Of a stretch of DNA of 64,000 nt, positions 1 through 64,000 are shown piece after piece (positions within the stretch are counted from its first letter, which is position 1; each line of letters begins with the position of its first letter). The notes beneath the pieces were generated by a model. It was not told the origin of the DNA, did no database searches, and saw only the letters and a list, made by a program, of their open reading frames with translations. Origin of the DNA: Grifola frondosa (Eukaryota > Basidiomycota > Agaricomycetes > Polyporales > Grifolaceae); assembly GCA_001683735.1 (NCBI GenBank), contig LUGG01000007.1, positions 1,240,001-1,304,000 on the forward strand, in the 5' to 3' direction. Made by a program: the position numbers and the translations under genes.

Positions 1-732
1 CTTGGCAAGCTGTGTGCTGAGCTCAAGCTGAGCAGTGAGCTTCGAAGCCTCGGCTTCAAGCTGTTGATCACGTGATCGAATGTGATACAAGACTTTGGGA
101 GAGGTTAGGGTTTATGACCACCCTGCCAGAATATCACACCGTGGTGCAGCAGCCCTGCCTGCTACGTCACTGACTCAGACTCATGGGAAGTTCGGGTCTC
201 CAACTCTCCAACTTATCTCACAACTTCCAGCTTACGACTATCATGAGGTACGAGAATGCGTAAATTTACAGCTGCTAACAAAGATAATATACCTACAGGT
301 ATCTATTATTCCGAAAACATGCCAGAGCACTTTATTATTATGCTGCCACGTAAACCAGGCATACTATCGCATGCATCGGCGGCAGTAATTGTCGACTGCA
401 TTGGGGTGAGTGTAGCCAGTATGTGTCCTGTGTGCATTTGCTTCCATTACCTCTTCGAGTTAACGATTTCCTTTCCAGCAATTATTGACTGTGCGCCTGT
501 GTCACCGGCTGTTTATGCTGCATGTGAGCGGTTGATGTTTATCTCTCTCATTTTCGAGCACTAATGCCAGTGGCAGCGCTGCGCGCTGCATCATCGATAC
601 CGTAATGTACTGACTTGAACCTATAATGGGCTCAAATATTTATCTTCTTAGGTTAACCACAACACCAACATTGAATATCATCAGTCAAGCGGTTAGATGG
701 TGAATATACAAGTAATCAGCGGCACCGATGAA
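1..732. other. No gene recognised
   Basis: Only short open frames with no family resemblance and no convincing exon chain. The stretch downstream (3' side) of the zinc-finger gene on the minus strand may hold its 3' UTR. Nothing else is seen. Confidence 0.5.
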
Positions 733-2030
733 CTATGGCTCAGTGTGATGCCCACTTGGCCCTGGCTGAGGCTCACTAGGCCCTGGCATATTTTCGTTGT
801 CAGGGCTTGAATAGTACAAACGAGCGAATAAGCTTCCCGGCGACGATTTACTCGGAACAAAAATCACGTACGCGGTTTCTTCAACTGGCGTGCAGGTCTT
901 CAAAAAATGTCTGGTGCGGATGTCCTTCCGCGCCTGCTGCGCACTCCTGTGACCGCATATTTTGCAATACCACCACGAGTCATTCAGGTGCACGGACGAG
1001 ACGTGCCGTGAGTAATCGCTGGTGCCCTTCTTCCGCCCGCACGTCCCGTTCACCTTTTTCTTATTCGGCCACGGACAATCTATGTATTGGGGCCGTCCTC
1101 CCGGAAAATGCGTGAACACGTGGGCCCTCACGCTCTTAATGTCCGACTTCATCGTTGCCGTGCAGCCTTCAAACAAGCACGGATGCATTTCGTTTGGACC
1201 CGCAGTACGAAGTTCAAATTGTTGGTCGATTTCTGGGTTCTTCCTAGTGGCTTTGTTACCGCCAGCGAGCGGGCCTTCGGCCTCAGGACCGCTGCTGCCC
1301 CCGTTGTCCGTCGCAGCAGGATTTGTCTTTCCTCTGGCGCGGCGTGCGGGCTCTGGGAAGGCCCGTCCGTACAGTCCGCGAGCGCCGGAGCCGTCGTCGT
1401 ACGCATCCCTCGTCATACGCGGTGCGCGTCCGGGGGGAGGTGGCGCGCGCATCCTGGGGTCGTCGGCGGACATCTGACCATCTCCAACCCATGCAGCGGG
1501 GCGCTTTCCCTGTGCTTTGGCACTGCGTGCGGGCGCGGGTGCGGGTTCGGGTTGTACGCGCGCAGTCATGACGCCGTTGGGATCGCCGCCGCGCACCCCC
1601 TGCGGTGCAGCCTGCGCGGGTACCGGGGTGGCTCTCGTGGGTACCGTCCAGTTCTCCCATGCGTCACAGACCTGGAACGGATAGCTGCAAGCAGACATGG
1701 TCATCGGCATCGCCACTGAATACGGAGGCGCGGAATGTGTCACGTACAAGGTGATATAGCGCTTGGTGGCGGGGTTGATCAGCGGGACTCTGCATGGAAC
1801 ATGGGATGAGCGGGTGGGCGAGACGCGCGTCACGGCACGTACTGATAGGTGTAGGTTTGCGGATCCTCGATGATGCGTTTATAGAGAAGGCAGATTTGGG
1901 CGCGCGTAATTGGTCCGCCGTCGGGTGTCGTGGCTGTAACGAGGTGGTAAGTTGTCTGAGGTGGCGCGAAGACGGAGGGAAGGTACGAACGCGGACTGAT
2001 GCGGGTCAGTGGCGTTGTCGCTCTTGGAGG
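733..2030 (-). CDS. C2H2-type zinc-finger protein (5' end unresolved)
   Basis: Probable nuclear DNA- or RNA-binding protein of a basidiomycete-specific type. The large 3' exon (1789-733) encodes about 350 residues: a Pro/Ala/Arg-rich low-complexity part, then three Cys/His clusters, C-x4-C-x13-H-x3-H (starting CLFEGC), a second beginning CPWPNKKK and closing H-x4-H, and a third beginning CKICGH. The upstream exon reads in frame into it through an intron at 1790-1842 (GTACGT...ATGCAG), which joins ...YTYQ to VPLINPATKRY. Exon 1 can be read back to about 2030, but no in-frame ATG is seen there, so another 5' exon or an indel is likely. A second gene with the same CPWP-containing finger type lies at 55,973-57,760. 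Function unknown beyond the fingers. Confidence 0.6.
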
Positions 2031-2731
2031 AAGGACGGAGCGTCAGCGGCTGAATACGAAATAGTGCAAGTGGTGCACTGACCATGATGAAACTCGAGTG
2101 CGAAGGGGAAAGCTGTGTACGAAAGGCGTGACAGTGAGGGTTAGAAGACAGTTGGGAATTGGCTGAAAGAGAGTGGCCTGGTACATAAGCAAATGGATAT
2201 AGTGGCACACAATATCCGATCTCCGGTGCACCGTGTTGCTTTGTTGTGGCTCCTGCGATCGAGTAGCTTTGAGTCAAAGCCACCCGCTGACGGTGAGAAC
2301 GGTCGAGCCTAAGGATGAGCTACCCAAACAGATGCTCAGTCTGCTCAATTCACAACTTATCAGACAATATTAAATACGACGGTAGCTTGTGCGCCGCGTG
2401 GATATGTATGGCACTCTCAGGGACTCTGCACACAAGATGGTGATCGCGGAGTCCGGCAAATGTTCGATCTGGAGAACGTTGTGTTCGGCAAATATAACTA
2501 CAGCAAACTACATTATGACGGTTGTCTAGCCAATAGTACGGAGAAGGCCGACTCCGAATTACACAAGAACAGATCCGCTTTTACAACACTGTATACAGGG
2601 TATACGACACGACAGGTATACAACGAACGACATACAACACGGCAGGGTATATGCAAAGAGATGATAGCGAGAGTAAGCACGATCTCAGACCCAGCGGAAC
2701 AATGTATCGCGTTGAACCCGTTCGACCTGTT
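2031..2731. other. No gene recognised
   Basis: Open frames on both strands are short and overlap without family signal. The part next to 2030 may contain the missing 5' exon(s) of the zinc-finger gene. Confidence 0.4.
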
Positions 2732-3164
2732 CTACAAGTCGAATCTATCCGGCAAACGCGTCGTCGTCTCTCGCTCTCCCTTCCTTGCCTCTTTTGATGA
2801 CCTTTCGAGATCCCCGGGTCTTCCGAAGGGGAGCGGCCGTATCGTCAGCAGGGGGGATGTCGAGAACCACCGCAGGGTTTTTGAGGCGAGTACTGCGACG
2901 GACCGGGGGAACAACATCAACCGCTGTAGTAGGCTGGGTATTGTTGATGTGCGCATTGAGAGAGAGGACGCGGGAACCGTCGGACGTCGCTGATGGAGAC
3001 GGCTCGACAGCCACAGACGTTGTGGCAGGGGGCTGTCTTGCTCTGTTGGGAGACCTGCGCGGCAATCTCCTGATAGGGCGCGACGGATGGGGCTGGGAAA
3101 AGACGGCAGGAGGGGTCGGCTCAGCCTCCTGCAGAACAGGATCAATAGCTCCAGACTGCGACAC
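2732..3164 (-). CDS. Hypothetical Pro/Arg-rich protein or exon
   Basis: Not recognised. A minus-strand frame of about 139 residues is rich in Pro, Ser, Arg and Thr, with basic patches (RRLPRRSPNRAR, RRSTRLKNP, RKVIKRGKEGR) that look like nuclear-localisation or nucleic-acid-binding tails. It may be the 3' exon of a gene that starts near 3860, because further Pro/Ser-rich frames lie just upstream on the same strand. No domain is visible. The overlapping plus-strand frame is probably a shadow of biased composition. Confidence 0.35.
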
Positions 3165-3222
3165 CGCCAGCGAGTGCGAAGATTCTGAAGGGATCCCGGT
3201 CAGCGTAATACAACGTATGCCA

Positions 3223-3857
3223 TTATATCACACGTACCCTCAATTGTATGCAGGGTAGACGGCCCAGCTTCGGTCCCACGTGTCTCCCCTGTTCCCAACC
3301 CATGACGCGGCGGATCTTGCGCTGGGGTTCTTGCTCCGCTGTCCCCGCCCAACCGCTGAGCGACGATTCGGGAATGCGCACCCTCTTTTGGCGAATAGGA
3401 GGTTCAGGGAGTATAGGGTAATTGGCGAGCAACGGAGATCCATTAGATGACAAAAATGGGTCAAATATCGCGTCATATCCATCCCAGAGTCCGCCTCCGG
3501 GATCGGAGCACCAGGTATGTCCGAGAACAAATCCTCTTCGAACGGTTGCGAAGAGGCGTGCAGCGCTCCCGCATGTGGCGCGGAGTCAAGATGGGGCGGG
3601 CGCCCATTCCGCATAGACGGTGAGTAGCCGTCGGAATAGGAGCAGGATCAAGCTGAGATGATGGGCCAGGAACCGATGAGAAAATCTCTTCGAACGGTCG
3701 CGAGAGGCGGGCGGCGCGGATTCAAGATAGGAAGCGTACTCGTACGGCATAGACACGCTGGTGGGTAGTCGGTCTGGATAGAAGGAGAAGGATAAGGCTG
3801 GGAAGACGAGCCCGCGACTGATGAGAATCCTGTCGTGTACTCTTCCGTACGAGCCAT
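3223..3857 (-). CDS. Hypothetical low-complexity gene with internal tandem duplication
   Basis: Not recognised. Two minus-strand frames (3857-3648 and 3614-3240) encode Ser/Pro-rich sequence. They cover a diverged tandem duplication of about 152 bp: the block starting CTCTTCGAACGG at 3534 recurs at 3686, and the following sequence (GGCATAGAC, GTAGTCGG/GTAGCCGTCGG, GGAGAAGGATAAG/GGAGCAGGATCAAG) aligns in order. The two copies are now in different frames, which means either splicing between them or frame decay. It could be the upstream part of the 2732-3164 reading frame. Confidence 0.3.
3534..3815. repeat. Diverged tandem duplication, period about 152 bp
   Basis: Two adjacent copies, about 3534-3685 and 3686-3815, share a chain of short matching blocks beginning with the identical 12-mer CTCTTCGAACGG. 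They are clearly diverged, so the duplication is old. Confidence 0.55.
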
Positions 3858-3869
3858 CTATGGACATGC

Positions 3870-5205
3870 TTAGTGAAAAACTTCACGCGAAACAGAAGAG
3901 AAGCGAACCGGATCTGGTTGAGGCATTACATTAAGATTGAAGTAAGATTCTAAAGGAAAATCAGACCATTTTGGGACTCGTAGACAGCCGAGGTGGGTAA
4001 CGATGATGGCCGGCAGCGATTGGAAGACCTTGTATCTGGGCGGCTTGAAGTTTTGGATCGATGTTACGAGCGGGCAACAACGGCGGGCAGTATTTGTATA
4101 ATACTGCAATGAGAAATATGTGAACATCAGAAACGAAGCGAAGAAGATCATCAATCTAACCAATTCGAAAAAATCCTGGTATCTAGCGGGTTCCTTTGCT
4201 ACCTCCACCTTGTATTGAAATAAATTTTCCACAGCTGGAAAACCAAAAGGGATTGGCACGAGACGAGATGTATAGTATCCGGTGACACGTACGATGATTC
4301 GGCGATGTCCCGCGCCTGTGAAGACCAGAGAGCAACGATGGCAGGGGACTTGTGTCTGATTCGCAGCGTTTTTCATGAGGAGTTCCAGACAGAAATAGGA
4401 TCATCTGTTGAGCCGGATTCACGACCTGGGCAGTGGAAGTCAAATCCTTTCATAAGACGTTGGACTATATAGAGCAATCAACACGAACCAGATCGAATAA
4501 AACGAGGTCGTAGTAAGAGAGATTGTCCCGGGAGATAATGTTGAGGTACACATCCTCCTGAAAGAAATGTTATGAATGCGCTGGAGTGCAAGATCGCCAG
4601 AGAATGAACAAACCTTGCGAAGGATATTTACGACGTTCTGAGATGGCATCCCGAGCGCCACCACCTCCGTCTCTAATGAGGAGTCCCTCCAAAGGACAAT
4701 ATATTTCCGAAGTGCCTGTGCACCAGATGTTTTTTCGACATTGTGCATGATCTAGAGAGGAATATGCGTTCATGAACGTCGTTCCTGGATACAAGTTGAG
4801 AAACGTACAGCCAATGCCCCAGATACAGCATCATCGACGCCGACGCGACATCCAGTGGAGCTGAGCTCGTCATCGAAGACCGGTAAAAAAACTTCATGAA
4901 TACGAAGTTGAAGTTCTTCCTTCAAACTACACGTGATGCGGTAAATAGGGCGGCCCTGTGGAGTGGGCTTATTAGATTGGCAAGGGTATTTTGAACGCGG
5001 ATAGGATCGCAGTCGTATAAATTGCACAACGCTGATCGGTCGACTTGCACGACGTGAAGAACCACGACCGTCTCGTACAAGGCAACATGATTGGGATGTA
5101 GGTGAGTGTCGGTTGAGGTATAATAACAACCCATCGAGAGAGGTTTAAAGGGTGACGTGGTGTACAGGTGGCCGATGTGTGGAGCAAGGAAGTGGAGATG
5201 AACAA
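3870..5205 (-). CDS. Hypothetical spliced gene, weak evidence
   Basis: A chain of minus-strand frames (5134-4922, 4897-4673, 4748-4440, 4376-3870) could be exons of one gene. The 3' frame (about 168 residues) has one hydrophobic segment (LMIFFASFLMFTYFSL) typical of a membrane span. The 5' frame contains ALCNLYDCDPIRVQNTLANL, which faintly recalls the winged-helix region after NACHT domains of fungal NLR-like proteins, but no P-loop or repeats follow, so I do not assign it. Could be a decayed gene. Confidence 0.25.
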
Positions 5206-7013
5206 GTCGCGATCAGACCAAAACAGCTATTTGAGGCGACGGCATTCGTGACAGACGCGACAAATCCTGTCACGGGAGAATCCTCATGTTTCCAAAAGCA
5301 GAGATTGTGAAGGTATTGGTTTATCCGCGTCCGCGTTGCTTTGTGTGACCCACGCGTTCAGCGATCGTCGCCTGCCATTTTCCCGTCAAACCTGGCGAGA
5401 GCCTCTCCGCCGTTCACCATTGTATTATTGCTAATCTTCACAATGCAGTACAACGACTGTTCACCGTGTATACCTTCTCATTTTTGCTGCAGCGCTGAGC
5501 GTGCCCGCAAAGGATTTGGGTGGCGCGCGGCGCGTGCCCGAGGAATGCTGCTCGCGCTGTTCGAAATGAGTGCCACTCCGAAAACGGAAATGAGCATGGT
5601 GAAGCGTACCGGCTCAAAACGCTCTAGCTTGGAATCGCAAATAAAGCACATCACCGCCGAGCGTCGCAAGCATACGCGGTTTCTCCTTCCGCATCTAAGT
5701 GCACGCATCAGGGATCATCCATGCAGACAATGAATTATCCGTTACACAGCCCGTCAGAGTGATTCAGGGCACTACACGCAGGCGTGTTGGTCGATGTGGA
5801 CCTAAGAGAATTCAACGAGGCGAGACTCTTTCCCCTGCCATTGTGCCACGGAGGGTGAGTGCTTGAGCTGGAAATTAATGATCAATTACAAATTATCAAG
5901 CGAATGCGCATTATGAGCGCATATATAATGCGTTATCTTCAGCACGGTTTGCGGCGCATCTTGTTTTGCTCACCTCAAGATCCCGCCGTCGTCGTCGACG
6001 CGGTTCCTAACGGACTAGCGGTCCAAACTCTCCGCTTTTAAAATAAACCAAAGCCAGGTCGTCCACATCTCCTTCGTATTGCTCAGTAAAGCACATCAAA
6101 GCAAGTCGTCCTCCACGAAGGTTTGCAGTGATCAGAGCACGTGACTAAGCGAACCGTCACACGGTGCGGTCACAGAAGTGGTGGCGTCTGCTAATTCCGC
6201 GGGAGGTGAGCGCTCGCATCGCTGTCTTCCGCTTCTCCACAGCTGTCACAAGTCGGGGAGTGTGAGAGGCAGATGACATAGTGGGAAACCACTACGCTAT
6301 GCCCTTCCCGCCTGAAATTTTGAGTCAGGCGGCGAAGTTCACGCCATGCTAGTCACCTCATCATATCATGAACCCAGAAGACTTGCAAGCACACTCCGAC
6401 TAGTCTCAGAGAGTCTGCCGCGCGCTCGTGCGTGCGCCCTGATACCTGATGAGCGTTCCTAGCAAAAGAGGCCAGAACATCTGGCCAACACTCACTTCCA
6501 AGCATGGAATCCGAAGCAATGTCCCCGGCACTTTAGCGGTGTCCCTGGGTCCCTGGGATTAGGACAGCGCGGCCCCGGACAGGCAGCGTACCATCATGCT
6601 CGTTCGTTCGCATTTATTATTAGGTTAGCGCGCGCTTGAAGGAGTGCACCGCGCCCGCAGCTTCTCTGGTCGTCTATCTCCTGTCCGCGCCCATCGCTGT
6701 GGTAAGTTTCATTAATTGGTGCGCACAATCTGCATACACGCGTGATTGTGCGCCGGCAGGTGACAAGAATGATCCTTTCATGGCAGCCCCAACGCGTCAA
6801 CGTTCGTTGATACACCTGGAAACGTATTTCGAGGCCGAACAGCCCGCACAACATTGATTGTTCTATATATACAAAGCTACAAAGACTCTTCTCAGAATAG
6901 GTGTATACAGAGACGATAAAAATGACAACACATTACAGAGTGGTATATTGATAACACAGACAATATTCCACAGTCCATCAATGTCAGGCACACATCGCAC
7001 ATCGTCCTCGTGC
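5206..7013. other. No gene recognised
   Basis: Several short frames on both strands (for example 5341-5733 plus) have no visible domain. A possible splice donor (GTGAGTGC) follows a short frame near 5855, but I could not build a protein from it. Probably intergenic, perhaps with a small undetected gene. Confidence 0.4.
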
Positions 7014-8180
7014 TCATACTGGTGGGCTCGTCTTCTCTTGGAGGGGGTCGCCTACGCCATTCGGACCATTACCCATAATCCCCTCAAATCGTCGTCCGCG
7101 ATAACGTTCAAGCATCAGATCATACTCCGGCCCAATGAGGTGGCCCTTGTCGAGCATGAAGGCCTCGCATTCGCGTATGAAGGCCTCGAGGTCCTTGCAC
7201 TTCGCCGTTGACACCTCTGGCTCGCCTGAACCACGTGAACGTGCTAGGTAAGACGCTGCCAGCGTGGACAATCCACCCAGTATGGGAATTCCGACATGTC
7301 CCTGCAGGCGAGCCAGTCATGTAAGTCTGCTGGGAGAGAGAGGTGAGGGCGGAGAAGCTTACACCGTTGCCTGATGCTGCAATGCCGGTGGTCAGCGCCC
7401 CGAGTAGGACTTGCATGCCGATGGCGGCGTTGAGAGCAAATCCTGACCACTTCGCTGCGAATAGGGTGTCGTAAGCACACAGTCACTAATCATAGCTTAA
7501 GTCATGCATGCTCACCTCTCATGGCATATCGATGTTTCTCAATTTGAGCGGCATCAAGCGTGGGCTGCAGTCGTTCTGCGACAGTTTTCTCGCGATGCTG
7601 TAAGGACTATGAGAAACATTTCCGACCTTATGAGTAGTGACTCACCACAGCGTCGCCGTTGACGCCAACCACCGGCACGTTCCAATCAATAATGGACTTG
7701 TGGGACCTCATCGCATCTGGCATCTGATCCATAGGGCCCGATCCGATACCAAAGCCAACGCCGTTCCCCGGTCCCATCGTCACCGGCCTTTCCCCTTGCC
7801 GTGCAGCTCGACTATCATAGCTGAATGCGCGAGCAGGACGGCGTATGCTCTCCCTAGTTCCCACCATTTCCACGCGAGGATCCTGGCCTACGCTGCCTGT
7901 CATACGGCGCTGGTCATCTCGTGGACGGGAGACACGGAGTACGCGAGGGGTAGGTTCGCCTAATTCTGGGTTATCCTCAGATGACTCTCCCGGAGATTGC
8001 TGCCTGGACGGCCCCGCAATGGGACCTGATTGGGAGATCGGCTGCACCGAAGAGGGCGCATCGATCGGTGCAGGCGATGTTATATTGAGACTAGCTGGGG
8101 GAGGGTGGGTGTTGTAGGGCGGGAGTGGGAACCATCAGACTGGGACTGCGCAGGGGGTGGACCGGATGAGGGCATAGTTA
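7014..8180 (-). CDS. Fungal SLATT (SMODS/SLOG-associated two-TM) membrane protein
   Basis: Small integral membrane protein of the SLATT_fungal family. In bacteria SLATT proteins are predicted pore-forming effectors of nucleotide-triggered defence; the fungal role is unknown. Four exons are readable: exon ending 7646 (Pro/Ser-rich N-terminal region, ...VVGVNGDAV), 7597-7516 (HREKTVAERLQPTLDAA), 7454-7363 (first TM helix, FALNAAIGMQVLLGALTTG) and 7301-7014 (second TM helix GIPILGGLSTLAASYLA, then the family motif RGSGEPE and KDLEAFIRECEAF). Introns are 48, 61 and 61 bp with GT-AG ends and all frames join. The 5' end is uncertain: an ATG near 8176 opens a Pro/Ser-rich frame that differs from the exon frame (8047-7646), so an intron or one-base error lies near 8080-8120. 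Confidence 0.85.
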
Positions 8181-8489
8181 TGAAAGTTGGGGGTGGGGGT
8201 TTCCTATGAGGAGATGTCGGCTGTGTGTCCTCGCGGCCTTCGCGCGGCAGAACTGATGGGCCTTGCTTTGGACTATGGTCTTCGTGGGACAAGTCCATGA
8301 GGAGGGAGTGGGCTCGAGGAAAGCAACAAAGTGGGATGCATGAGAGTTCTGACAGATATAAGTGAAGAACAACATGTTTGCGAGGACCAAAGCACGAGAG
8401 ACTCGAGAGAAGCAGTATCAGAATAGGCGCCTTCCATTGAAGATGTATGCAAGATGATCGCAGATCGGCCATGTGCGAGTATCGCATAA

Positions 8490-10490
8490 GTGTGGCAGTC
8501 TGTGGCAGCCTCGCAAATCCAACGCAGCGCCCACAGCCTCAACTAAGAGATCATATTTCTATATGCTGGCATCTCCTTCGACCTACAATCTCACCGCTCG
8601 GCATCCGCTCACAATGAGTTTTATGCGGGAGGCGTGGAGAATTCCGCTAGATGCCTTCCCATCAATTTAGAGACATACTACAAAAATCTGAAGGGAAGAT
8701 TCTAGGTTCCATATATATACCCTTCATTTACCAGTCACCTTTGCCCAGCTTTTGATCCAAGAGAGCGACGATATAGAACAAGGCCGCCTCATAGAAAGAC
8801 TACGAGCACCTGCTTCCTCTTCAGACATAGGAGGATGTCGCACCTATGTTACCGGAAAAGCACCGACAGATGCGCGTATGCGCAAATGTCCAAACTTGAA
8901 CCGCGTCGATGTTGGCCACTACTCTATCCTGGTCAGTCGTCCCAGTCGTACCGATGGTCCACTCTTGGACATCCCGTGAAATGCGTCGGGATTGCGGAGA
9001 CTCCACAGAGGAAGATGTCAGCCACTGGATAGCTACCAAGCTGAGTATGAGAGTCGGGCGCGGCTGCGAGTGCTGGGCCTTCCGATAGGGTGGCGGCAGT
9101 TTCCAGTGCCAGTCAGTCAAACAACAACGAATAACTCGAGACCAGATAGCCCTGAACAAATTCAGGATTTCATTCGACTATGTAGGAACTGGCTGAAAAT
9201 TTGTTATCCGGAGGTGGCAAAGCCGGATGGCGCCACGACACAAACGAATCTACGCGTAGTTGACGGCGAACGCCACACAAATTAGGGCAAATCCCGGAGA
9301 CATTTTAGCAACATATTAGAGTGGCCATAATAGGCAGTCAAACTATGCCAAAATAGACTTTATTACGGAAGTATCAAAGGCAGATGTCGCTAAGCAAGAA
9401 ATGTATGGGCCTGAGCATAGTTCACTGGCTAGACAGCGTTCACTGTGAACAGAAGTCTAGGAAGACAGGGTAGCACGTATTTGCTTCCCAGGATATGACG
9501 AGAAGCCTGCGGGTGTAAACTCGAATACTTATTCGTACAAGCACGAGACCGCAATGAATGAAAGAAGCGCCAGCTTGGCGGTGATGAGCGCTTCGAGCTC
9601 AAACAGTGAGAATTGCGCAGCCAATCCAGACAGTCGCCCGGGTGTCGAGAAGATCTGACAAAATTCAGAGACTAACAAGCCTGTCAAGCAGAGTGAAAAT
9701 TTGGCTCCTGTCGAGCGGCCATGTCAAGCCGGGAAAACTATGGCAGGAACATTCGGAAGAATATTCATGCAGCGGAGCCAACATTCTCAATTGCGCAAGA
9801 GGAGCACTTGGATGTAGAAGTGAATAATCCCAGTGACAAAAGTAGATATGGAAAAAAAAATGACGTCGACTCACTGGAGACGAGCCGCAACGCTGGTTCA
9901 GGGTGGAATCAGTCTATACGAAATATCGACTCAATGTCACTTTAACGTGTCTGGTAATAGCCTCCTATGAGCCCCCTTCGCGTGAATATTCCGGCATGAA
10001 TGTAAACATTTGATGGGATCGCACCAGAACACTCTCTGAGAGGGCTCCTTTTCTCCGCTGTCCTAGCCTGACCTATGCCAGACTCTCGTTAAGTGTCAAA
10101 AACAATACAATCCGTGTAGAGAATATCTGTGGCGGTTGCGTTAGAGTGGCAGTTAATGGCTAGGTTGCGTAGCGAATGAAAGCCGGAGAGTTTCTGTTGA
10201 AGCTGAACACGATCGGTCACGCGCACGTGCAAATATCGTGACAATCTGAAAAGCGCGAATGATTCGTAAAAATAATGAACGAACGCGTGTAAAATGTATT
10301 GTAAAGAGTACGATGTGCATACATGTGGTGTATAAATTCTAGTCATACATTCTTCATTGCGTTTCTATTTCCTTGAGTATATGCGTGTCTACAAATTTGA
10401 CAGTCCCAGTCCGTCGTGATAGCTGACCGAAAAAGTCGCTTTGCGTACGTACATCCCACACGTAGGGATTAAGATACTTTTGTTCCGGGC
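8490..10490. other. No gene recognised
   Basis: About 2 kb without a frame that looks coding. It contains the 3' flank of the ura2-type gene. Nothing else supported. Confidence 0.5.
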
Positions 10491-10492
10491 GA

Positions 10493-13400
10493 TCAGCCCA
10501 TGACGCTAGCCAATAGCGCCATACGGATCTGTGAAAGCATTATGCTCAGGTACAGCATACAAGGTCGATAACGAAAGTCCACGTACAAACAAGCCATAGC
10601 GCATCTGCCGGAAGTACACAGCCCGACGCGAATCGAAATCAACATCAGGGTCAATTTCTGGGTGAGAAAGGAGGTCTCAGCCTTGACATGCAATGCTCTG
10701 AACAAGCTCAACTGCTCACCATTGACTCGCGGCAATGGGTGCATCACGATCATTTCCTCCTTCGCGCGGGACAGCAGAGCGTGGTCGATGCGGTACGCAT
10801 CTTTAACGGCGCGGTATTCCGCATCATCGTGGAAGCGCTCTTTCTGCATCCTCGTGACGTAGAGCACGTCCGTCTCCCCAAGGACCTCCTCAAGGGACTC
10901 GCACTGGTACACCTGTACCCCCTTCTTGCGCGCGGCAGACACCACACTCGCGGGCATAGCAAGTGACGCGGGTGAGACGAAGTTGAGGCGCACCGAGTAC
11001 ATGCAGAGCAGCGTCACTAAGCTGTGCACCGTGCGTCCGTTCTTGAGATCGCCGAGCAGGGTGATCGTGCGCCCGTTGACAGTTCCAAGCTCAGAGCGGA
11101 TCGTGTATACGTCCAGCAGGGCCTGCACAAAATTGATTAATCAAGCTGCAGCGATACTCAGCGGACAACGCACTTGGCTGGGATGCTCCCAATACCATCG
11201 CCAGCGTTCAAGATGGGTACAGGGGAGAACTTAGCTGCGAGCTGCGAGCTGCCGACATCCGGATGACGGATAACAATTGCATCTGCATAGCAGCCCAGCG
11301 TCCTGATTGTGTCCGGGAGAGTCTCACCCTTGAGAACGGATGAAGCCTCCACATTAACGTTCACGACCTGGCCCCCGCAGCGCTTCATGGCCGTATCGAA
11401 CGAAGAGCACGTCCGGGTGGAAGGCTCGTAGAAAACGTGCACAGAATCTTGCCCTTGAGAATGTCGAGACTGCCGTTGCGCTCGACCTGCAGCTGCATCT
11501 CGTGCGCAAGCGAGAAGAGATCGTGCACGTCTCGATGGGTAAACTGCTTGACAGATAAGATGTGGTGACGGTTGAATGCAGGATGAGGAAGTAGATGTGT
11601 GAAGGCGGGAGGAGCCGGGCCTTGGATGGGTACTACACCTTCTGGAGAAACCAACACAGCTGAAGGGACTACCTGAGTTTGGGATGCAACATCAGTAGCA
11701 GCTTTCGCGACTGGCGCAGCAACTCCGAAATCGAGCCATGTTCCCGAGACAGACATGGATCTCCCCTTCGTTGGGTGGCTTATAGTGGCGCTGGAGATAT
11801 CTCGGCCCATCGGAACTGCTGTCAACACGCCATCCAGGAAGGCAGTCTTCCCATGAATAAGCACGCGATGAATAGCACCATTCACCACGGTGCCCTCCAA
11901 CGGCGACCAGCAATGCTCGGTCTTGACGAATTGCGACTTGCGTCCAACGACAATCTCGACATTAGTGTGGCCTTGGTCCGGGAGCCCGAAGATCCTGATC
12001 GGATTGTCATGAAGGCGCAAACGAATATCGTCGAGCGTAAGCCGTCCGGCCGCAACTGCAGTTAGAAGTAATGGAATCGCCTCTTCGATTCCAGATGACG
12101 CGGATGCCTTCTTGCCGAGGTCAGTGGCAAGTTGGTAAGGAACCCTTCCGACGGAGAATGCATCAACTATGTCAAGGTTCTTCCAGAGCGCCTGCTGATC
12201 CTCCGCGGAGGGCAAGCATGTTGCACCAGGGAACTGCTCTTTTGTGAAGAAAAGGGAATAGACGGAGATGTCGCAAGTCACTTTGAGCTGCTTTGCCTTG
12301 CTCAACGAGATCAATAGCATGTCTTCCTTGGTCTGTACGTCCGTGACATGCAAGGTACGATCATGCAGGCCGGCAAGAAGGAGAACCGGCGCGAGGTCTG
12401 CACCTTTGGCATCTGTAACTATTGGCTTGTCGGCTGGCCAAGAGGCAAAATGGGCGGCAACCACGGAGACCTGGCTGCCGGCGTCACTATAGCGGAATGG
12501 AATGAACAAGGATTTGACATCGGCCTTAACTTCCTCGTCGAGAGTCTTCACATTAGTTGCTGAGGCAGCGACGCTCAGGGCATAGTTGCAATAAGAAGAA
12601 CCACTGATATTAGCACGAGCTCGGGTGAGCGCAGCCTGGTCGCAAATCTTGTTATTCTCTCCAACAGGGAGGATGAGCGAAGTCACGAAGCCGCCACCGA
12701 TAGACGCCTTGGTTGCGTTTGCGAAATCTTCGCTATTCGACACGGTCAGGTCTGGTACAAAGCTGGCAATATCAACAAGACCAGGGAATGTGTGTGTTTC
12801 ATGGGAAGTCTTGAAGTCGACCGGCGAAACATCCAGAGGCATTTTTCGGAAGAGTGCCTCGAATAGTAGTTTTGCGATCTTGACATTTGTAATCAAAGGG
12901 ACAGCGAAGTCCACTGCCATTCGCCGACTACGATAGCCCTTGCTTGCATAGCTGGCAGGCCGGCGATAGTGGTTTTTAGAAGGCAAATTGATGTACATAT
13001 CGATCAGGTTGTTTGCGAGATGCTGGGTCAAGGAGTATTCAGATTTCTGCTCGCTATCCTCACCGAGCGTCTCAAGGTACTATGAGGCCGCATCAGTAAA
13101 ATGCATCGCACATAATATGAAGGCTTACCTTGCAAGGAACATGATGTTCGGTGAGGAAGTCGGCTGTGCCTGAAGTTGCGAAAATGTTATAACCTGCGGC
13201 ATGCAACTTCTGCACTGATGGGAGGATCTCCAGCTTCTCCTTGTAGCTCCCGATCGAGAACAGGATGTTTTTCTTGGGAAGGACGATGCCGGTCGAGATG
13301 AGAGCCTTGATATAGGCTTCATACTTATCCCGGCCGAAACATGCCACTTCACCTGTTGACGCCATCTCTACACCCAGAACAGGATCGGCCCCGGAGAGCC

Positions 13401-16400
13401 GACTGAAGCTGAATTGCGGTACCTTCACTCCGACGTAGTCTGCCGGCAACCCAATGTACGGGTACGGCTCAACTGGAATGTTCACCATGACCTTGGTAGC
13501 CATTTCGATTGCATCGACTCCTGTGACCTTGGAAACGAATGGGAAGGAACGAGCGGCACGTAGGTTGCATTCGATGACTTTGATCTCGTTATTCTTCGCG
13601 ATGAACTGGATGTTGTAGGGTCCAGTGACGTTCAATGCGTTTCCAATCTTAGCGGTGGCATCCTCAATGCGGCGAACCGTCTCCGGATCAAGGTCTTGTG
13701 GCGGGTGGATGAGAGTCGCATCGCCAGAATGGACTCCTGCGTTTTCGACATGTTCCGAAATGTAATGCATGATCATTTTCCCATCCTTCGCCACAGCATC
13801 CATCTCTATCTCCTTGGCGCCCTCGATGTACTTCGTGATGACCACAGGATGTTCACGAGATACCGCCGTCGCCTGGGATAGGTAACTTGACAGGTCATCT
13901 GGGCTGAAGACCACATTCATCGCGGCACCAGACAAGACGTAAGACGGGCGAACGAGCACAGGATAGCCAACCTTCTCGCAGAAGATGTGCGCCTCGTCAA
14001 AGCTGGAGAGCTCCTTCCACAGAGGCTGGTCTACACCAATCTCGTCCAACAACCGCGAGAACTTGAACCGATTCTCTGCGGTGTCAATCATCTCCGGCGA
14101 CGTCCCATAAATCTTGACATTCTGGCGGTATAGCGGCAAGGCAATATTGTTCGGCGTCTGGCCACCCATAGAGACAATAACTCCGCGCGAGCTTTCGGTT
14201 TCGTAGATATCCAAAATCGTCTCCAAGCAGATGTTCTCGAAGTACAAGCGATCAGCTTCGTCATAATCTGTGCTGACAGTCTCCGGGTTGTAATTGACCA
14301 TGATCGTAGGGAGACCATTGTCGCGCAGCGTCCTGATGGCGCGGACGGCACACCAGTCGAACTCGACGGAAAGCCGATACGATAGACACCAGAACCAAGC
14401 ACCATCACACCGCAATCATCAAACGTGATATCGTGCTCGACTGCGTTGTAACTGGTGTAAAGGTAGTTCGTGAACGCAGGGAACTCGGCCGCAACAGTAT
14501 CGATCTGTTTCACAAAAGGTGCGATTCCATTCTCCTGGCGCAGACGACGCACAGCAAGTTCAGTAGACCCCATGCAAGTCGCAACTTGACGATCGGAAAA
14601 ACCGAGTTGCTTTGCTTGACGAAGCAACTCGCTGCCAATAGATGAGAGATTGCATTGACTGGAACACATTTACTCTCAGTGATACGCCACAAGCTCGAAT
14701 ACAGGAACGCTCACGAAAGACGTTGCTCCATATGGTAGATCGACTGCAACTTAGTCAAAAACCACTTATCAATGTTTGTCATTTGCCAAATCTTCTCGAC
14801 ACTGTAGCCTCGGTGGAATGCCGTTGCGATGGCGAAAATCCTCTTGTCCGTAGGATTCATGAGCTCTTCATCGATATCCTCGACAAAATCGTTCTAAGTA
14901 ACGACAACGTCAGAGTTGCCTCCATGAGTGAGACTAACATACAGCAAACCTTTGCGAAACCAGAGAATTGATCATCGATGGAGCGAATGGCCTTTTGTAT
15001 GGTCTCTTGGAATGTGCGGCCTATACTCATGACCTCGCCAACACTCTTCATGCTGCTGCTAAGAAGTCTACTGACGCGGTTGAACTTCTTGAGGTCCCAC
15101 CGAGGAATCTTCACCACGACATAATCTAGACTCGGCTCGAAGCACGCGGAGGTGACCTTCGTGACTGAGTTTTTTATTTCGTTTAGCGGAATCCCGAGAC
15201 CAAGTTTCGCTGCGATGAATGCAAGGGGGTACCCGGTCGCTTTTGAGGCAAGCGCAGAGGATCTTGATAGACGGGCATTGACCTGGATGCGCACAGTATG
15301 TTAAAAGTTCGTCTTTATGTCTATTTGTCCTACCCACCTCAATGATGCAATACTCCTTTGAAGTTGGGTTCAGTGCATATTGAATGTTGCACTCGCCTAC
15401 GACGCCGAGATGCCGGATGACGTTGATGGCAGTAGTGCGGAGCATATTGTAGTCACTGTCCGAAAGCGTTTGCGAGGGAGCAACGACGATAGAATCGCCA
15501 GTGTGTATACCCAATGGATCGAAATTCTAGGCGCACGTCGCGTGGATAACTAGAAAACGCCAGAAAAGTCAGAACATACCTCCATGTTACAGACCGTGAT
15601 GCAGTTGTCCCGACAATCTCTGACGACTTCATACTCGATTTCTTTCCAGCCTTTCATGCTCTTTTCCACAAGGACCTGCGGACTGGTTGCGAACGCCTTG
15701 CTACACAGCGCCTTTAACTGGTTTTCGTTCTGAGCGAAACCAGAGCCAAGCCCGCCGAGAGCGTACGCAGCGCGCACAATAACCGGGTATCCGATGGTAT
15801 TTGCCGCCGAAATCGCCTCGTCCAGCGTCGTTGCAGTGCTTGACTCAGCGCACCGCTCGCCGATCTCGGCCATAGCGCTGGCAAACAGCTGTCTGTCCTC
15901 AGTGGTGATGATCGTATCGATAGGCGTGCCGAGGACCTTGCATCCTAACGATTCAAACTCGTCTTTGAGCCCGACGCCGACGTTCAGTGCGGTCTGCCCT
16001 CCAAATGTTACATAGATGCCATCAGGCTTCTCGTACTTGATGATCTTCCGTACGAATTCCGGGGTGACGGGGAGGAAGTAGACCTTGTCTGCGAGGCCCC
16101 GAGAAGTAGCAATCGTCGCAATGTTCGGGTTGACCAGGATCGTGTAGATGCCCTCTTCTTTCAACGCCTTGATCGCTTGTGAGCCCGAATAGTCGAATTC
16201 TCCAGCTTGGCCTATGGAGAGACCACCTGAGCCGAGAATGAGTACCTTCTGCACGTTCGCGCGAGGAATACGCTTCTCATTGTCTTCCTTCTTTCCTCTG
16301 GCATGGATATTGGAACGAACGAGTGCGTTTGGGCACAGTCTACAATGTTCTGGATAAAGACCTCGAAAAGGAACTCAGTATCGCGGGGACCCGGCGTCGA

Positions 16401-17748
16401 TTCAGGATGGAACTGGACGGAAAAGAATGGTTTGTCGACACAGTAGATACCCTCGTTGCTTCCGTCATTCGCATTGTGAAAGAGTTCTTTCCATCCGTCA
16501 GGCAGAGTCGCTGTATCCACTTGATAACCATGGTTCTGGCTTGTGATGTAACACCTGCCACTAAGGGCATCCGTACAAGGGATATTGTGACCTCGGTTTC
16601 CGTACTTCATTTTCGAAGTAGATGCGCCGGCAGCAAGAGCCAGCAGCTGGTGCCCAAGACAAATACCGAAGATCGGCCTGTGCTCATCCTTCATTGCATG
16701 CGCGAGCCGTGTGATTGCGGGTTTCACCATGGTCGGATCGCCAGGTCCATTCGATACGAAGAGCCCATCAAAGGGCTCCTCAGAGGATGAGAGATAGTCG
16801 TAGTCCCACGGAACGACTTTGAGCTCGACGCCACGATGCGTGAAGCACCGAATCTGGTTGAACTTCATGCCAACATCGACCGCTATAACACGCAGAGGAC
16901 GATTTTCGATAGGATGCATGTGAGGTTCGACAGTCGGTTTGTACAAGTGAGGGGACTTCGTGGAAACAACGGCGACAAGATTATGTTGATTGGGATCACG
17001 GAAGGGTATATCGACGTAATCCTCGCGCCAACTTGCATTGACAGAGGGTCCAGGAGGAGATGGAGCACGCGACACGGGCTGAGATGCTGGCACCAAAGAA
17101 GCGCGCCTTCCAGCAGGTGCGTCTTTTTGTCGTGCCAAAATCTTTCCGACCATTGAGCCTTTCTCGCGAATTTTTTTGGTGAGCGCGCGGGTGTCCACGC
17201 CGGAGATAGCGGGGACTCCGCTCTCTTTTAGCCATGCGCCTAATGACGAGCCAGCGAGGAAATGGCTATAATCCTCGGAATATGAACCAACGACTAGCGC
17301 CGCAACGTGAACGCGAGAAGACTCGAAATTGAGCGGGAGTTCATCAATAGAGCTAGACTCCGGTCGAGGCGGAACGCCATAGTTGCCGATGAGCGGATAA
17401 GTCAAGATCAAGATCTGACCCTCATATGAAGGGTCCGTGAGAGATTCGGTATAACCGACCATGCCTGTAATCATGTTCAGCGACGGAAATATTTGCCAGA
17501 AGATTAAACACCGCACCGGTTTGGAACACACACTCTCCAGTGATGCTCTTGCCTTCCGCACCAAAGCTGATACCCCTGAAGGCAGTCCCATCCGCCAGCT
17601 CTAACACCGCGTCTACTGTTTTGTCGTCATCTTGAATGGAGGGAACGGATATTGGGGATGCAGGAAACCCATTTGGATAACTGCTGGCAGAACGAGCGAG
17701 TACAGGTCGGACAACATTGGTTTTATGGGCTGGGTTGGACAAAGCCAT
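10493..17748 (-). CDS. ura2: Multifunctional carbamoyl-phosphate synthase / aspartate carbamoyltransferase (CAD-type)
   Basis: Cytosolic enzyme for the first two steps of pyrimidine synthesis: glutamine + bicarbonate + ATP to carbamoyl phosphate, then carbamoyl aspartate. Ten exons: 17748-17517, 17464-15580, 15526-15338, 15282-14950, 14893-14715, 14658-13129, 13079-11174, 11122-10720, 10657-10587, 10528-10493; introns 49-62 bp, all GT-AG. Domains in order: small subunit/GATase ([14 protein letters not shown] nucleophile Cys; FHPES), CPSase ATP-grasp halves ([37 protein letters not shown]), inactive DHOase-like domain (PGLVDIASF where active enzymes have an HxH motif), ATCase ([15 protein letters not shown], terminal MALLASVMG). 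About 2255 residues, as in yeast Ura2. The frame is broken by four one-base losses near 16,298, 14,371, 11,433 and 11,189; adding one base at each restores the length to a multiple of three with every splice phase consistent. Start: first ATG, just before the conserved small-subunit domain. Confidence 0.95.
11186..11192 (-). other. Apparent one-base deletion in ura2 (before ATCase exon end)
   Basis: [11 protein letters not shown] must shift one base to read EHPSQ and then splice to ALLDVYTIR. The break is in a G3 run (CCC at 11,188-11,190 plus strand). Without the repair, the donor at 11,173 is out of phase. Confidence 0.85.
11430..11437 (-). other. Apparent one-base deletion in ura2 (ATCase carbamoyl-phosphate loop)
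   Basis: ILKGKILCT must shift one base to continue as [13 protein letters not shown], the carbamoyl-phosphate-binding motif. The break is in a T4 run (A4 at 11,432-11,435 plus strand). Confidence 0.85.
14366..14374 (-). other. Apparent one-base deletion in ura2 (second ATP-grasp half)
   Basis: The conserved run [13 protein letters not shown] must shift one base to continue as [15 protein letters not shown]. The break lies at a TTT run (AAA at 14,370-14,372 plus strand); a fourth T would repair it. Confidence 0.85.
16290..16302 (-). other. Apparent one-base deletion in ura2 (between GATase and CPSase)
   Basis: The frame ending ...PISMP (after [15 protein letters not shown]) must shift by one base to continue as [20 protein letters not shown] lost G in a GG pair (CC on the plus strand) within this interval fits. 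Confidence 0.75.
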
Positions 17749-18445
17749 GAATGGAATAGATTCAAGTATAATGGAGTGGCTTAAGGCGGTCTCTTCCTCT
17801 TCGCTCGCCTCAGCAGTGAATCGAGTGAAGAGGAAGAGAGAAAAAGAGGAAAAAATTCAAACTGTTGCAATATATCCATATTCAATCTAAGACTTTTCTG
17901 AGTTTCAATAATACACTACAACTTAGTAAGCTGGGTTTGAACTCGTTTTCTACACTAAACGGCTAAAAAATAATTGCACACAAGCTTGGATTAGTACTTT
18001 ATGTTTACTTGACCAATTGTAATAATTCAGATCCTCTGCGCTACCAGTTCAAACGTTCAAGGTCAAGTCTCTGTGATTCATGCAAAAGGAAGACTAGTGA
18101 GATGTATCACTATCTAAGTATCTATCGATTTTCATTCTTGCCCAACGATATCACCTGCACCAGAAGTGCCTCCAGAACTTACTTCCTCACGACCACAAAT
18201 CTGCCAGTGAAAGTAGTATCTCACTGCCAGAAGCCATGCGTGCATATATTTTGTTGGACGATAGGAACAATTCGTGAAGCTCCTGTTGGGTGAAGCCCAG
18301 AATGGTCGACGGCTTCAAGTCAGGTCCTTCGTAGATCAGGTCCCTAATCCTGAGGCGTCCCCGATCCCGCTGCATGTCATGCATAGAGCCGGCTGTGTTG
18401 TGTATGCAGTCAGTAAAGTCGACGCGCAAAAAAGGAGAATGCGGC
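17749..18445. other. Intergenic; ura2 upstream region
   Basis: Contains the ura2 upstream region with A/T-rich runs and the 3' flank of the next minus-strand gene. Overlapping short frames carry no signal. Confidence 0.5.
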
Positions 18446-20860
18446 TCACAAAAATGCGAGGGGCACAAAGAATGCGTTCCGTTGTGTCGGTGGCGATATA
18501 CGAGGCTGCACTTGACTTGTTGGGGGTACGACAACGCCAGTCGGGGCGTCCTGTATGCGGGAGCCATCTCCATTCGAGCCTGAGGCAGTGCTATGTACTG
18601 GAGGATACATGCCCGAAGATAAGTCAGGGTCGTTCTCCGTCTGATCGAAAGATGTATATGCGCGAAGGGGAGTAGGTACGTGGACATTAGACGACGCAGC
18701 ACCGCCTGAGGAACTTGCATGCTGATTCGAGCCTGAAGCAGAAGAAGAGGCTTGCACATTGAAGCCATGTGCTGACGGATTTGGGCCTGGAGGATTCGGA
18801 AGGGAAGGTTGATGGACACCAGGCGAAGCGTGCCTGCTGTAGGTTGGCGCAGTAAGTTTCGAGACGGGCGGCGCACCAGAGACTAGAGGCGGACGCGCGG
18901 CAGGGGAGGAAATTCGGACAGACAAGCCCGAACCGCTTGCTACCTGTTGTGGAACCAAAGGCGTGCCCGGGGCCGTCGCCTTGCGGACACGTTTCGCAGC
19001 TGGAGCAACTTCGCCATGGCTGGCATGCTGCGGGGGTGAACTAAGATCAACCACTTCGCTGTGAGATCTCTTCATGCCGCGAGGAGGTTGCGAAGATGGC
19101 AAGGACATTTCCGCCGCCTGTGCTGCGAACGTAGGCGACAGCCCTCCCATATTCGGCGGTTGGCCTGCTGCTGTGCCATGGGGAAATGCATACGGAAGAC
19201 TCTCGCTCCCTGAGGCTGTATACCCTACTGTCATCGGGGGTCCAGAGTAGGTAAGCGGCAAGGTCTGATGTAAGGCGCGGCATGTGTAGTCATCCTTGGG
19301 AACGTTACAGATGGCGCCGGCTGATGTCGAGGGATGTATCCCATAGATTGTGCGTGCGACAGGGCGACGTGCGATGGGGCAACCATGCGCATAGTGCTCG
19401 ACGAGGCGGGAGCGGCTATAGCCGCAGAATAGCGTGGTTGCATCACCCAATCATAAGCATTAACCAACGGTCTTTGTTCCTGTGAATTCCCCGAAGGATT
19501 AGCCTCCGTATTCCAGAACATGGTAGGAGCTGCTGCGGTGTTCTCCTGAAGAAATGTACGGAGCGTATCCATATCGACAGACGGGGCGCCGGTACTGGCT
19601 CCATAATCGATCCGAGGTCAAAGCCGATGGCTTTCAAAATATCATCCAAGTCAAGGTCACTAGCAACTGGATCATCAGAAATGGTCGGGTGAGACACAGT
19701 AGCCAGCGATGACCCAGATGGATCGCCTGCTCGATGCGACGACTCTAAACGAGCCGGCAAAGTGCCGAAATCACTTGGTCTAGAAAGCTGCGGAGGGCGT
19801 TGCATCCCTGAGAAATTGGCGGCTACTGATGTAAAACTTCCCGAGGGTGTAGTATCGCGTTTTGCTGGAAGTTTGCTTGATGGTTTCTGGTTTGAGCCAG
19901 CGCCGTCCTTGCTAGATCCGGCAACAAACTCGGGCTTCACCTGCTTTGTCTGCTTCCGTTTCTCGCCTCGTGAGGACGCGACGGCAGCAACCCCTGCATA
20001 AGTCCCCCAGTTATGTGAGAGATCCAGTAGTTTAAAAAAGTGAAATACGTGCCTGGTTCCTGCCCAAAGGTCATATATTTGGGGGTAAGGCCGGACAAGA
20101 TACATGATTCCAAGGCTTTCCATGGCGTCTTCATTGGCTTCATTGTAGTCCCCTTTGTCTTCTTTTTCTGCTCCTTGTGGAGTCGTTTCACATCATCGTA
20201 GCCGGCCCAGAAACACTATCCACAAATTAAGTATTAGATCCGTGAGTAGATGGAGACGGGAGATGGAAACACACACTCTGGACAAATTCTGATGGCGGTG
20301 TGGGGGCTTGTTCGTGGAAAACATCACACTGGGGTAAATTCTCATCTACACGAAAGAAGTGAGTGTGGCCGGCGATGACAGAGTGGAGATATTATCAACC
20401 TCTTTCATGGCGAAGACTATCTCTTCGGGAGTCAACAACTTGTCTCCAGACTGGACGTGGAGGTCCGGCTCATCCTCCAGCCACAGACAGAGGCACAAAT
20501 GCGCGTGGGGTTTGGTACGCCGCTCATTTCTCAGGTACTGGTTCGCAGACAGACAAAGCGATGAGCCGAGGGATGGGCAGCCGACCATAATCAATCACTC
20601 ACTAGCAAGCCTTTCGATAGCCCTCGCTGGATCATCTTGGCTACGTCTTCTTCGCGCACTTTTGGGCCATATATTTCATGGCGCTCGCTTATGTTTTGAT
20701 TGGGAAATGCAATGGAGAGCCGTTCGCGATACCATTCACCCCTTGCTGTATTCAGGCCCATGAAACTCTTGAGGTGGGTTTGCATCATGTGGAGGATGAC
20801 GACTCCGTCGGATGTCGACATGGGCATCATGAGGGTAGAGGAGGGAGGAAGTGGCACGCC
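18446..20860 (-). CDS. Hypothetical multi-exon Ser/Pro-rich protein
   Basis: Not recognised as a known family. The minus-strand exon chain begins near an ATG at about 20,830 (MSTSDGVVILHMMQTHLKSF), continues through an exon at 20,594-20,346 (PHAHLCLCLWLEDEPDLHVQ), VDENLPQCDVFHEQAPTPP and FWAGYDDVKRLHKEQKKK, and ends in a long Ser/Pro/Gly-rich C-terminal region (19,572-18,446) with a likely nuclear-localisation signal (PAAKRVRKA). Introns with GT-AG ends are visible near 20,580 and 20,215-20,275. The frame must shift by one base near 20,390, 19,600 and 19,260 to stay open; sequence on both sides looks coding. A nuclear regulatory role is plausible, not shown. Confidence 0.5.
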
Positions 20861-20984
20861 ACAGCGTCCGTCTGTTGACTTTGACCACGGGAGAGATATT
20901 CAAGCGCTGTGGCAACCATGTACTTTGTCCAACCACAATTGTAACGAAAGCATGATCGGGCCAATGCGCACAATGCGCCTTTGA

Positions 20985-21578
20985 CAATTTCGGCTATACG
21001 GTCGCTAGCCTCGTGTTAGCGAGCTTTTGTCGAATACCCAGATAATTAATTGCGCAGATAAAAGAGAAGTCGGCAGATGACGAGATTTAAGCTAGATGCG
21101 TACCTATATAGTCTCAAAGAGAAACAATAGGACATCGCGATTTGATGGATGGGTGGCGCACCCTTTCATCGCAGCGATGCGACCGATGAAAATAAGTGCT
21201 AGTATGTGGATGATTGAAAAATGAATATGCTTATGTTTTTCTATTGCGTTTTATCGTACAAGATAAATGGAGTCGCCGGTTGAAAAGTCATTCAACAACG
21301 ACTTTCCATGAGCTGTCACAAATTTTGACACAAGTTTGGTCGCTTACCAGTATAACGCACCATTTACCGTGCGGTATATGTCCAACCTCTGGGCGTCGTG
21401 CCAATTGCAATGAATTGTATCATCTTGAACCTGGCTCTCGGGCGCGGAGACGAGCTTCGCCTTCAAGACTTTGCCGTAACTCTCGATTCGGCAATCTAAA
21501 GATCACATGACTCATTCGCGCCATGGGAAGGCCGATTTCTCTGTCGACCTCGCACTGCCATCGTTGACGTCGACGACC
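20985..21578. other. Divergent intergenic region
   Basis: Lies between the minus-strand hypothetical gene and the plus-strand F-box gene, so both promoters should be here. No gene recognised. Confidence 0.45.
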
Positions 21579-22628
21579 ATGAAACATGTCATTTTTCCCG
21601 TCGAGATACTCGATTACATATTCCAAGAACTCGACCATAGCCATCTCACCGCACTCCTCCGTGTCAGCAGCTTCTTCCACGCCATCGCCGCACGCATACT
21701 CTATCGCGTCATCCCCGAACTATCCCTCGCTCGCTGCGTGCGATGCCTCAAGACGATCTGCGCCAATCCCAGGATTGCTCTACTCGTCCACAAGCTGTCC
21801 GTCAATTGGACAGAGTGCATTGGTGTCGGAAATCTCTTTCGGTTGCTTCATCGTGCCCTCGGTCGCCTCACCTTCCTTCGCCATCTCTCCGTCGAGCTCT
21901 CTCAGCATGACAACCACTTCAGCCTCGGCTGGATGCTCTCGTCATGCCGAGCCCCATTACAGACCCTCGGGACCTCCATACGTTGTGACGAATCCCTAGC
22001 TGAATTCCTCAATGGCCAGTCGTGCCTCACCGAACTATCTCTGCGTGGATTTCAAACGCGCCAACCATTCATCCTCTCGCCCACGGCGATGCCGAAGCTT
22101 ACGTCCTTTCGTGCCGTGCATGCTGGCTCCCCGGTGTTGTCGGAGGTCATCCGCGGTAGGCCCGTCGAGGGCGTCTCGCTGTCACTCTTCATGGAGGATG
22201 GCTACAAGCCGCTGGACACGCTCATGCTATCCAGCCGCCCGATCAAGCGATTGACGATCATGTCGCTGGATAATACGCCACCGAATGTACTCCTCCCCGA
22301 GGTCGCGCGCCGGCTTCCGGAGCTGGAGGCGCTGCACATTGTCGTTCTCATGGCACAATACGATATCGTAAGTGGTGTGAACTCATCGCTGTGGCATTTA
22401 AATATTAACCGTGTGTTTCAGCATGTCTTGCAGGAGTCGAGCGCGACGCTCTCGAAGTTCTCCGGGTTGCGGTATCTGACGTTCATGGCCGCTGGCTCGG
22501 TCACACTAGAGGATGAAAGAGAGATTACGGAGCTGTGGCACAAGGCCTGCCCTAGCCTGAAGACGATCATCCTGCCCAAGGGGAAGGTGTGGTTTGAGCG
22601 AGAGGGAAAGTGGACATGCTGTGCATAA
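21579..22628 (+). CDS. F-box / leucine-rich-type protein
   Basis: Predicted substrate receptor of an SCF ubiquitin ligase. From the chosen ATG the protein begins MKHVIFPVEILDYIFQEL, an N-terminal F-box, followed by LLRVSSFFHAIAARILYR and leucine-rich-like segments, as in the large F-box families of Agaricomycetes. An upstream in-frame ATG at 21,507 would add 24 residues, but the F-box normally starts the protein. A canonical 54-bp intron, 22,368-22,421 (GTAAGT...TTTCAG), is a multiple of three and lacks a stop, so the unspliced frame stays open; removal gives about 331 residues instead of 349. The target protein is unknown. Confidence 0.75.
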   Translation: MKHVIFPVEILDYIFQELDHSHLTALLRVSSFFHAIAARILYRVIPELSLARCVRCLKTICANPRIALLVHKLSVNWTECIGVGNLFRLLHRALGRLTFLRHLSVELSQHDNHFSLGWMLSSCRAPLQTLGTSIRCDESLAEFLNGQSCLTELSLRGFQTRQPFILSPTAMPKLTSFRAVHAGSPVLSEVIRGRPVEGVSLSLFMEDGYKPLDTLMLSSRPIKRLTIMSLDNTPPNVLLPEVARRLPELEALHIVVLMAQYDIVSGVNSSLWHLNINRVFQHVLQESSATLSKFSGLRYLTFMAAGSVTLEDEREITELWHKACPSLKTIILPKGKVWFEREGKWTCCA

Positions 22629-23669
22629 GAGTTGACGCGATCGCTGCCGCATTGTAAGTTTTCTCCCTGGTGACATCTTACCTGGGACGGTTGAGATGGG
22701 CACCCAGCATGTTTCGAATCTGTTAATACCCGTGACCTGGATGCTTCGCACATGTTGGTTGAAATCTCTCGCGTGGATTCCTTTTGGTTTTCAAATTTTG
22801 GTTACTTCTAGGGCTGCACTGTATCGTCGCCACATGTACGCGTCAATGTACATCATGAGCTGGGCATCCCAGAGAAACTTGTCCACGCCATTTCTCCGGA
22901 GGCTTCTTCGACCGATACAATGAGTAGGATGAAAAGAGGTCCTACGCCGTTTATGACCGTGTGTGTGTGTATTTGTTTCCGTTAGCTATTCGAAATTCTA
23001 AAGGAGCATGTTTATTCACAGAAGAAGGATGTCTCAAGCAAACTTATGGTCACCCATGCATATCGACGGTATATCTCTATGAGAGAATGACGCCAGCGGA
23101 ATACTCGGCGGGAGAAGACGCGAGGAGAGAAAATTTAAAAACCCGGAATTAAATAATGTATCAGAAGAATGGACGACTTGCTTTGTCAACGACTCTGCTC
23201 CTCACCCTGAGTATGGCGTATAAAACGATCTTCGTGATTTAGAATCCGACGACGAATATCCTCGCGTCCTCTTTAGAGTTCAACGTTGTAAATGTTGAGT
23301 TGTGTATTCTGGCAGTATGGCACTCCATTAATTGGTGCCACAAATCTAACGGTGTAACAGATTTAAGCTCAAGCTCGTCCATCCCTCCTTTCGTCCACTA
23401 AATTTAGTGGATTCAAACTTCAGACACAAATTTTCAGTTAAATTTGAACCTTTGGAACTATTACAGTGAAAAAATGGACTATCAGATCCAAGCTGGCCCC
23501 GGTCTGAACCAGATACCGCTTGTCAACCTTAACCAGTATGGATTGAACGAATTGTACGCTACGTTTATAATCCACTTCTATTTTACCCAAGTGTGATAAG
23601 GTTCTGCCTGTGTGAACGGCTATGCGTGCACGGTCGATTGCCCGCCGCACATTCATCACCTTCGTGGCG
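22629..23669. other. No gene recognised
   Basis: Intergenic, A/T-richer than its neighbours, with short frames only. It includes the F-box 3' flank and the upstream region of the hydrolase. Confidence 0.5.
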
Positions 23670-23677
23670 TATAAATA
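23670..23677 (+). promoter_or_regulatory. TATA box of the dienelactone hydrolase gene
   Basis: TATAAATA lies 89 bp upstream of the hydrolase ATG, a plausible core promoter distance for a fungal gene. Confidence 0.5.
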
Positions 23678-23758
23678 TAATGTCGTCCGACGTCGTAGCA
23701 TCCCGCTCCCACACGGTTACCCCACCACATCGTTCGCGCCGTTGCGTACCCCATTAAA

Positions 23759-24621
23759 ATGGCCTGTGCCGAGTGTGTCTCGGGTTCTGTGCACACCGGC
23801 ACGCCCACTGGAACAGAGATAACGCTCGCCTCCCTATCCACTTACGCAGTCGGAGACGAGAGCTCGAAACGCATAATCGTCATGGGCGCAGACATTTTCG
23901 GGTGGAAGTTTATCAACACGCGCCTGCTCGCGGACGAGTACGCCGCTCGCGGGTTCCGCGTGCTCGTCCCTGACTTCTTCGATGGTGCGCACCTTTGTAT
24001 GTATCCATCGTCAACATTTGAGTACTGAATCCCCGTCTCGGAGCAGGCTACGAACTTCCGGAGTGGACGCTCTCCGCAAACGACCCCGCGAACGAGACCG
24101 CCACGCTATTCCAGCGGTTCATCGCACGCCCCATCTCGCTCTTCATCCTAGCACCCTTCGTCTTGCGCCACACGCAGCCCAACCAAACCGCCAAGCTCAC
24201 CGCGGTGGCCGCGCACCTCCGCGAGGCCTACCCGGACGCGAAGATCGGCTACGTGGGCTTCTGCTGGGGCGGCCGCTATGCGCTGACGCTCAACGCCCTC
24301 TTTGATGCCACCTTCGCTGCGCACCCGTCCCTCGTCAAGTACCCTGCCGAGCTCGTTGCCATCGAGAAGCCGATTAGCTTCGCAATCGCCGCGACAGATT
24401 ATTTCTATGATGCGGCACAGGGGAAGGACACAGAGAAGCGTTTGAAGGAGAAGGGCCTGACAGACGTGGAGGTCATCATTTATGAGGGAGTTCCACACGG
24501 CTGGACGATGAGGGCGAATCTCGCTGACCCGAAAAAGAAAGAGGCTAGGGATAAGGCCGTAGAGCAGGTCATTAACTGGTTTGATAAGTATCTTACCACC
24601 ATCCCCGCCTCAGATTCTTGA
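23759..24621 (+). CDS. Dienelactone hydrolase family protein
   Basis: Alpha/beta hydrolase, probably cytosolic, that opens lactone or ester substrates; the fungal substrate is unknown. Two exons, 23,759-23,984 and 24,047-24,621, with a 62-bp intron (GTGCGC...GAGCAG) joining DFFDG to YELPEW; 266 residues, the usual family size. The nucleophile is the Cys of GFCWGGRYA; the catalytic Asp is probably in AATDYFY and the His in GVPHGWTM. No signal peptide. The ATG follows AAA and opens MACAECVSGSVHTGTPTG, a typical N-terminus of fungal members. The frame is fully intact. Confidence 0.9.
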
Positions 24622-24843
24622 GCATTTTTTCTTGGTGAAGTATTAACTGTTTCGTCTTTGCATGCGTTCGTCCTCCTTGGTTTCTCCGTTCGTTACATAT
24701 CCGATATCATCAGGGACGCGTGCGTCATGTGCTGTTGCTCCAATTTCCGTGAAAGACAGAAAGAAGGTTATTGACAGCACGCACAGGGGAATTTCACTTT
24801 GTATATTCGTCCATAATACACAAAAAACCTCCTAAAGAACGTT

Positions 24844-25437
24844 TCATCCCTTGAAGGTGAGGTTCGCACCAACCTGACGCGTCACACATCAGCACCGCGA
24901 TCTGAGGCCGACGTTCGGAGTGAAACGAACGTTGTGCGCGGGGCCTTGAGGGCTAGCCTCGTTCAGCCGCTGTGTGTCGAGAGGCATACACACCTGCATT
25001 CACGGGTAATATCAGGTTCGAAACCCGTCAGAAGAGTGGCACATACCGAGCGCAAGGACTCCGGAGTTGTTGATCTTCGCCTTCACGAACGCCGCCGAGT
25101 CGAGGTATGCCTTCGCGCCGACCTCGAAGTTGAAGCTCTGCGTGGTCACCTCATAGACAGCCTTGGCGCCAGCCTCGATATCGGGATTCACGCGCACACA
25201 GTGGTGGTACGCCGCGTACTTGGTGATCTTGCCTTCCGTGACATTGTACGACGCCTCTGCGCCGAGCAAGAAACCATCCCGACCGAAAACCGTGTCTGCA
25301 GGTGAAGGCGGGGCCCGGTCGGCGAACGAGGTTCAGTCAATCTGCCATGAGCACTAGGGACGCAAGTACTGCAGGTTAGGAGATCGCGCACCTTGAAGGC
25401 ATCAAGGAACGCGAGGGAGTGGAGGTCGGACTGCTTG
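24844..25437 (-). pseudogene. Decayed mitochondrial porin (VDAC) copy
   Basis: VDAC forms the beta-barrel channel of the outer mitochondrial membrane. Pieces are recognisable in the right order: KQSDLHSLAFLDAFK (25,437-25,390), then after an intron-like gap FTADTVFGRDGFLLGAEASY, RVNPDIEAGAKAVYEV, YLDSAAFVKAKINNSGVLAL, DTQRLNEASPQGPAH and the carboxy end VGANLTFKG with its stop at 24,844. The N-terminal half is missing. Blocks are lost between KYAA and RVNPDIEAG, after GVLALG, and before VGANL, and stops interrupt the frame. Remnant intron boundaries suggest a DNA-level duplicate rather than a retrocopy. Not expected to function. Confidence 0.8.
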
Positions 25438-26427
25438 TGTCGTTAATTGCCATAACAGGCAACCATGCAAGTTCGAAGGCGCTTAGTGAATCGCCACAGT
25501 GACGGTGGCACCATGAGTGGCATAAAGCTCACGAACCCATCGGCCCTTTAGGTCACTGTGTTGGAAAATGAGTTTCACACTTGTTTTAGCACAGTCATAT
25601 GTCCCTGTGTAGTACTCGAGTAGGCAGTACTTTCTTGTGTTCCTTACGTGTTTGTGCAGAGCTCGACAAACACGATGATTCTCTATCCCTTTCATCTGAG
25701 TGGTCTCAGCTTTTTCCAACGCTTTGGACGTGGAACTGAACTAACAAATGGTTGTGATGAATTTGGCGAACTGAGGTATATTTGAAGACAGGCTGCCGTG
25801 TGTCCGCGGTTGAAAAAGCCTCCGCGCGGCTCATCCTATCCTATTTTGTCGACTGGAGGCGAGGTACGCTTTACGGTCCTTGTGTGCTGAGTCAGTACAC
25901 CATGAAGCGAATATCCCTCTTCTACTTCTCACACCATGGCAATAGCCAGAACCTCGGAGACTTTAAGACATTCCCGTGAAGTCGTGCACGATACCGAAAC
26001 TTTGCTACCTTCTGAAATTCTCGAAGTTTCGTAAGATAACTCGACGATAGCGGATAGTACGGATACCGGCCCAGTGACCCATTCTAACGAAAAAGTTCTC
26101 GACACGAGTTCGCCCTCCACGTCGTGGCTCGGGGCTTCAAGTCGGGGTCTCGCGGGAGAAGTCTCTTCTTCCTGGACCCGCTCTCGAGCCTTACCATTCC
26201 ATGTCGCAGCCATCAGTAACTTTGTGGTCATCTGCCAGTGTACCCCATGTGTACCGATAAGCAAGATTGTCATAAATACCTTCCATTACGCCCTATCTAG
26301 ACAAATCCTGAGAACGATTACAACATGCAAAGTTTGCCACAATGCATGTATCTAATTTCAGCGGGACAGCAAGTCGAAAGCGAATCAATCGGAACACAAC
26401 CATTCCTAATCGCAAGCTATACATACG
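25438..26427. other. No confident gene
   Basis: A minus-strand frame of 114 residues (26,273-25,929) has no visible domain, and a short plus-strand frame overlaps it. It may be an untranslated flank of the methyltransferase gene. Nothing else is supported. Confidence 0.4.
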
Positions 26428-28243
26428 TCACCCTAGCTCATCGCTGGCGTCAGCGTCCACTCCGCATGAGAACAGAATGTCACGCACCGCACGAACGAAG
26501 GTCAACATGTGGCACGTAATGTATCCTTTCGCGAACCCTGCGCTGGCGTACGCAAACAGGTACTCCCATTTCTTCAGGAACGACGCGAACTCGGCGGGGT
26601 CCCGGAGAGCCGGGTATGTTTTCGCCATTGCATCCTGGCTAATATTCGCCTTGAGGCGCTGGTCCCATGTCCGCAGCGTGCGCGGATAGTCTATGTGCCA
26701 AATGTGGTCAAGAGAGATCACAAGGGGGACGAGAGAGAACCATACGTGCTGCGTGGTTTTCGACTCCTTCAAGAGTGAACCGGCCTTTTGAGCCAGCTTG
26801 CGCGGCGTTGATGAGCACAGTCGCGCTAGGTAGGCAGGAGTTCGGCCACATATATCGTCGCATGAAATCCTCCGCTCTGCCCATACAAACGTGAGCGAAA
26901 ACAAACACCGAAGAGCGAAGGGACGCACTGGTAACCGGTATACCGGCCCTCTGGAAACGTGCTCGATGTGACCACGATGGTCGCATCGCGTGGCTTGAGC
27001 GCAAAGTCTACGAGCTCGAAGTACTTTTTATAGTACTACCGAAGTTCCACGTGAGCAAGAGACAAATTAAGCAAAAAAGTAAACCTTGCGTACTTTGCTA
27101 CCCACGTGTTCGAGCATCTCAATGCTCACGAAGGCATCGAAGGCGTGTTCAAACTCCGGAGGAATATCGCGGTAGTCAAGAAGATGCACGCGCACCCGGC
27201 TTTCCACTCCTGCCTCTCTGATGCGCTCCTCTGCTAGGGCTTTCTGCTCAGTAGATAGCGTGAGCGTGTCGACCTCGCAGCCATAACAGAGCGCAGCCTA
27301 TGAGCAATTATTGTGTGAGAAAACAGCCAGTTAATAGCGAGCGGGAGTCACATGCGCAAGGAACGATTGAGGATGATTTACTTTTATAGCCAGCGCACCC
27401 CATCCGGAACCGAATTCTAGAATGCGGTCACCAGGCTTCACACGGGCCCTTCGCAGCACATGGTGTATTTTTCGCAGCTGTGCGACCTCCAGGTCGTTGG
27501 TAGTTGTTCCGGAGATGAGATCACCCTGCACGCCGCCTTCTTCTTCGCCCCAAAGTGCACACGAATACATCATCTCCTTGCTCAAGAATGCCTAAAGAAA
27601 CTATTTCACTATAAGCTCATTGAAAACGAACTCGGGCAAACCTTGAACAATTCGTTAGACTGATCGTAACTGGCTATAGCATTGAGACGAGCGCGAGACC
27701 GCGTCTGGCCGAAGAAGGCGTTTCGGAGGCCAGAGAGGGCAGCAGCGATCCTGCCGTACATGGACGTAAGGCCAGTGATGCTTGATTGGTTGTCCAACCA
27801 AAGCTGGAGGGTTATCAGTAATAGAAGATCGAATAAGAAGCATATGTGCGTACGTCCATGATTGATCTTAGACTATCCACCTCGACTTCCCCGATCATGT
27901 AAGCTTCGCTGACTGAGTCGCAATCAGAGGATTTTCGCAGGCAAGGTGGTATCGACTTACAGCCAAGATCGCCAGAGCTATGAAGTCATTGGCTTCAGAA
28001 GGTAGCGTCGAAAATCAAGAAGTAGTGGACTCACACGAATACGCGTGTCCAGAATTTGGGGCTGAGGACTCTGATGCGTGCGACGTTTCTGCATTTACTT
28101 TGTTGTCCGATGTGAATTGTACCATTGGACTCTTCAATTTCGAGGGCGCCATTATTGATGACCCGCTCGAGCATGGAAATCAGTGATGAGCGCGCTACAG
28201 ACGGCGATGGATGGTCAGTCCCAGAACTGAAAGAAAGGCGCAT
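26428..28243 (-). CDS. Cyclopropane-fatty-acyl-phospholipid synthase family methyltransferase
   Basis: S-adenosylmethionine-dependent lipid methyltransferase of the CFA/mycolic-acid cyclopropane synthase family; it probably modifies unsaturated acyl chains, exact product unknown. Nine exons: 28243-28035, 27977-27961, 27912-27854, 27803-27642, 27591-27382, 27297-27085, 27035-26929, 26876-26746, 26690-26428; 456 residues, all phases consistent, no frameshift. Landmarks: SGDLGFSEAYMIGEVEVD (N-terminal family motif, assembled across a 17-nt microexon), SYDQSNELFKAFLSKEMMYS, SAM-binding LEFGSGWGALAI, VSIEMLEHVG, RRYMWPNSCLPS, and C-terminal ENHAAHYPRTL and YITCHMLTFVR. Start: the ATG at 28,243 directly in frame; a further 5' exon between 28,250 and 28,390 cannot be excluded. 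Confidence 0.9.
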
Positions 28244-28390
28244 ATAGCGTACCAATGGAGGTCGTCAGCGATCGACGATTCGGACTGGACCCATGCAGAG
28301 TGAGCGTCGAAATACTCGATGAGGTCGAGCATGTCTTGGAATTTGAAGGCGATGACAAGCAGGCAACGGTGGTGGTCGTATTCATTGTAT

Positions 28391-30574
28391 AGCTAGTGTT
28401 GTTCGGTCACGGGGTACGAGAAGTGGGGAGTACAAAGTTTGTGCTTGGTGCAAGCAAAGCATCACAATGATGTCTCTTATATGCGTGCCGGTTCACGCTC
28501 GCGGTACTTCTACGTAGTCGCATAACATCCGTCGCATCGGCCTCATTTGACACTGGCAAGGAGAGCACCCTTCTATTGGTACGTAACGAATTTTCTCGCG
28601 GGATCTGTTGATCGTTTCGTGAGATTCAGTGCATCCCAGTGTCCTTCCGGCCCATTGCATATGGTCATGAGGATCGGTGGACGGTCTCCAGACACAAAGC
28701 CTATGACTTCAGACAATGCCCTATCCCGGCAGACATCTTCCCACCTTCCATCGGTGGATTTTGTTCAGTTCTGTGAGCTGCAAACGTTTGAACACGGAAT
28801 GGAAGAGGTCCGCAACACTCACGAACACTCACGAACATTGCCATCTTCCCCAGCCTATGACCTTATGAAAACCTCATTCCTCCCGGAACTGATTCGCAAG
28901 ATCGTAGGTGAGATTGCACTTCCCCGTTGGCTGAAGAAAGGCCTCGCATGACTTTCAGCCAGTCTGCAACCTTCCAGATCACTCAACGCGCGCAAACTTA
29001 ACAAAGAGCAACGCTATAGGTCCCTAGTCGATCAAGCGCGTTCCGTGGGGTCGAAAAAGGACGAACCTGGACTTTCAAGGCGCAGTCGATAGCCGCGCGG
29101 CAGCAATTTCGAAGTCAGCGGCCCCTTGCGCCACGCTCATGGGTGTGTTCGCACCCTTTGTTCCCGTGCAAGATTTGCAAGGCAGACGCAAATCTGCACC
29201 GAGCCGACGGTTGCTAGTTCCATGCACGGTGCATGCAATGGCAACTTGACGAGATCACCCGATGCTTATTTTAGCGCCACCGGAACCCATCCCGAGAAGC
29301 CATGTTTGACAGGGCCAGATCTTCTTGAGGCCCTATGCATCCTCCAAGCTCCAACAGGCTTCTCCTTCACGACAGCATGTTCTTTCATATCATGCCTCGT
29401 TCGCACTGACATCCAGATGAAAAATAATCTTTGCAGCCCTGCTTACTGCGACCGAATTATCCGGCCGGGGCCTGGTAGTCAATGCCGCCGGGTGTGCTAG
29501 GCTTTCGAATCGCGAAGTTCTCCTCGCTTCCGGGATTCTTCTACGCGGTACCTTGTCACGTCAGGGGTTCTCAACACGGTATGCAGGTGAGCAACGTCAA
29601 TTCCGATTGTCAAATTCTGGTGGGTATATTGACCTCGAACCCTCAGCTTCAAGCCTCATGTATCATCGTGCCTCGTGTGCTCAACTTCATGAGGCGGGCT
29701 CGAGCGCATTACCCGCAGCTGGAAGTTTCGGTCCAGATCCCACGTTCTCTCACACTTATGGCTTGTCGAAGGTCGCTCTCCGCGTCGGTGGGAATTTGCG
29801 TCCTCGTGGCACGTTCCAGAATGCTCTATTTGCCCTGACTTGCTAATAGACTTCTGTCTCTTCTTTGACGCCTAGCTCCTTGTTTCCTTCAGTTTGGTGC
29901 ATCTGATAGTGGAGAGATCAGACGACAGGCCGCAATCCATGTTTCGATATCATCCACCTGTAACGGTGGCTAGACTCGGACTATTCTCATGCACCTAGGC
30001 AACAACTCTGTGCGGCCTCGTTTCAGATTTTGTCATGTGTGCGTGAATTATGTTTGTATTTCATCACAGCCACTCGCAGAATCACTGGAGTGTTCTTTTA
30101 ATGCCATTTGGGGTCTTTAGCCGTCAACGGGATGACGGTATGATTTTGTCAATTCACGTTTATAATTCTGACGGCGTGTTCACCACGCAAATTTCATCTC
30201 ATTTTCGACATCGCCTCCATGCAGAAAGTCGACATTACAGCGTCCCGTGCATCTCGCATAGAAGCTTTTGAAGCCTCCATCGTGGTCCTTTAGTCTGAAG
30301 GGCATGTCCGCAACTTCATTGTCGACAAGTTTTTGGAGAGGAAGATACACGCGATGGGCACCAGTCCCATCTTCTTTTCGATCTGCCTGGATCTTGGCGG
30401 GCCCCGTACATAAACGTTGGCTTCGCGGCGGTCTGGATTAGAAATATTCCTTTACGTAGGCATACGCGATTTTCGCAGCCGTCTAAATTGGGAGTGATCG
30501 TCGGTCTTTCCATATCAGGCCTTCCAGCACTCTTCACCGCTGAATAAATCCCGAGAATTCTAGTACGCGTGTGC
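28391..30574. other. Gene-poor stretch, possible eroded coding remnants
   Basis: Plus-strand frames 28,547-28,951, 29,126-29,500 and 29,482-29,846 have fairly ordinary composition, and one contains FLPELIRKIVGEIALP, faintly like an F-box start. No continuous protein or convincing splice chain could be built. Possibly a decayed F-box gene; not claimed. Confidence 0.3.
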
Positions 30575-31110
30575 TTATATATTCAAATAAGCACCTGTTC
30601 GATGTACTAATGCAGTTGTCCAGACTTTTGCTCCGTCGGTGCTCCGTTTGGCCATATGCTGCATGTACATCGACCGTGATGATGCCCACGTCACTCCAGT
30701 ACAAGCTGACCCTCTTGTCTTCCCGAAATTTATGTTCCTGATCAGCTGTCCCACAACCACCTTCGTGCCTGCAGGGCTGTCAAAGTCGCCACGACCTCCC
30801 ACTACCCTAAAACTGTGTACTGGAAATTTCCAGGGGGATCCGAACGCCTTCGCGGTTGGATCCGCAAGAAAAGCAATGATAGCCTTTGTCATGCTGAGAT
30901 TTCGCATGTGCAGTGAGGACGGGCCGATTGATTGAATTGTGCGCGGGGAACGGACGCGAGAACATCAGTACGAAGAACTGACCATTTGACGTGAATGCCA
31001 CAGATTGTCGAGCGTCGAAGCTCATTTGCGCACCATGTGCAAGCGTAATTAACGGCCCTCAAGGCCATCGAGATCTCGGACATCACCGCACCTCGAAACC
31101 ACGCCATCAT
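30575..31110 (-). CDS. Hypothetical protein, probably an exon
   Basis: Not recognised. The minus-strand frame 30,907-30,575 encodes 110 residues with a conserved-looking core (SFRVVGGRGDFDSPAGTKV, VVGQLIRNINFGKTRG, SRSMYMQHMAKRST), and further frames lie just upstream at 31,110-30,807. It looks more like real protein than noise because Gly and hydrophobic spacing are regular, but I cannot name the family. May be a fragment. Confidence 0.3.
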
Positions 31111-31253
31111 ATCGACTGTCTTAAATATTGCCTCCGACGTGTTAGCACAAATAAATCATCCGAGAGGCGGCACCGATCATCTGGCTGTTAAAAAATACCG
31201 CAACAAACTCCACGGAAATATCCGTCTCAAACTCTAGCAGCACGGCGCCCATC

Positions 31254-32993
31254 CTAGGCGAAGAAACCATGGCGGTCCCAGCCCAACTTCCGCCTGCCCA
31301 TCTCTCACCCAGCCAAGCCGCTCGGCCGTCAACGCGGCCACCCTTATGAACACCGTCCATCGAGCACCTCGGCGCCCTCCAAGCCGGCCTTCGCCACCTT
31401 CGCGATGTCGCCCGGCTTGCGTGTGCTGTAGACGGTGGCGAAGTGCACGAGCGCGCGCTGCAGCTTGCAGAGGTGGTCATCGGGGTGCTGCAGCGTTGTC
31501 TGGATGCTGGGGAGCCACGGGTTGGTCGAAGGCTCGCCTGGGAGAGTGTCCCGATCGCGGGTGCAGCATGCGGTGTGCTGGGTTCGATGGGCGTCGGTGG
31601 TACGGAAGCGTAAAAGTCTTTGAGAGGCAGCGCCGGACGTCCGCGTGCCACCCACCACCCCAAGGAGCTTGTGAAGAATGTGCAGAGCAGGATTGAAATT
31701 GAATCTGGCAACAGATACGCTGCGTAAGACGGGAGAAAAATCGCTGAGGTCACCAAGTGCATTCTATGACAATCAGACGTGCGCATAAGTATCATGAATT
31801 ATGGATTAGGGAGACACATACGGGAAAAAATCGGCATTTATGTTCCCCATGTTGCGCCCGGCCCATCCGCCGACTCCGTAAATCAAGACGTTCATCCAGG
31901 CTAATTCTTCGATTTTATTCGCGACGTCACCGGTATTGTCCCGTCAACGGTCCAATCCTCCGCATACTCCAGCAACATGTCAACGCTACTTGTAAGGACC
32001 TGTTGGAATGCAGCTCTGGGGTCTTTGAGGCGAAAGGCCGAGAGTCGAAGCGACCATCGCGGAAGAGACGGCCCAATATTGCGAGAGCATGCAAGCCGGG
32101 CCCGGCTGCACCGGTCTCGTCATCTGCTTTCTGCGGTTTCTCAAGCGTGAGATGAGAGACCATAGACGCGAAGTTGGACGCAGATGCATCTTGGGCATCC
32201 GCGTTACTGAATAATGCAGACGGGGAGGAGGATGCCATCCGCCGGATGGACTGCAGCCTGCGCTAGCCCTTTATCAGGAGCGATGTCAGCGTGACCGTCG
32301 TGGTGATGTGGGAGAGAACACTCTACCTTCCGCAAGCTGACCGAATAGACCAAATTCCAAGCCGTAGCCATAGTGAATAAGTGGATGCAGCAGATCGCCG
32401 AGAAAGCGCGTCAGCATCCAAGGAGGCTCTTTCCCTGGGGCAGAAGCCTCAATGTTGGCCTTATTGGAGAAGAAATATTCCTCGAGCGTTGTATTAGTGC
32501 CGTTCTCGAGCAAACTTGAAGAGAAGAAGGCGAGATACGAATCATGGAAGCTGAAAATGGGTCATCAGCGATAAATACTCATCTGAAAATTCAAGTCTCA
32601 CTTCATCTTGCCAAGATGATCGAAGATATTCTCCTCTATGATAGCGTGAGGAGACTTAAGCGCAGCGCGCATGGTAGGCACATGTCTCTTGTAGACCACT
32701 TCGATGAGAGAGCTACTGGCGCCCAACGAGTATGCTGCAAGCAAGTGATGCGAAGTGTGGCTGAAGAATCATTGTTGGTGAACAACCTGAAGATGGAAAG
32801 ATATCAAAGCCTTACTTGTGGAACCCAGATCATTAACGAATGCACGCCACCGTTGGTGGCTGTCCTTCAGGACTTTCGTAACCGTCACCTTGGATTCGTG
32901 CGATACGCCTACTAGGTGTCCCGGGCACAACACGGAGATCGGGGGAGAAGGTAGAGGATAGAGGATATCCAAATGTCGGTTGCTAGAAGCCAT
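31254..32993 (-). CDS. Questin-oxidase-like (DUF4243) protein, copy 1
   Basis: Member of the family of the Aspergillus questin oxidase and AflY, proposed Baeyer-Villiger-type oxidoreductases; the basidiomycete role is unknown. The start MASSNRHLDILYPLPSP matches copies 2 and 3, followed by a Pro-rich stretch, GVSHESKVTVTKVLKDS and WRAFVNDLG. Further exons give the family core WMLTRFLGDLLHPLIHYGYG and EFGLFGQLAEG (about 32,440-32,330), then LVTSAIFLPSYAAYLLPDS, ARGRPALPLKDFYAS and GLEGAEVLDG. Frame shifts of one base are needed near 32,830, 31,350 and 31,280; the stop used by the family frame is at 31,254. Lies on the same strand as copies 2 and 3; the tRNA-flanked element separates it from copy 2. 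Confidence 0.75.
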
Positions 32994-33670
32994 ATCTGGG
33001 CAGCCCAGGAACTGAGAACACTATATGCTGTGTTATGAGAGTTGACGCGGCGTGAATGTTCAAATGTGCCCATTTTGCACCCCTTATATAGCAGGGGACC
33101 CATCCGCAGACTGGCGTACGTATCGCACATGATGCGGAGTCCGACCATACAATCATCGGAGGGAGGCGATTTATGTCCGACCTCGTCAATAGTACGTGAT
33201 CCATGGGCATAGCATTGCGCGGAGGACCTCCCACTAAGACGGTGTAAAATATAGGATGTGTCGATTAGGATACAAACATACTTTGATGTACAGGGTAGAA
33301 AGCTGTGCACCCGAGCGGTCACAACCCGTCGCGAGCCTCCCAGCTAGAGCGCGAGAGAGATGATTGTAGGAGCCTCGCCTAACAAGAGGGACCCAAGATG
33401 TCATTATTCACCTAGAACGCGGAGGATTGTGTAAATATTCACAGTTTAACGTGAGCGCATCGTTTACCAACAAGTTTTAAACCGTGCCTGATCAAAGTCT
33501 ATACAGAGGGACAACCATTCCCATTCAACTTGTCTTCTGCGGCCACTAGCAAGCCTATACCAACCAAAACTTCACATCTGTTGATTCACCGCTTAAACAT
33601 GCAAAATTTTGATGAACAAAAGAAATCTATGAATTGCAGTTGCTCTCGTCACCGAATTGCAAAAAAAAAG
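32994..33670. other. No gene recognised
   Basis: Upstream region of DUF4243 copy 1 and left flank of the tRNA-Val 3' half. A run of nine A (33,661-33,669) sits immediately beside the half-tRNA. On the minus strand this is the T run expected of a Pol III terminator just past the tRNA 3' end. Confidence 0.5.
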
Positions 33671-33706
33671 TGGTTCCGCCCGGGCTCGAACCGGGGACCT
33701 CCTGTG
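33671..33706 (-). tRNA. Separated 3' half of a tRNA-Val
   Basis: 36 nt equal to tRNA positions 38-73: 3' strand of the anticodon stem, variable loop, complete T arm (GGTTCGAGCCC core) and 3' acceptor strand with discriminator A. Only one base differs from the same segment of the intact tRNA-Val at 49,419-49,454. No 5' half lies upstream. Its acceptor strand pairs fully, with two G-U pairs, with the isolated 5' half at 49,681-49,712. A T9 run follows immediately on the minus strand. It therefore looks like one side of a tRNA gene interrupted between positions 37 and 38. Confidence 0.8.
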
Positions 33707-33948
33707 CACACAATCGAATTACGTAATCCAAGAACTTGTTGTATCACTTTTCGTGACATTAGTGACATCATTGTCAATGTGACTTTTGGGACAGTTTGAA
33801 TCTGCTACTTTCATAACATCGAGATTAAAGTACAATATTGAACAGTAATATAATTTAGCACACTCTTTTCACTTTGCACAATGGGTCAAAAATGTTAACT
33901 GAACCTGCTTTCATAAGAATTTCTGTTCACGCATGCAGCATTGTCGAA

Positions 33949-33972
33949 GATGTCACAAGCATGTCACAAGCA
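33949..33972. repeat. Short tandem repeat ATGTCACAAGC x2
   Basis: Two adjacent copies of an 11-bp unit inside the left end of the putative element, within a region rich in TGACA/TGTCA words (33,755-34,010). It might be a protein-binding region of the element end; not shown. Confidence 0.4.
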
Positions 33973-34060
33973 GTCCATAACATCACTGTGACAACCTGTA
34001 CATGTGCTGTTCACTGTCGAAGTGAAGCGCTGGCACATCTTGTCAGTACAAAGGCTACTG

Positions 34061-34084
34061 TCTCAAACCAGGGACCTCTAGCGC
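34061..34084 (-). repeat. Degenerate tRNA-Val 3'-half-like sequence
   Basis: CTCAAACCAGGGACCTC matches the T-arm region CTCGAACCGGGGACCTC of the 33,671 copy at 15 of 17 positions; both differences are G-to-A on the plus strand. Possibly an older attachment-site scar; short enough that chance is not excluded. Confidence 0.35.
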
Positions 34085-34199
34085 ATGCTGACAATATATT
34101 AATTATGGAATACCAACACTCTAGGGACAAGCTAACACGATGACAAGAGGTGTGATAATACATGTAGTCTTACGCTCTAGTATGGATATGAGAGTCCAC

Positions 34200-35621
34200 C
34201 TACTCGGAAGGCACATTAGACGGATAGTCTGCAAGAAAAGCCTCCAAGTAATTAAAGAAGGTTTCATCGACTCTATTGGCAATCTCCAGCAAAAGTTTGG
34301 TAGACCCCTCTTGAACGGCTGAGAGACAGTTTTGGGTGCCGTTGGTGCTGTTCGATGGATTGACATGCGGAGTGTTTGTTATCAAGAGGTTGAGCAACGT
34401 AGCAAAGTTGTGTGTCCCGTTGTGCAAGTTGGAGATACACCAGTGTGAGTCCAACAATACTGGGGCGCCAAACTATATAAATAGTGAGATGAGTACAATA
34501 TCACTATCCATGCAGTGACGCTTACATGAAGGTAAATATGCAGCAGTCGATTGCGTGCCTTGATGTCATTTTCAATAGAGCGCTTGAAAAGAGAGTACTG
34601 TTTGCGATACTGTCGGTCTGTACGTTTGTCATTATTGTTAAGAGAGTCAAAGCGCTGCAGCCAAAAGCCAGACTGATCCTTGGAAAAAGCACCAGCATAG
34701 AATTGCTGCTTGAATTGCATCCCACTAGGACCAACTGCCTTGTCCGCAAAGTCATGAGCAAATTTGATAGCTTCGATCTTGAGAAAGAGCTTTTCGGAAT
34801 ACAGCTGAGTTTTCGTCATGGCATATGCATCTACCATGGTCTATATGATATATACCACGCATATAACCACTAATAAGCACCATGTCTAGTAGATATATAA
34901 TCATTGTAACATACCTTCTGTCGCATCAGTGCTTTCGAGAGAAAGTCATCCTCCTCATCAACATGTGCACTGCCGGTAAAGACATCAGACCAAGATGTGG
35001 GGGTAATTCCGATGGTAGCAGCCCATAATGCATCCTAAGAGTACCGCACACAATTAGCAATCATACTGCTGCACCACATAGTGTACTTACCCATTCCTGC
35101 TCGTTGATCTTATTGGAATACCCACGAAAAAGTCGGCGAAAAGCAGCTACTTCTTGTGCTTTGGTGGTTCCACCCTGTGGAAGAACACATTGCTTAAAGA
35201 ACTCTGCTGGAGGAATCGGATGCTCTCCGATGACTTCGAGAATGCTGTTGCATCTTGTTGTTGCGTCAATAAGGGTCTTGCTTGGTGCCACTACTTGCTG
35301 GGATGCGTGGCTCTGCGGCACATCAGCTGGCACATCCTGTGTATATATGCATGTAATCTTACACAGTCAGACAACGAAGCAAAAACACTGAAATCTCACC
35401 TGTGCTTCATTCTCATCTTCTTCATCAGAGCTTTCTTCTTGCTCTTTATCATAATCACCAACAAACTCATGTACAACCTTGCGAGCGCATCGATGAAGTT
35501 GCCTGCGTCTTTTTTTTGTGTTTGGAGAGGCGGAATTGCCAAGTGGGTGACTGACTCCATAGTGCAAGACATGATTAAGGATATTAATGACAGCAATATC
35601 AGAGTCAAGTTGAGGTAACAT
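34200..35621 (-). CDS. Unknown 391-residue protein, candidate cargo of the element
   Basis: Not recognised. Five exons, 35621-35400, 35336-35091, 35034-34915, 34840-34526 and 34472-34200, with clean GT-AG introns; every intron is phase 0 and no frame is broken, so the gene seems to be under selection or young. N-terminus MLPQLDSDIAVINILNHVL; a basic patch (TKKRRRQLHRCARK) then a very acidic stretch (KEQEESSDEEDENEAQ), typical of nuclear proteins; central helical part (SEKLFLKIEAIKFAHDFADK, YRKQYSLFKRSIENDIKARN); carboxy end Asn/Thr-rich then amphipathic (RVDETFFNYLEAF). No transmembrane span or catalytic motif seen. It lies between the left tRNA half and the nested retrotransposon and could act in mobility with the recombinase or be passive cargo. 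Confidence 0.7.
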
Positions 35622-35975
35622 TGTGGTTCAAGAAACAAGATATTATGATCAAGTGGTGGTCAAAGATCAAGAAAGCGAGTTGAAAACGATGATTGCAACT
35701 TTCGATCACATGTGTGACATGCTATCAGTGAAACTACATTGTGCACACATATTGTTTAACTGCGATACTAAACCACTACCTGCGTGTGATAAAATGCACA
35801 ATATATTTTGTGAATTAAAGTCACATGTATGACACTGCAATAATATCCTTGAAGAACATCACAAACTGCAAGACAAAATAGAATGACGGAAACACGGCAC
35901 ATAAGGTTGAAAAGACCACATAAAGGAGGAGCAGTAGCAGAACGGGCATCTAGCATGAGCATCTAGGTCTAGGGG

Positions 35976-35980
35976 CAAAG
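35976..35980. repeat. Target-site duplication CAAAG (left)
   Basis: Identical 5-mer directly outside the left LTR; partner at 44,014-44,018. Confidence 0.95.
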
Positions 35981-36480
35981 TGTTAAGACCGTTACCGATG
36001 GCTACCTATCGAGGTACCAAGTGTACAGGGGTCCTAGCGGTCTAGGGGTCCTAGGTCCTAAGTTCAAGGTTGAGGACTTCTACAAGAAAAGTTCTCGAGG
36101 ATGCGGATAGAAGGGAGACGGAGCGAAGCGGGCAGAAGGGCACGCTTATAGCGGAGTCTGGGGTAGAACGGTAGAATTGAACGAAGAGATCGAACTAGCG
36201 ATCATCTTCGAAGTCCCTAGCTATTTATACAGGAGTCCATGGTCCGTGCGCCGTAACTCGTAACTAATCGGAACTGGTAACTAACGGTATCATACGATGT
36301 GGCACCTGGTCCGTGCACTACAAACGTATCGTGAAAAAAGAAAAGAAAACGGGCTACTGGTCACGTGCATAAAGCACATAGCGAGTAACTGAGTAGCCCA
36401 CTGTCCCCGACAACAAAGAAAGTATCGAACCAATAAGTAAAAACAGTAACCAACAATAATGCTTACGACCGTTTGTAACA
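35981..36480 (-). repeat. LTR (3' LTR of the element)
   Basis: 500-bp direct repeat with the copy at 43,514-44,013, one difference seen by eye; TG...CA ends. Confidence 0.95.
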
Positions 36481-36496
36481 CCACCCCCCTCTCTAC
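36481..36496 (-). other. Polypurine tract
   Basis: Purine-rich on the element strand (AGAGAGGGGGGTGG) and directly adjacent to the 3' LTR, where plus-strand DNA synthesis of an LTR element is primed. Confidence 0.8.
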
Positions 36497-36519
36497 GATC
36501 ATCGCCCCGATGATCATCC

Positions 36520-37678
36520 TCAGACCACCATTGTGTCCTCCTCCTCAGAAAACTCGGAATCGGACTCGGCCCCTGCGCAAAAGGGGTTACGCCATCCTCC
36601 ATTCGTGGGGACGATGTAAACGGAGCCAACGGTAGGGGGCTCCAAGAGGTCGGCCGATTCGGCGGAGTGGTTGACCGTCCGTAGTGTCGGGTGGTAGGGA
36701 CTGGGGATGGTAAAAAGGGGAGCGGCCACGAAAGGACTCGGGGGTAGGGGAGCGAGTGGGGCGAGGGGAGCATTGGCAGCGGCGTAGTTTTTGTAGGAGT
36801 CGCAATTAGTGTCGCATCCCTTCTGCCAACAATAGACGCAGGTAGGGGCGTCTGCGGGCCATTGTTCCTCGGGGTCCTTGGTCTCTGGTTCGTCGGGCTC
36901 GGGAGAGTTATCCCAGGTGGGCTCGGCAGGAATGACGGGAGGGGGAGACCTTGGTGTTCGTGCATGGTGGCGAGGTTGGCCATGAACTGGGCTACTTCCT
37001 CGTGTTTGGCTTCGTACAACTTGTAGGCGTTGCACGGGTTGGCCTTGATGTCGCAGCCCCATTGGTGCAAAAGGGGCAGACGTCGGCGGCCAAGCGGGGG
37101 TCGTTCTCTTTATCAGAGGCTTGGGAAGGAGGAGTGGAAAGGGGACGTTGGGAGTGGGCCAAAGGCCCGGGCACCAATCCCTGAAGGCGATGAAGGGTGA
37201 GGGCGTGGGCCAAGGCGTTAATAACCTCCTCAGCGGCGGCCAACGTAGCGTAGTGGGAGGATTCGCAAACGGCGTAAGGACGCCAGGTCTCGGGAGAGGG
37301 GTTAAGCATGTAGGCCCGAACCAACGTGGAACGGGCGAGAGGGTAGGCGGCGGCGGAGTTGGCGAGATGGCGGTAGATACGGACCATGCGCATCTGGGAC
37401 GGGCACGTTTCGAGCCTTTGGTCGACCTTGCCGCGAAGGTCGGGGTGGACGATGGTCCAGCCAATTCGATCGGCCAGAGTGCCCTGAGGCCAAATGCGAA
37501 CGGGGTGCGAGGGAGGTGGTCGTAAGTGACTACCTGGTTGCGAAGCCAGGAGGGGTACCGGGGGTGGATTGGGAAGGCATAGGATGTCCTGAGCGAGTAA
37601 TCGAGTAGATTGGTAGTGGAGTGGAAAACGGGGAGCTGGGGAGGGATCACAACTTGTGCCTCTTTTTATAGTTCGCAA
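36520..37678 (-). CDS. Accessory ORF of the retrotransposon with paired Cys clusters
   Basis: An extra gene between the chromodomain end of pol and the polypurine tract; unusual for Ty3/gypsy. The coding sense runs through three frames and needs one-base shifts near 37.5, 37.05 and 36.97 kb: N-terminal VVTYDHLPRTPFAF, a well-structured middle (RGKVDQRLETCPSQMRMVRI, LVRAYMLNPSPETWRPYAVC, LAAAEEVINALAHALTLHRL), then two similar Cys clusters, VCPFCTNG...CDIKANPCNAYK and CVYCWQKGCDTNCDSYKN, and an acidic tail (SDSEFSEEED). Pattern C-x2-C-x(3-4)-C-x(3-5)-C suggests zinc binding. Function unknown; env-like features (signal, membrane span) are absent. Confidence 0.6.
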
Positions 37679-40600
37679 GGATGGTCTGTGCGTTCTTCAG
37701 GGCAGACTCCGGTTCCCAAGTATTTTCCGATGCCGGGTACCCTTTCCATGCCACGAGGTATTGCCGTCGGCGATGGTATAGTCGGTGGTTGATGATGGCT
37801 TCGACTTCGTATTCTGGTTCTTGTTCTATCAGGTCTGGTGGCGGTCTGGGGTACGATGGACCATGTTCTTCCGTAGTTCGGAACGGTGTTAATAGGGTAG
37901 CGTGGAATACGGGGTGCATTTTCCATGTCTTCGGAAGCCGTAGTTGATATGTAACCGGCCTAGGACCTTGAGAATTTCAAATGGGCCTTCTCGTTTGGGG
38001 GCTAGCTTTCGGTGTGGATAGTTCAGCCGAAGGTTCTTTCCTTCTAGCCAGACTTTGTCCCCCACTTTGAAGTTGGGAAGCTTCCCTTTGACACGTTTGG
38101 CCATGGCTGCCGCAGCTACCTCATGGGCCGCAGCAGCTTCTTTGCGCAGCTCCGTGAGAGCGTCCAGTCGTTCTTTGACCGCAGGGAACTTTGATTCTAT
38201 TCTGGGCGTGCCCACCGCTCTGGGCTGTATCCCATGAGAATTCGGAACGGGGATTCATTGGTAACCGAGTGCGGTCGTTGATTGTGGGCGAATTCGATTT
38301 CAGGAAGCAGTTTCACCCAGGTTTCAGGGTGGTTTCCACATAGAATTCGTAGGGAGGCTTCGACTTCCTGATTGACTCGTTCAGATTCTCCGTCGGTTTG
38401 GGGGTGATAAGCCGTGCTCATTGACGACTTGATGCCTATTATGGTATTCCATTCCTGGAATACCTGGGGCGAATTGGGGTCCTCTGTCTGAAATGATTCT
38501 GTCTGGAAGTCCGTATCGTCGATAGACATTTCTGTGGAGGAGATCGGCTGTTCCGATTGCATCTATTGTCTTGTTACAAGGGGTGAGCACGATTCCTTTG
38601 GTGACATCGTGGTCTACTACCACGAGAAGGGAGTCAAATCCTTCAGACTCGGGTAGGTCCGTGACGAAATCCATTGTAAGGGTTGAAAAGGGTCGTGCGT
38701 CGTGCGCCGCAGGAATGGGTTGTAACGGGGGAGACGTTGGGTGTGTATTGACCTTGCTTGCTTGGCATTCTGCGCAGCCCTGGACGTATTTGGTAATAAA
38801 GTCCCGCATCTGTGGCCAATAGTATTCCCTCGCTACTAGAGCATATGTCTTCTGGATTCCCGGATGTCCCATGACTGCTAAGTCATGATGTTGTCGGACT
38901 ATTTCTCGTCGTAGTTCCTGGTCGCAAGGTACGTAAACTTTATCCTTATAAGGATAAGGTCGCCTTCGATCTTCCAGTCCTTGACTGCTGATTTCAAGGG
39001 GGAATTTTGCCGTTGTTAAGGGCTTGGATGGTTTCCACCACCACTAAATCCCTTACTTTGGCGTCCCGGATTCGTTCTATCAATTCAATATTGATAGCAT
39101 TGGCGAAAAGTTCGCTAGGAAGTAGGACCATGTCCTTATTGTCGGAGTCACCGGGGTCGTGGTCCGGGCGTCGTGACAAGGCGTCGGACTGTACCATTTG
39201 TTTTCCTGGCACGTGATGGAGGGTTACGTCGAATTGGGAAAGAAATAGGCTCCATCGTGCCTGCCTCCTGTTTAAGCGTCGTGCTGTCCGGAAGTAGGTG
39301 AGGTTCTTATGGTCGGATAGAATGGTAACTGGGTGCGGTCCTCCTTCGAGGTAGTGACGCCATTGTTCTAGGGCACGAATGATGCCCAAGAGCTCGCGAT
39401 CATAGATCTCGTAATTTCGCTCTGCGGGGGAAAATCCTTTGGAGAGGTAGGCGACGGGGTGCCAGTGTCCGGCGTCGTCTTGTTGGCGAAGGACTGCTCC
39501 GGTGGCTACTTTGGATGCATCAGATTCGACCACGAAAGGTTTCGTTAGGTCCGGCATCTTTAGTACGGGTTCTTCGGCAAATTTCCTTTTCAGAGTTTGA
39601 AATGCCTGCTCGGCTGCGGGCGTCCAGTCCCACTTTTTGTCCTTGTGGGTGAGCTCGGTGAGGGGTCTCACAATGTGAGAGTATTTCTCAATGAACCGCC
39701 TGTAGAAATTGCCGAAGCCTAGAAAGGCTTGTACCTGTTTGATTGTCTTGGGGGCCGGCCAGTCACGTATGCCTTTGAGTTTCACGGGGTCCATGGCAAC
39801 CTCGTCGGGTCGAATGATCATTCCAAGGAATTCGACTTCGGTTACCTCGAACAGACATTTCTCGATTTTCAGGTAAAGGTCATTTTCTCGTAGCCTTTCG
39901 AGGACTCGTAGGGTTCGTCGGCGGTGTTCTTCTATATCATGAGAAAAGATGAGGATGTCGTCCATATATATGACAATCCATCCTTCATCGATCATGTCGC
40001 GGAAGATGTCGTTCATCATTGCTTGGAAGGTCCCCGGGGAGTTGCATAGACCAAAGAACATGACGGTAGGTTCATATAACCCTTTACTGGTTTTGAATGC
40101 GGCCTTCCATTGGTGTCCCTCTTTGATCCTTACGTTATTGTATCCGGATCGAAGATCAAATTTGCTAAACACTGTAGCTCCTTTGAGCTTGTCAATGAGT
40201 TCGGCGATTAAAGGAAGGGGATAGGCATTCTTGACCGTGTTCTCGTTGAGGTAACGATAGTCCTGACACGGACGGAGAGATCCATCCTTTTTGAGGACGA
40301 AGAAGAATGGGCTTGCTTGGGGTGACTGGGATTCACGAATGTATCCCTTCTGGAGATTTTCTTTAAGAAATTGATCCATCGCCTCATTCTCCTTTTGAGA
40401 TAAGGGATACACCTTGCAATTCTTCGGCACAAATCCCTCTTTGAGATTAATCTCGTGGTCCCATGACCTGGATTCTGGGAATCGTTCAGCTGCTTTCTTT
40501 TCAAACACATCCCTGTATTCAGCATATTGTGGGGGCAGAGATTCGTCCAAAGTTGTCTTTTTCTTCAACTTTGACTCCGCTTCTGCGAGTAGTGTGGACT

Positions 40601-41297
40601 GCGTGGTTCGTGCGATTGAGAATCGTCTACCGTGGTTATGGAACAGCATTCGGCCTATCCATTTGTCTGCTTTGTAGGGCAGCGGCTTCGAGTAAAGTTC
40701 TTCCGTTGTGGGTGGAGCATTGTCCGGGGAGAACAGCCCAATTGCATTCTCTCCTTGGAGATAGGCTATGATCATTTCGTCCGTCTGTTCTGGTTCAGGA
40801 ATAGCGCGTAGCCCAAAGAAGGCTCCCGGTGGAGCAAACTTCTTAATCCATTCGGCGCGCTGTTGCATGGCTCGGATGTTTTGGTCAGGTATGACCATGT
40901 TTCCTGTTTCCCAGTTGATCCTTGGATTGGTCTTTCTTAACCAAGGGATTCCCAGGATGACTTCTTCTGGTCCAAGAGCGGTGACATAGAATCTGGTAGG
41001 GATTTTTTGTCCTTGAAGGATTAGACTTCCTTCGACTCGTTCGGTGATATATCCATTGCGATTGGAGGATCCATCAACGTTGCTGATCTTGATAGCCCTT
41101 GGCAATTTCACTGTGGGGAGTTTGAACCTTTCCACAAGTCGTTGTGATATAAAGGTTCCATCTGCCCCGCTGTCAATGAGGGCTTTTATTCCGATGGCTT
41201 TTCCGTCAAATTCCACGTAACTGGGTAACCGAATTGTATTGCGCCTGCGCTCGGTGGATACAGTTAGGGAAATTGACACTTGCGGCAGTCCTGTCAT
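37647..41297 (-). CDS. pol: Retrotransposon pol (protease, RT, RNase H, integrase, chromodomain)
   Basis: Replication polyprotein of the nested Ty3/gypsy element. Protease core [10 protein letters not shown]; reverse transcriptase [21 protein letters not shown] and catalytic YMDDILIF; RNase [15 protein letters not shown] and YDRELLGII; integrase zinc region (H, H, CAEC), DDE-type pieces [17 protein letters not shown] and [14 protein letters not shown]-terminal chromodomain [20 protein letters not shown] followed by [13 protein letters not shown]. The ORF starts at an ATG 14 nt past the gag stop in another frame. It is interrupted by apparent one-base shifts near 39.0, 38.5, 38.2 and 37.9 kb, odd for a copy with nearly identical LTRs. 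Confidence 0.9.
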
Positions 41298-41311
41298 CGG
41301 ATCAGGCTGCC

Positions 41312-42582
41312 CTACTGAAAATCCATTTCGTCGGAAAGTACTTCCCCATATCCCAATTCCTCGGTTGCTCGAATGGGTGCCGGTACCACTTCCTCTTCAT
41401 CCGATCCTTGGAGAGTTTCTTCTTCGTCATCTGCATTCTCAATTGTTGCTCTGACCGTCTTCTTCGGCTGTTCCTTCTCCTGTTTCTTCTTCGGTTGATC
41501 CTTTTCCGTCTTCTTCGGGCATTCTCTGGCCATATGTCCGACTTCTTTGCAATAGAAGCATGCTCCTTTCCTCAGGAGTTTCATGCGTTCATCCTGAGTC
41601 AACTTGTTGACTCCCGCCGCCTTGATAGTTTTTCCTGACATCGTCTTTTTTGGATAATTCCCTTTCTCCGTTTCGATGGCTCGGTTGGTACGCCAGGCTC
41701 GATCAATCTGCTTGGCCTTGTCCTGCCATCCCTCTATGGTAGTGGGGGGGTTATCCATGTACATTATCTTTTCTCTGATTCCCTTGGCCAGCTTTTGGCG
41801 GTACATGGCAATTAGGGCCGCCCCTTGCGTGATGTTGGCCTCTCTGGCCAGGCGATTAAACTCGGTATTGAAGTCATCGATGGGCCCCGTCTGTGAGAGG
41901 GCCTCCAATTTAATGGAGGCCATTATATCCTTGTCGACTACTTCGAACGTATCCCTGATACGTTGTCGAAAGGCCATCCACGTCCCAAACCCCCTTTCCA
42001 TATTGGGGTTATTGGGGTCGGGCTCTTGGGCCATGGTAACTTCAGCTTGTGCCCACGTTTCGGCATTCTTTCCCCTCATGTAGGAGATAGCGGTGACTAT
42101 CTTGGCCTCATCGGTGGCATAGTCCAGGGGTCTGTTCTTGAACATGAGATATAGTTCATTAAGGAACTTCGTGGTCTTGGTCCTATCCCCATCGAAGGTA
42201 TCCGGTTCTTTGACCTTTGCTTTGGATTGAATACCGATCACAGGGGGATTCTGACCGGGCAATGGTCCGGCACCTGCCCCTCCAGGTCCTCCAGGTCCAC
42301 CTGGTCCTCCAGGGGGGGGTCCTGGTGGTGGCCCACCGCCAGGTGCTCCTCCAGGTCCGCCTGGCCCACCTGTACCTCCAGGGGTCCAGCGGTAAGTCCA
42401 CCAGGAGGTCCTCCAGGGGGTCCTCCTCCGCCTCCTCCTGGTACTCCTGGTCCAGTCAATCCTCCCGTAATTCCCCCTGTCCATGTTCCTCCCGGTTGGG
42501 CAGGTGGCAAGGGGGTGAGGGCCGAACCAAGGCTTACAGTGGTTCCTATGCTAGGTGTTTGGGTCGTTGTTTGCGTTCCCAT
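41312..42582 (-). CDS. gag: Retrotransposon gag
   Basis: Capsid/nucleocapsid protein. Starts at the ATG at 42,582 (MGTQTTTQTPSIG), runs through a Gly/Pro-rich collagen-like tract (many GGP and GPG units, about 42,450-42,250) where the frame shifts once near 42,390, then the capsid region (KVKEPDTFDGDRTKTTKFL, DFNTEFNRLA) and a CCHC zinc knuckle (CFYCKEVGHMARECP) with basic and acidic tails (KKKQEKEQPKK; DDEEETLQGSDEEE). The Gly/Pro tract also creates long false frames on the other strand. Confidence 0.85.
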
Positions 42583-42858
42583 GGCTAGTGGCTTGGGCTT
42601 CAGGGGGGTTTCTCCTTTCCCTTGGAACTGATAGACGGCAGTGGTTCTTCTTCGGGTATAGAAGGGAGATTTGGCTTTCCAAACAGTAGTTCCTGTTCAG
42701 TTTGGATGGGTTCGTATGCGTTGGTTTTAGATGCGATGTCATTATATCGGTTTCTGCACGGTTGTTCTTCACACACTACCCAGTTATAGGTAGTGCCGGG
42801 GAAGTAGTGTACGTCTACTTCGTCCTCAGGGTCGAAGCGATGCGGCCGTTGGGTGCAG

Positions 42859-43302
42859 TTAGAACGAGTTGCTGTCTGTTCTGCCAGTTTGTTCGATCCG
42901 CCCTTGGTTTTCCCAAAGTTCGTAGATTTTCTGTGCGTCCAAAAGCCTTCTTAGAAAATTCGTAAGCCCAGCAAGTTCTTCGTCTCCTAGCAGGTAGGGG
43001 TTCTGAATGGATCGTTGAATGCGGGTAATTCGGTTCTGGAGGTAGTCCGGAAAGGAGGAATCTGGGGTGGGGGGAAGGGAATTCAACGACGTCCTGTCTG
43101 CTAGCTCGTTTCTGGATTGATATGATCCCGAGAACCGATTGAGGAAGGTAAGGGCTCTTTCCAAATGATATAGAGTGGCTTCCAAGTCGAGTTGGACTTC
43201 TGGTTCTATAAATGGATCGGTGTTATGGGCGAGGACGATCGCCTGGATGTTCTGGATGTAATGTTCAAGGATACGTGCAAGGGGGGTGGGGGGAAATGTC
43301 AA
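42859..43302 (-). CDS. Small ORF upstream of gag in the retrotransposon
   Basis: 147 residues, MTFPPTPLARILEHYIQNIQ to the end, largely alpha-helical in appearance (LDLEATLYHLERALTFLNRF, LAGLTNFLRRLLDAQKIYEL). It lies between the 5' LTR and gag. It may be an N-terminal part of gag separated by an indel, or an independent leader protein. No family recognised. Confidence 0.5.
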   Translation of the reverse strand: MTFPPTPLARILEHYIQNIQAIVLAHNTDPFIEPEVQLDLEATLYHLERALTFLNRFSGSYQSRNELADRTSLNSLPPTPDSSFPDYLQNRITRIQRSIQNPYLLGDEELAGLTNFLRRLLDAQKIYELWENQGRIEQTGRTDSNSF

Positions 43303-43513
43303 AAGGCTTTGCCTTTCCAGATCCGCTTCAATTCCGGGCCTATTAGGTCCTCAGAATTTGTCTTGGGTCAGGGCTCTCTGAGCTCCTTGATTCGTTCTAG
43401 GTATCGTCGGGGTTCTCTGAACTCCTCGACTTCAGGCTAAAATTCCTGTTCTGGATTCGGTGGGGTCAGTCCTGCACCTGTCGAGGTGGGACAAGAGGTA
43501 GAGTTCGATCTAG

Positions 43514-44013
43514 TGTTAAGACCGTTACCGATGGCTACCTATCGAGGTACCAAGTGTACAGGGGTCCTAGCGGTCTAGGGGTCCTAGGTCCTAAGTTCAA
43601 GGTTGAGGACTTCTACAAGAAAAGTTCTCGAGGATGCGGATAGAAGGGAGACGGAGCGAAGCGGGCAGAAGGGCACGCTTATAGCGGAGTCTGGGGTAGA
43701 ACGGTAGAATTGAACGAAGAGATCGAACTAGCGATCATCTTCGAAGTCCCTAGCTATTTATACAGGAGTCCATGGTCCGTGCGCCGTAACTCGTAACTAA
43801 TCGGAACTGGTAACTAACGGTATCATACGATGTGGCACCTGGTCCGTGCACTACAAACGTATCGTGAAAAAAGAAAAGAAAACGGGCTACTGGTCACGTG
43901 CATAAAGCACATAGCGAGTAACTGAGTAGCCCACTGTCCCCGACAACAAAGAAAGTATCGAACCAATAAGTAAAAACAGTAACCAACGATAATGCTTACG
44001 ACCGTTTGTAACA
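43514..44013 (-). repeat. LTR (5' LTR of the element)
   Basis: 500-bp direct repeat with 35,981-36,480. A primer-binding site just inside it (43,513 downward) is not obvious; the adjacent minus-strand sequence begins CTAGATCGAACTCTACC, which I could not match to a tRNA 3' end. Confidence 0.95.
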
Positions 44014-44018
44014 CAAAG
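44014..44018. repeat. Target-site duplication CAAAG (right)
   Basis: Identical 5-mer directly outside the right LTR; partner at 35,976-35,980. Confidence 0.95.
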
Positions 44019-44072
44019 AGAGTCCATGCAAGTCCAAGAGTCCAAGGAAGTCTAAAAGTCCAAGGAAGTCCA

Positions 44073-47000
44073 TCAGTCGTCCTTCTCAAATGGTGGAGCT
44101 GTCGCGGCCCATGTTGCAAAATCATGTGATGGTCCCCAGATGCTGCGAGAGACTGATTCATCACGAATCCTAAATGTTTTGTTCTTGCAAAGGTTAGGCA
44201 TATGTTCCCGGATGTCATGAAATTGGCGACGATGGCTGGGACAATAATGCTTTGGCGGTCCTTTGGTATCAGATGTCCTGCATCTCTGATAGTAGTGTCA
44301 GCATGTTAACCCTATGCAATGATCAATATCATCACCTTCTTAGAGCTGCTGGCTGAATTATCTGGAAGCCAAGTGATGTCCTCGCCAATGGTCTTCTTGG
44401 AGATCATGTCAAATGCACGATATGCAGCAACGTCACGACAGCAAGCCTGAGTTGCATCACGTATATGATCCAGGATGTTAATGTAGACATGGTGACAGCC
44501 GCTGCACCTCCAGTGCTCCTATAAAAGTCATTTAGTTGAAAATTACAGCCAACATGCTCTGACACGGCACCTCAGTAGGTGAGATGCATTTTTTCTTTCT
44601 CTGGCCTTGCACGCTGTTATTGCTAGGACCTGCTATTGTTTCTAGCTCTTGGGGATCGGTGAAAAATGTCTTGAATATTGACGTATTGAGTGCAGCTGAT
44701 AAAGATTCATGATAATGCACTCACCTTGCCATGCATCCTCCTCAACGAGAGTTCGTCTTCTCTACCTGATGTGTTTGTCTCGGTGACCTTATTACTCATC
44801 ATATCTACCTCGCTATCGCTATCGACATCCACCTTGTTGTCCTTTGTGGGCAGTCTGAGCCGACGCACCTGAACACATCGCTCTGTTCTGCATATGGGCA
44901 CTTGATGGTAACATATCATATGGACTAAAAGTTCGTGAGATGTAAATGAATTTGTGCCACAACTTGGCACCGGACAAAGCATTGTCTGGCTGTCACCAAT
45001 AATTGTTGTGAGTTGCTTCTTGTGATATGAGAGATGGTGCACGAATGCTTGATTGCTCGCAAATCTATTTTCATAATTTAATATTAGTGTAGCGGAATAA
45101 CAGAATCACGCACTGCATCATTCGGATAATCATGGGTAACTCCTCATTATAAACGCACCATGGACATATCATTGGCGTAAAAGCAATGCCGCTCTCGATA
45201 TGTCCGTGAAATTCTGGTCGCTTTCCACCAAAGCCTTCCTCGATATCAAACTCCACAGACCCCTGGGCCTCAAGAAGCCCGGTGATAGATGGAGTTACAT
45301 CAACATGGTCAGTTTGTCGAACTGCAAAGGGTCTATAGAGAGTACCATAGTGCCCAATAAGATGATCGTGCCATGCATGCTTATCTCCGGATAAGTCCAC
45401 ATTCCTATTCAAACCATATTATGAGTAATATATGCAGTGTATGTCAATTAAACATACCACGTATCACAAAAATAACAGAATTGCACATGCGCTGTGGCCT
45501 CCACATTGATTGCATGTGCTTCTGCAAAGTGAACATTCCAATCGTCGCACTCGTCCTGTCCGCATGGCACTCCATCGGCTACTTGCCATTTACATGATGG
45601 TAAACTGACCCGACTATGCAGACTAGCCAAATGACGATCAAGGTGTTTGAGGAAAGCCTTGCGATCTGGAAAGATTTCCATCTTCTGTTTGCATGATAGC
45701 CATAAGCATTGTCCAGGTATGTAGTTCTCGTCTAGTGCTGCACTGGCATCCTTGATCTTCTGTTTCTGGAGACACGTGTGGATATGTGCCCCAGCAGTCA
45801 TTCTGGGAAGATTCTGTGAGCTAAAGTAGCCATGAGCGAAGATGACACTCATAGTGATAAGCGAAAAATGCACCTGCAGATTAATCCACATACTGGACAC
45901 TTATTTTCCAGGGTAGGCATCTCACCTGGATAACACTTTGGAAATGGACGCTTAGGCATTTTAAGGAGCATTGTAATCGATGTGGCAAGATGCTTTGAAT
46001 CAGTCCCGATGATGTCGCTAGGATAAATGTGGCACAGAAAGCTAGTATATGGATCGCTCGATGGTGCCGTCATGGGAATAGACTGGTTGCTGAAGCTGCC
46101 TGCTTCAGCGCCAGGGGAATTAAGATTGCTCACATCGTTGCCTGAGAATGTTGCTGCCATCAGTTTAATGGGCTTTTCAGGGGCCTATAAGCACGTCAGC
46201 ATGTAGGCAGTGAGGTCAGATAATACTAGAAATAGTTACTGATTTGTTTAGTGCCCTAAAAGATGCCTTTGCAAAGTAGTTTTTGCGCATAATTTGGAGA
46301 CGTTGGTCTTCCTCCCGCCGAAGTGTAGTATCTCTCTTCTGAGCCACCTGTTTGATCTCCTCACGTGTTTGTTCTATCTGTAAGAGCAGGGAAGCATCAT
46401 TATGTTTGCTGTTACCCGATGCAAGCTGATCACAAAGGTTCGAAACTTGGCACTCCAACTAGTGGACCAGGATCAATAAGTTCATATATGAACGTGCAAG
46501 GAAATAGCGCACCTCTACTTTGCGTTCAAGAAGTGCAAGAATAACGGGGTCCGTGAGCAAAGCATTTCTCTCTGCTAATGTTAGTTGAGTGGGTGCATTG
46601 GGATCTATGGTAGACGACATCCGGCCGATCGACTGTATAGCTGGTGTTCAGATTCTGCAGTCTCTTACTTTGAATTAAATGTACCTTGATAAGGTCTATC
46701 ACTTCCACCCTCTGACCTCGCTCATCCTGCACTCCTTGAACATCGGTTGTTGACAGACGACTCTGGTAGCTATTCTGTGTGCGCTATGTTAGTAATGTAT
46801 GATCATGGACCATCAAAAAGACACACATAGAAAGTTCCCGAGTTTGGAGTGTGCCCCAACAACAGCTTGCGCTGCTCTTCTGTGAGCTCAGAGCTCCATA
46901 TATTGGCAGCACCACGGCGAAAGCAGTATGGTGTCACGTGAGCTATATACATTAGAATCAGTGTAATATTTCCGAGAAAAGATGAGATTGCGCACCTTCA

Positions 47001-48160
47001 AACCCAGCTAATTCACTGTAAAGTGCAAGTAGCGATAGATACCGATAGTAAGGAAGAGGCTTGTCAGCAGAAATTTGCCAGCCATCAGGCGACCGCTCCT
47101 CATTGCGAAGAAGTGGAAGTGCCTTCTTGTCCTCCTTGATTGTCAAATGATGTGAACGTTCAGGCATAGACACAAAAATTTGGTCAATGGTCTGAACATC
47201 TTCAAAAACATTATCTTCCAGTGCCATGGCAAGGTATAACATGGCAGAACAAGCAGAACGACGATCTGATGGCTCTTCAAAGATGATGAACTCTTTGTAG
47301 AAGCTGTCATCGTCACGATGGCCCTTCAAAAGTCGTATGCGAATAACGATGGCGATGACAACTATTGTTTTCTGGGAGGGGATAATCCACACTGAGTGAT
47401 CACCATGGGTGATCGCCTGGTCAGAGTGGCGATATCCAGAGGCCTCGACCAATGCTCCAGGGCGTTCTCCTGAAACTGCAGATAACAAGCTTGTGTAGAT
47501 AAGTTGGAGTTGCATACGAGAGGTGCGAAAGTGGGTGCTGTCAAGCCACATGGCACGGATAAGGATATTAACATCGACTATATCAGCAACGGGCTTCTTT
47601 CGAATTTTGGTGGTGAGCTGAACAACCATGTCTTCAGAGTGCAGGTATGCCAGAACTTGCATGCGGGTTTGGGGTGGTACCAATAGACCTGCATAGAAAG
47701 CCCAGAAGCCCAAGAATGTGCGCACATAGGAACTAAGAGTGTTTTTCGAAATATATGTGTCAAGGCGTCCGACCAACGACATTGCCATCCAGCGTACAAA
47801 TTCTTTGATATGCTCTGGGTGGCAAGTGCATTTATCAACGTATATATCAATGCATATATCAACATATGAGATAGGAAATGGCATACCGGCACTAGGCATC
47901 ATGCAATCGGGAGCAATCTTTGCGCTCAAATATGCATATTTCTGGGCAATGATTGGTGGCTTTGATTGATAATAGGTTACGAATTCTGTCCAATATTTGA
48001 GTATGAGTGCATGATTTTTGAGCGTTGTTTTTGCAAGCTTCCTGTGATGATGAACATTTAATGGTTCCTCAAAGCGAGCATGCAGTTCAGTATCTGCAAG
48101 GCGTTGTTCGAGAACTTGTGCGTGAGTGAGACGATCCTTTGTGAGAAAGCCTGATGCCAT
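44073..48160 (-). CDS. DUF3435-type tyrosine recombinase with Cys/His-rich C-terminal exons (captain-like)
   Basis: Probable DNA integrase of the 16-kb element. First exons 48160-46996, 46942-46827, 46774-46685 and 46632-46513 are in frame. Start at MASGFLTKDRLTHAQ with CCATGG context. Catalytic pattern of the family: first Arg in SGERPGALVEASGYR; LLKGHRDDDSFYKEF; second Arg block TPYCFRRGAAN; LLLGH; Tyr in NSYQSRLSTTDVQG. Then the DUF3435-typical tail (TDPVILALLERKVELE, EEIKQVAQKRDTTLRREEDQ, IMRKNYFAKASFRALN). Later exons carry Cys/His clusters (KCPVCGLICR; CLWLSCKQKM...H...H; CYFCDTWYV; SHELLVHMICYH), reading to a stop at about 44,073. About 1.3 kb separates the start from the right tRNA, and the gene reads into the element. 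C-terminal exon borders are not all resolved. Confidence 0.75.
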
Positions 48161-49316
48161 GGCAAGGCATGAAGTAAGTTGCTGGTCAAGAAGTGAGAGT
48201 CTGTGCTGGCGATGACATGCATTATGGTGTGAAGAGTTGGGACCATAGTACGTACATGACAAATCACAACAACACATAACAATGTGAAAGACAGGACAAG
48301 ATGTTGTGCGACAACATAAGCGCCCATGCAGACCGAGGTGGTACTGGTTAATTCACGGTTAATGGGGGTCTGATAGTGTAATATGTGTCATAACACGGCA
48401 GCATCAGCTCACTTTCACAGCAATAGACAGTTTGTTTTGGCCCAGTCAATGACCGGGCAGCCCAGCAAGTCAGTACAAGGGTATGTTGGGACTCTAGATA
48501 GTCAGACATCACAAAGAATGTGCATCAGTTAATGGGTCAAGTGCTCAGATTAGGTTGATGCTGTGAGATGCATTGTTTAGTGAGTCACCGGAGATATGAA
48601 ATATGACGCACGCAGTGACCAAGTCGGATTTGTGCCAATGCTTGAGATTTGGGCATGGCTTCTGCCCAGCACACACAATCTTGAGGTTACAGCAATGGAC
48701 AATAAGCACATATCAATTGGGGAATGGTTTATGTGCTCATATGGTAACAATATTATACATGATCACACTGGCCCTGTTGGGTGATGAGAACATGTTGCAT
48801 GACCGTGGACGGAATTGATAGCAGATGATGGGATGATCAATGATGGGGGGCATGATGGAGGGAATGATGAAGGGAGTGTTGGGCAGCAAATACCATGACA
48901 CTTGTCTCTTGCTCAACATTGACTGCTGCCGCGGTCCATGGGTCACATGAGACTCCCCGAAAGCACACGGAGGAGACTTTTTTGGGATGCGGACAGACAC
49001 GAGAGCAGATTAACAGCATATAGAATTGTTTAGGAGTCTGTCCCCATGTACGAGTTTATCCCCATGTATCGTACAAATGAAAAGAGAATAAGAGAATGAA
49101 AATGGCCATGTTTGAGACTATGCCATAGTGCTCGAACTACCTTCTCTGTGTTTCCGGCACTGCTGCCGCACTGACACCATCATCGGGCCTAGCGTGCGCA
49201 ACTCAAAGTTGCATGTGATAGATCTTCATCTGCTTTTGAACACTAGTAATGGAGCATATGCATGATGAGTGATTATGTGGGCGAGTTTCTCCTGAAGTTG
49301 TCGTGTCCGGCGCTCA
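48161..49316. other. Recombinase upstream region, no gene seen
   Basis: Right-end region of the putative element between the recombinase start and the inverted repeats. Only short frames. It contains CATG/TGATG-rich purine-biased sequence (48,780-48,880) and a small palindrome GCAACTCAAAGTTGC near 49,198. Promoter elements were not identified. Confidence 0.5.
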
Positions 49317-49392
49317 GGTCATGTGCACCCGCCGACCAAACTTTGAGCCAGATTAAGCGCACTCAAAGTTCGTACGGCGGGTGCACGTGACC
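49317..49392. repeat. Long imperfect inverted repeat beside tRNA-Val
   Basis: Arms of 31 bp: left 49,317-49,347 and right 49,362-49,392. The outer GGTCA(T/C)GTGCACCCGCCG and inner AACTTTGAG parts match with only a few mismatches between them; spacer 14 bp. Lies 26 bp from the tRNA-Val 3' end. A possible recombinase-binding or cruciform structure at the element end. Confidence 0.8.
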
Positions 49393-49418
49393 GACATAAG
49401 TCACTGCGAAAAAGACAA

Positions 49419-49510
49419 TGGTCCCGCCCGGGCTCGAACCGGGGACCTCCTGTGATCCAGTAGACAGCCACTGTGAAACAGACGTGATGAACCTACTACA
49501 CTACAGGACC
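49419..49510 (-). tRNA. tRNA-Val(CAC) with a 17-nt intron
   Basis: Complete cloverleaf: acceptor GGTCCTG/CGGGACC with one G-U, discriminator A; D arm GTGTAGTAGGTTCATCAC; anticodon stem TCTGT/ACAGG; loop TTCACA + C with anticodon CAC after removing the intron (17 nt, between positions 37 and 38); T arm CCCGGTTCGAGCCCGGG. A T5 run about 6 nt past the 3' end on the minus strand can end Pol III transcription. It sits inside the interval bounded by the split tRNA-Val halves; its 3' exon is almost identical to the left half and its 5' exon is clearly diverged from the right half. Confidence 0.9.
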
Positions 49511-49556
49511 ACATAATAATGCTGGATCACTAGATTATGTCAGGAGCATGGTGCAA

Positions 49557-49604
49557 CCCAAACAGGCAGGCATTCTATGGTCATAGAATGCCTGCCCTTT
49601 TGGG
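49557..49604. repeat. Perfect 15-bp hairpin (32-bp core palindrome)
   Basis: GGCAGGCATTCTATG at 49,565-49,579 is perfectly complementary to 49,582-49,596 with a 2-nt loop; flanking CCCAAA and TTTTGGG extend it imperfectly. Located between the intact tRNA and the separated 5' half, near the inferred right boundary. Confidence 0.9.
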
Positions 49605-49680
49605 ATTTTCCGTCGATCGTCTGCTATAATTGGTCAGCTCTCATGTGGAAGTTGGTCAACTCACACGTAGTGACCCGGAG

Positions 49681-49712
49681 ACAGACGTGATAACCAACTA
49701 CACCACAAAACC
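49681..49712 (-). tRNA. Separated 5' half of a tRNA-Val
   Basis: 32 nt equal to tRNA positions 1-31: acceptor strand GGTTTTG, D arm GTGTAGTTGGTTATCAC (the canonical eukaryotic tRNA-Val D arm) and anticodon-stem strand TCTGT. tRNA homology stops in the anticodon loop; no 3' half follows on the minus strand (CTCCGGGTCACTACG instead). Its acceptor strand fits the 3' half at 33,671-33,706 (CGGAACC, two G-U pairs). Confidence 0.75.
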
Positions 49713-49813
49713 ACATAAGAGGGTGAACATGTTTTAATTACATATGTACATTTATGCACAGCAACGACATTCACGATACTGTTACAAAGATTGAGCATTA
49801 CTTTTTCACTTCT

Positions 49814-51575
49814 TCAAAAGAATCCCGCGCGGTCCCAATTCATCTCCTCCTGTCCCTCTCTCATCCACCCCATCCTGTCCGCGGTCAACCCCGCAGCGCG
49901 AACGAACACGGTCCCATCAAGCACCTCCGCGCCCTCCAAGCCGGGGCTCTGCCGCGCGAGCTCCGCAAAGTGTCCTGCGGGCACCGTGCCATAGTGCGCA
50001 GCGTAGTGTGCGAGCGCGCGCTGCAACTTGCAGAGGTGTTCCGCGGGATGCACGAGCGTGGTCTGCAGGATGGGCAGCCAGGGGTTCGGCGAGGCGTCCG
50101 CCGGCGTGAGCGTCTTCTCTGTTGGCGTCCCGTGCGGCGCGCCCGGCTCCGCGGGCTTTGGCGTGGTGCCCGCGTAGAACTCGCGGATGGGGAGCGCGGG
50201 GCGCCCCCGCGCGATCCACCACACAACGGAGACATTGAAGAACGTGCGCAGAAGGGTGGTGGTGGAGGACGGAGAAAGGTACGCCACGATCGACGGGAGG
50301 AAGAGCGACGAAGTCACCAGATGCATCCTGGGGGTGCATGAGCGTGTCGAACGGGAGCAGTCTGTGATGCCATACTTACAAGAAAAAGTCCGCGTTGAAC
50401 TTTCCCGTATGGGACGTCTTTCTGGCGCCCCAGCCGCCCACTCCGTAGAACAACACATTCATCCACGCAAGCTCCTCAATTCTTCTCAGCGACTGCATGC
50501 GCGTTCGCGCCGTCCACGGTCCACTCATCCACATATCGCATCAGGGCCTCACCTACGGCCTGCTGACGACGTCCAGGACGGACAGGTTGCTCTCTACCTT
50601 GAGCGGCAGCCCGATTGCGGACGGCGCGAATGCAGGATCGTTGAGAATGCGGGAGATGATCGTGAGAGCGCGCACGCCGGATTTAGTCTGCGTGGGACTG
50701 TGGGTGTGCTGGGCTGACGATTTGCCTAGGCTCAGCGAGGGCAAGAGGGCCGTGAGGCGCGACACGATCGCGTGGCCACTGTCGGGGTGCGACACCGATT
50801 TGAAGAGTGTAGGAGGAATCATGGTCACGGCTTGGGCGGAATGACAAGTCGCCTGTGCAAGACCTATTCAGGAAAATGGATTAGCATTGGTAGATCTGCG
50901 TCAAGAAAGGGTGTGCCTGCCTTCTGCGACCAGTCCGAGGAATCCAAACTCGAGTCCGCATCCAGTGTGGATCATAGGGTGCAGAATTGACGCCAGGAAG
51001 CGATTCAGCATCCTCGCCGGTTGCTGGTCCGGCCCGAGCGTCGTGACGTTTGCTTTCCGCGAAAACATATTCTTCGAGAGTTTCCGTTACGCCCTTCTCC
51101 TGCAGAAAGCAGTGAAGAACTCCAGATATGAGGTGTAGAAGCTACCGAGCAGATAAGCACGCAACCGAAGACGCATCAGATATGCACTTACTCCCTCTCC
51201 CCAAGGTGCGCATAGAAGTTGCTCTCGCGGATAGGCTCGGGCGAATTGAATGCAGGGCGCATGTACGAGACATGGGTCTGGTATGCCGCCTCAATCAAGG
51301 TCCACCAGCGCCCATGGCGTATATGGCGACCATATGGTGAGACGCATGGCTGCAAAGCACAAGTCTTACAGGGCACCGTACTAATGAGTGGAGAACCGTA
51401 CTTACTTATGGAAACCCCTGTCGTTAAAGAACGCGTGCCACTTCTGGTTGTCGGACTTTTACCAAACTGCACCAGACTCAGGCGATATACCAGGGAAGCG
51501 CGGAGGGCATAGCTGAGAGGGCGGCGCAGTAGGGAGCGGGAACAAGTCGTTCAGAGTTCCAGTAGTCGAATTCAT
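49814..51575 (-). CDS. Questin-oxidase-like (DUF4243) protein, copy 2
   Basis: Same family as copies 1 and 3. Starts at the ATG at 51,575 (MNSTTGTLNDLFPLPTAPPS), then FPGISPESGAV, WHAFFNDRGFHK, SHHMVAIYAMGAGGP, IEAAYQTHVSYMRPAF, RMLNRFLASILHPMIHTGCG, LEFGFLGLVAEG, and C-terminal LVTSSLFLPSIVAYLSPSS, ARGRPALPIREFYAG and ELARQSPGLEGAEVLDG. Introns are visible (for example near 51,380 and 50,340). Frame is lost near 51,450 (in-frame TAA), 51,300, 51,085 and 51,030, so this copy is either decayed or affected by indel errors. The intact last exon (50,330-49,814) shows no decay. It lies about 100 bp from the tRNA 5' half, at the right flank of the element. Confidence 0.75.
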
Positions 51576-52186
51576 AGCAGCAGAAAAGCTCAGTCTGAAC
51601 AGCAGCACCTATAATTGCTGGGTGTTATATACCGACGTCAAAGGGCCAAGTCAGCGAGATCAGCCAGGTGACATTAGAGTTGCTCCAAAACATCCAGGCC
51701 AGGTTCCGTGGCATTAATGGCTGCTCCCGTGAGAGACCCGTGAGCCGCAGTGCAGCGGTATTTGGCATGGAATGAGGTGATCTATCTTCCCATCTCTGGG
51801 AGGCTTGGGAACGGTTACAAATCGCCAACATCCCGACTGATGCGTCACTGGCCGGCAGCAGATATCTTTGACATTACGCAGTTCTTGATGCTGGATGCTG
51901 AGTCAAGAAGCTTGCATGACCACACTCCGTCAGGGGCGTACATGACATCTTTGGGCGCTAATTCATGTTATGTATGTGGATCAATTTCCACGATCGCTCA
52001 ACTCGAAAGTTGGCTCACCAAACTCCGTGCCGTGCCAGTGACTGTATCTTGTACAATTATATTGCCTGTTCCAACTATTCATGTGACCGAAAATATGAAT
52101 ATGAGCAGCTTGAGAGGGAAACCCGGTGTCCTCATTATCGGTGAGCCAGAAAGCGGCGAGACAGATGTCCAATAGAACCCGACAGA
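51576..52186. other. No gene recognised
   Basis: Upstream region of DUF4243 copy 2 and 3' flank of the RCC1-type gene. Plus-strand frame 51,750-52,175 shows no domain. Confidence 0.45.
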
Positions 52187-53764
52187 CTAAACGTATGTTG
52201 TCGCCGAGAGAAGGTTCCGCGAAGTAGTGTTGGCCGCCGCACGAAACAGCCTTCGCAGAATACGAGCTGCCTCCCTACGCACTATGGTAGTCGGAACATT
52301 CACGTCATCTATTGATCCCGTTCTGACCTGGGCACAAGTGTTCTGTCCCCAAGCGTACAACACGCCGTGCTTCGTTACGGCGAGATTACTGAACGCTGCA
52401 CAGGTAATATGCATGACGGGATCGTCATCATCTGGGAAAGTGATTAACGCGGGTTCGGGTAAGCAATCCCAGAATGCGCGCTCTGCAAAAGCGGGATCAT
52501 CGTCCGCCAGACCAAGCACACCGTCGATTGTCGTGCCGCAACCATAAACCTTGTCATCCGATGTCAAGAACAGGGTATGCGCATTGTCGCCAGCAATCTC
52601 CACGACAGTCGTGCAGCCCAGATGCGCCTTGCTCATCCCCGCAACCTTCTGCGACAAGGTCACTATCTGGTCGATATTCGCGGGGCGTGTCCCCGTCTCC
52701 GTCTCCCCCCGGCTGTTTTCACTCTGACCAAGTAACGCCTTCGTCGTCCACAGCGAAAGAGTGGCCACCTACACCAATGACAACGGCTTTGTGTGTGCGC
52801 AAGCCACCGAGCACGACTTTGCTGATGTGACGGCCGGAGACGCGAGGGCCAAGCTGACCGAGCTCGCTCGCACCAAGCGTGTAAACGTCTCCCTCGGTAG
52901 TCAACAGGAGCAGGTAGTTATTGTCAGCGGCCGCATATGCAGATTTTAGTCTTGATATAGGAACGGGCGATATTGCTTCTCCGAGCCGGTCGAGAGGCCA
53001 ATGATGACACTGAAGCCCTGCATGGGTCATGAGTAAGTATCTCGCTCCAAGAATTTAAAAAGACGAGGATATTTTACATGGAATGTACCCCAAATATGCA
53101 GCTCTCCCTGATCGCTGATCATGTCAAACACACTATCTCCTGTGACGGCCTTCACGGTGGGAAAGCCTTCGTCAACTAAGCTCTGGATATGTACTAGAAC
53201 ATGGAAAGGAAGGGAGGTCAAATTATCTACCAGCAAGGTCGCATTCTCCATCTTTGGATGCGGGATGGTGCACGTGGTTCTATCGAGCTCGGCGTTGCCA
53301 TTGGTTTCGCAAGATCAGACCTGTTACCGAACTCAAGAGCAAGCGATGGTGGATCAAGATGTGCACTGACCTTACCCGCCTCATGTACCACTAATGAATA
53401 CATACCCCGCGACACTCTCCAACCCAGCACCATTTCCACCGAAGGCACCGTCACCAACCAATCCTTCTACGTAGCTATTCTGTCTTGGTTTCATGCTGAA
53501 CTCTTTGGCGTCCGCTACGGCGGCTCCCATGCCGAGCTGCCTGCCCCAACGGAAAGGTTGCCAGCAAGACGTTCATGGAGAGGATGCGACGGTAGAGGAT
53601 TAATTGAAGGTAGGGAAACCTTCCGTACAGCAGGCTTCGCGTCATTAACATGGGCCAATGCGTTGCTCTTGCAGGTCACCGAGCGGATCCTGTTACCGCT
53701 TCGGCGCTGGAGATGGAAGCGGCGAAGCAGCTCGATTTGTACGAGTTTTCCGCTGAGGAGTCAT
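52187..53764 (-). CDS. RCC1-type Ran guanine-nucleotide exchange factor
   Basis: Chromatin-bound seven-bladed beta-propeller that loads Ran with GTP for nuclear transport and spindle assembly (yeast Srm1/Prp20). Start at 53,764 gives a basic Ser/Pro N-terminus (MTPQRKTRTNRAASP...APKR, nuclear-signal-like) ending at a GTAACA donor. RCC1 repeat pieces in order: RQLGMGAAVADAKEF, VGDGAFGGNGAGLESVA, RGMYSLVVHEAGKV, LVDEGFPTVKAVTGDS...GELHIWGTF, NNYLLLLTTEGDVYTLGASE, VVIGVGGHSFAVDDEGVTW, VVEIAGDNAHTLFLTSDDKV, FSNLAVTKHGVLYAWGQN. One-base shifts are needed, for example near 53,400. The last blade looks abnormal: after VPTTIVRREAARILRR the usual Cys-Gly-Gly-Gln-His segment is absent, so the C-terminus may be decayed or mis-framed. 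Confidence 0.75.
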
Positions 53765-54555
53765 GATGAGTATACAGGGCAGGTGTCAGGTATTTCTGGT
53801 GAACTAAACGTTGAGTGGAAAGGTTTGAACGCAACTTGCAATGAAGCGTGGGATTTCAGACGCGACCGGATGTCACAATGATCGACGCGTCGCGTTATTT
53901 GTTGATGCTACATTGTACAATGCAAAGTGCACTCTGTGGAGCATAGGCGCCATCAGATCTTCGCAATCAACGTATCGAGCTACTTTCATTCTGATGGACG
54001 AAGCAGTACGTCAAAATGTCACGGTCTCGCCGGTAATATTCGCGATGCTTCTCGACATAGGAAGAGAGCGGCTAGCTGAACAACATGTATACAAATCCTT
54101 GGTCGCAAATCAACACAATCTAGAGACAATGCATCTATAGTAAGCAGTCGCCCGTTCTTCTTCCTGTCGATTCATGAACGTTGAGAACCCTCCCGAGCCC
54201 GTATGCTCAATGACGATTTCTTCTAGGGCTATATAATACGGCTATCGAGTCATATTTGTTCTTTTCTCTGCTTGCTTCTACTCGAGTCATCTTACAATCT
54301 GGCCACATCGATGACCCATAAGGCCAGGAAGTAGCATTTGGTTGGACAAAAATACGCGACACGCCAACAGCTTGATTCTACAGTAGCTCGTGTTAACGGG
54401 GCATGCCAAGGGATATCTTTAGTTCTACGTGACGCCAAGTCCCAAACACTGCTCAGCAACCACACGGGAATCAAAGTTTTAGGCATTGAATCATGAAGAC
54501 TTCCATTTGGCTCTAGGGAGTTCATTTACTAAACTCGTGCTCGGAGGTACTTTGT
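53765..54555. other. No gene recognised
   Basis: Divergent region upstream of the RCC1-type gene. A 99-residue plus-strand frame at 53,841-54,140 has no visible domain. Confidence 0.4.
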
Positions 54556-54559
54556 GACC

Positions 54560-55460
54560 ATACTTATCATACAAGCAACGTACGCATATATTGCCAACCA
54601 TGACCGGCCCTTTTGGCTTATACCTTGCCTATATGGTCTTTTTCGGGAAACTCATTCGGCCGAATTAAATACATGCAAAAGAACTGGATTGTCACAGCTC
54701 GGAGACGGTACTGCATACCGGGTCCGGCCCAGAGTATAGCGAATACGAAAATCATATTTCCCGACACGCTTGATGGGACAGGCAGACAAAGAGGTCAGGA
54801 ACCATCCGCAGGCCTCCAGGATATGGGGGCTGTGTCGCAGCGTGTAGCGACTTCTCAGCGTTGACGTAGGGCCGCTCCACGAGGCGATTCCATCGGACAC
54901 AAAAAGGGCGTGGGGAAGGGATGCTACTCAAATGGTATCCCTATGTCCTATCCGAATCGAACGCCGCGCGCTAGATGGTCTACACAGACTTTCATTCAGC
55001 CACTTCTCAAGTCAGGATGATACACTGGCCCCTTCTCAAAATGATTGTGCCGTTGAATGTTTCGCTCGAGGTACGTATCCTATACGATGCCAAAGGAAAG
55101 AATCGTGAGGCTAACTGTACTTGCTTTAATCATATGCTATCTTTCCGCGAATGTCTATTGTAGTAGTAGCGCACGTTCGCCTTCTTGACCTGGAACCTCA
55201 TGGGGGGCGCGGTGCGGTGCCCACTGCGAGTTAATTCAAAGCACATCGCAGAGGGGACTGATGGGGTGCGGCAGGTCGTCACAGATGCCACGACGCCGTG
55301 CAGCCTGCGAAATCGCGCCCATGTCTCTAATTCCACCCACAGCGCGGCTTCCGTCCGAGGTTCGCTGTTCCGTCGAACATTGACAAGGCGCGATACACGA
55401 GGAGAGCCCAAACTAGTTCGCACGTGAGGATAGAATAAATTCAAGCACGATCAGGGTTCT
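54560..55460 (+). repeat. Upstream module A (diverged copy of the C2H2 gene promoter region)
   Basis: 54,580-54,855 and 55,340-55,460 align with module B in the same order: TATATTGCCAAC, TTCGGCCGAA(T/C)TAAAT(A/C)CATGCAAAAGA, TATAGCGAATA, then the block beginning CGGCTTCC(G/A)(T/C)C(C/T)GAGGTTCG and CGAGGAGAGCCCA, GAGGATAGAATAAATTCA. Between them A carries about 480 bp without match. No gene follows directly. Confidence 0.7.
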
Positions 55461-55479
55461 TTGTGGCCATTTCACATAC

Positions 55480-55930
55480 GGAGCGTACGCGTATGTGCTG
55501 TATATTGCCAACTGTAACTGGTCCTTTCGGCTTACACTTTACCTAGTAAGGTACTTTACAGGAAGTCTATTCGGCCGAACTAAATCCATGCAAAAGATTT
55601 GGATTTCCACAGCACTCGGACGGCACTGCACACCATGTTCTGGTCCAGACTATAGCGAATAGGAAATATAAAATTCCGCAACACGCGTGACAGGGCGGGC
55701 GGGCAAAGAAGTGCTAAACGATCCGCAAGCTCTCCAAGGTATGACGGCTTGATCGCAACGTGTCGCAACTTCTATGCCTTGTAGGTCCACCCCACAAGGC
55801 CACTTCACCATGCTTGATCCGCAACCCGGCTTCCACCTGAGGTTCGAATCTCCGCGACACACGAGGAGAGCCCAGCGCGATGAGGATAAATAAATTCAGC
55901 GCAAGCACAATCAAGACCCTTTGTATCACT
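55480..55930 (+). promoter_or_regulatory. Upstream module B of the C2H2 gene
   Basis: Direct-repeat partner of module A, ending about 45 bp before the C2H2 gene start. It includes an AT-rich ATAAATAAATTCA stretch (about 55,883) that may serve as TATA region, followed by CAAGCACAATCAAGACCC and CAACAATCTCAATCG typical of a fungal leader. Confidence 0.5.
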
Positions 55931-55972
55931 CATTCTGCGACCTTCCAACAATCTCAATCGCCGTTAGTCTCC

Positions 55973-57760
55973 ATGTCTCACTTCAACAGGACAATCCCGC
56001 CGTTCGCGAATCCCCACGACGCCTCCTCATCCGCTACCCAAATGTCTATGATGACCGAACTCGCCAATAGGTGGGCGTCGTACAGAGCGCAACCACCAGT
56101 CGAGTTCACGGCTCATGTATCTTCTGTGCCCGCTGGTTCCGTGCGCGACAGCAGAGTCGAAAATCTGCCCGTCAATCTGCCCGTCAATTATTCGTGAGTC
56201 CAACACTGCTAATAGAGAACATCACTCACCTTACGACAGACAAGCTGATCCCGTCCTCGGTAGCTTCGCAGATGGAGGCGTCCCGACAATGCCAGCGGGA
56301 CATTCAGCGCCCGTCGCTTGGCCTGATACCTCCATGCACGGTAGCATGAATCCGGCACGATTCGGCCCCGACACATATAGCGCGTCTCAGGCAACCATGT
56401 TTTCGTCGCCCGGCATCACTGCATACACTGGAGCCGTGAACGGTGTCGGCTTATCGACATCGATCCACACCGACATGTCCCTGCCCATTATGTATCCAGG
56501 TTTTGACGCTACTTTGTCCGACGCCAGCATCGGACACAATGGCATCCATGAGCAGTCGACTTCCGCCGAAGTGTATGCCGCGCCCCGATCAACCGTACGC
56601 TCGGAGCCTCACTCCACCTCGTACGCTGGCGTCGCGCATAATGCGATGTCGATCTCCACCGAGACATATGACGTGTCCCAGTCACCTACATCTGCTGCCG
56701 GCACCCCAGTGTTGACCTACACTAGATCCCAGCCCGTCACGAACTCGTACTCGGCGCTTCCCACCCCCTCATACGCCGGCGTAGAGGGTGTGTATGAGCT
56801 CGACACTCGCATCTCGGCCTATATCAATGTACACAGCGCCCCCCAGCCCTTCGCCGGTCCTGCAGGCAGCCACACCGACTCTCGCGCCAACGCACACAGC
56901 GCCCCGATGTCGACCTTCGCCGAGACGTACGTCGTGTTGTCCCCACCACCCACATGTGCGGAGCCTCGTACAACCATGTACGGTGGCGTCTCGGAAAGTG
57001 GCGGCTCAGTTCCCCATTCAACCCTGTCGGCCGGCCAGTACAGCGTGTTCCAGCCAGGTGCATATCCGGAACGTCACCCCGATATCTTTGACGATGGTAG
57101 CCGCGCAATGATGCCGACCCATGTTACCCACGTCAACGTGGACGGCGTATCTGAGCCAGTCGCGTACTCGATGCCCCCTACAACCCTGTCGGCCGGCCCC
57201 GCAGGCAGTGACGGCCAGCACGGCGTGTCCCAGCCAGGTGTATATTTGGAATATCGCCCCGACGTCTTCAACGATGGTGGCTGCATATAGATGCCGACCC
57301 ACTCCAACGAGCACGGCGCGCCCCAGCCTGTCACGTACCCGACGCACCGTACCCTCCCGCCCGCTGGTGTCTCGGGCGCCCACACCAGTCCCCGCGCCAA
57401 CACACACAGCCCCCCCAGACAGCTGCGAACCAAACGCATGGAACTCTCGTGCCCGCCGGCTCTAGAGATAGCGCTGACGGCTCGAAAGTTGGTGCCCACA
57501 GCTGTCCCTGGCCCACCTGTGGTGTCCTTGTTGAGAACTCAGCACAAGGTGTCAGATGCCACCTCAGGTCTCACCATTTCAAGGAGATCGACCCGAACAT
57601 CATGTATCAATGTCGTGGATGCGAAAAGGAGATGAGGTTCGCAAGTATTCCGCGTCATGTGATGGATATCCATTGGAAGGAGTTGCGAGTAAGGTGTCCT
57701 ACGTGTAAGACGACATATACTCGGGCGGACTCCCTGGATCGCCACATATGCAGTGGCTAG
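55973..57760 (+). CDS. Ser/Thr/Pro-rich protein with three C-terminal C2H2 zinc fingers
   Basis: Probable nuclear regulator. Exon 1, 55,973-56,193, opens MSHFNRTIPPFANPHD; a 46-bp intron (56,194-56,239, GTGAGT...GACAG) joins VNYS to QADPVLG. The long second exon is built of imperfect repeats (SQPGVYLEYRPDVFNDG versus FQPGAYPERHPDIFDDG; TYDVSQSP/ETYVVLSPP). C-terminal fingers: CPWPTCGVLVENSAQGVRCH, CRGCEKEMRFASIPRHVMDIH and CPTCKTTYTRADSLDRHIC. Two interruptions: an in-frame TAG at 57,288-57,290 (between ...NDGGCI and MPTHSNEHG, where repeat homology continues) and a one-base shift in a C6 run near 57,412-57,417 needed to enter the finger region. The finger type resembles the 733-2030 gene. 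Confidence 0.7.
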
Positions 57761-58990
57761 GCAGCGCAGGATGATAGTGAGAAGGGGGAGTTGGGCTTAT
57801 ATGGGGGTCGCTGAGCGGCACGCCCACGCTGTCACTGACATTGCTTCTGGTTTGAGTGTCACGATTCAGACGACAACCATGTTCCGCACAACGCCCGTAC
57901 ATTTTTCTTTCAGGGTATCTGGCAGCATATGTCATACGTTTCCAGCTCGTATCTACGCTGTCTTTCCAGCGAGACTTATTTTTTTGTCGTGCCATTTTGC
58001 ATGGTTTACTTAATTAGGGTAGCGTATTATATTGTTGACGTTGACTGTTGAATGGTCCATACACAGCCTCAGGAGGCGCTGATTGGTACGAACATATATA
58101 TGTCTTCATCAAAGAGTCGACGGTAGCCCACTAGTGTAACACGACATTATATGGAGCATCCCTTTGCTTTAACAACGAATGGCCCGTGACATGCCATTCC
58201 TAGGATCGCCAAGATCTCAGATCAAATGAAACCGATGTGCCTGTTAAGGCTTGTTACTTACCTTCCCTCGAACACCTGCTTCATGTCTTCGCACTTGCGC
58301 TGGCTGGATGCTCACAATTCACTAACACGACATGCTTGAGCGCTCATAACCGATGTCCTGCTCACGTCTTACGGAGCAACGGTGGACGCAGACATTTCTC
58401 GAACCGAACGCCGCTGATTACCGAACTTGTCGATCATGCGCACGGCTTGGTGCATATGCACAATCATGAGGAATGCGGTGACAATGAGGACCAGTTCAAA
58501 CAAGTCAAGCATCATGCGTAAGGCGATCCCGGATCTCTAAAGGTTGTCACTCATCATAAGGATTCATTCAGAATACAAATGTCAAGTCCGGGTTCCTATT
58601 TGCAACCACATCCTGTTGAATTATCACAAAAAAACCGACTCCTTGCCGTCCTGGAGGTGAGCATCCCCACAGCATCGCACGGATTAGAGCAAACACTGCA
58701 TTCGGGAGGCTCGTTGTTCAATAATGTGAGATGGAGGTAGCACGTACGACGAGTTCGACATATGGCTGGGGTCGACAGTGAGGGGATCAGGTTCATCCGC
58801 GGGATGACGTTCATCAGGGGGAGCAGAAATCATCACCGTTGGGCATGGTCATCCGTTCCGCGCTGACTCCAACGTTGACTATATGCGCACGAAACTGAAT
58901 TCACTCTCCAGCGCTGTAAGGGTTCCGCGATCCCTCATCAGAGGAGCTCAATCTCGAGGGAACATCAAGGTAAACATTCAACAAGTGGTT
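57761..58990. other. No gene recognised
   Basis: Downstream of the C2H2 gene; short frames on both strands without signal. Confidence 0.45.
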
Positions 58991-58999
58991 TGAATCGAG

Positions 59000-59280
59000 C
59001 GCGACTTCTGGCAATTGCCAGACCACCGCTGCCAAACCTGGGACTTTCGGCACCACCATTGGTGGTATGAACGTTATCAAGACTATCACCCACCCAACAT
59101 ATTCAAACCATGCACTCTCGTCGTGCTGCGCCACGCTGTGCAGCTCAAATGGCAATTCGGACAAGGCAACGGTCATGCTCTATGCGCTGAGCGAGGTGCA
59201 AGACCCGCCGTTGCGTTCCCGCTTGGAAATTACCCAGTTGGCTTCGTGCAGGAGAGAATTACGGCGATGGTCATACTGTG
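59000..59280 (+). pseudogene. Short-chain dehydrogenase C-terminal relic
   Basis: Only the carboxy-terminal part is recognisable: HPTYSNHAL...SDKATVMLYALSEVQDPPLRS, matching HPAYTNSAL...EKAATALYTLSEMHNLPLRL of the relic at 60,128-61,056 in order and spacing. No Rossmann or catalytic region precedes it, so it is a truncated fragment. Confidence 0.55.
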
Positions 59281-60127
59281 GTATTCAAAGCTGTCTTTCT
59301 TGGTTATAGCAGCTGGCTCGATGGAGTGGACTTACCGAGATAAATTGGTCGACTTTACAGTCCCGAAGCACGAAACATGAAAACTTGTCATGAATCACAC
59401 CTTGGACACCTTCAGCTCATCGCCAAATCAGTACAAATTCTGACTGCGCAAACCTCTCTAGAATTCTCATTGGATATCCAGGACCGTTATCACCGTTTTC
59501 CAGTACAACGGATTATCAGCGTGTGAGTTTCCTTCTTCGAAAGGTGCTCGTGGGTGGCTCCCAGTTGGTTCCCAGCATACGTTGACCACCTATGACTCTC
59601 AATATCAGCGATAACACGTGCATGATGGAGCCCACGCCATGCAGTCTTAGGTTACGACACCACGTACGGCTGCGATGATAAATGTAGAAAATTTACCAGC
59701 TGACACAGTTTTCAGGCTTGGGTTAATTCAACATCATGATGAAGCTTATATCTGTGCATGTCCTCGTTGGGTTGTGGGTGAGAAATCGACATCCATCCTA
59801 TTCATCATATGAGTATCAGTTGTCACGAGTATCACTGACATGCGTCTTGATGCAGATGCGATAACCAGATTCATCGTACTTATCTTAAGTGGATATCGAT
59901 CGTCATAAATCTTCTCGTGGCAAGGTGAGCTCACTGTGGTCCCGGGCGATGTATTAATGTATTACCACCGGTTGTCTTCAAAATTATAAGTCGTTACTCA
60001 TGATATGCACTCACAGATAACAATTTCGTGAAATTGGGGATCGGGGAACTTCTGCACACATATAAGAACGGTGACTGCCGTTGTCGTTCCTCTTCTTGCT
60101 TGTTTTGATATTTAATATACAGGCAAA
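59281..60127. other. No gene recognised
   Basis: Separates the two dehydrogenase relics. A/T-rich, short frames only. The last 70 bp may be the old promoter or leader of the 60,128 relic. Confidence 0.45.
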
Positions 60128-61056
60128 ATGTCTATCCCTAGAGTTTGGTTCAGTGAGTTGGCAGCTTGCTCTATATTGTTGGAAGAAACACTTAGTAAGC
60201 CTGACAAACAGTCACTAGCGCGTTGCCGGCTTCGATCTTTGCATGATGCAGCGTGCTCAAGAATGGCGACATCACTGTCGAGACGCTCCGCAAGCCGGAG
60301 GCACTCGCAGCGCTCGTTGCGCAATACCCTAGAGACCGACTCCTCGTCCTGAAGGTGGACGTCAACAAACCCGACGACATCACTGGGCATTCGAGCTGAT
60401 GAAAGAGACGTTCAGTCGGCTCGGTGCGGTGTGTTCAACAACGCAGGGTACGGCGTAATTGGCAAGATGGAGACGACGACGGACGAAGTAGCGCGCATGA
60501 TGTTCGAGGTGAATTTCTGGGGCGCCGCGAATGTCATACGGGAGGTGAGTCCTTCCGCGAGGTGAACAAGCCCGTGATGTGGGGAAGGTTCATGCATGTG
60601 AGCGCGGCGACGAGCATTAGTATGACGGTTCAGCGTTGCGCACGGTACTGAGCTCGCTGTCCAGCACTGGACGGCCTGAGTGACTCCTTGTTGAAGGAGC
60701 TCGATCCCGCGTGGAACATCCAGGCAAGTATCTCGCACAGCTCTTGGGACGAGACATCTGAGCCTCTTGCAATCATCAGATCACTATCTTTTAACCTGGT
60801 ATTTTCCATACGAATGCCGTCGCTGAGCAAGAGCATGATCGAAACGCCCATCTATCCCGCATACACAAACTCTGCACTCCCTTCCGTCGCGCTGCACCAC
60901 GCTGTGCAGACCAGCCGAGCGACACTGTACGACCACATAGGCTATCTGGAGAAGGCGGCGACTGCACTCTATACGTTGAGCGAGATGCACAACCTGCCGT
61001 TGCGTCTCCTGCCTGGAAAGGACTCAGTTGGGCTTGCGGGCGAGAAAATTGGTTGA
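60128..61056 (+). pseudogene. Short-chain dehydrogenase/reductase, decayed
   Basis: Classical SDR oxidoreductase of the basidiomycete type that starts MSIPRVWF. Pieces in order: MSIPRVWF, TVETLRKPEALAALVAQYPR, LLVLKVDVNKPDDIT, FELMKETFSRLGAV, FNNAGYGVIGKMETTTDEVA, MMFEVNFWGAANVIRE, FREVNKPV, GLSDSLLKELDPAWNIQ, HPAYTNSALPSV, LYTLSEMHNLPLRL. The Gly-rich NAD(P)-binding loop expected after VWF is missing, the YxxxK active-site segment is not found, and several frame changes occur. Non-functional as read. The NNAGYGV motif makes the family certain; the substrate is unknown. Confidence 0.75.
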
Positions 61057-61106
61057 AATTGTGAACGTGAATATTAGCATATGATGAACAGAACTTCAGC
61101 GATATA

Positions 61107-61205
61107 TCCGATATGGTGTAGTGGCTAACATTATCGCCTCTCATATACCCTGCCAAAGTGAGGATGGGTGCGCGATAGCCCGGGGTTCGATTCCCCGTGT
61201 CGGAA
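61107..61205 (+). tRNA. tRNA-Glu(CTC) with a 27-nt intron
   Basis: Acceptor TCCGATA/TGTCGGA with discriminator A; D region GTGTAGTGGCTAACAT; anticodon stem ATCGC/GCGAT; loop CTCTCA + C with anticodon CTC once the 27-nt intron (after position 37) is removed; T arm CGGGGTTCGATTCCCCG. A T7 run at 61,224-61,230 is a good Pol III terminator. It lies 135 bp from the stop of DUF4243 copy 3. Confidence 0.9.
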
Positions 61206-61340
61206 TGTGTGGAATGATCGGAGTTTTTTTATTCGGTGTTTTTATCATCTTTACCTAATTTTCTGACAAGTTTGCAAATATTAAGGACAGTTTCTTCCAT
61301 CATGATGGGCAGTTTGCAAAACGAATATGTTTATGCTCAT

Positions 61341-63112
61341 TTAATTACTAACAAATTCACTGGTAAACCTGCTCGCCATGCTCCGCAGTAAACTCTGCGA
61401 TGCACACCACCAGCGAGTCATTGAGATACTATCAAATTCAGTGATAAAATCCATCGAAATCCCACTCGCCCTCCGCCCGCCCTCGCGCATCCACCCAAGC
61501 CGCTCCGCAGTAAGCCCCGCGACCCGGACGAACAGCGTGCCATCAAGCACCTCCGCGCCCTCAAGCTCGACCGCAACTAAAATACCCCGCCTCCCGCGTG
61601 CCATACAAGGCAGCGAAGTGCACGAGCGAGCGCTGCAGCTTGCAGAGATGGTCGTCTGGGTGCTCGAGCGTGCTCTGGATGAGCGGGAGCCACGAGTTCG
61701 GGGCGGGATCTTCTGGAGTGAGGGTCCCCTTGGTGGGTTTGGTTCGATGCGCGTCTGGTGCGACTGGGGAAGGAGAGACGGCGGCGTAGAAGGAGTCGAT
61801 TGGGAGTGTGGGGCGTCCGCGTGAGACCCAGGTCGCGAGAGAGGTCATGAGGTAGGTGCGTAGAAGGGTACTTTTGGAGGACGGGGAGAGATATGCGACG
61901 AGTGAGGGGAGGAAGAGGACCGAGGTCACTAAATGAACTCTACCAGACATATCTCGTTAGTGTATGAAGTGTCACGGATAGGATTGAACACGAACAGGAA
62001 GAAATCGGCTTTGAATTTCTTGGACGTAGAGCTAGCGGTGTGCCGCGCGGCCCACCCGCCGACGCCAAAGAAAGAGCGCGTTCATCCAGAAAAGCTCCTC
62101 GATCTTACGCTCAACGTCGCCAGCGTCCGCGCCGTCCACGGGCCACGCTTGTACATGCGCAAGGAGTGCATCACCGCGCATGCGGAGCACGCGTTGGAGT
62201 GCTGAGCTGTCTTCGCCTTCCGGAGGCGGCAGCCCGATGGAAGTGTGCGAGAAGCTGGGATCAGCGAGGATGCGCGCCACGATGCTAAGAGCATGGACAT
62301 CTCCATGGATGTTAGGCGCGTTGCTGGTAGTTAGGTTCCTGAGAGACGGATGGATCACGACAGGAGCAGTTGGCCCATGTACAGCTGTCTGTGCAAGACC
62401 TTGGGACGCGCATATAGCGAGGTTGGTGATGAAATATTAGATAGTAATTATAATTACTGACCTTCTGCGATCATCCCGAGTAGTCCAAACTCACATCCAT
62501 AGCCGGTATGGATAAGCGGGTGGAGAATCCCAGCGAGGAAGCGGTTCAGCATCTGGAGTGGCTTTCCAGACGCATGAGGCTCAATATTCGCTAAAAATCA
62601 TTTTCGAGTGTCGCTGTCCCTTTCTCCAGCAATTCAGAAGAGAAAAAATTGAGATACGCGGCATAGAACCTATATATGTGTAAAAGATTAATACAGAATA
62701 AAATGTCGAAGGCTGCTTACTTTTCGTCCCCTAGGTGAAGGTGAAAATTTTCAGTTGTGACTGGTTCGGGCGACGCAAATGCGGGGCGCATATAGGATGC
62801 ATGTATCTTGTATGCTGCGTCAAGAAGCGGACCACTCGCTCCTAACTGATACATTGCGAGGAGATGATGAGAAGTGTGGCTGCAATATGACGACTTCGTT
62901 AATCAAAGAAGTTCAACACAGCATGATACTAACTTGTGAAAGCCCCTGTCGTTGAAGAAAATATGCCACTTCCGGTTGTTTTCTTTCAGGTTCTTCACCA
63001 ATTCCAAACTGGACTCATGAGTAATCCCCGGCAAACGGCCAGGCGCCTGAGTCGAAGGAGGGGGAGAAGGAAGAGGAAAGAGCGCATTTAGCTGTGCAGC
63101 GGTCAAAGACAT
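61341..63112 (-). CDS. Questin-oxidase-like (DUF4243) protein, copy 3
   Basis: Best preserved of the three copies. Start at 63,112 (MSLTAAQLNALFPLPSPPPS), then GRLPGITHESSLELVKNLKE, KWHIFFNDRGFHK (exon end), TSHHLLAMYQLGASGPLLDA, KIHASYMRPAFASPEPVTTE, QMLNRFLAGILHPLIHTGYG, CEFGLLGMIAEG, a variable region with IHGDVHALSIVARILADPSF and IEELFWMNALF, then LVTSVLFLPSLVAYLSPSS, VSRGRPTLPIDSFYAAVSP, HPDDHLCKLQRSLVHFAALY and ELEGAEVLDGTLFVRVAGLT. Frame changes are needed near 61,575 and near 62,590 (TAA in ANIEPHASGK context). Three or more GT-AG introns. The metal or cofactor sites of the family are not established, so activity cannot be judged. Confidence 0.8.
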
Positions 63113-64000
63113 GTTGAGATGAGAACGGTGATGGGTGAACAGATTGGAAGAGAGGCCCTCTTGTACATGCACGTCGTGGGCAGTGGGCTGGTGGTGGACG
63201 AATCCTATGTCGTATCATTGACGTCATCATATCTCCTCTGCTCCTGTACTTGCTCGGCCATCCGGCGTACTAATGGAGCCCAGTAACTATAAATTCTCAC
63301 TGAGATAGTCAAATTGGTTGTGAGTAATGTGGCAAATTTCACAGTCCTACTTGAAAATACGTACGGTTATCTACAAGAATCGTCAAAGGCAGCGTTATAA
63401 GGGAAGACGAATAAGTTATACTCGAAGTTTGAAGTTGAAATTGGGAAGATCTACTGGCATGACGGCCGATCGAGCGCCACAAGCGCCCACTATCATGATC
63501 GAGCAAGATTGCGAGAGAAGCAAATGCAGAGTCTATAAGATACTACCTAATAGATAGTCTCGTAACCAGCCGTTATAGTGGTAGTTGTGCACGGCGGCTG
63601 CGCCACCGGAAGAGTCCGGCGCAGAACCAATCGGACATCGAAAAACCCCAGCACACCTACCACCTATAACGTCTGGTGACTTTTGTATAGGCGGGGGGGG
63701 ATGGTCACGGTTTGTGACCGACCGCGTCAGATCACTCTCAACGACGCTCGAGATAGGCTATGTATGCACGGCCAAATACCACAAAATTCAACCGAGTGAT
63801 CACCCTATGAGTTGAAAGAGCTAAGAGATCTCTCCGACGCTATTAAACATATCAAAAGTGCCCCGGTCTCCGTACAACCAACGCTTAGTCAGCATCTACC
63901 AATACATGAGAGTAAGTACTGGGATGATAACAAATGACGCCGAGATGAGGCAGAATCTGTCTCAGACCAATATAAATGAATAAAATATGGTTAGGCAAAA
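63113..64000. other. No gene recognised
   Basis: Upstream region of DUF4243 copy 3 and window end. It contains a small hairpin GGTCAC-N5-GTGACC at about 63,702-63,718 and a G-run (63,692-63,699). Short frames only. Confidence 0.45.

Follow-up and report, generated by a model that had tools for sequence, protein, structure and literature searches.

Retrotransposons that target tRNA genes insert beside these genes and not inside them, and their enzymes differ from the recombinase described here. Elements of this kind in Dictyostelium and yeast resemble our locus in using tRNA genes as landmarks (PMC5006619). Cryptons are tyrosine-recombinase DNA transposons that also occur in fungi, where the recombinase is combined with a GCR1_C domain and most have 6-bp direct repeats, whereas the recombinase of our element matches PF11917 and has no GCR1_C; the word "tRNA" is absent from the main text of the Crypton paper (PMC3212892). 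Starships have been described as elements of Pezizomycotina, some of them with a preference for another RNA gene, the 5S rDNA (PMC12134995), and eight were reported in the basidiomycete Tremella fuciformis (PMC13066641). In prokaryotes, islands with a tyrosine integrase use tRNA genes as targets, break them in the anticodon arm, leave a displaced fragment at the end and keep the tRNA function (PMC4383910). Insertion into a tRNA gene while keeping the tRNA working is a known strategy of prokaryotic islands and not one to be expected in a fungus. No captain element inserted in a fungal tRNA gene was found in the titles, abstracts and passages of open-access PMC papers that were covered, a review of yeast transposons among them.

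We analysed a window (the whole stretch of DNA considered) of 64,000 nt from the 39-Mb genome of Grifola frondosa (GCA_001683735.1, contig LUGG01000007.1, positions 1,240,001-1,304,000). Comparison of sequences suggests that it probably holds a small Starship-related element which targets tRNA-Val(CAC) genes at their anticodon arm and carries a replacement tRNA. The copy in the window is named C7, two other copies in the same genome C4 and C2, and a diverged relative C10; as prefixes of coordinates these names stand for the contigs. On the minus strand, C7 lies between a stranded 5' half of a host tRNA-Val gene (tRNA positions 1-31; 49681..49712, 32 nt) and a stranded 3' half (from position 38, followed by a T-run; 33671..33706, 36 nt). 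A preliminary description had read these halves as one tRNA-Val gene broken in the anticodon loop, and had placed a tyrosine recombinase at one end of the interval; a break near this loop and the position of the recombinase are both supported. Both halves were recovered by sequence match and, separately, by a tRNA-Val model (21 bits for the 5' half, 32.8 bits for the 3' half); the acceptor strands GGTTTTG (5' half) and CGGAACC (3' half) pair 7/7 and the anticodon stem across both halves pairs 5/5 by eye.

Elsewhere in the window the 5' half is matched, without gaps, at no more than 21/32 positions, and the best matches in 60 base shuffles are 21/32 for the 5' half and 24/35 for the 3' half. 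An exact 16-mer of the D-arm occurs at three places in the 39-Mb genome, each beside an element tRNA, while its reversed pattern with up to one mismatch gives 1 match in all. Likewise, a 25-mer of the T-arm with up to three mismatches finds five genomic places, namely three element tRNAs and two stranded 3' halves (reversed control, 0). The 3' half at C7 is identical over 37 nt to C4:265690-265726, and two more tRNA-Val 5' halves, at C4 and C2, lie next to copies of this element whose outer flanks are unrelated. The halves thus do recur in the genome, as would independent dispersed fragments of the sort raised in the preliminary description, but they are not independent, since each borders a copy of the same element. 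It is hardly credible that the arrangement reflects an assembly artefact or a chance match of tRNA-like pieces, as it is found on separate contigs and the matches exceed the shuffled controls; moreover, with a divergence of ~13-15% from C7, C4 cannot be one and the same sequence placed twice.

The whole insertion at C7 spans 33707..49680 on the minus strand (15,974 bp) and comprises the tRNA-carrying captain element plus a nested retrotransposon. It had been taken for a single insertion, yet ~8 kb of its 16 kb belong to a Ty3/gypsy LTR retrotransposon (35981..44013, minus strand) that was nested later. The LTRs of the latter (~35981-36480 and ~43514-44013) are 99.8% identical, a 5-bp target duplication, CAAAG, stands at 35976-35980 and 44014-44018, and C4 has unoccupied sequence at the corresponding place. 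Without the gypsy and one target duplication the C7 element measures ~7,936 bp. Next to the host 5' half, and extending to the element tRNA, lies a 5' terminal segment (49511..49680, minus strand) common to C7, C4 and C2, with 86-94% identity over ungapped columns and 21 to 76 gap columns. Within it, a 48-nt inverted repeat (hairpin, 49557..49604) is conserved in C4 and C2, and a 76-nt imperfect inverted repeat (49317..49392) is found downstream of the element tRNA.

The captain gene (A0H81_07058; 44073..48160, minus strand) is intron-rich and encodes a 1136-aa tyrosine recombinase whose sole Pfam match at E <= 0.01 is DUF3435 (PF11917; E 2.8e-43, 148.8 bits, cut-off 25.8). The tyrosine recombinase named in the preliminary description belongs, by this match, to the family of Starship captains, and a phage-type enzyme is not supported. 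The motifs ERPG, TPY..RRGAAN, LLLGH and FY, which we take to be the catalytic boxes, are also present in the C10 relative. The predicted structure, obtained from a two-row alignment, has a mean pLDDT of 32.4 and is unusable for fold comparison. A second conserved gene, spliced (34200..35621, minus strand), shares 63% identity with C10 pieces that were joined by hand, and its only domain match, DUF4800, is sub-threshold (19.2 bits vs 28.8). Searches with the ORF of captain exon 1 gave no match at E <= 0.001 among 6042 candidates, and also missed its own gene. The spliced captain matched only itself (1 match among 7996 scored) and the gene-2 profile matched three proteins among 7994 scored, all from Grifola frondosa; no relatives were found in viral contigs, nor by sequence in the PDB. 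Taken together, these searches found no relative outside this genome, a result that says little on fungi at large.

The captain is the first protein gene from the 49,680 end and reads inward (48160 to 44073), with the tRNA gene preceding it. This position is shared with Starships, which have flanking direct repeats and sometimes terminal inverted repeats; the inverted repeat at the ends of the C4 copy may be a further likeness. The Grifola element differs from them in its core of ~7.9 kb, which holds the captain and one other conserved gene and lacks the large variable cargo of those giant elements, as well as in its tRNA target, its carried tRNA gene and its basidiomycete host.

The preliminary description overlooked an intact, intron-bearing tRNA-Val(CAC) inside the interval. 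This complete gene (49419..49510, minus strand; exons 49510-49472 and 49454-49419, 17-nt intron) stands 170 nt from the 5' half. At C7 it scores 50.2 bits with RF00005 (E 2.4e-8); its 88.8 bits with the tRNA-Val model are so by construction, because that model was built from sequences including this very tRNA. ARAGORN labels the gene SeC(tca) at C7, but Val(cac), with an intron of 25 nt, at C4 and C2, where it is nearly identical. The minimum-energy RNA structure is not a cloverleaf (z -1.45 spliced, -1.81 unspliced), and the identity of the tRNA rests on covariance models, not on folding. Its acceptor stem, GGTCCTG/CGGGACC, self-pairs 7/7, with 6 Watson-Crick pairs. Between the C7, C4 and C2 copies the exons show 0-1 differences over 75 sites, and spacer and intron diverge more than exons (one-sided Fisher p 0.015, 0.015 and 0.0002, values that are not mutually independent). 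A split tRNA working in trans was rejected, because the C4 5' half is altered from about position 21 on and a complete gene exists.

C4 is a second copy of the element, likewise located between the halves of another tRNA-Val gene, and its captain holds stops. C2 is a truncated 5' part of the element; it includes this tRNA and adjoins a third 5' half, while captain and 3' half are absent. Given the truncation of C2 and the stops in C4, we infer, rather than observe, three insertions by one autonomous unit. From the 5' half onward, the same succession of ~170-nt segment, tRNA and start of the body is repeated at the three loci. One could suppose that an already split locus, halves included, was copied to other chromosomes by segmental duplication, which would account for the shared order. 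Nevertheless, we regard such copying as very unlikely: the C7 and C4 interiors are 85-87% identical, their homology does not extend past the tRNA gene on either side and the outer flanks are unrelated. In addition, over 37 nt the two 3' halves show no difference, against ~12.6% between the bodies, a combination with a chance of 0.007 if halves and body were copied together and sites are independent.

A comparison with prokaryotic islands brings in another alternative. These islands restore their target by means of an island fragment, and the displaced fragment marks the end (PMC4383910); similarly, at C7 the complete tRNA and the displaced 3' fragment bracket the captain segment, and the C10 relative, with a 5' fragment, resembles this type. 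Two tandem islands of bacterial style might then explain the locus. The first would have rebuilt the tRNA by supplying a new 5' part, with the outer 5' half left behind; the second, which bears the captain, would have supplied a new 3' part, with the far 3' half left behind. The complete tRNA would then be a regenerated target and not cargo. We consider this scheme unlikely. It requires two events per locus, the carried 5' acceptor strand mispairs with the stranded 3' strand at one position (a C-A mismatch), and the same segment order at three loci, whose outer flanks are unrelated, speaks against it, as it indicates that the element moves together with the segment and the 5' part of the tRNA. 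Compared with the islands, the Grifola element has both halves stranded (C7, C4) and a separate complete, intron-bearing gene with a different acceptor stem, though the tandem scheme would interpret this arrangement in another way; recombinase family and host kingdom also differ.

Under the preferred reading, a single tRNA-carrying element, the DUF3435 recombinase would drive insertion at the anticodon arm of tRNA-Val(CAC), in a role and at a crossover position that we infer. Each insertion would strand two host-gene halves and kill the host gene, and the complete tRNA-Val(CAC) beside the captain end, if expressed and functional, would replace the lost tRNA and make the insertion tolerable. 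Beside the halves, 4-5 nt (5' junction) and 11 nt (3' junction) are locus-specific; they differ between copies and may be host-derived. No clean direct repeat was resolved at the element junctions, and the anticodon-loop bases TTCACA are absent beside either C7 half. The C4 ends carry a 14-nt exact inverted repeat (0.0003 expected), while the same test at the C7 ends gave nothing over 7 nt. Candidate crossover cores picked by eye, TACGT, TTACGTAAT and TCAC, were discarded, as none fits C7, C4 and C2 together.

A whole-genome search with an anticodon-plus-T-arm pattern found three tRNA-Val(CAC) genes, all element-borne, and pattern searches gave none outside the three element copies, within a reach that could miss very divergent genes or introns beyond the gap limits. 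One pattern, with 13 matches, did not recover the C4 half or the three element tRNAs, whose D-loop has an extra base, and the search that gave the identical C7 and C4 3' halves did not list the C4 and C2 5' halves. Another pattern gave 43 matches, most of them due to chance given the 38 of its reversed control; they comprise the three element tRNAs, five Ala-AGC genes, one tRNA at C2:2772669-2772750 and 34 others, in which ARAGORN found a tRNA in 0/34 and the tRNA-Val model matched 0/34 at E <= 1. An Rfam search gave at least 58 tRNA matches, but it was not used as a census because the scoring covered only 63 of 1183 candidates and no element tRNA was among the matches listed. Since all three tRNA-Val(CAC) loci found in the genome hold the element or a remnant, the isoacceptor seems to be supplied by element-borne genes only, and the host may depend on them. 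It is quite possible, if not quite probable, that the transposon took over the isoacceptor, with all tRNA-Val(CAC) genes destroyed, the sole copies element-borne and their loss harmful to the host. The tRNA at C2:2772669-2772750 is called Ser(tga) by ARAGORN, reads as Val-UAC by eye and scores 64.2 bits with the tRNA-Val model; it could decode GUG, so that host dependence may not be absolute.

If the proposed reading is true, the strategy of prokaryotic islands would extend to eukaryotes in another form, in which the element brings a whole spare gene, and captain recombinases would be linked to tRNA targets. It would also offer a testable example of a transposon that its host cannot do without in translation, and would help to explain the persistence of a captain element this small. 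In basidiomycete genomes, DUF3435 genes flanked by paired tRNA halves could be searched for as a signature. Separately, we observed that the diverged C10 relative sits between a whole and a partial tRNA-Glu; if this relative is real, the same recombinase lineage would target at least two tRNA families, Val and Glu, like bacterial integrases.

The positions of the two halves of a tRNA-Val gene reported in the preliminary description were confirmed, with the 5' half at 49712-49681 and the 3' half at 33706-33671, both on the minus strand of the window, which spans positions 1240001-1304000 of contig C7. Their acceptor stem (GGTTTTG/CGGAACC) retains 7/7 pairs, the tRNA-Val model detects each half on its own (32.8 and 21 bits), and no other site in the window matches the 5' half at more than 21/32. 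The ~16 kb between them had been read as one insertion; it does lie between the tRNA-Val halves, but it is composite, as a Ty3/gypsy retrotransposon (35981-44013) is nested inside it. This retrotransposon has RT, RNase H, gag and integrase zinc-binding domains above Pfam cut-offs, LTRs of 99.8% identity and a CAAAG target duplication, and a second copy of the host element, on contig C4, has the unoccupied sequence. Since the LTRs are near-identical, this nested insertion is recent; without it, the insertion measures ~7,936 bp. Questin-oxidase-like ORFs (PF14027) flank the insertion at 31142-31795 and 49814-50458; sequence related to them also lies at 61471-61935, and the three probably represent a local gene family.

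The insertion contains an intron-rich captain gene encoding a tyrosine recombinase (48160-44073, minus strand; database entry A0H81_07058 of Grifola frondosa, 1136 aa), which matches DUF3435 with E 1e-41 for the spliced model and E 2.8e-43 for the database version. A diverged captain on contig C10 (C10:261886-263055, 40% identity, internal stop) has in common with it the motifs ERPG, TPY..RRGAAN, LLLGH and FY, which we take to be the tyrosine-recombinase catalytic boxes. A second conserved gene, gene 2 (35621-34200, minus strand), is also present in the C4 copy; it has only a sub-threshold match to DUF4800, and its C10 and C4 versions gave no DUF4800 match. Its identity to the C10 version is 63% with pieces joined by hand and 56% with the database version of that protein.

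A complete tRNA-Val(CAC) at 49510-49419, between the host halves and 170 nt from the 5' half, was overlooked in the preliminary description. RF00005 matches it at 50.2 bits, the alignment having an insertion where the intron lies, and the acceptor stem of this tRNA (GGTCCTG/CGGGACC) is unlike that of the split gene. ARAGORN labels it SeC(tca), and labels near-identical copies on contigs C4 and C2 as Val(cac) with a 25-nt intron. Two strong inverted repeats bracket this tRNA (49317-49392 and 49557-49604); sub-threshold miRNA-family matches there probably reflect only the hairpins.

The same association recurs elsewhere in the genome. The C4 copy comprises a 3' half (265691-265726), a captain with internal stops (270895-272212), a complete tRNA (273337-273437) and a 5' half near 273667-273699, and aligns with the copy in the window at 87.4% identity (4518 columns) and 84.8% identity (2365 columns). 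On either side, homology between these two copies extends no further than the end of the tRNA gene, which favours insertion into different tRNA genes and argues against copying of the whole locus. Their 3' halves share 37 identical nt; given the divergence of the element body, and with sites taken as independent, the probability of this is 0.007. On C2, a 5' half from 2417922 on is followed by the segment that separates 5' half and tRNA in the other copies, by a complete tRNA (2418143-2418243), and by ~0.8 kb at 73% identity to the C4 interval between tRNA and captain; neither a captain match nor a stranded 3' half was found in this copy. The stretch C2:2417918-2419500 is a truncated 5' element fragment with its tRNA, and adjoins apparent coding sequence.

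The carried tRNA is conserved relative to its surroundings. With the 17-nt intron of the window copy removed, exons differ at 0/75 positions from C2 and 1/75 from C4 (C4-C2, 1/75). At ungapped sites of spacer plus intron, the differences are 12/185, 17/184 and 31/197, respectively (one-sided Fisher, exons against spacer plus intron: 0.015, 0.015 and 0.0002, the three comparisons not being independent). By contrast with these exons, the 3' part of the C4 host 5' half is altered.

In the reading we favour, the element would be inserted by its captain recombinase in tRNA-Val(CAC), at the anticodon arm, and its own tRNA would make up for the host tRNA lost. The anatomy, the recurrence of the association, the conservation and the lack of a further copy under the patterns used were observed; recombinase action, compensation and dependence are inferred. 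The main rival, which we disfavour, is a tandem of bacterial-style islands having one regenerated tRNA in common. In prokaryotic islands the tRNA is restored by the island's fragment; of 3919 such islands, 2083 centre on the anticodon, 3760 carry a fragment of the 3' type and 159 one of the 5' type (PMC4383910). Against a tandem, the shared segment is present at three loci, and the hybrid acceptor stem would have a C-A mismatch, a single position and thus moderate evidence only. Starships also have DUF3435 captains, some preferring 5S rDNA (PMC12134995), and have been reported in the basidiomycete Tremella, the word tRNA being absent from the main text of that paper (PMC13066641). None of the open-access literature searched was found to describe a captain element that sits in a tRNA gene or carries a replacement tRNA; such a description may still exist in print.

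The element ends differ between copies. Those of C4 bear an exact 14-nt inverted repeat (ACTACGTGTGAGTT), and the same test on the window copy gave nothing >7 nt. The few bases adjoining the tRNA halves vary from locus to locus, and anticodon-loop bases are absent beside both halves in the window. One possibility is a Tn916-like overlap brought along from a former site.

No further tRNA-Val(CAC) beyond the three element-borne ones was found in the genome (39.06 Mb, 64 contigs) under the patterns used. The D-arm 16-mer (<=1 mismatch) occurs at 14 places, 3 of them exact and all beside element tRNAs, the others being 6 Val-AAC and 5 Ala-AGC. The T-arm 25-mer (<=3 mismatches) occurs at 5, namely the 3 element tRNAs and the 2 stranded 3' halves; all 9 matches to a query of the joined halves fall at these loci. 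An anticodon loop plus T-arm pattern gave 3 matches, 3/3 element-borne. A looser pattern gave 43 against 38 in a reversed control: 3 element tRNAs, 5 Ala-AGC, 1 other tRNA and 34 places whose sequences yielded no tRNA by ARAGORN or the tRNA-Val model. The host may depend on the carried tRNA; however, a tRNA at C2:2772669-2772750 (64.2 bits with the tRNA-Val model; Ser(tga) by ARAGORN) reads by eye as Val-UAC and, if so, could also read GUG, which makes strict dependence less certain.

The C10 relative lends moderate support to tRNA targeting by this captain lineage. Its gene 2 adjoins the captain in opposite orientation; the two lie between a complete tRNA-Glu(TTC) whose D-loop is enlarged (C10:259766-259875) and a tRNA-Glu 5' part (C10:271103-271139), the latter identical over 32 nt to another Glu gene at C7:781501. 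Immediately inside each of these tRNA sequences is a repeat with a hairpin, and the two repeats are similar. The arrangement resembles bacterial islands in having a regenerated gene and a displaced fragment, and may also have arisen by local duplication. Within C10:246000-275999 the search for a separate tRNA-Glu 3' half returned nothing except a 4-mismatch T-arm match on the other strand at 248031. The window itself has a tRNA-Glu(CTC) with a 27-nt intron at 61107-61205, and 8/12 of the Glu-like sites found are on contig C7.
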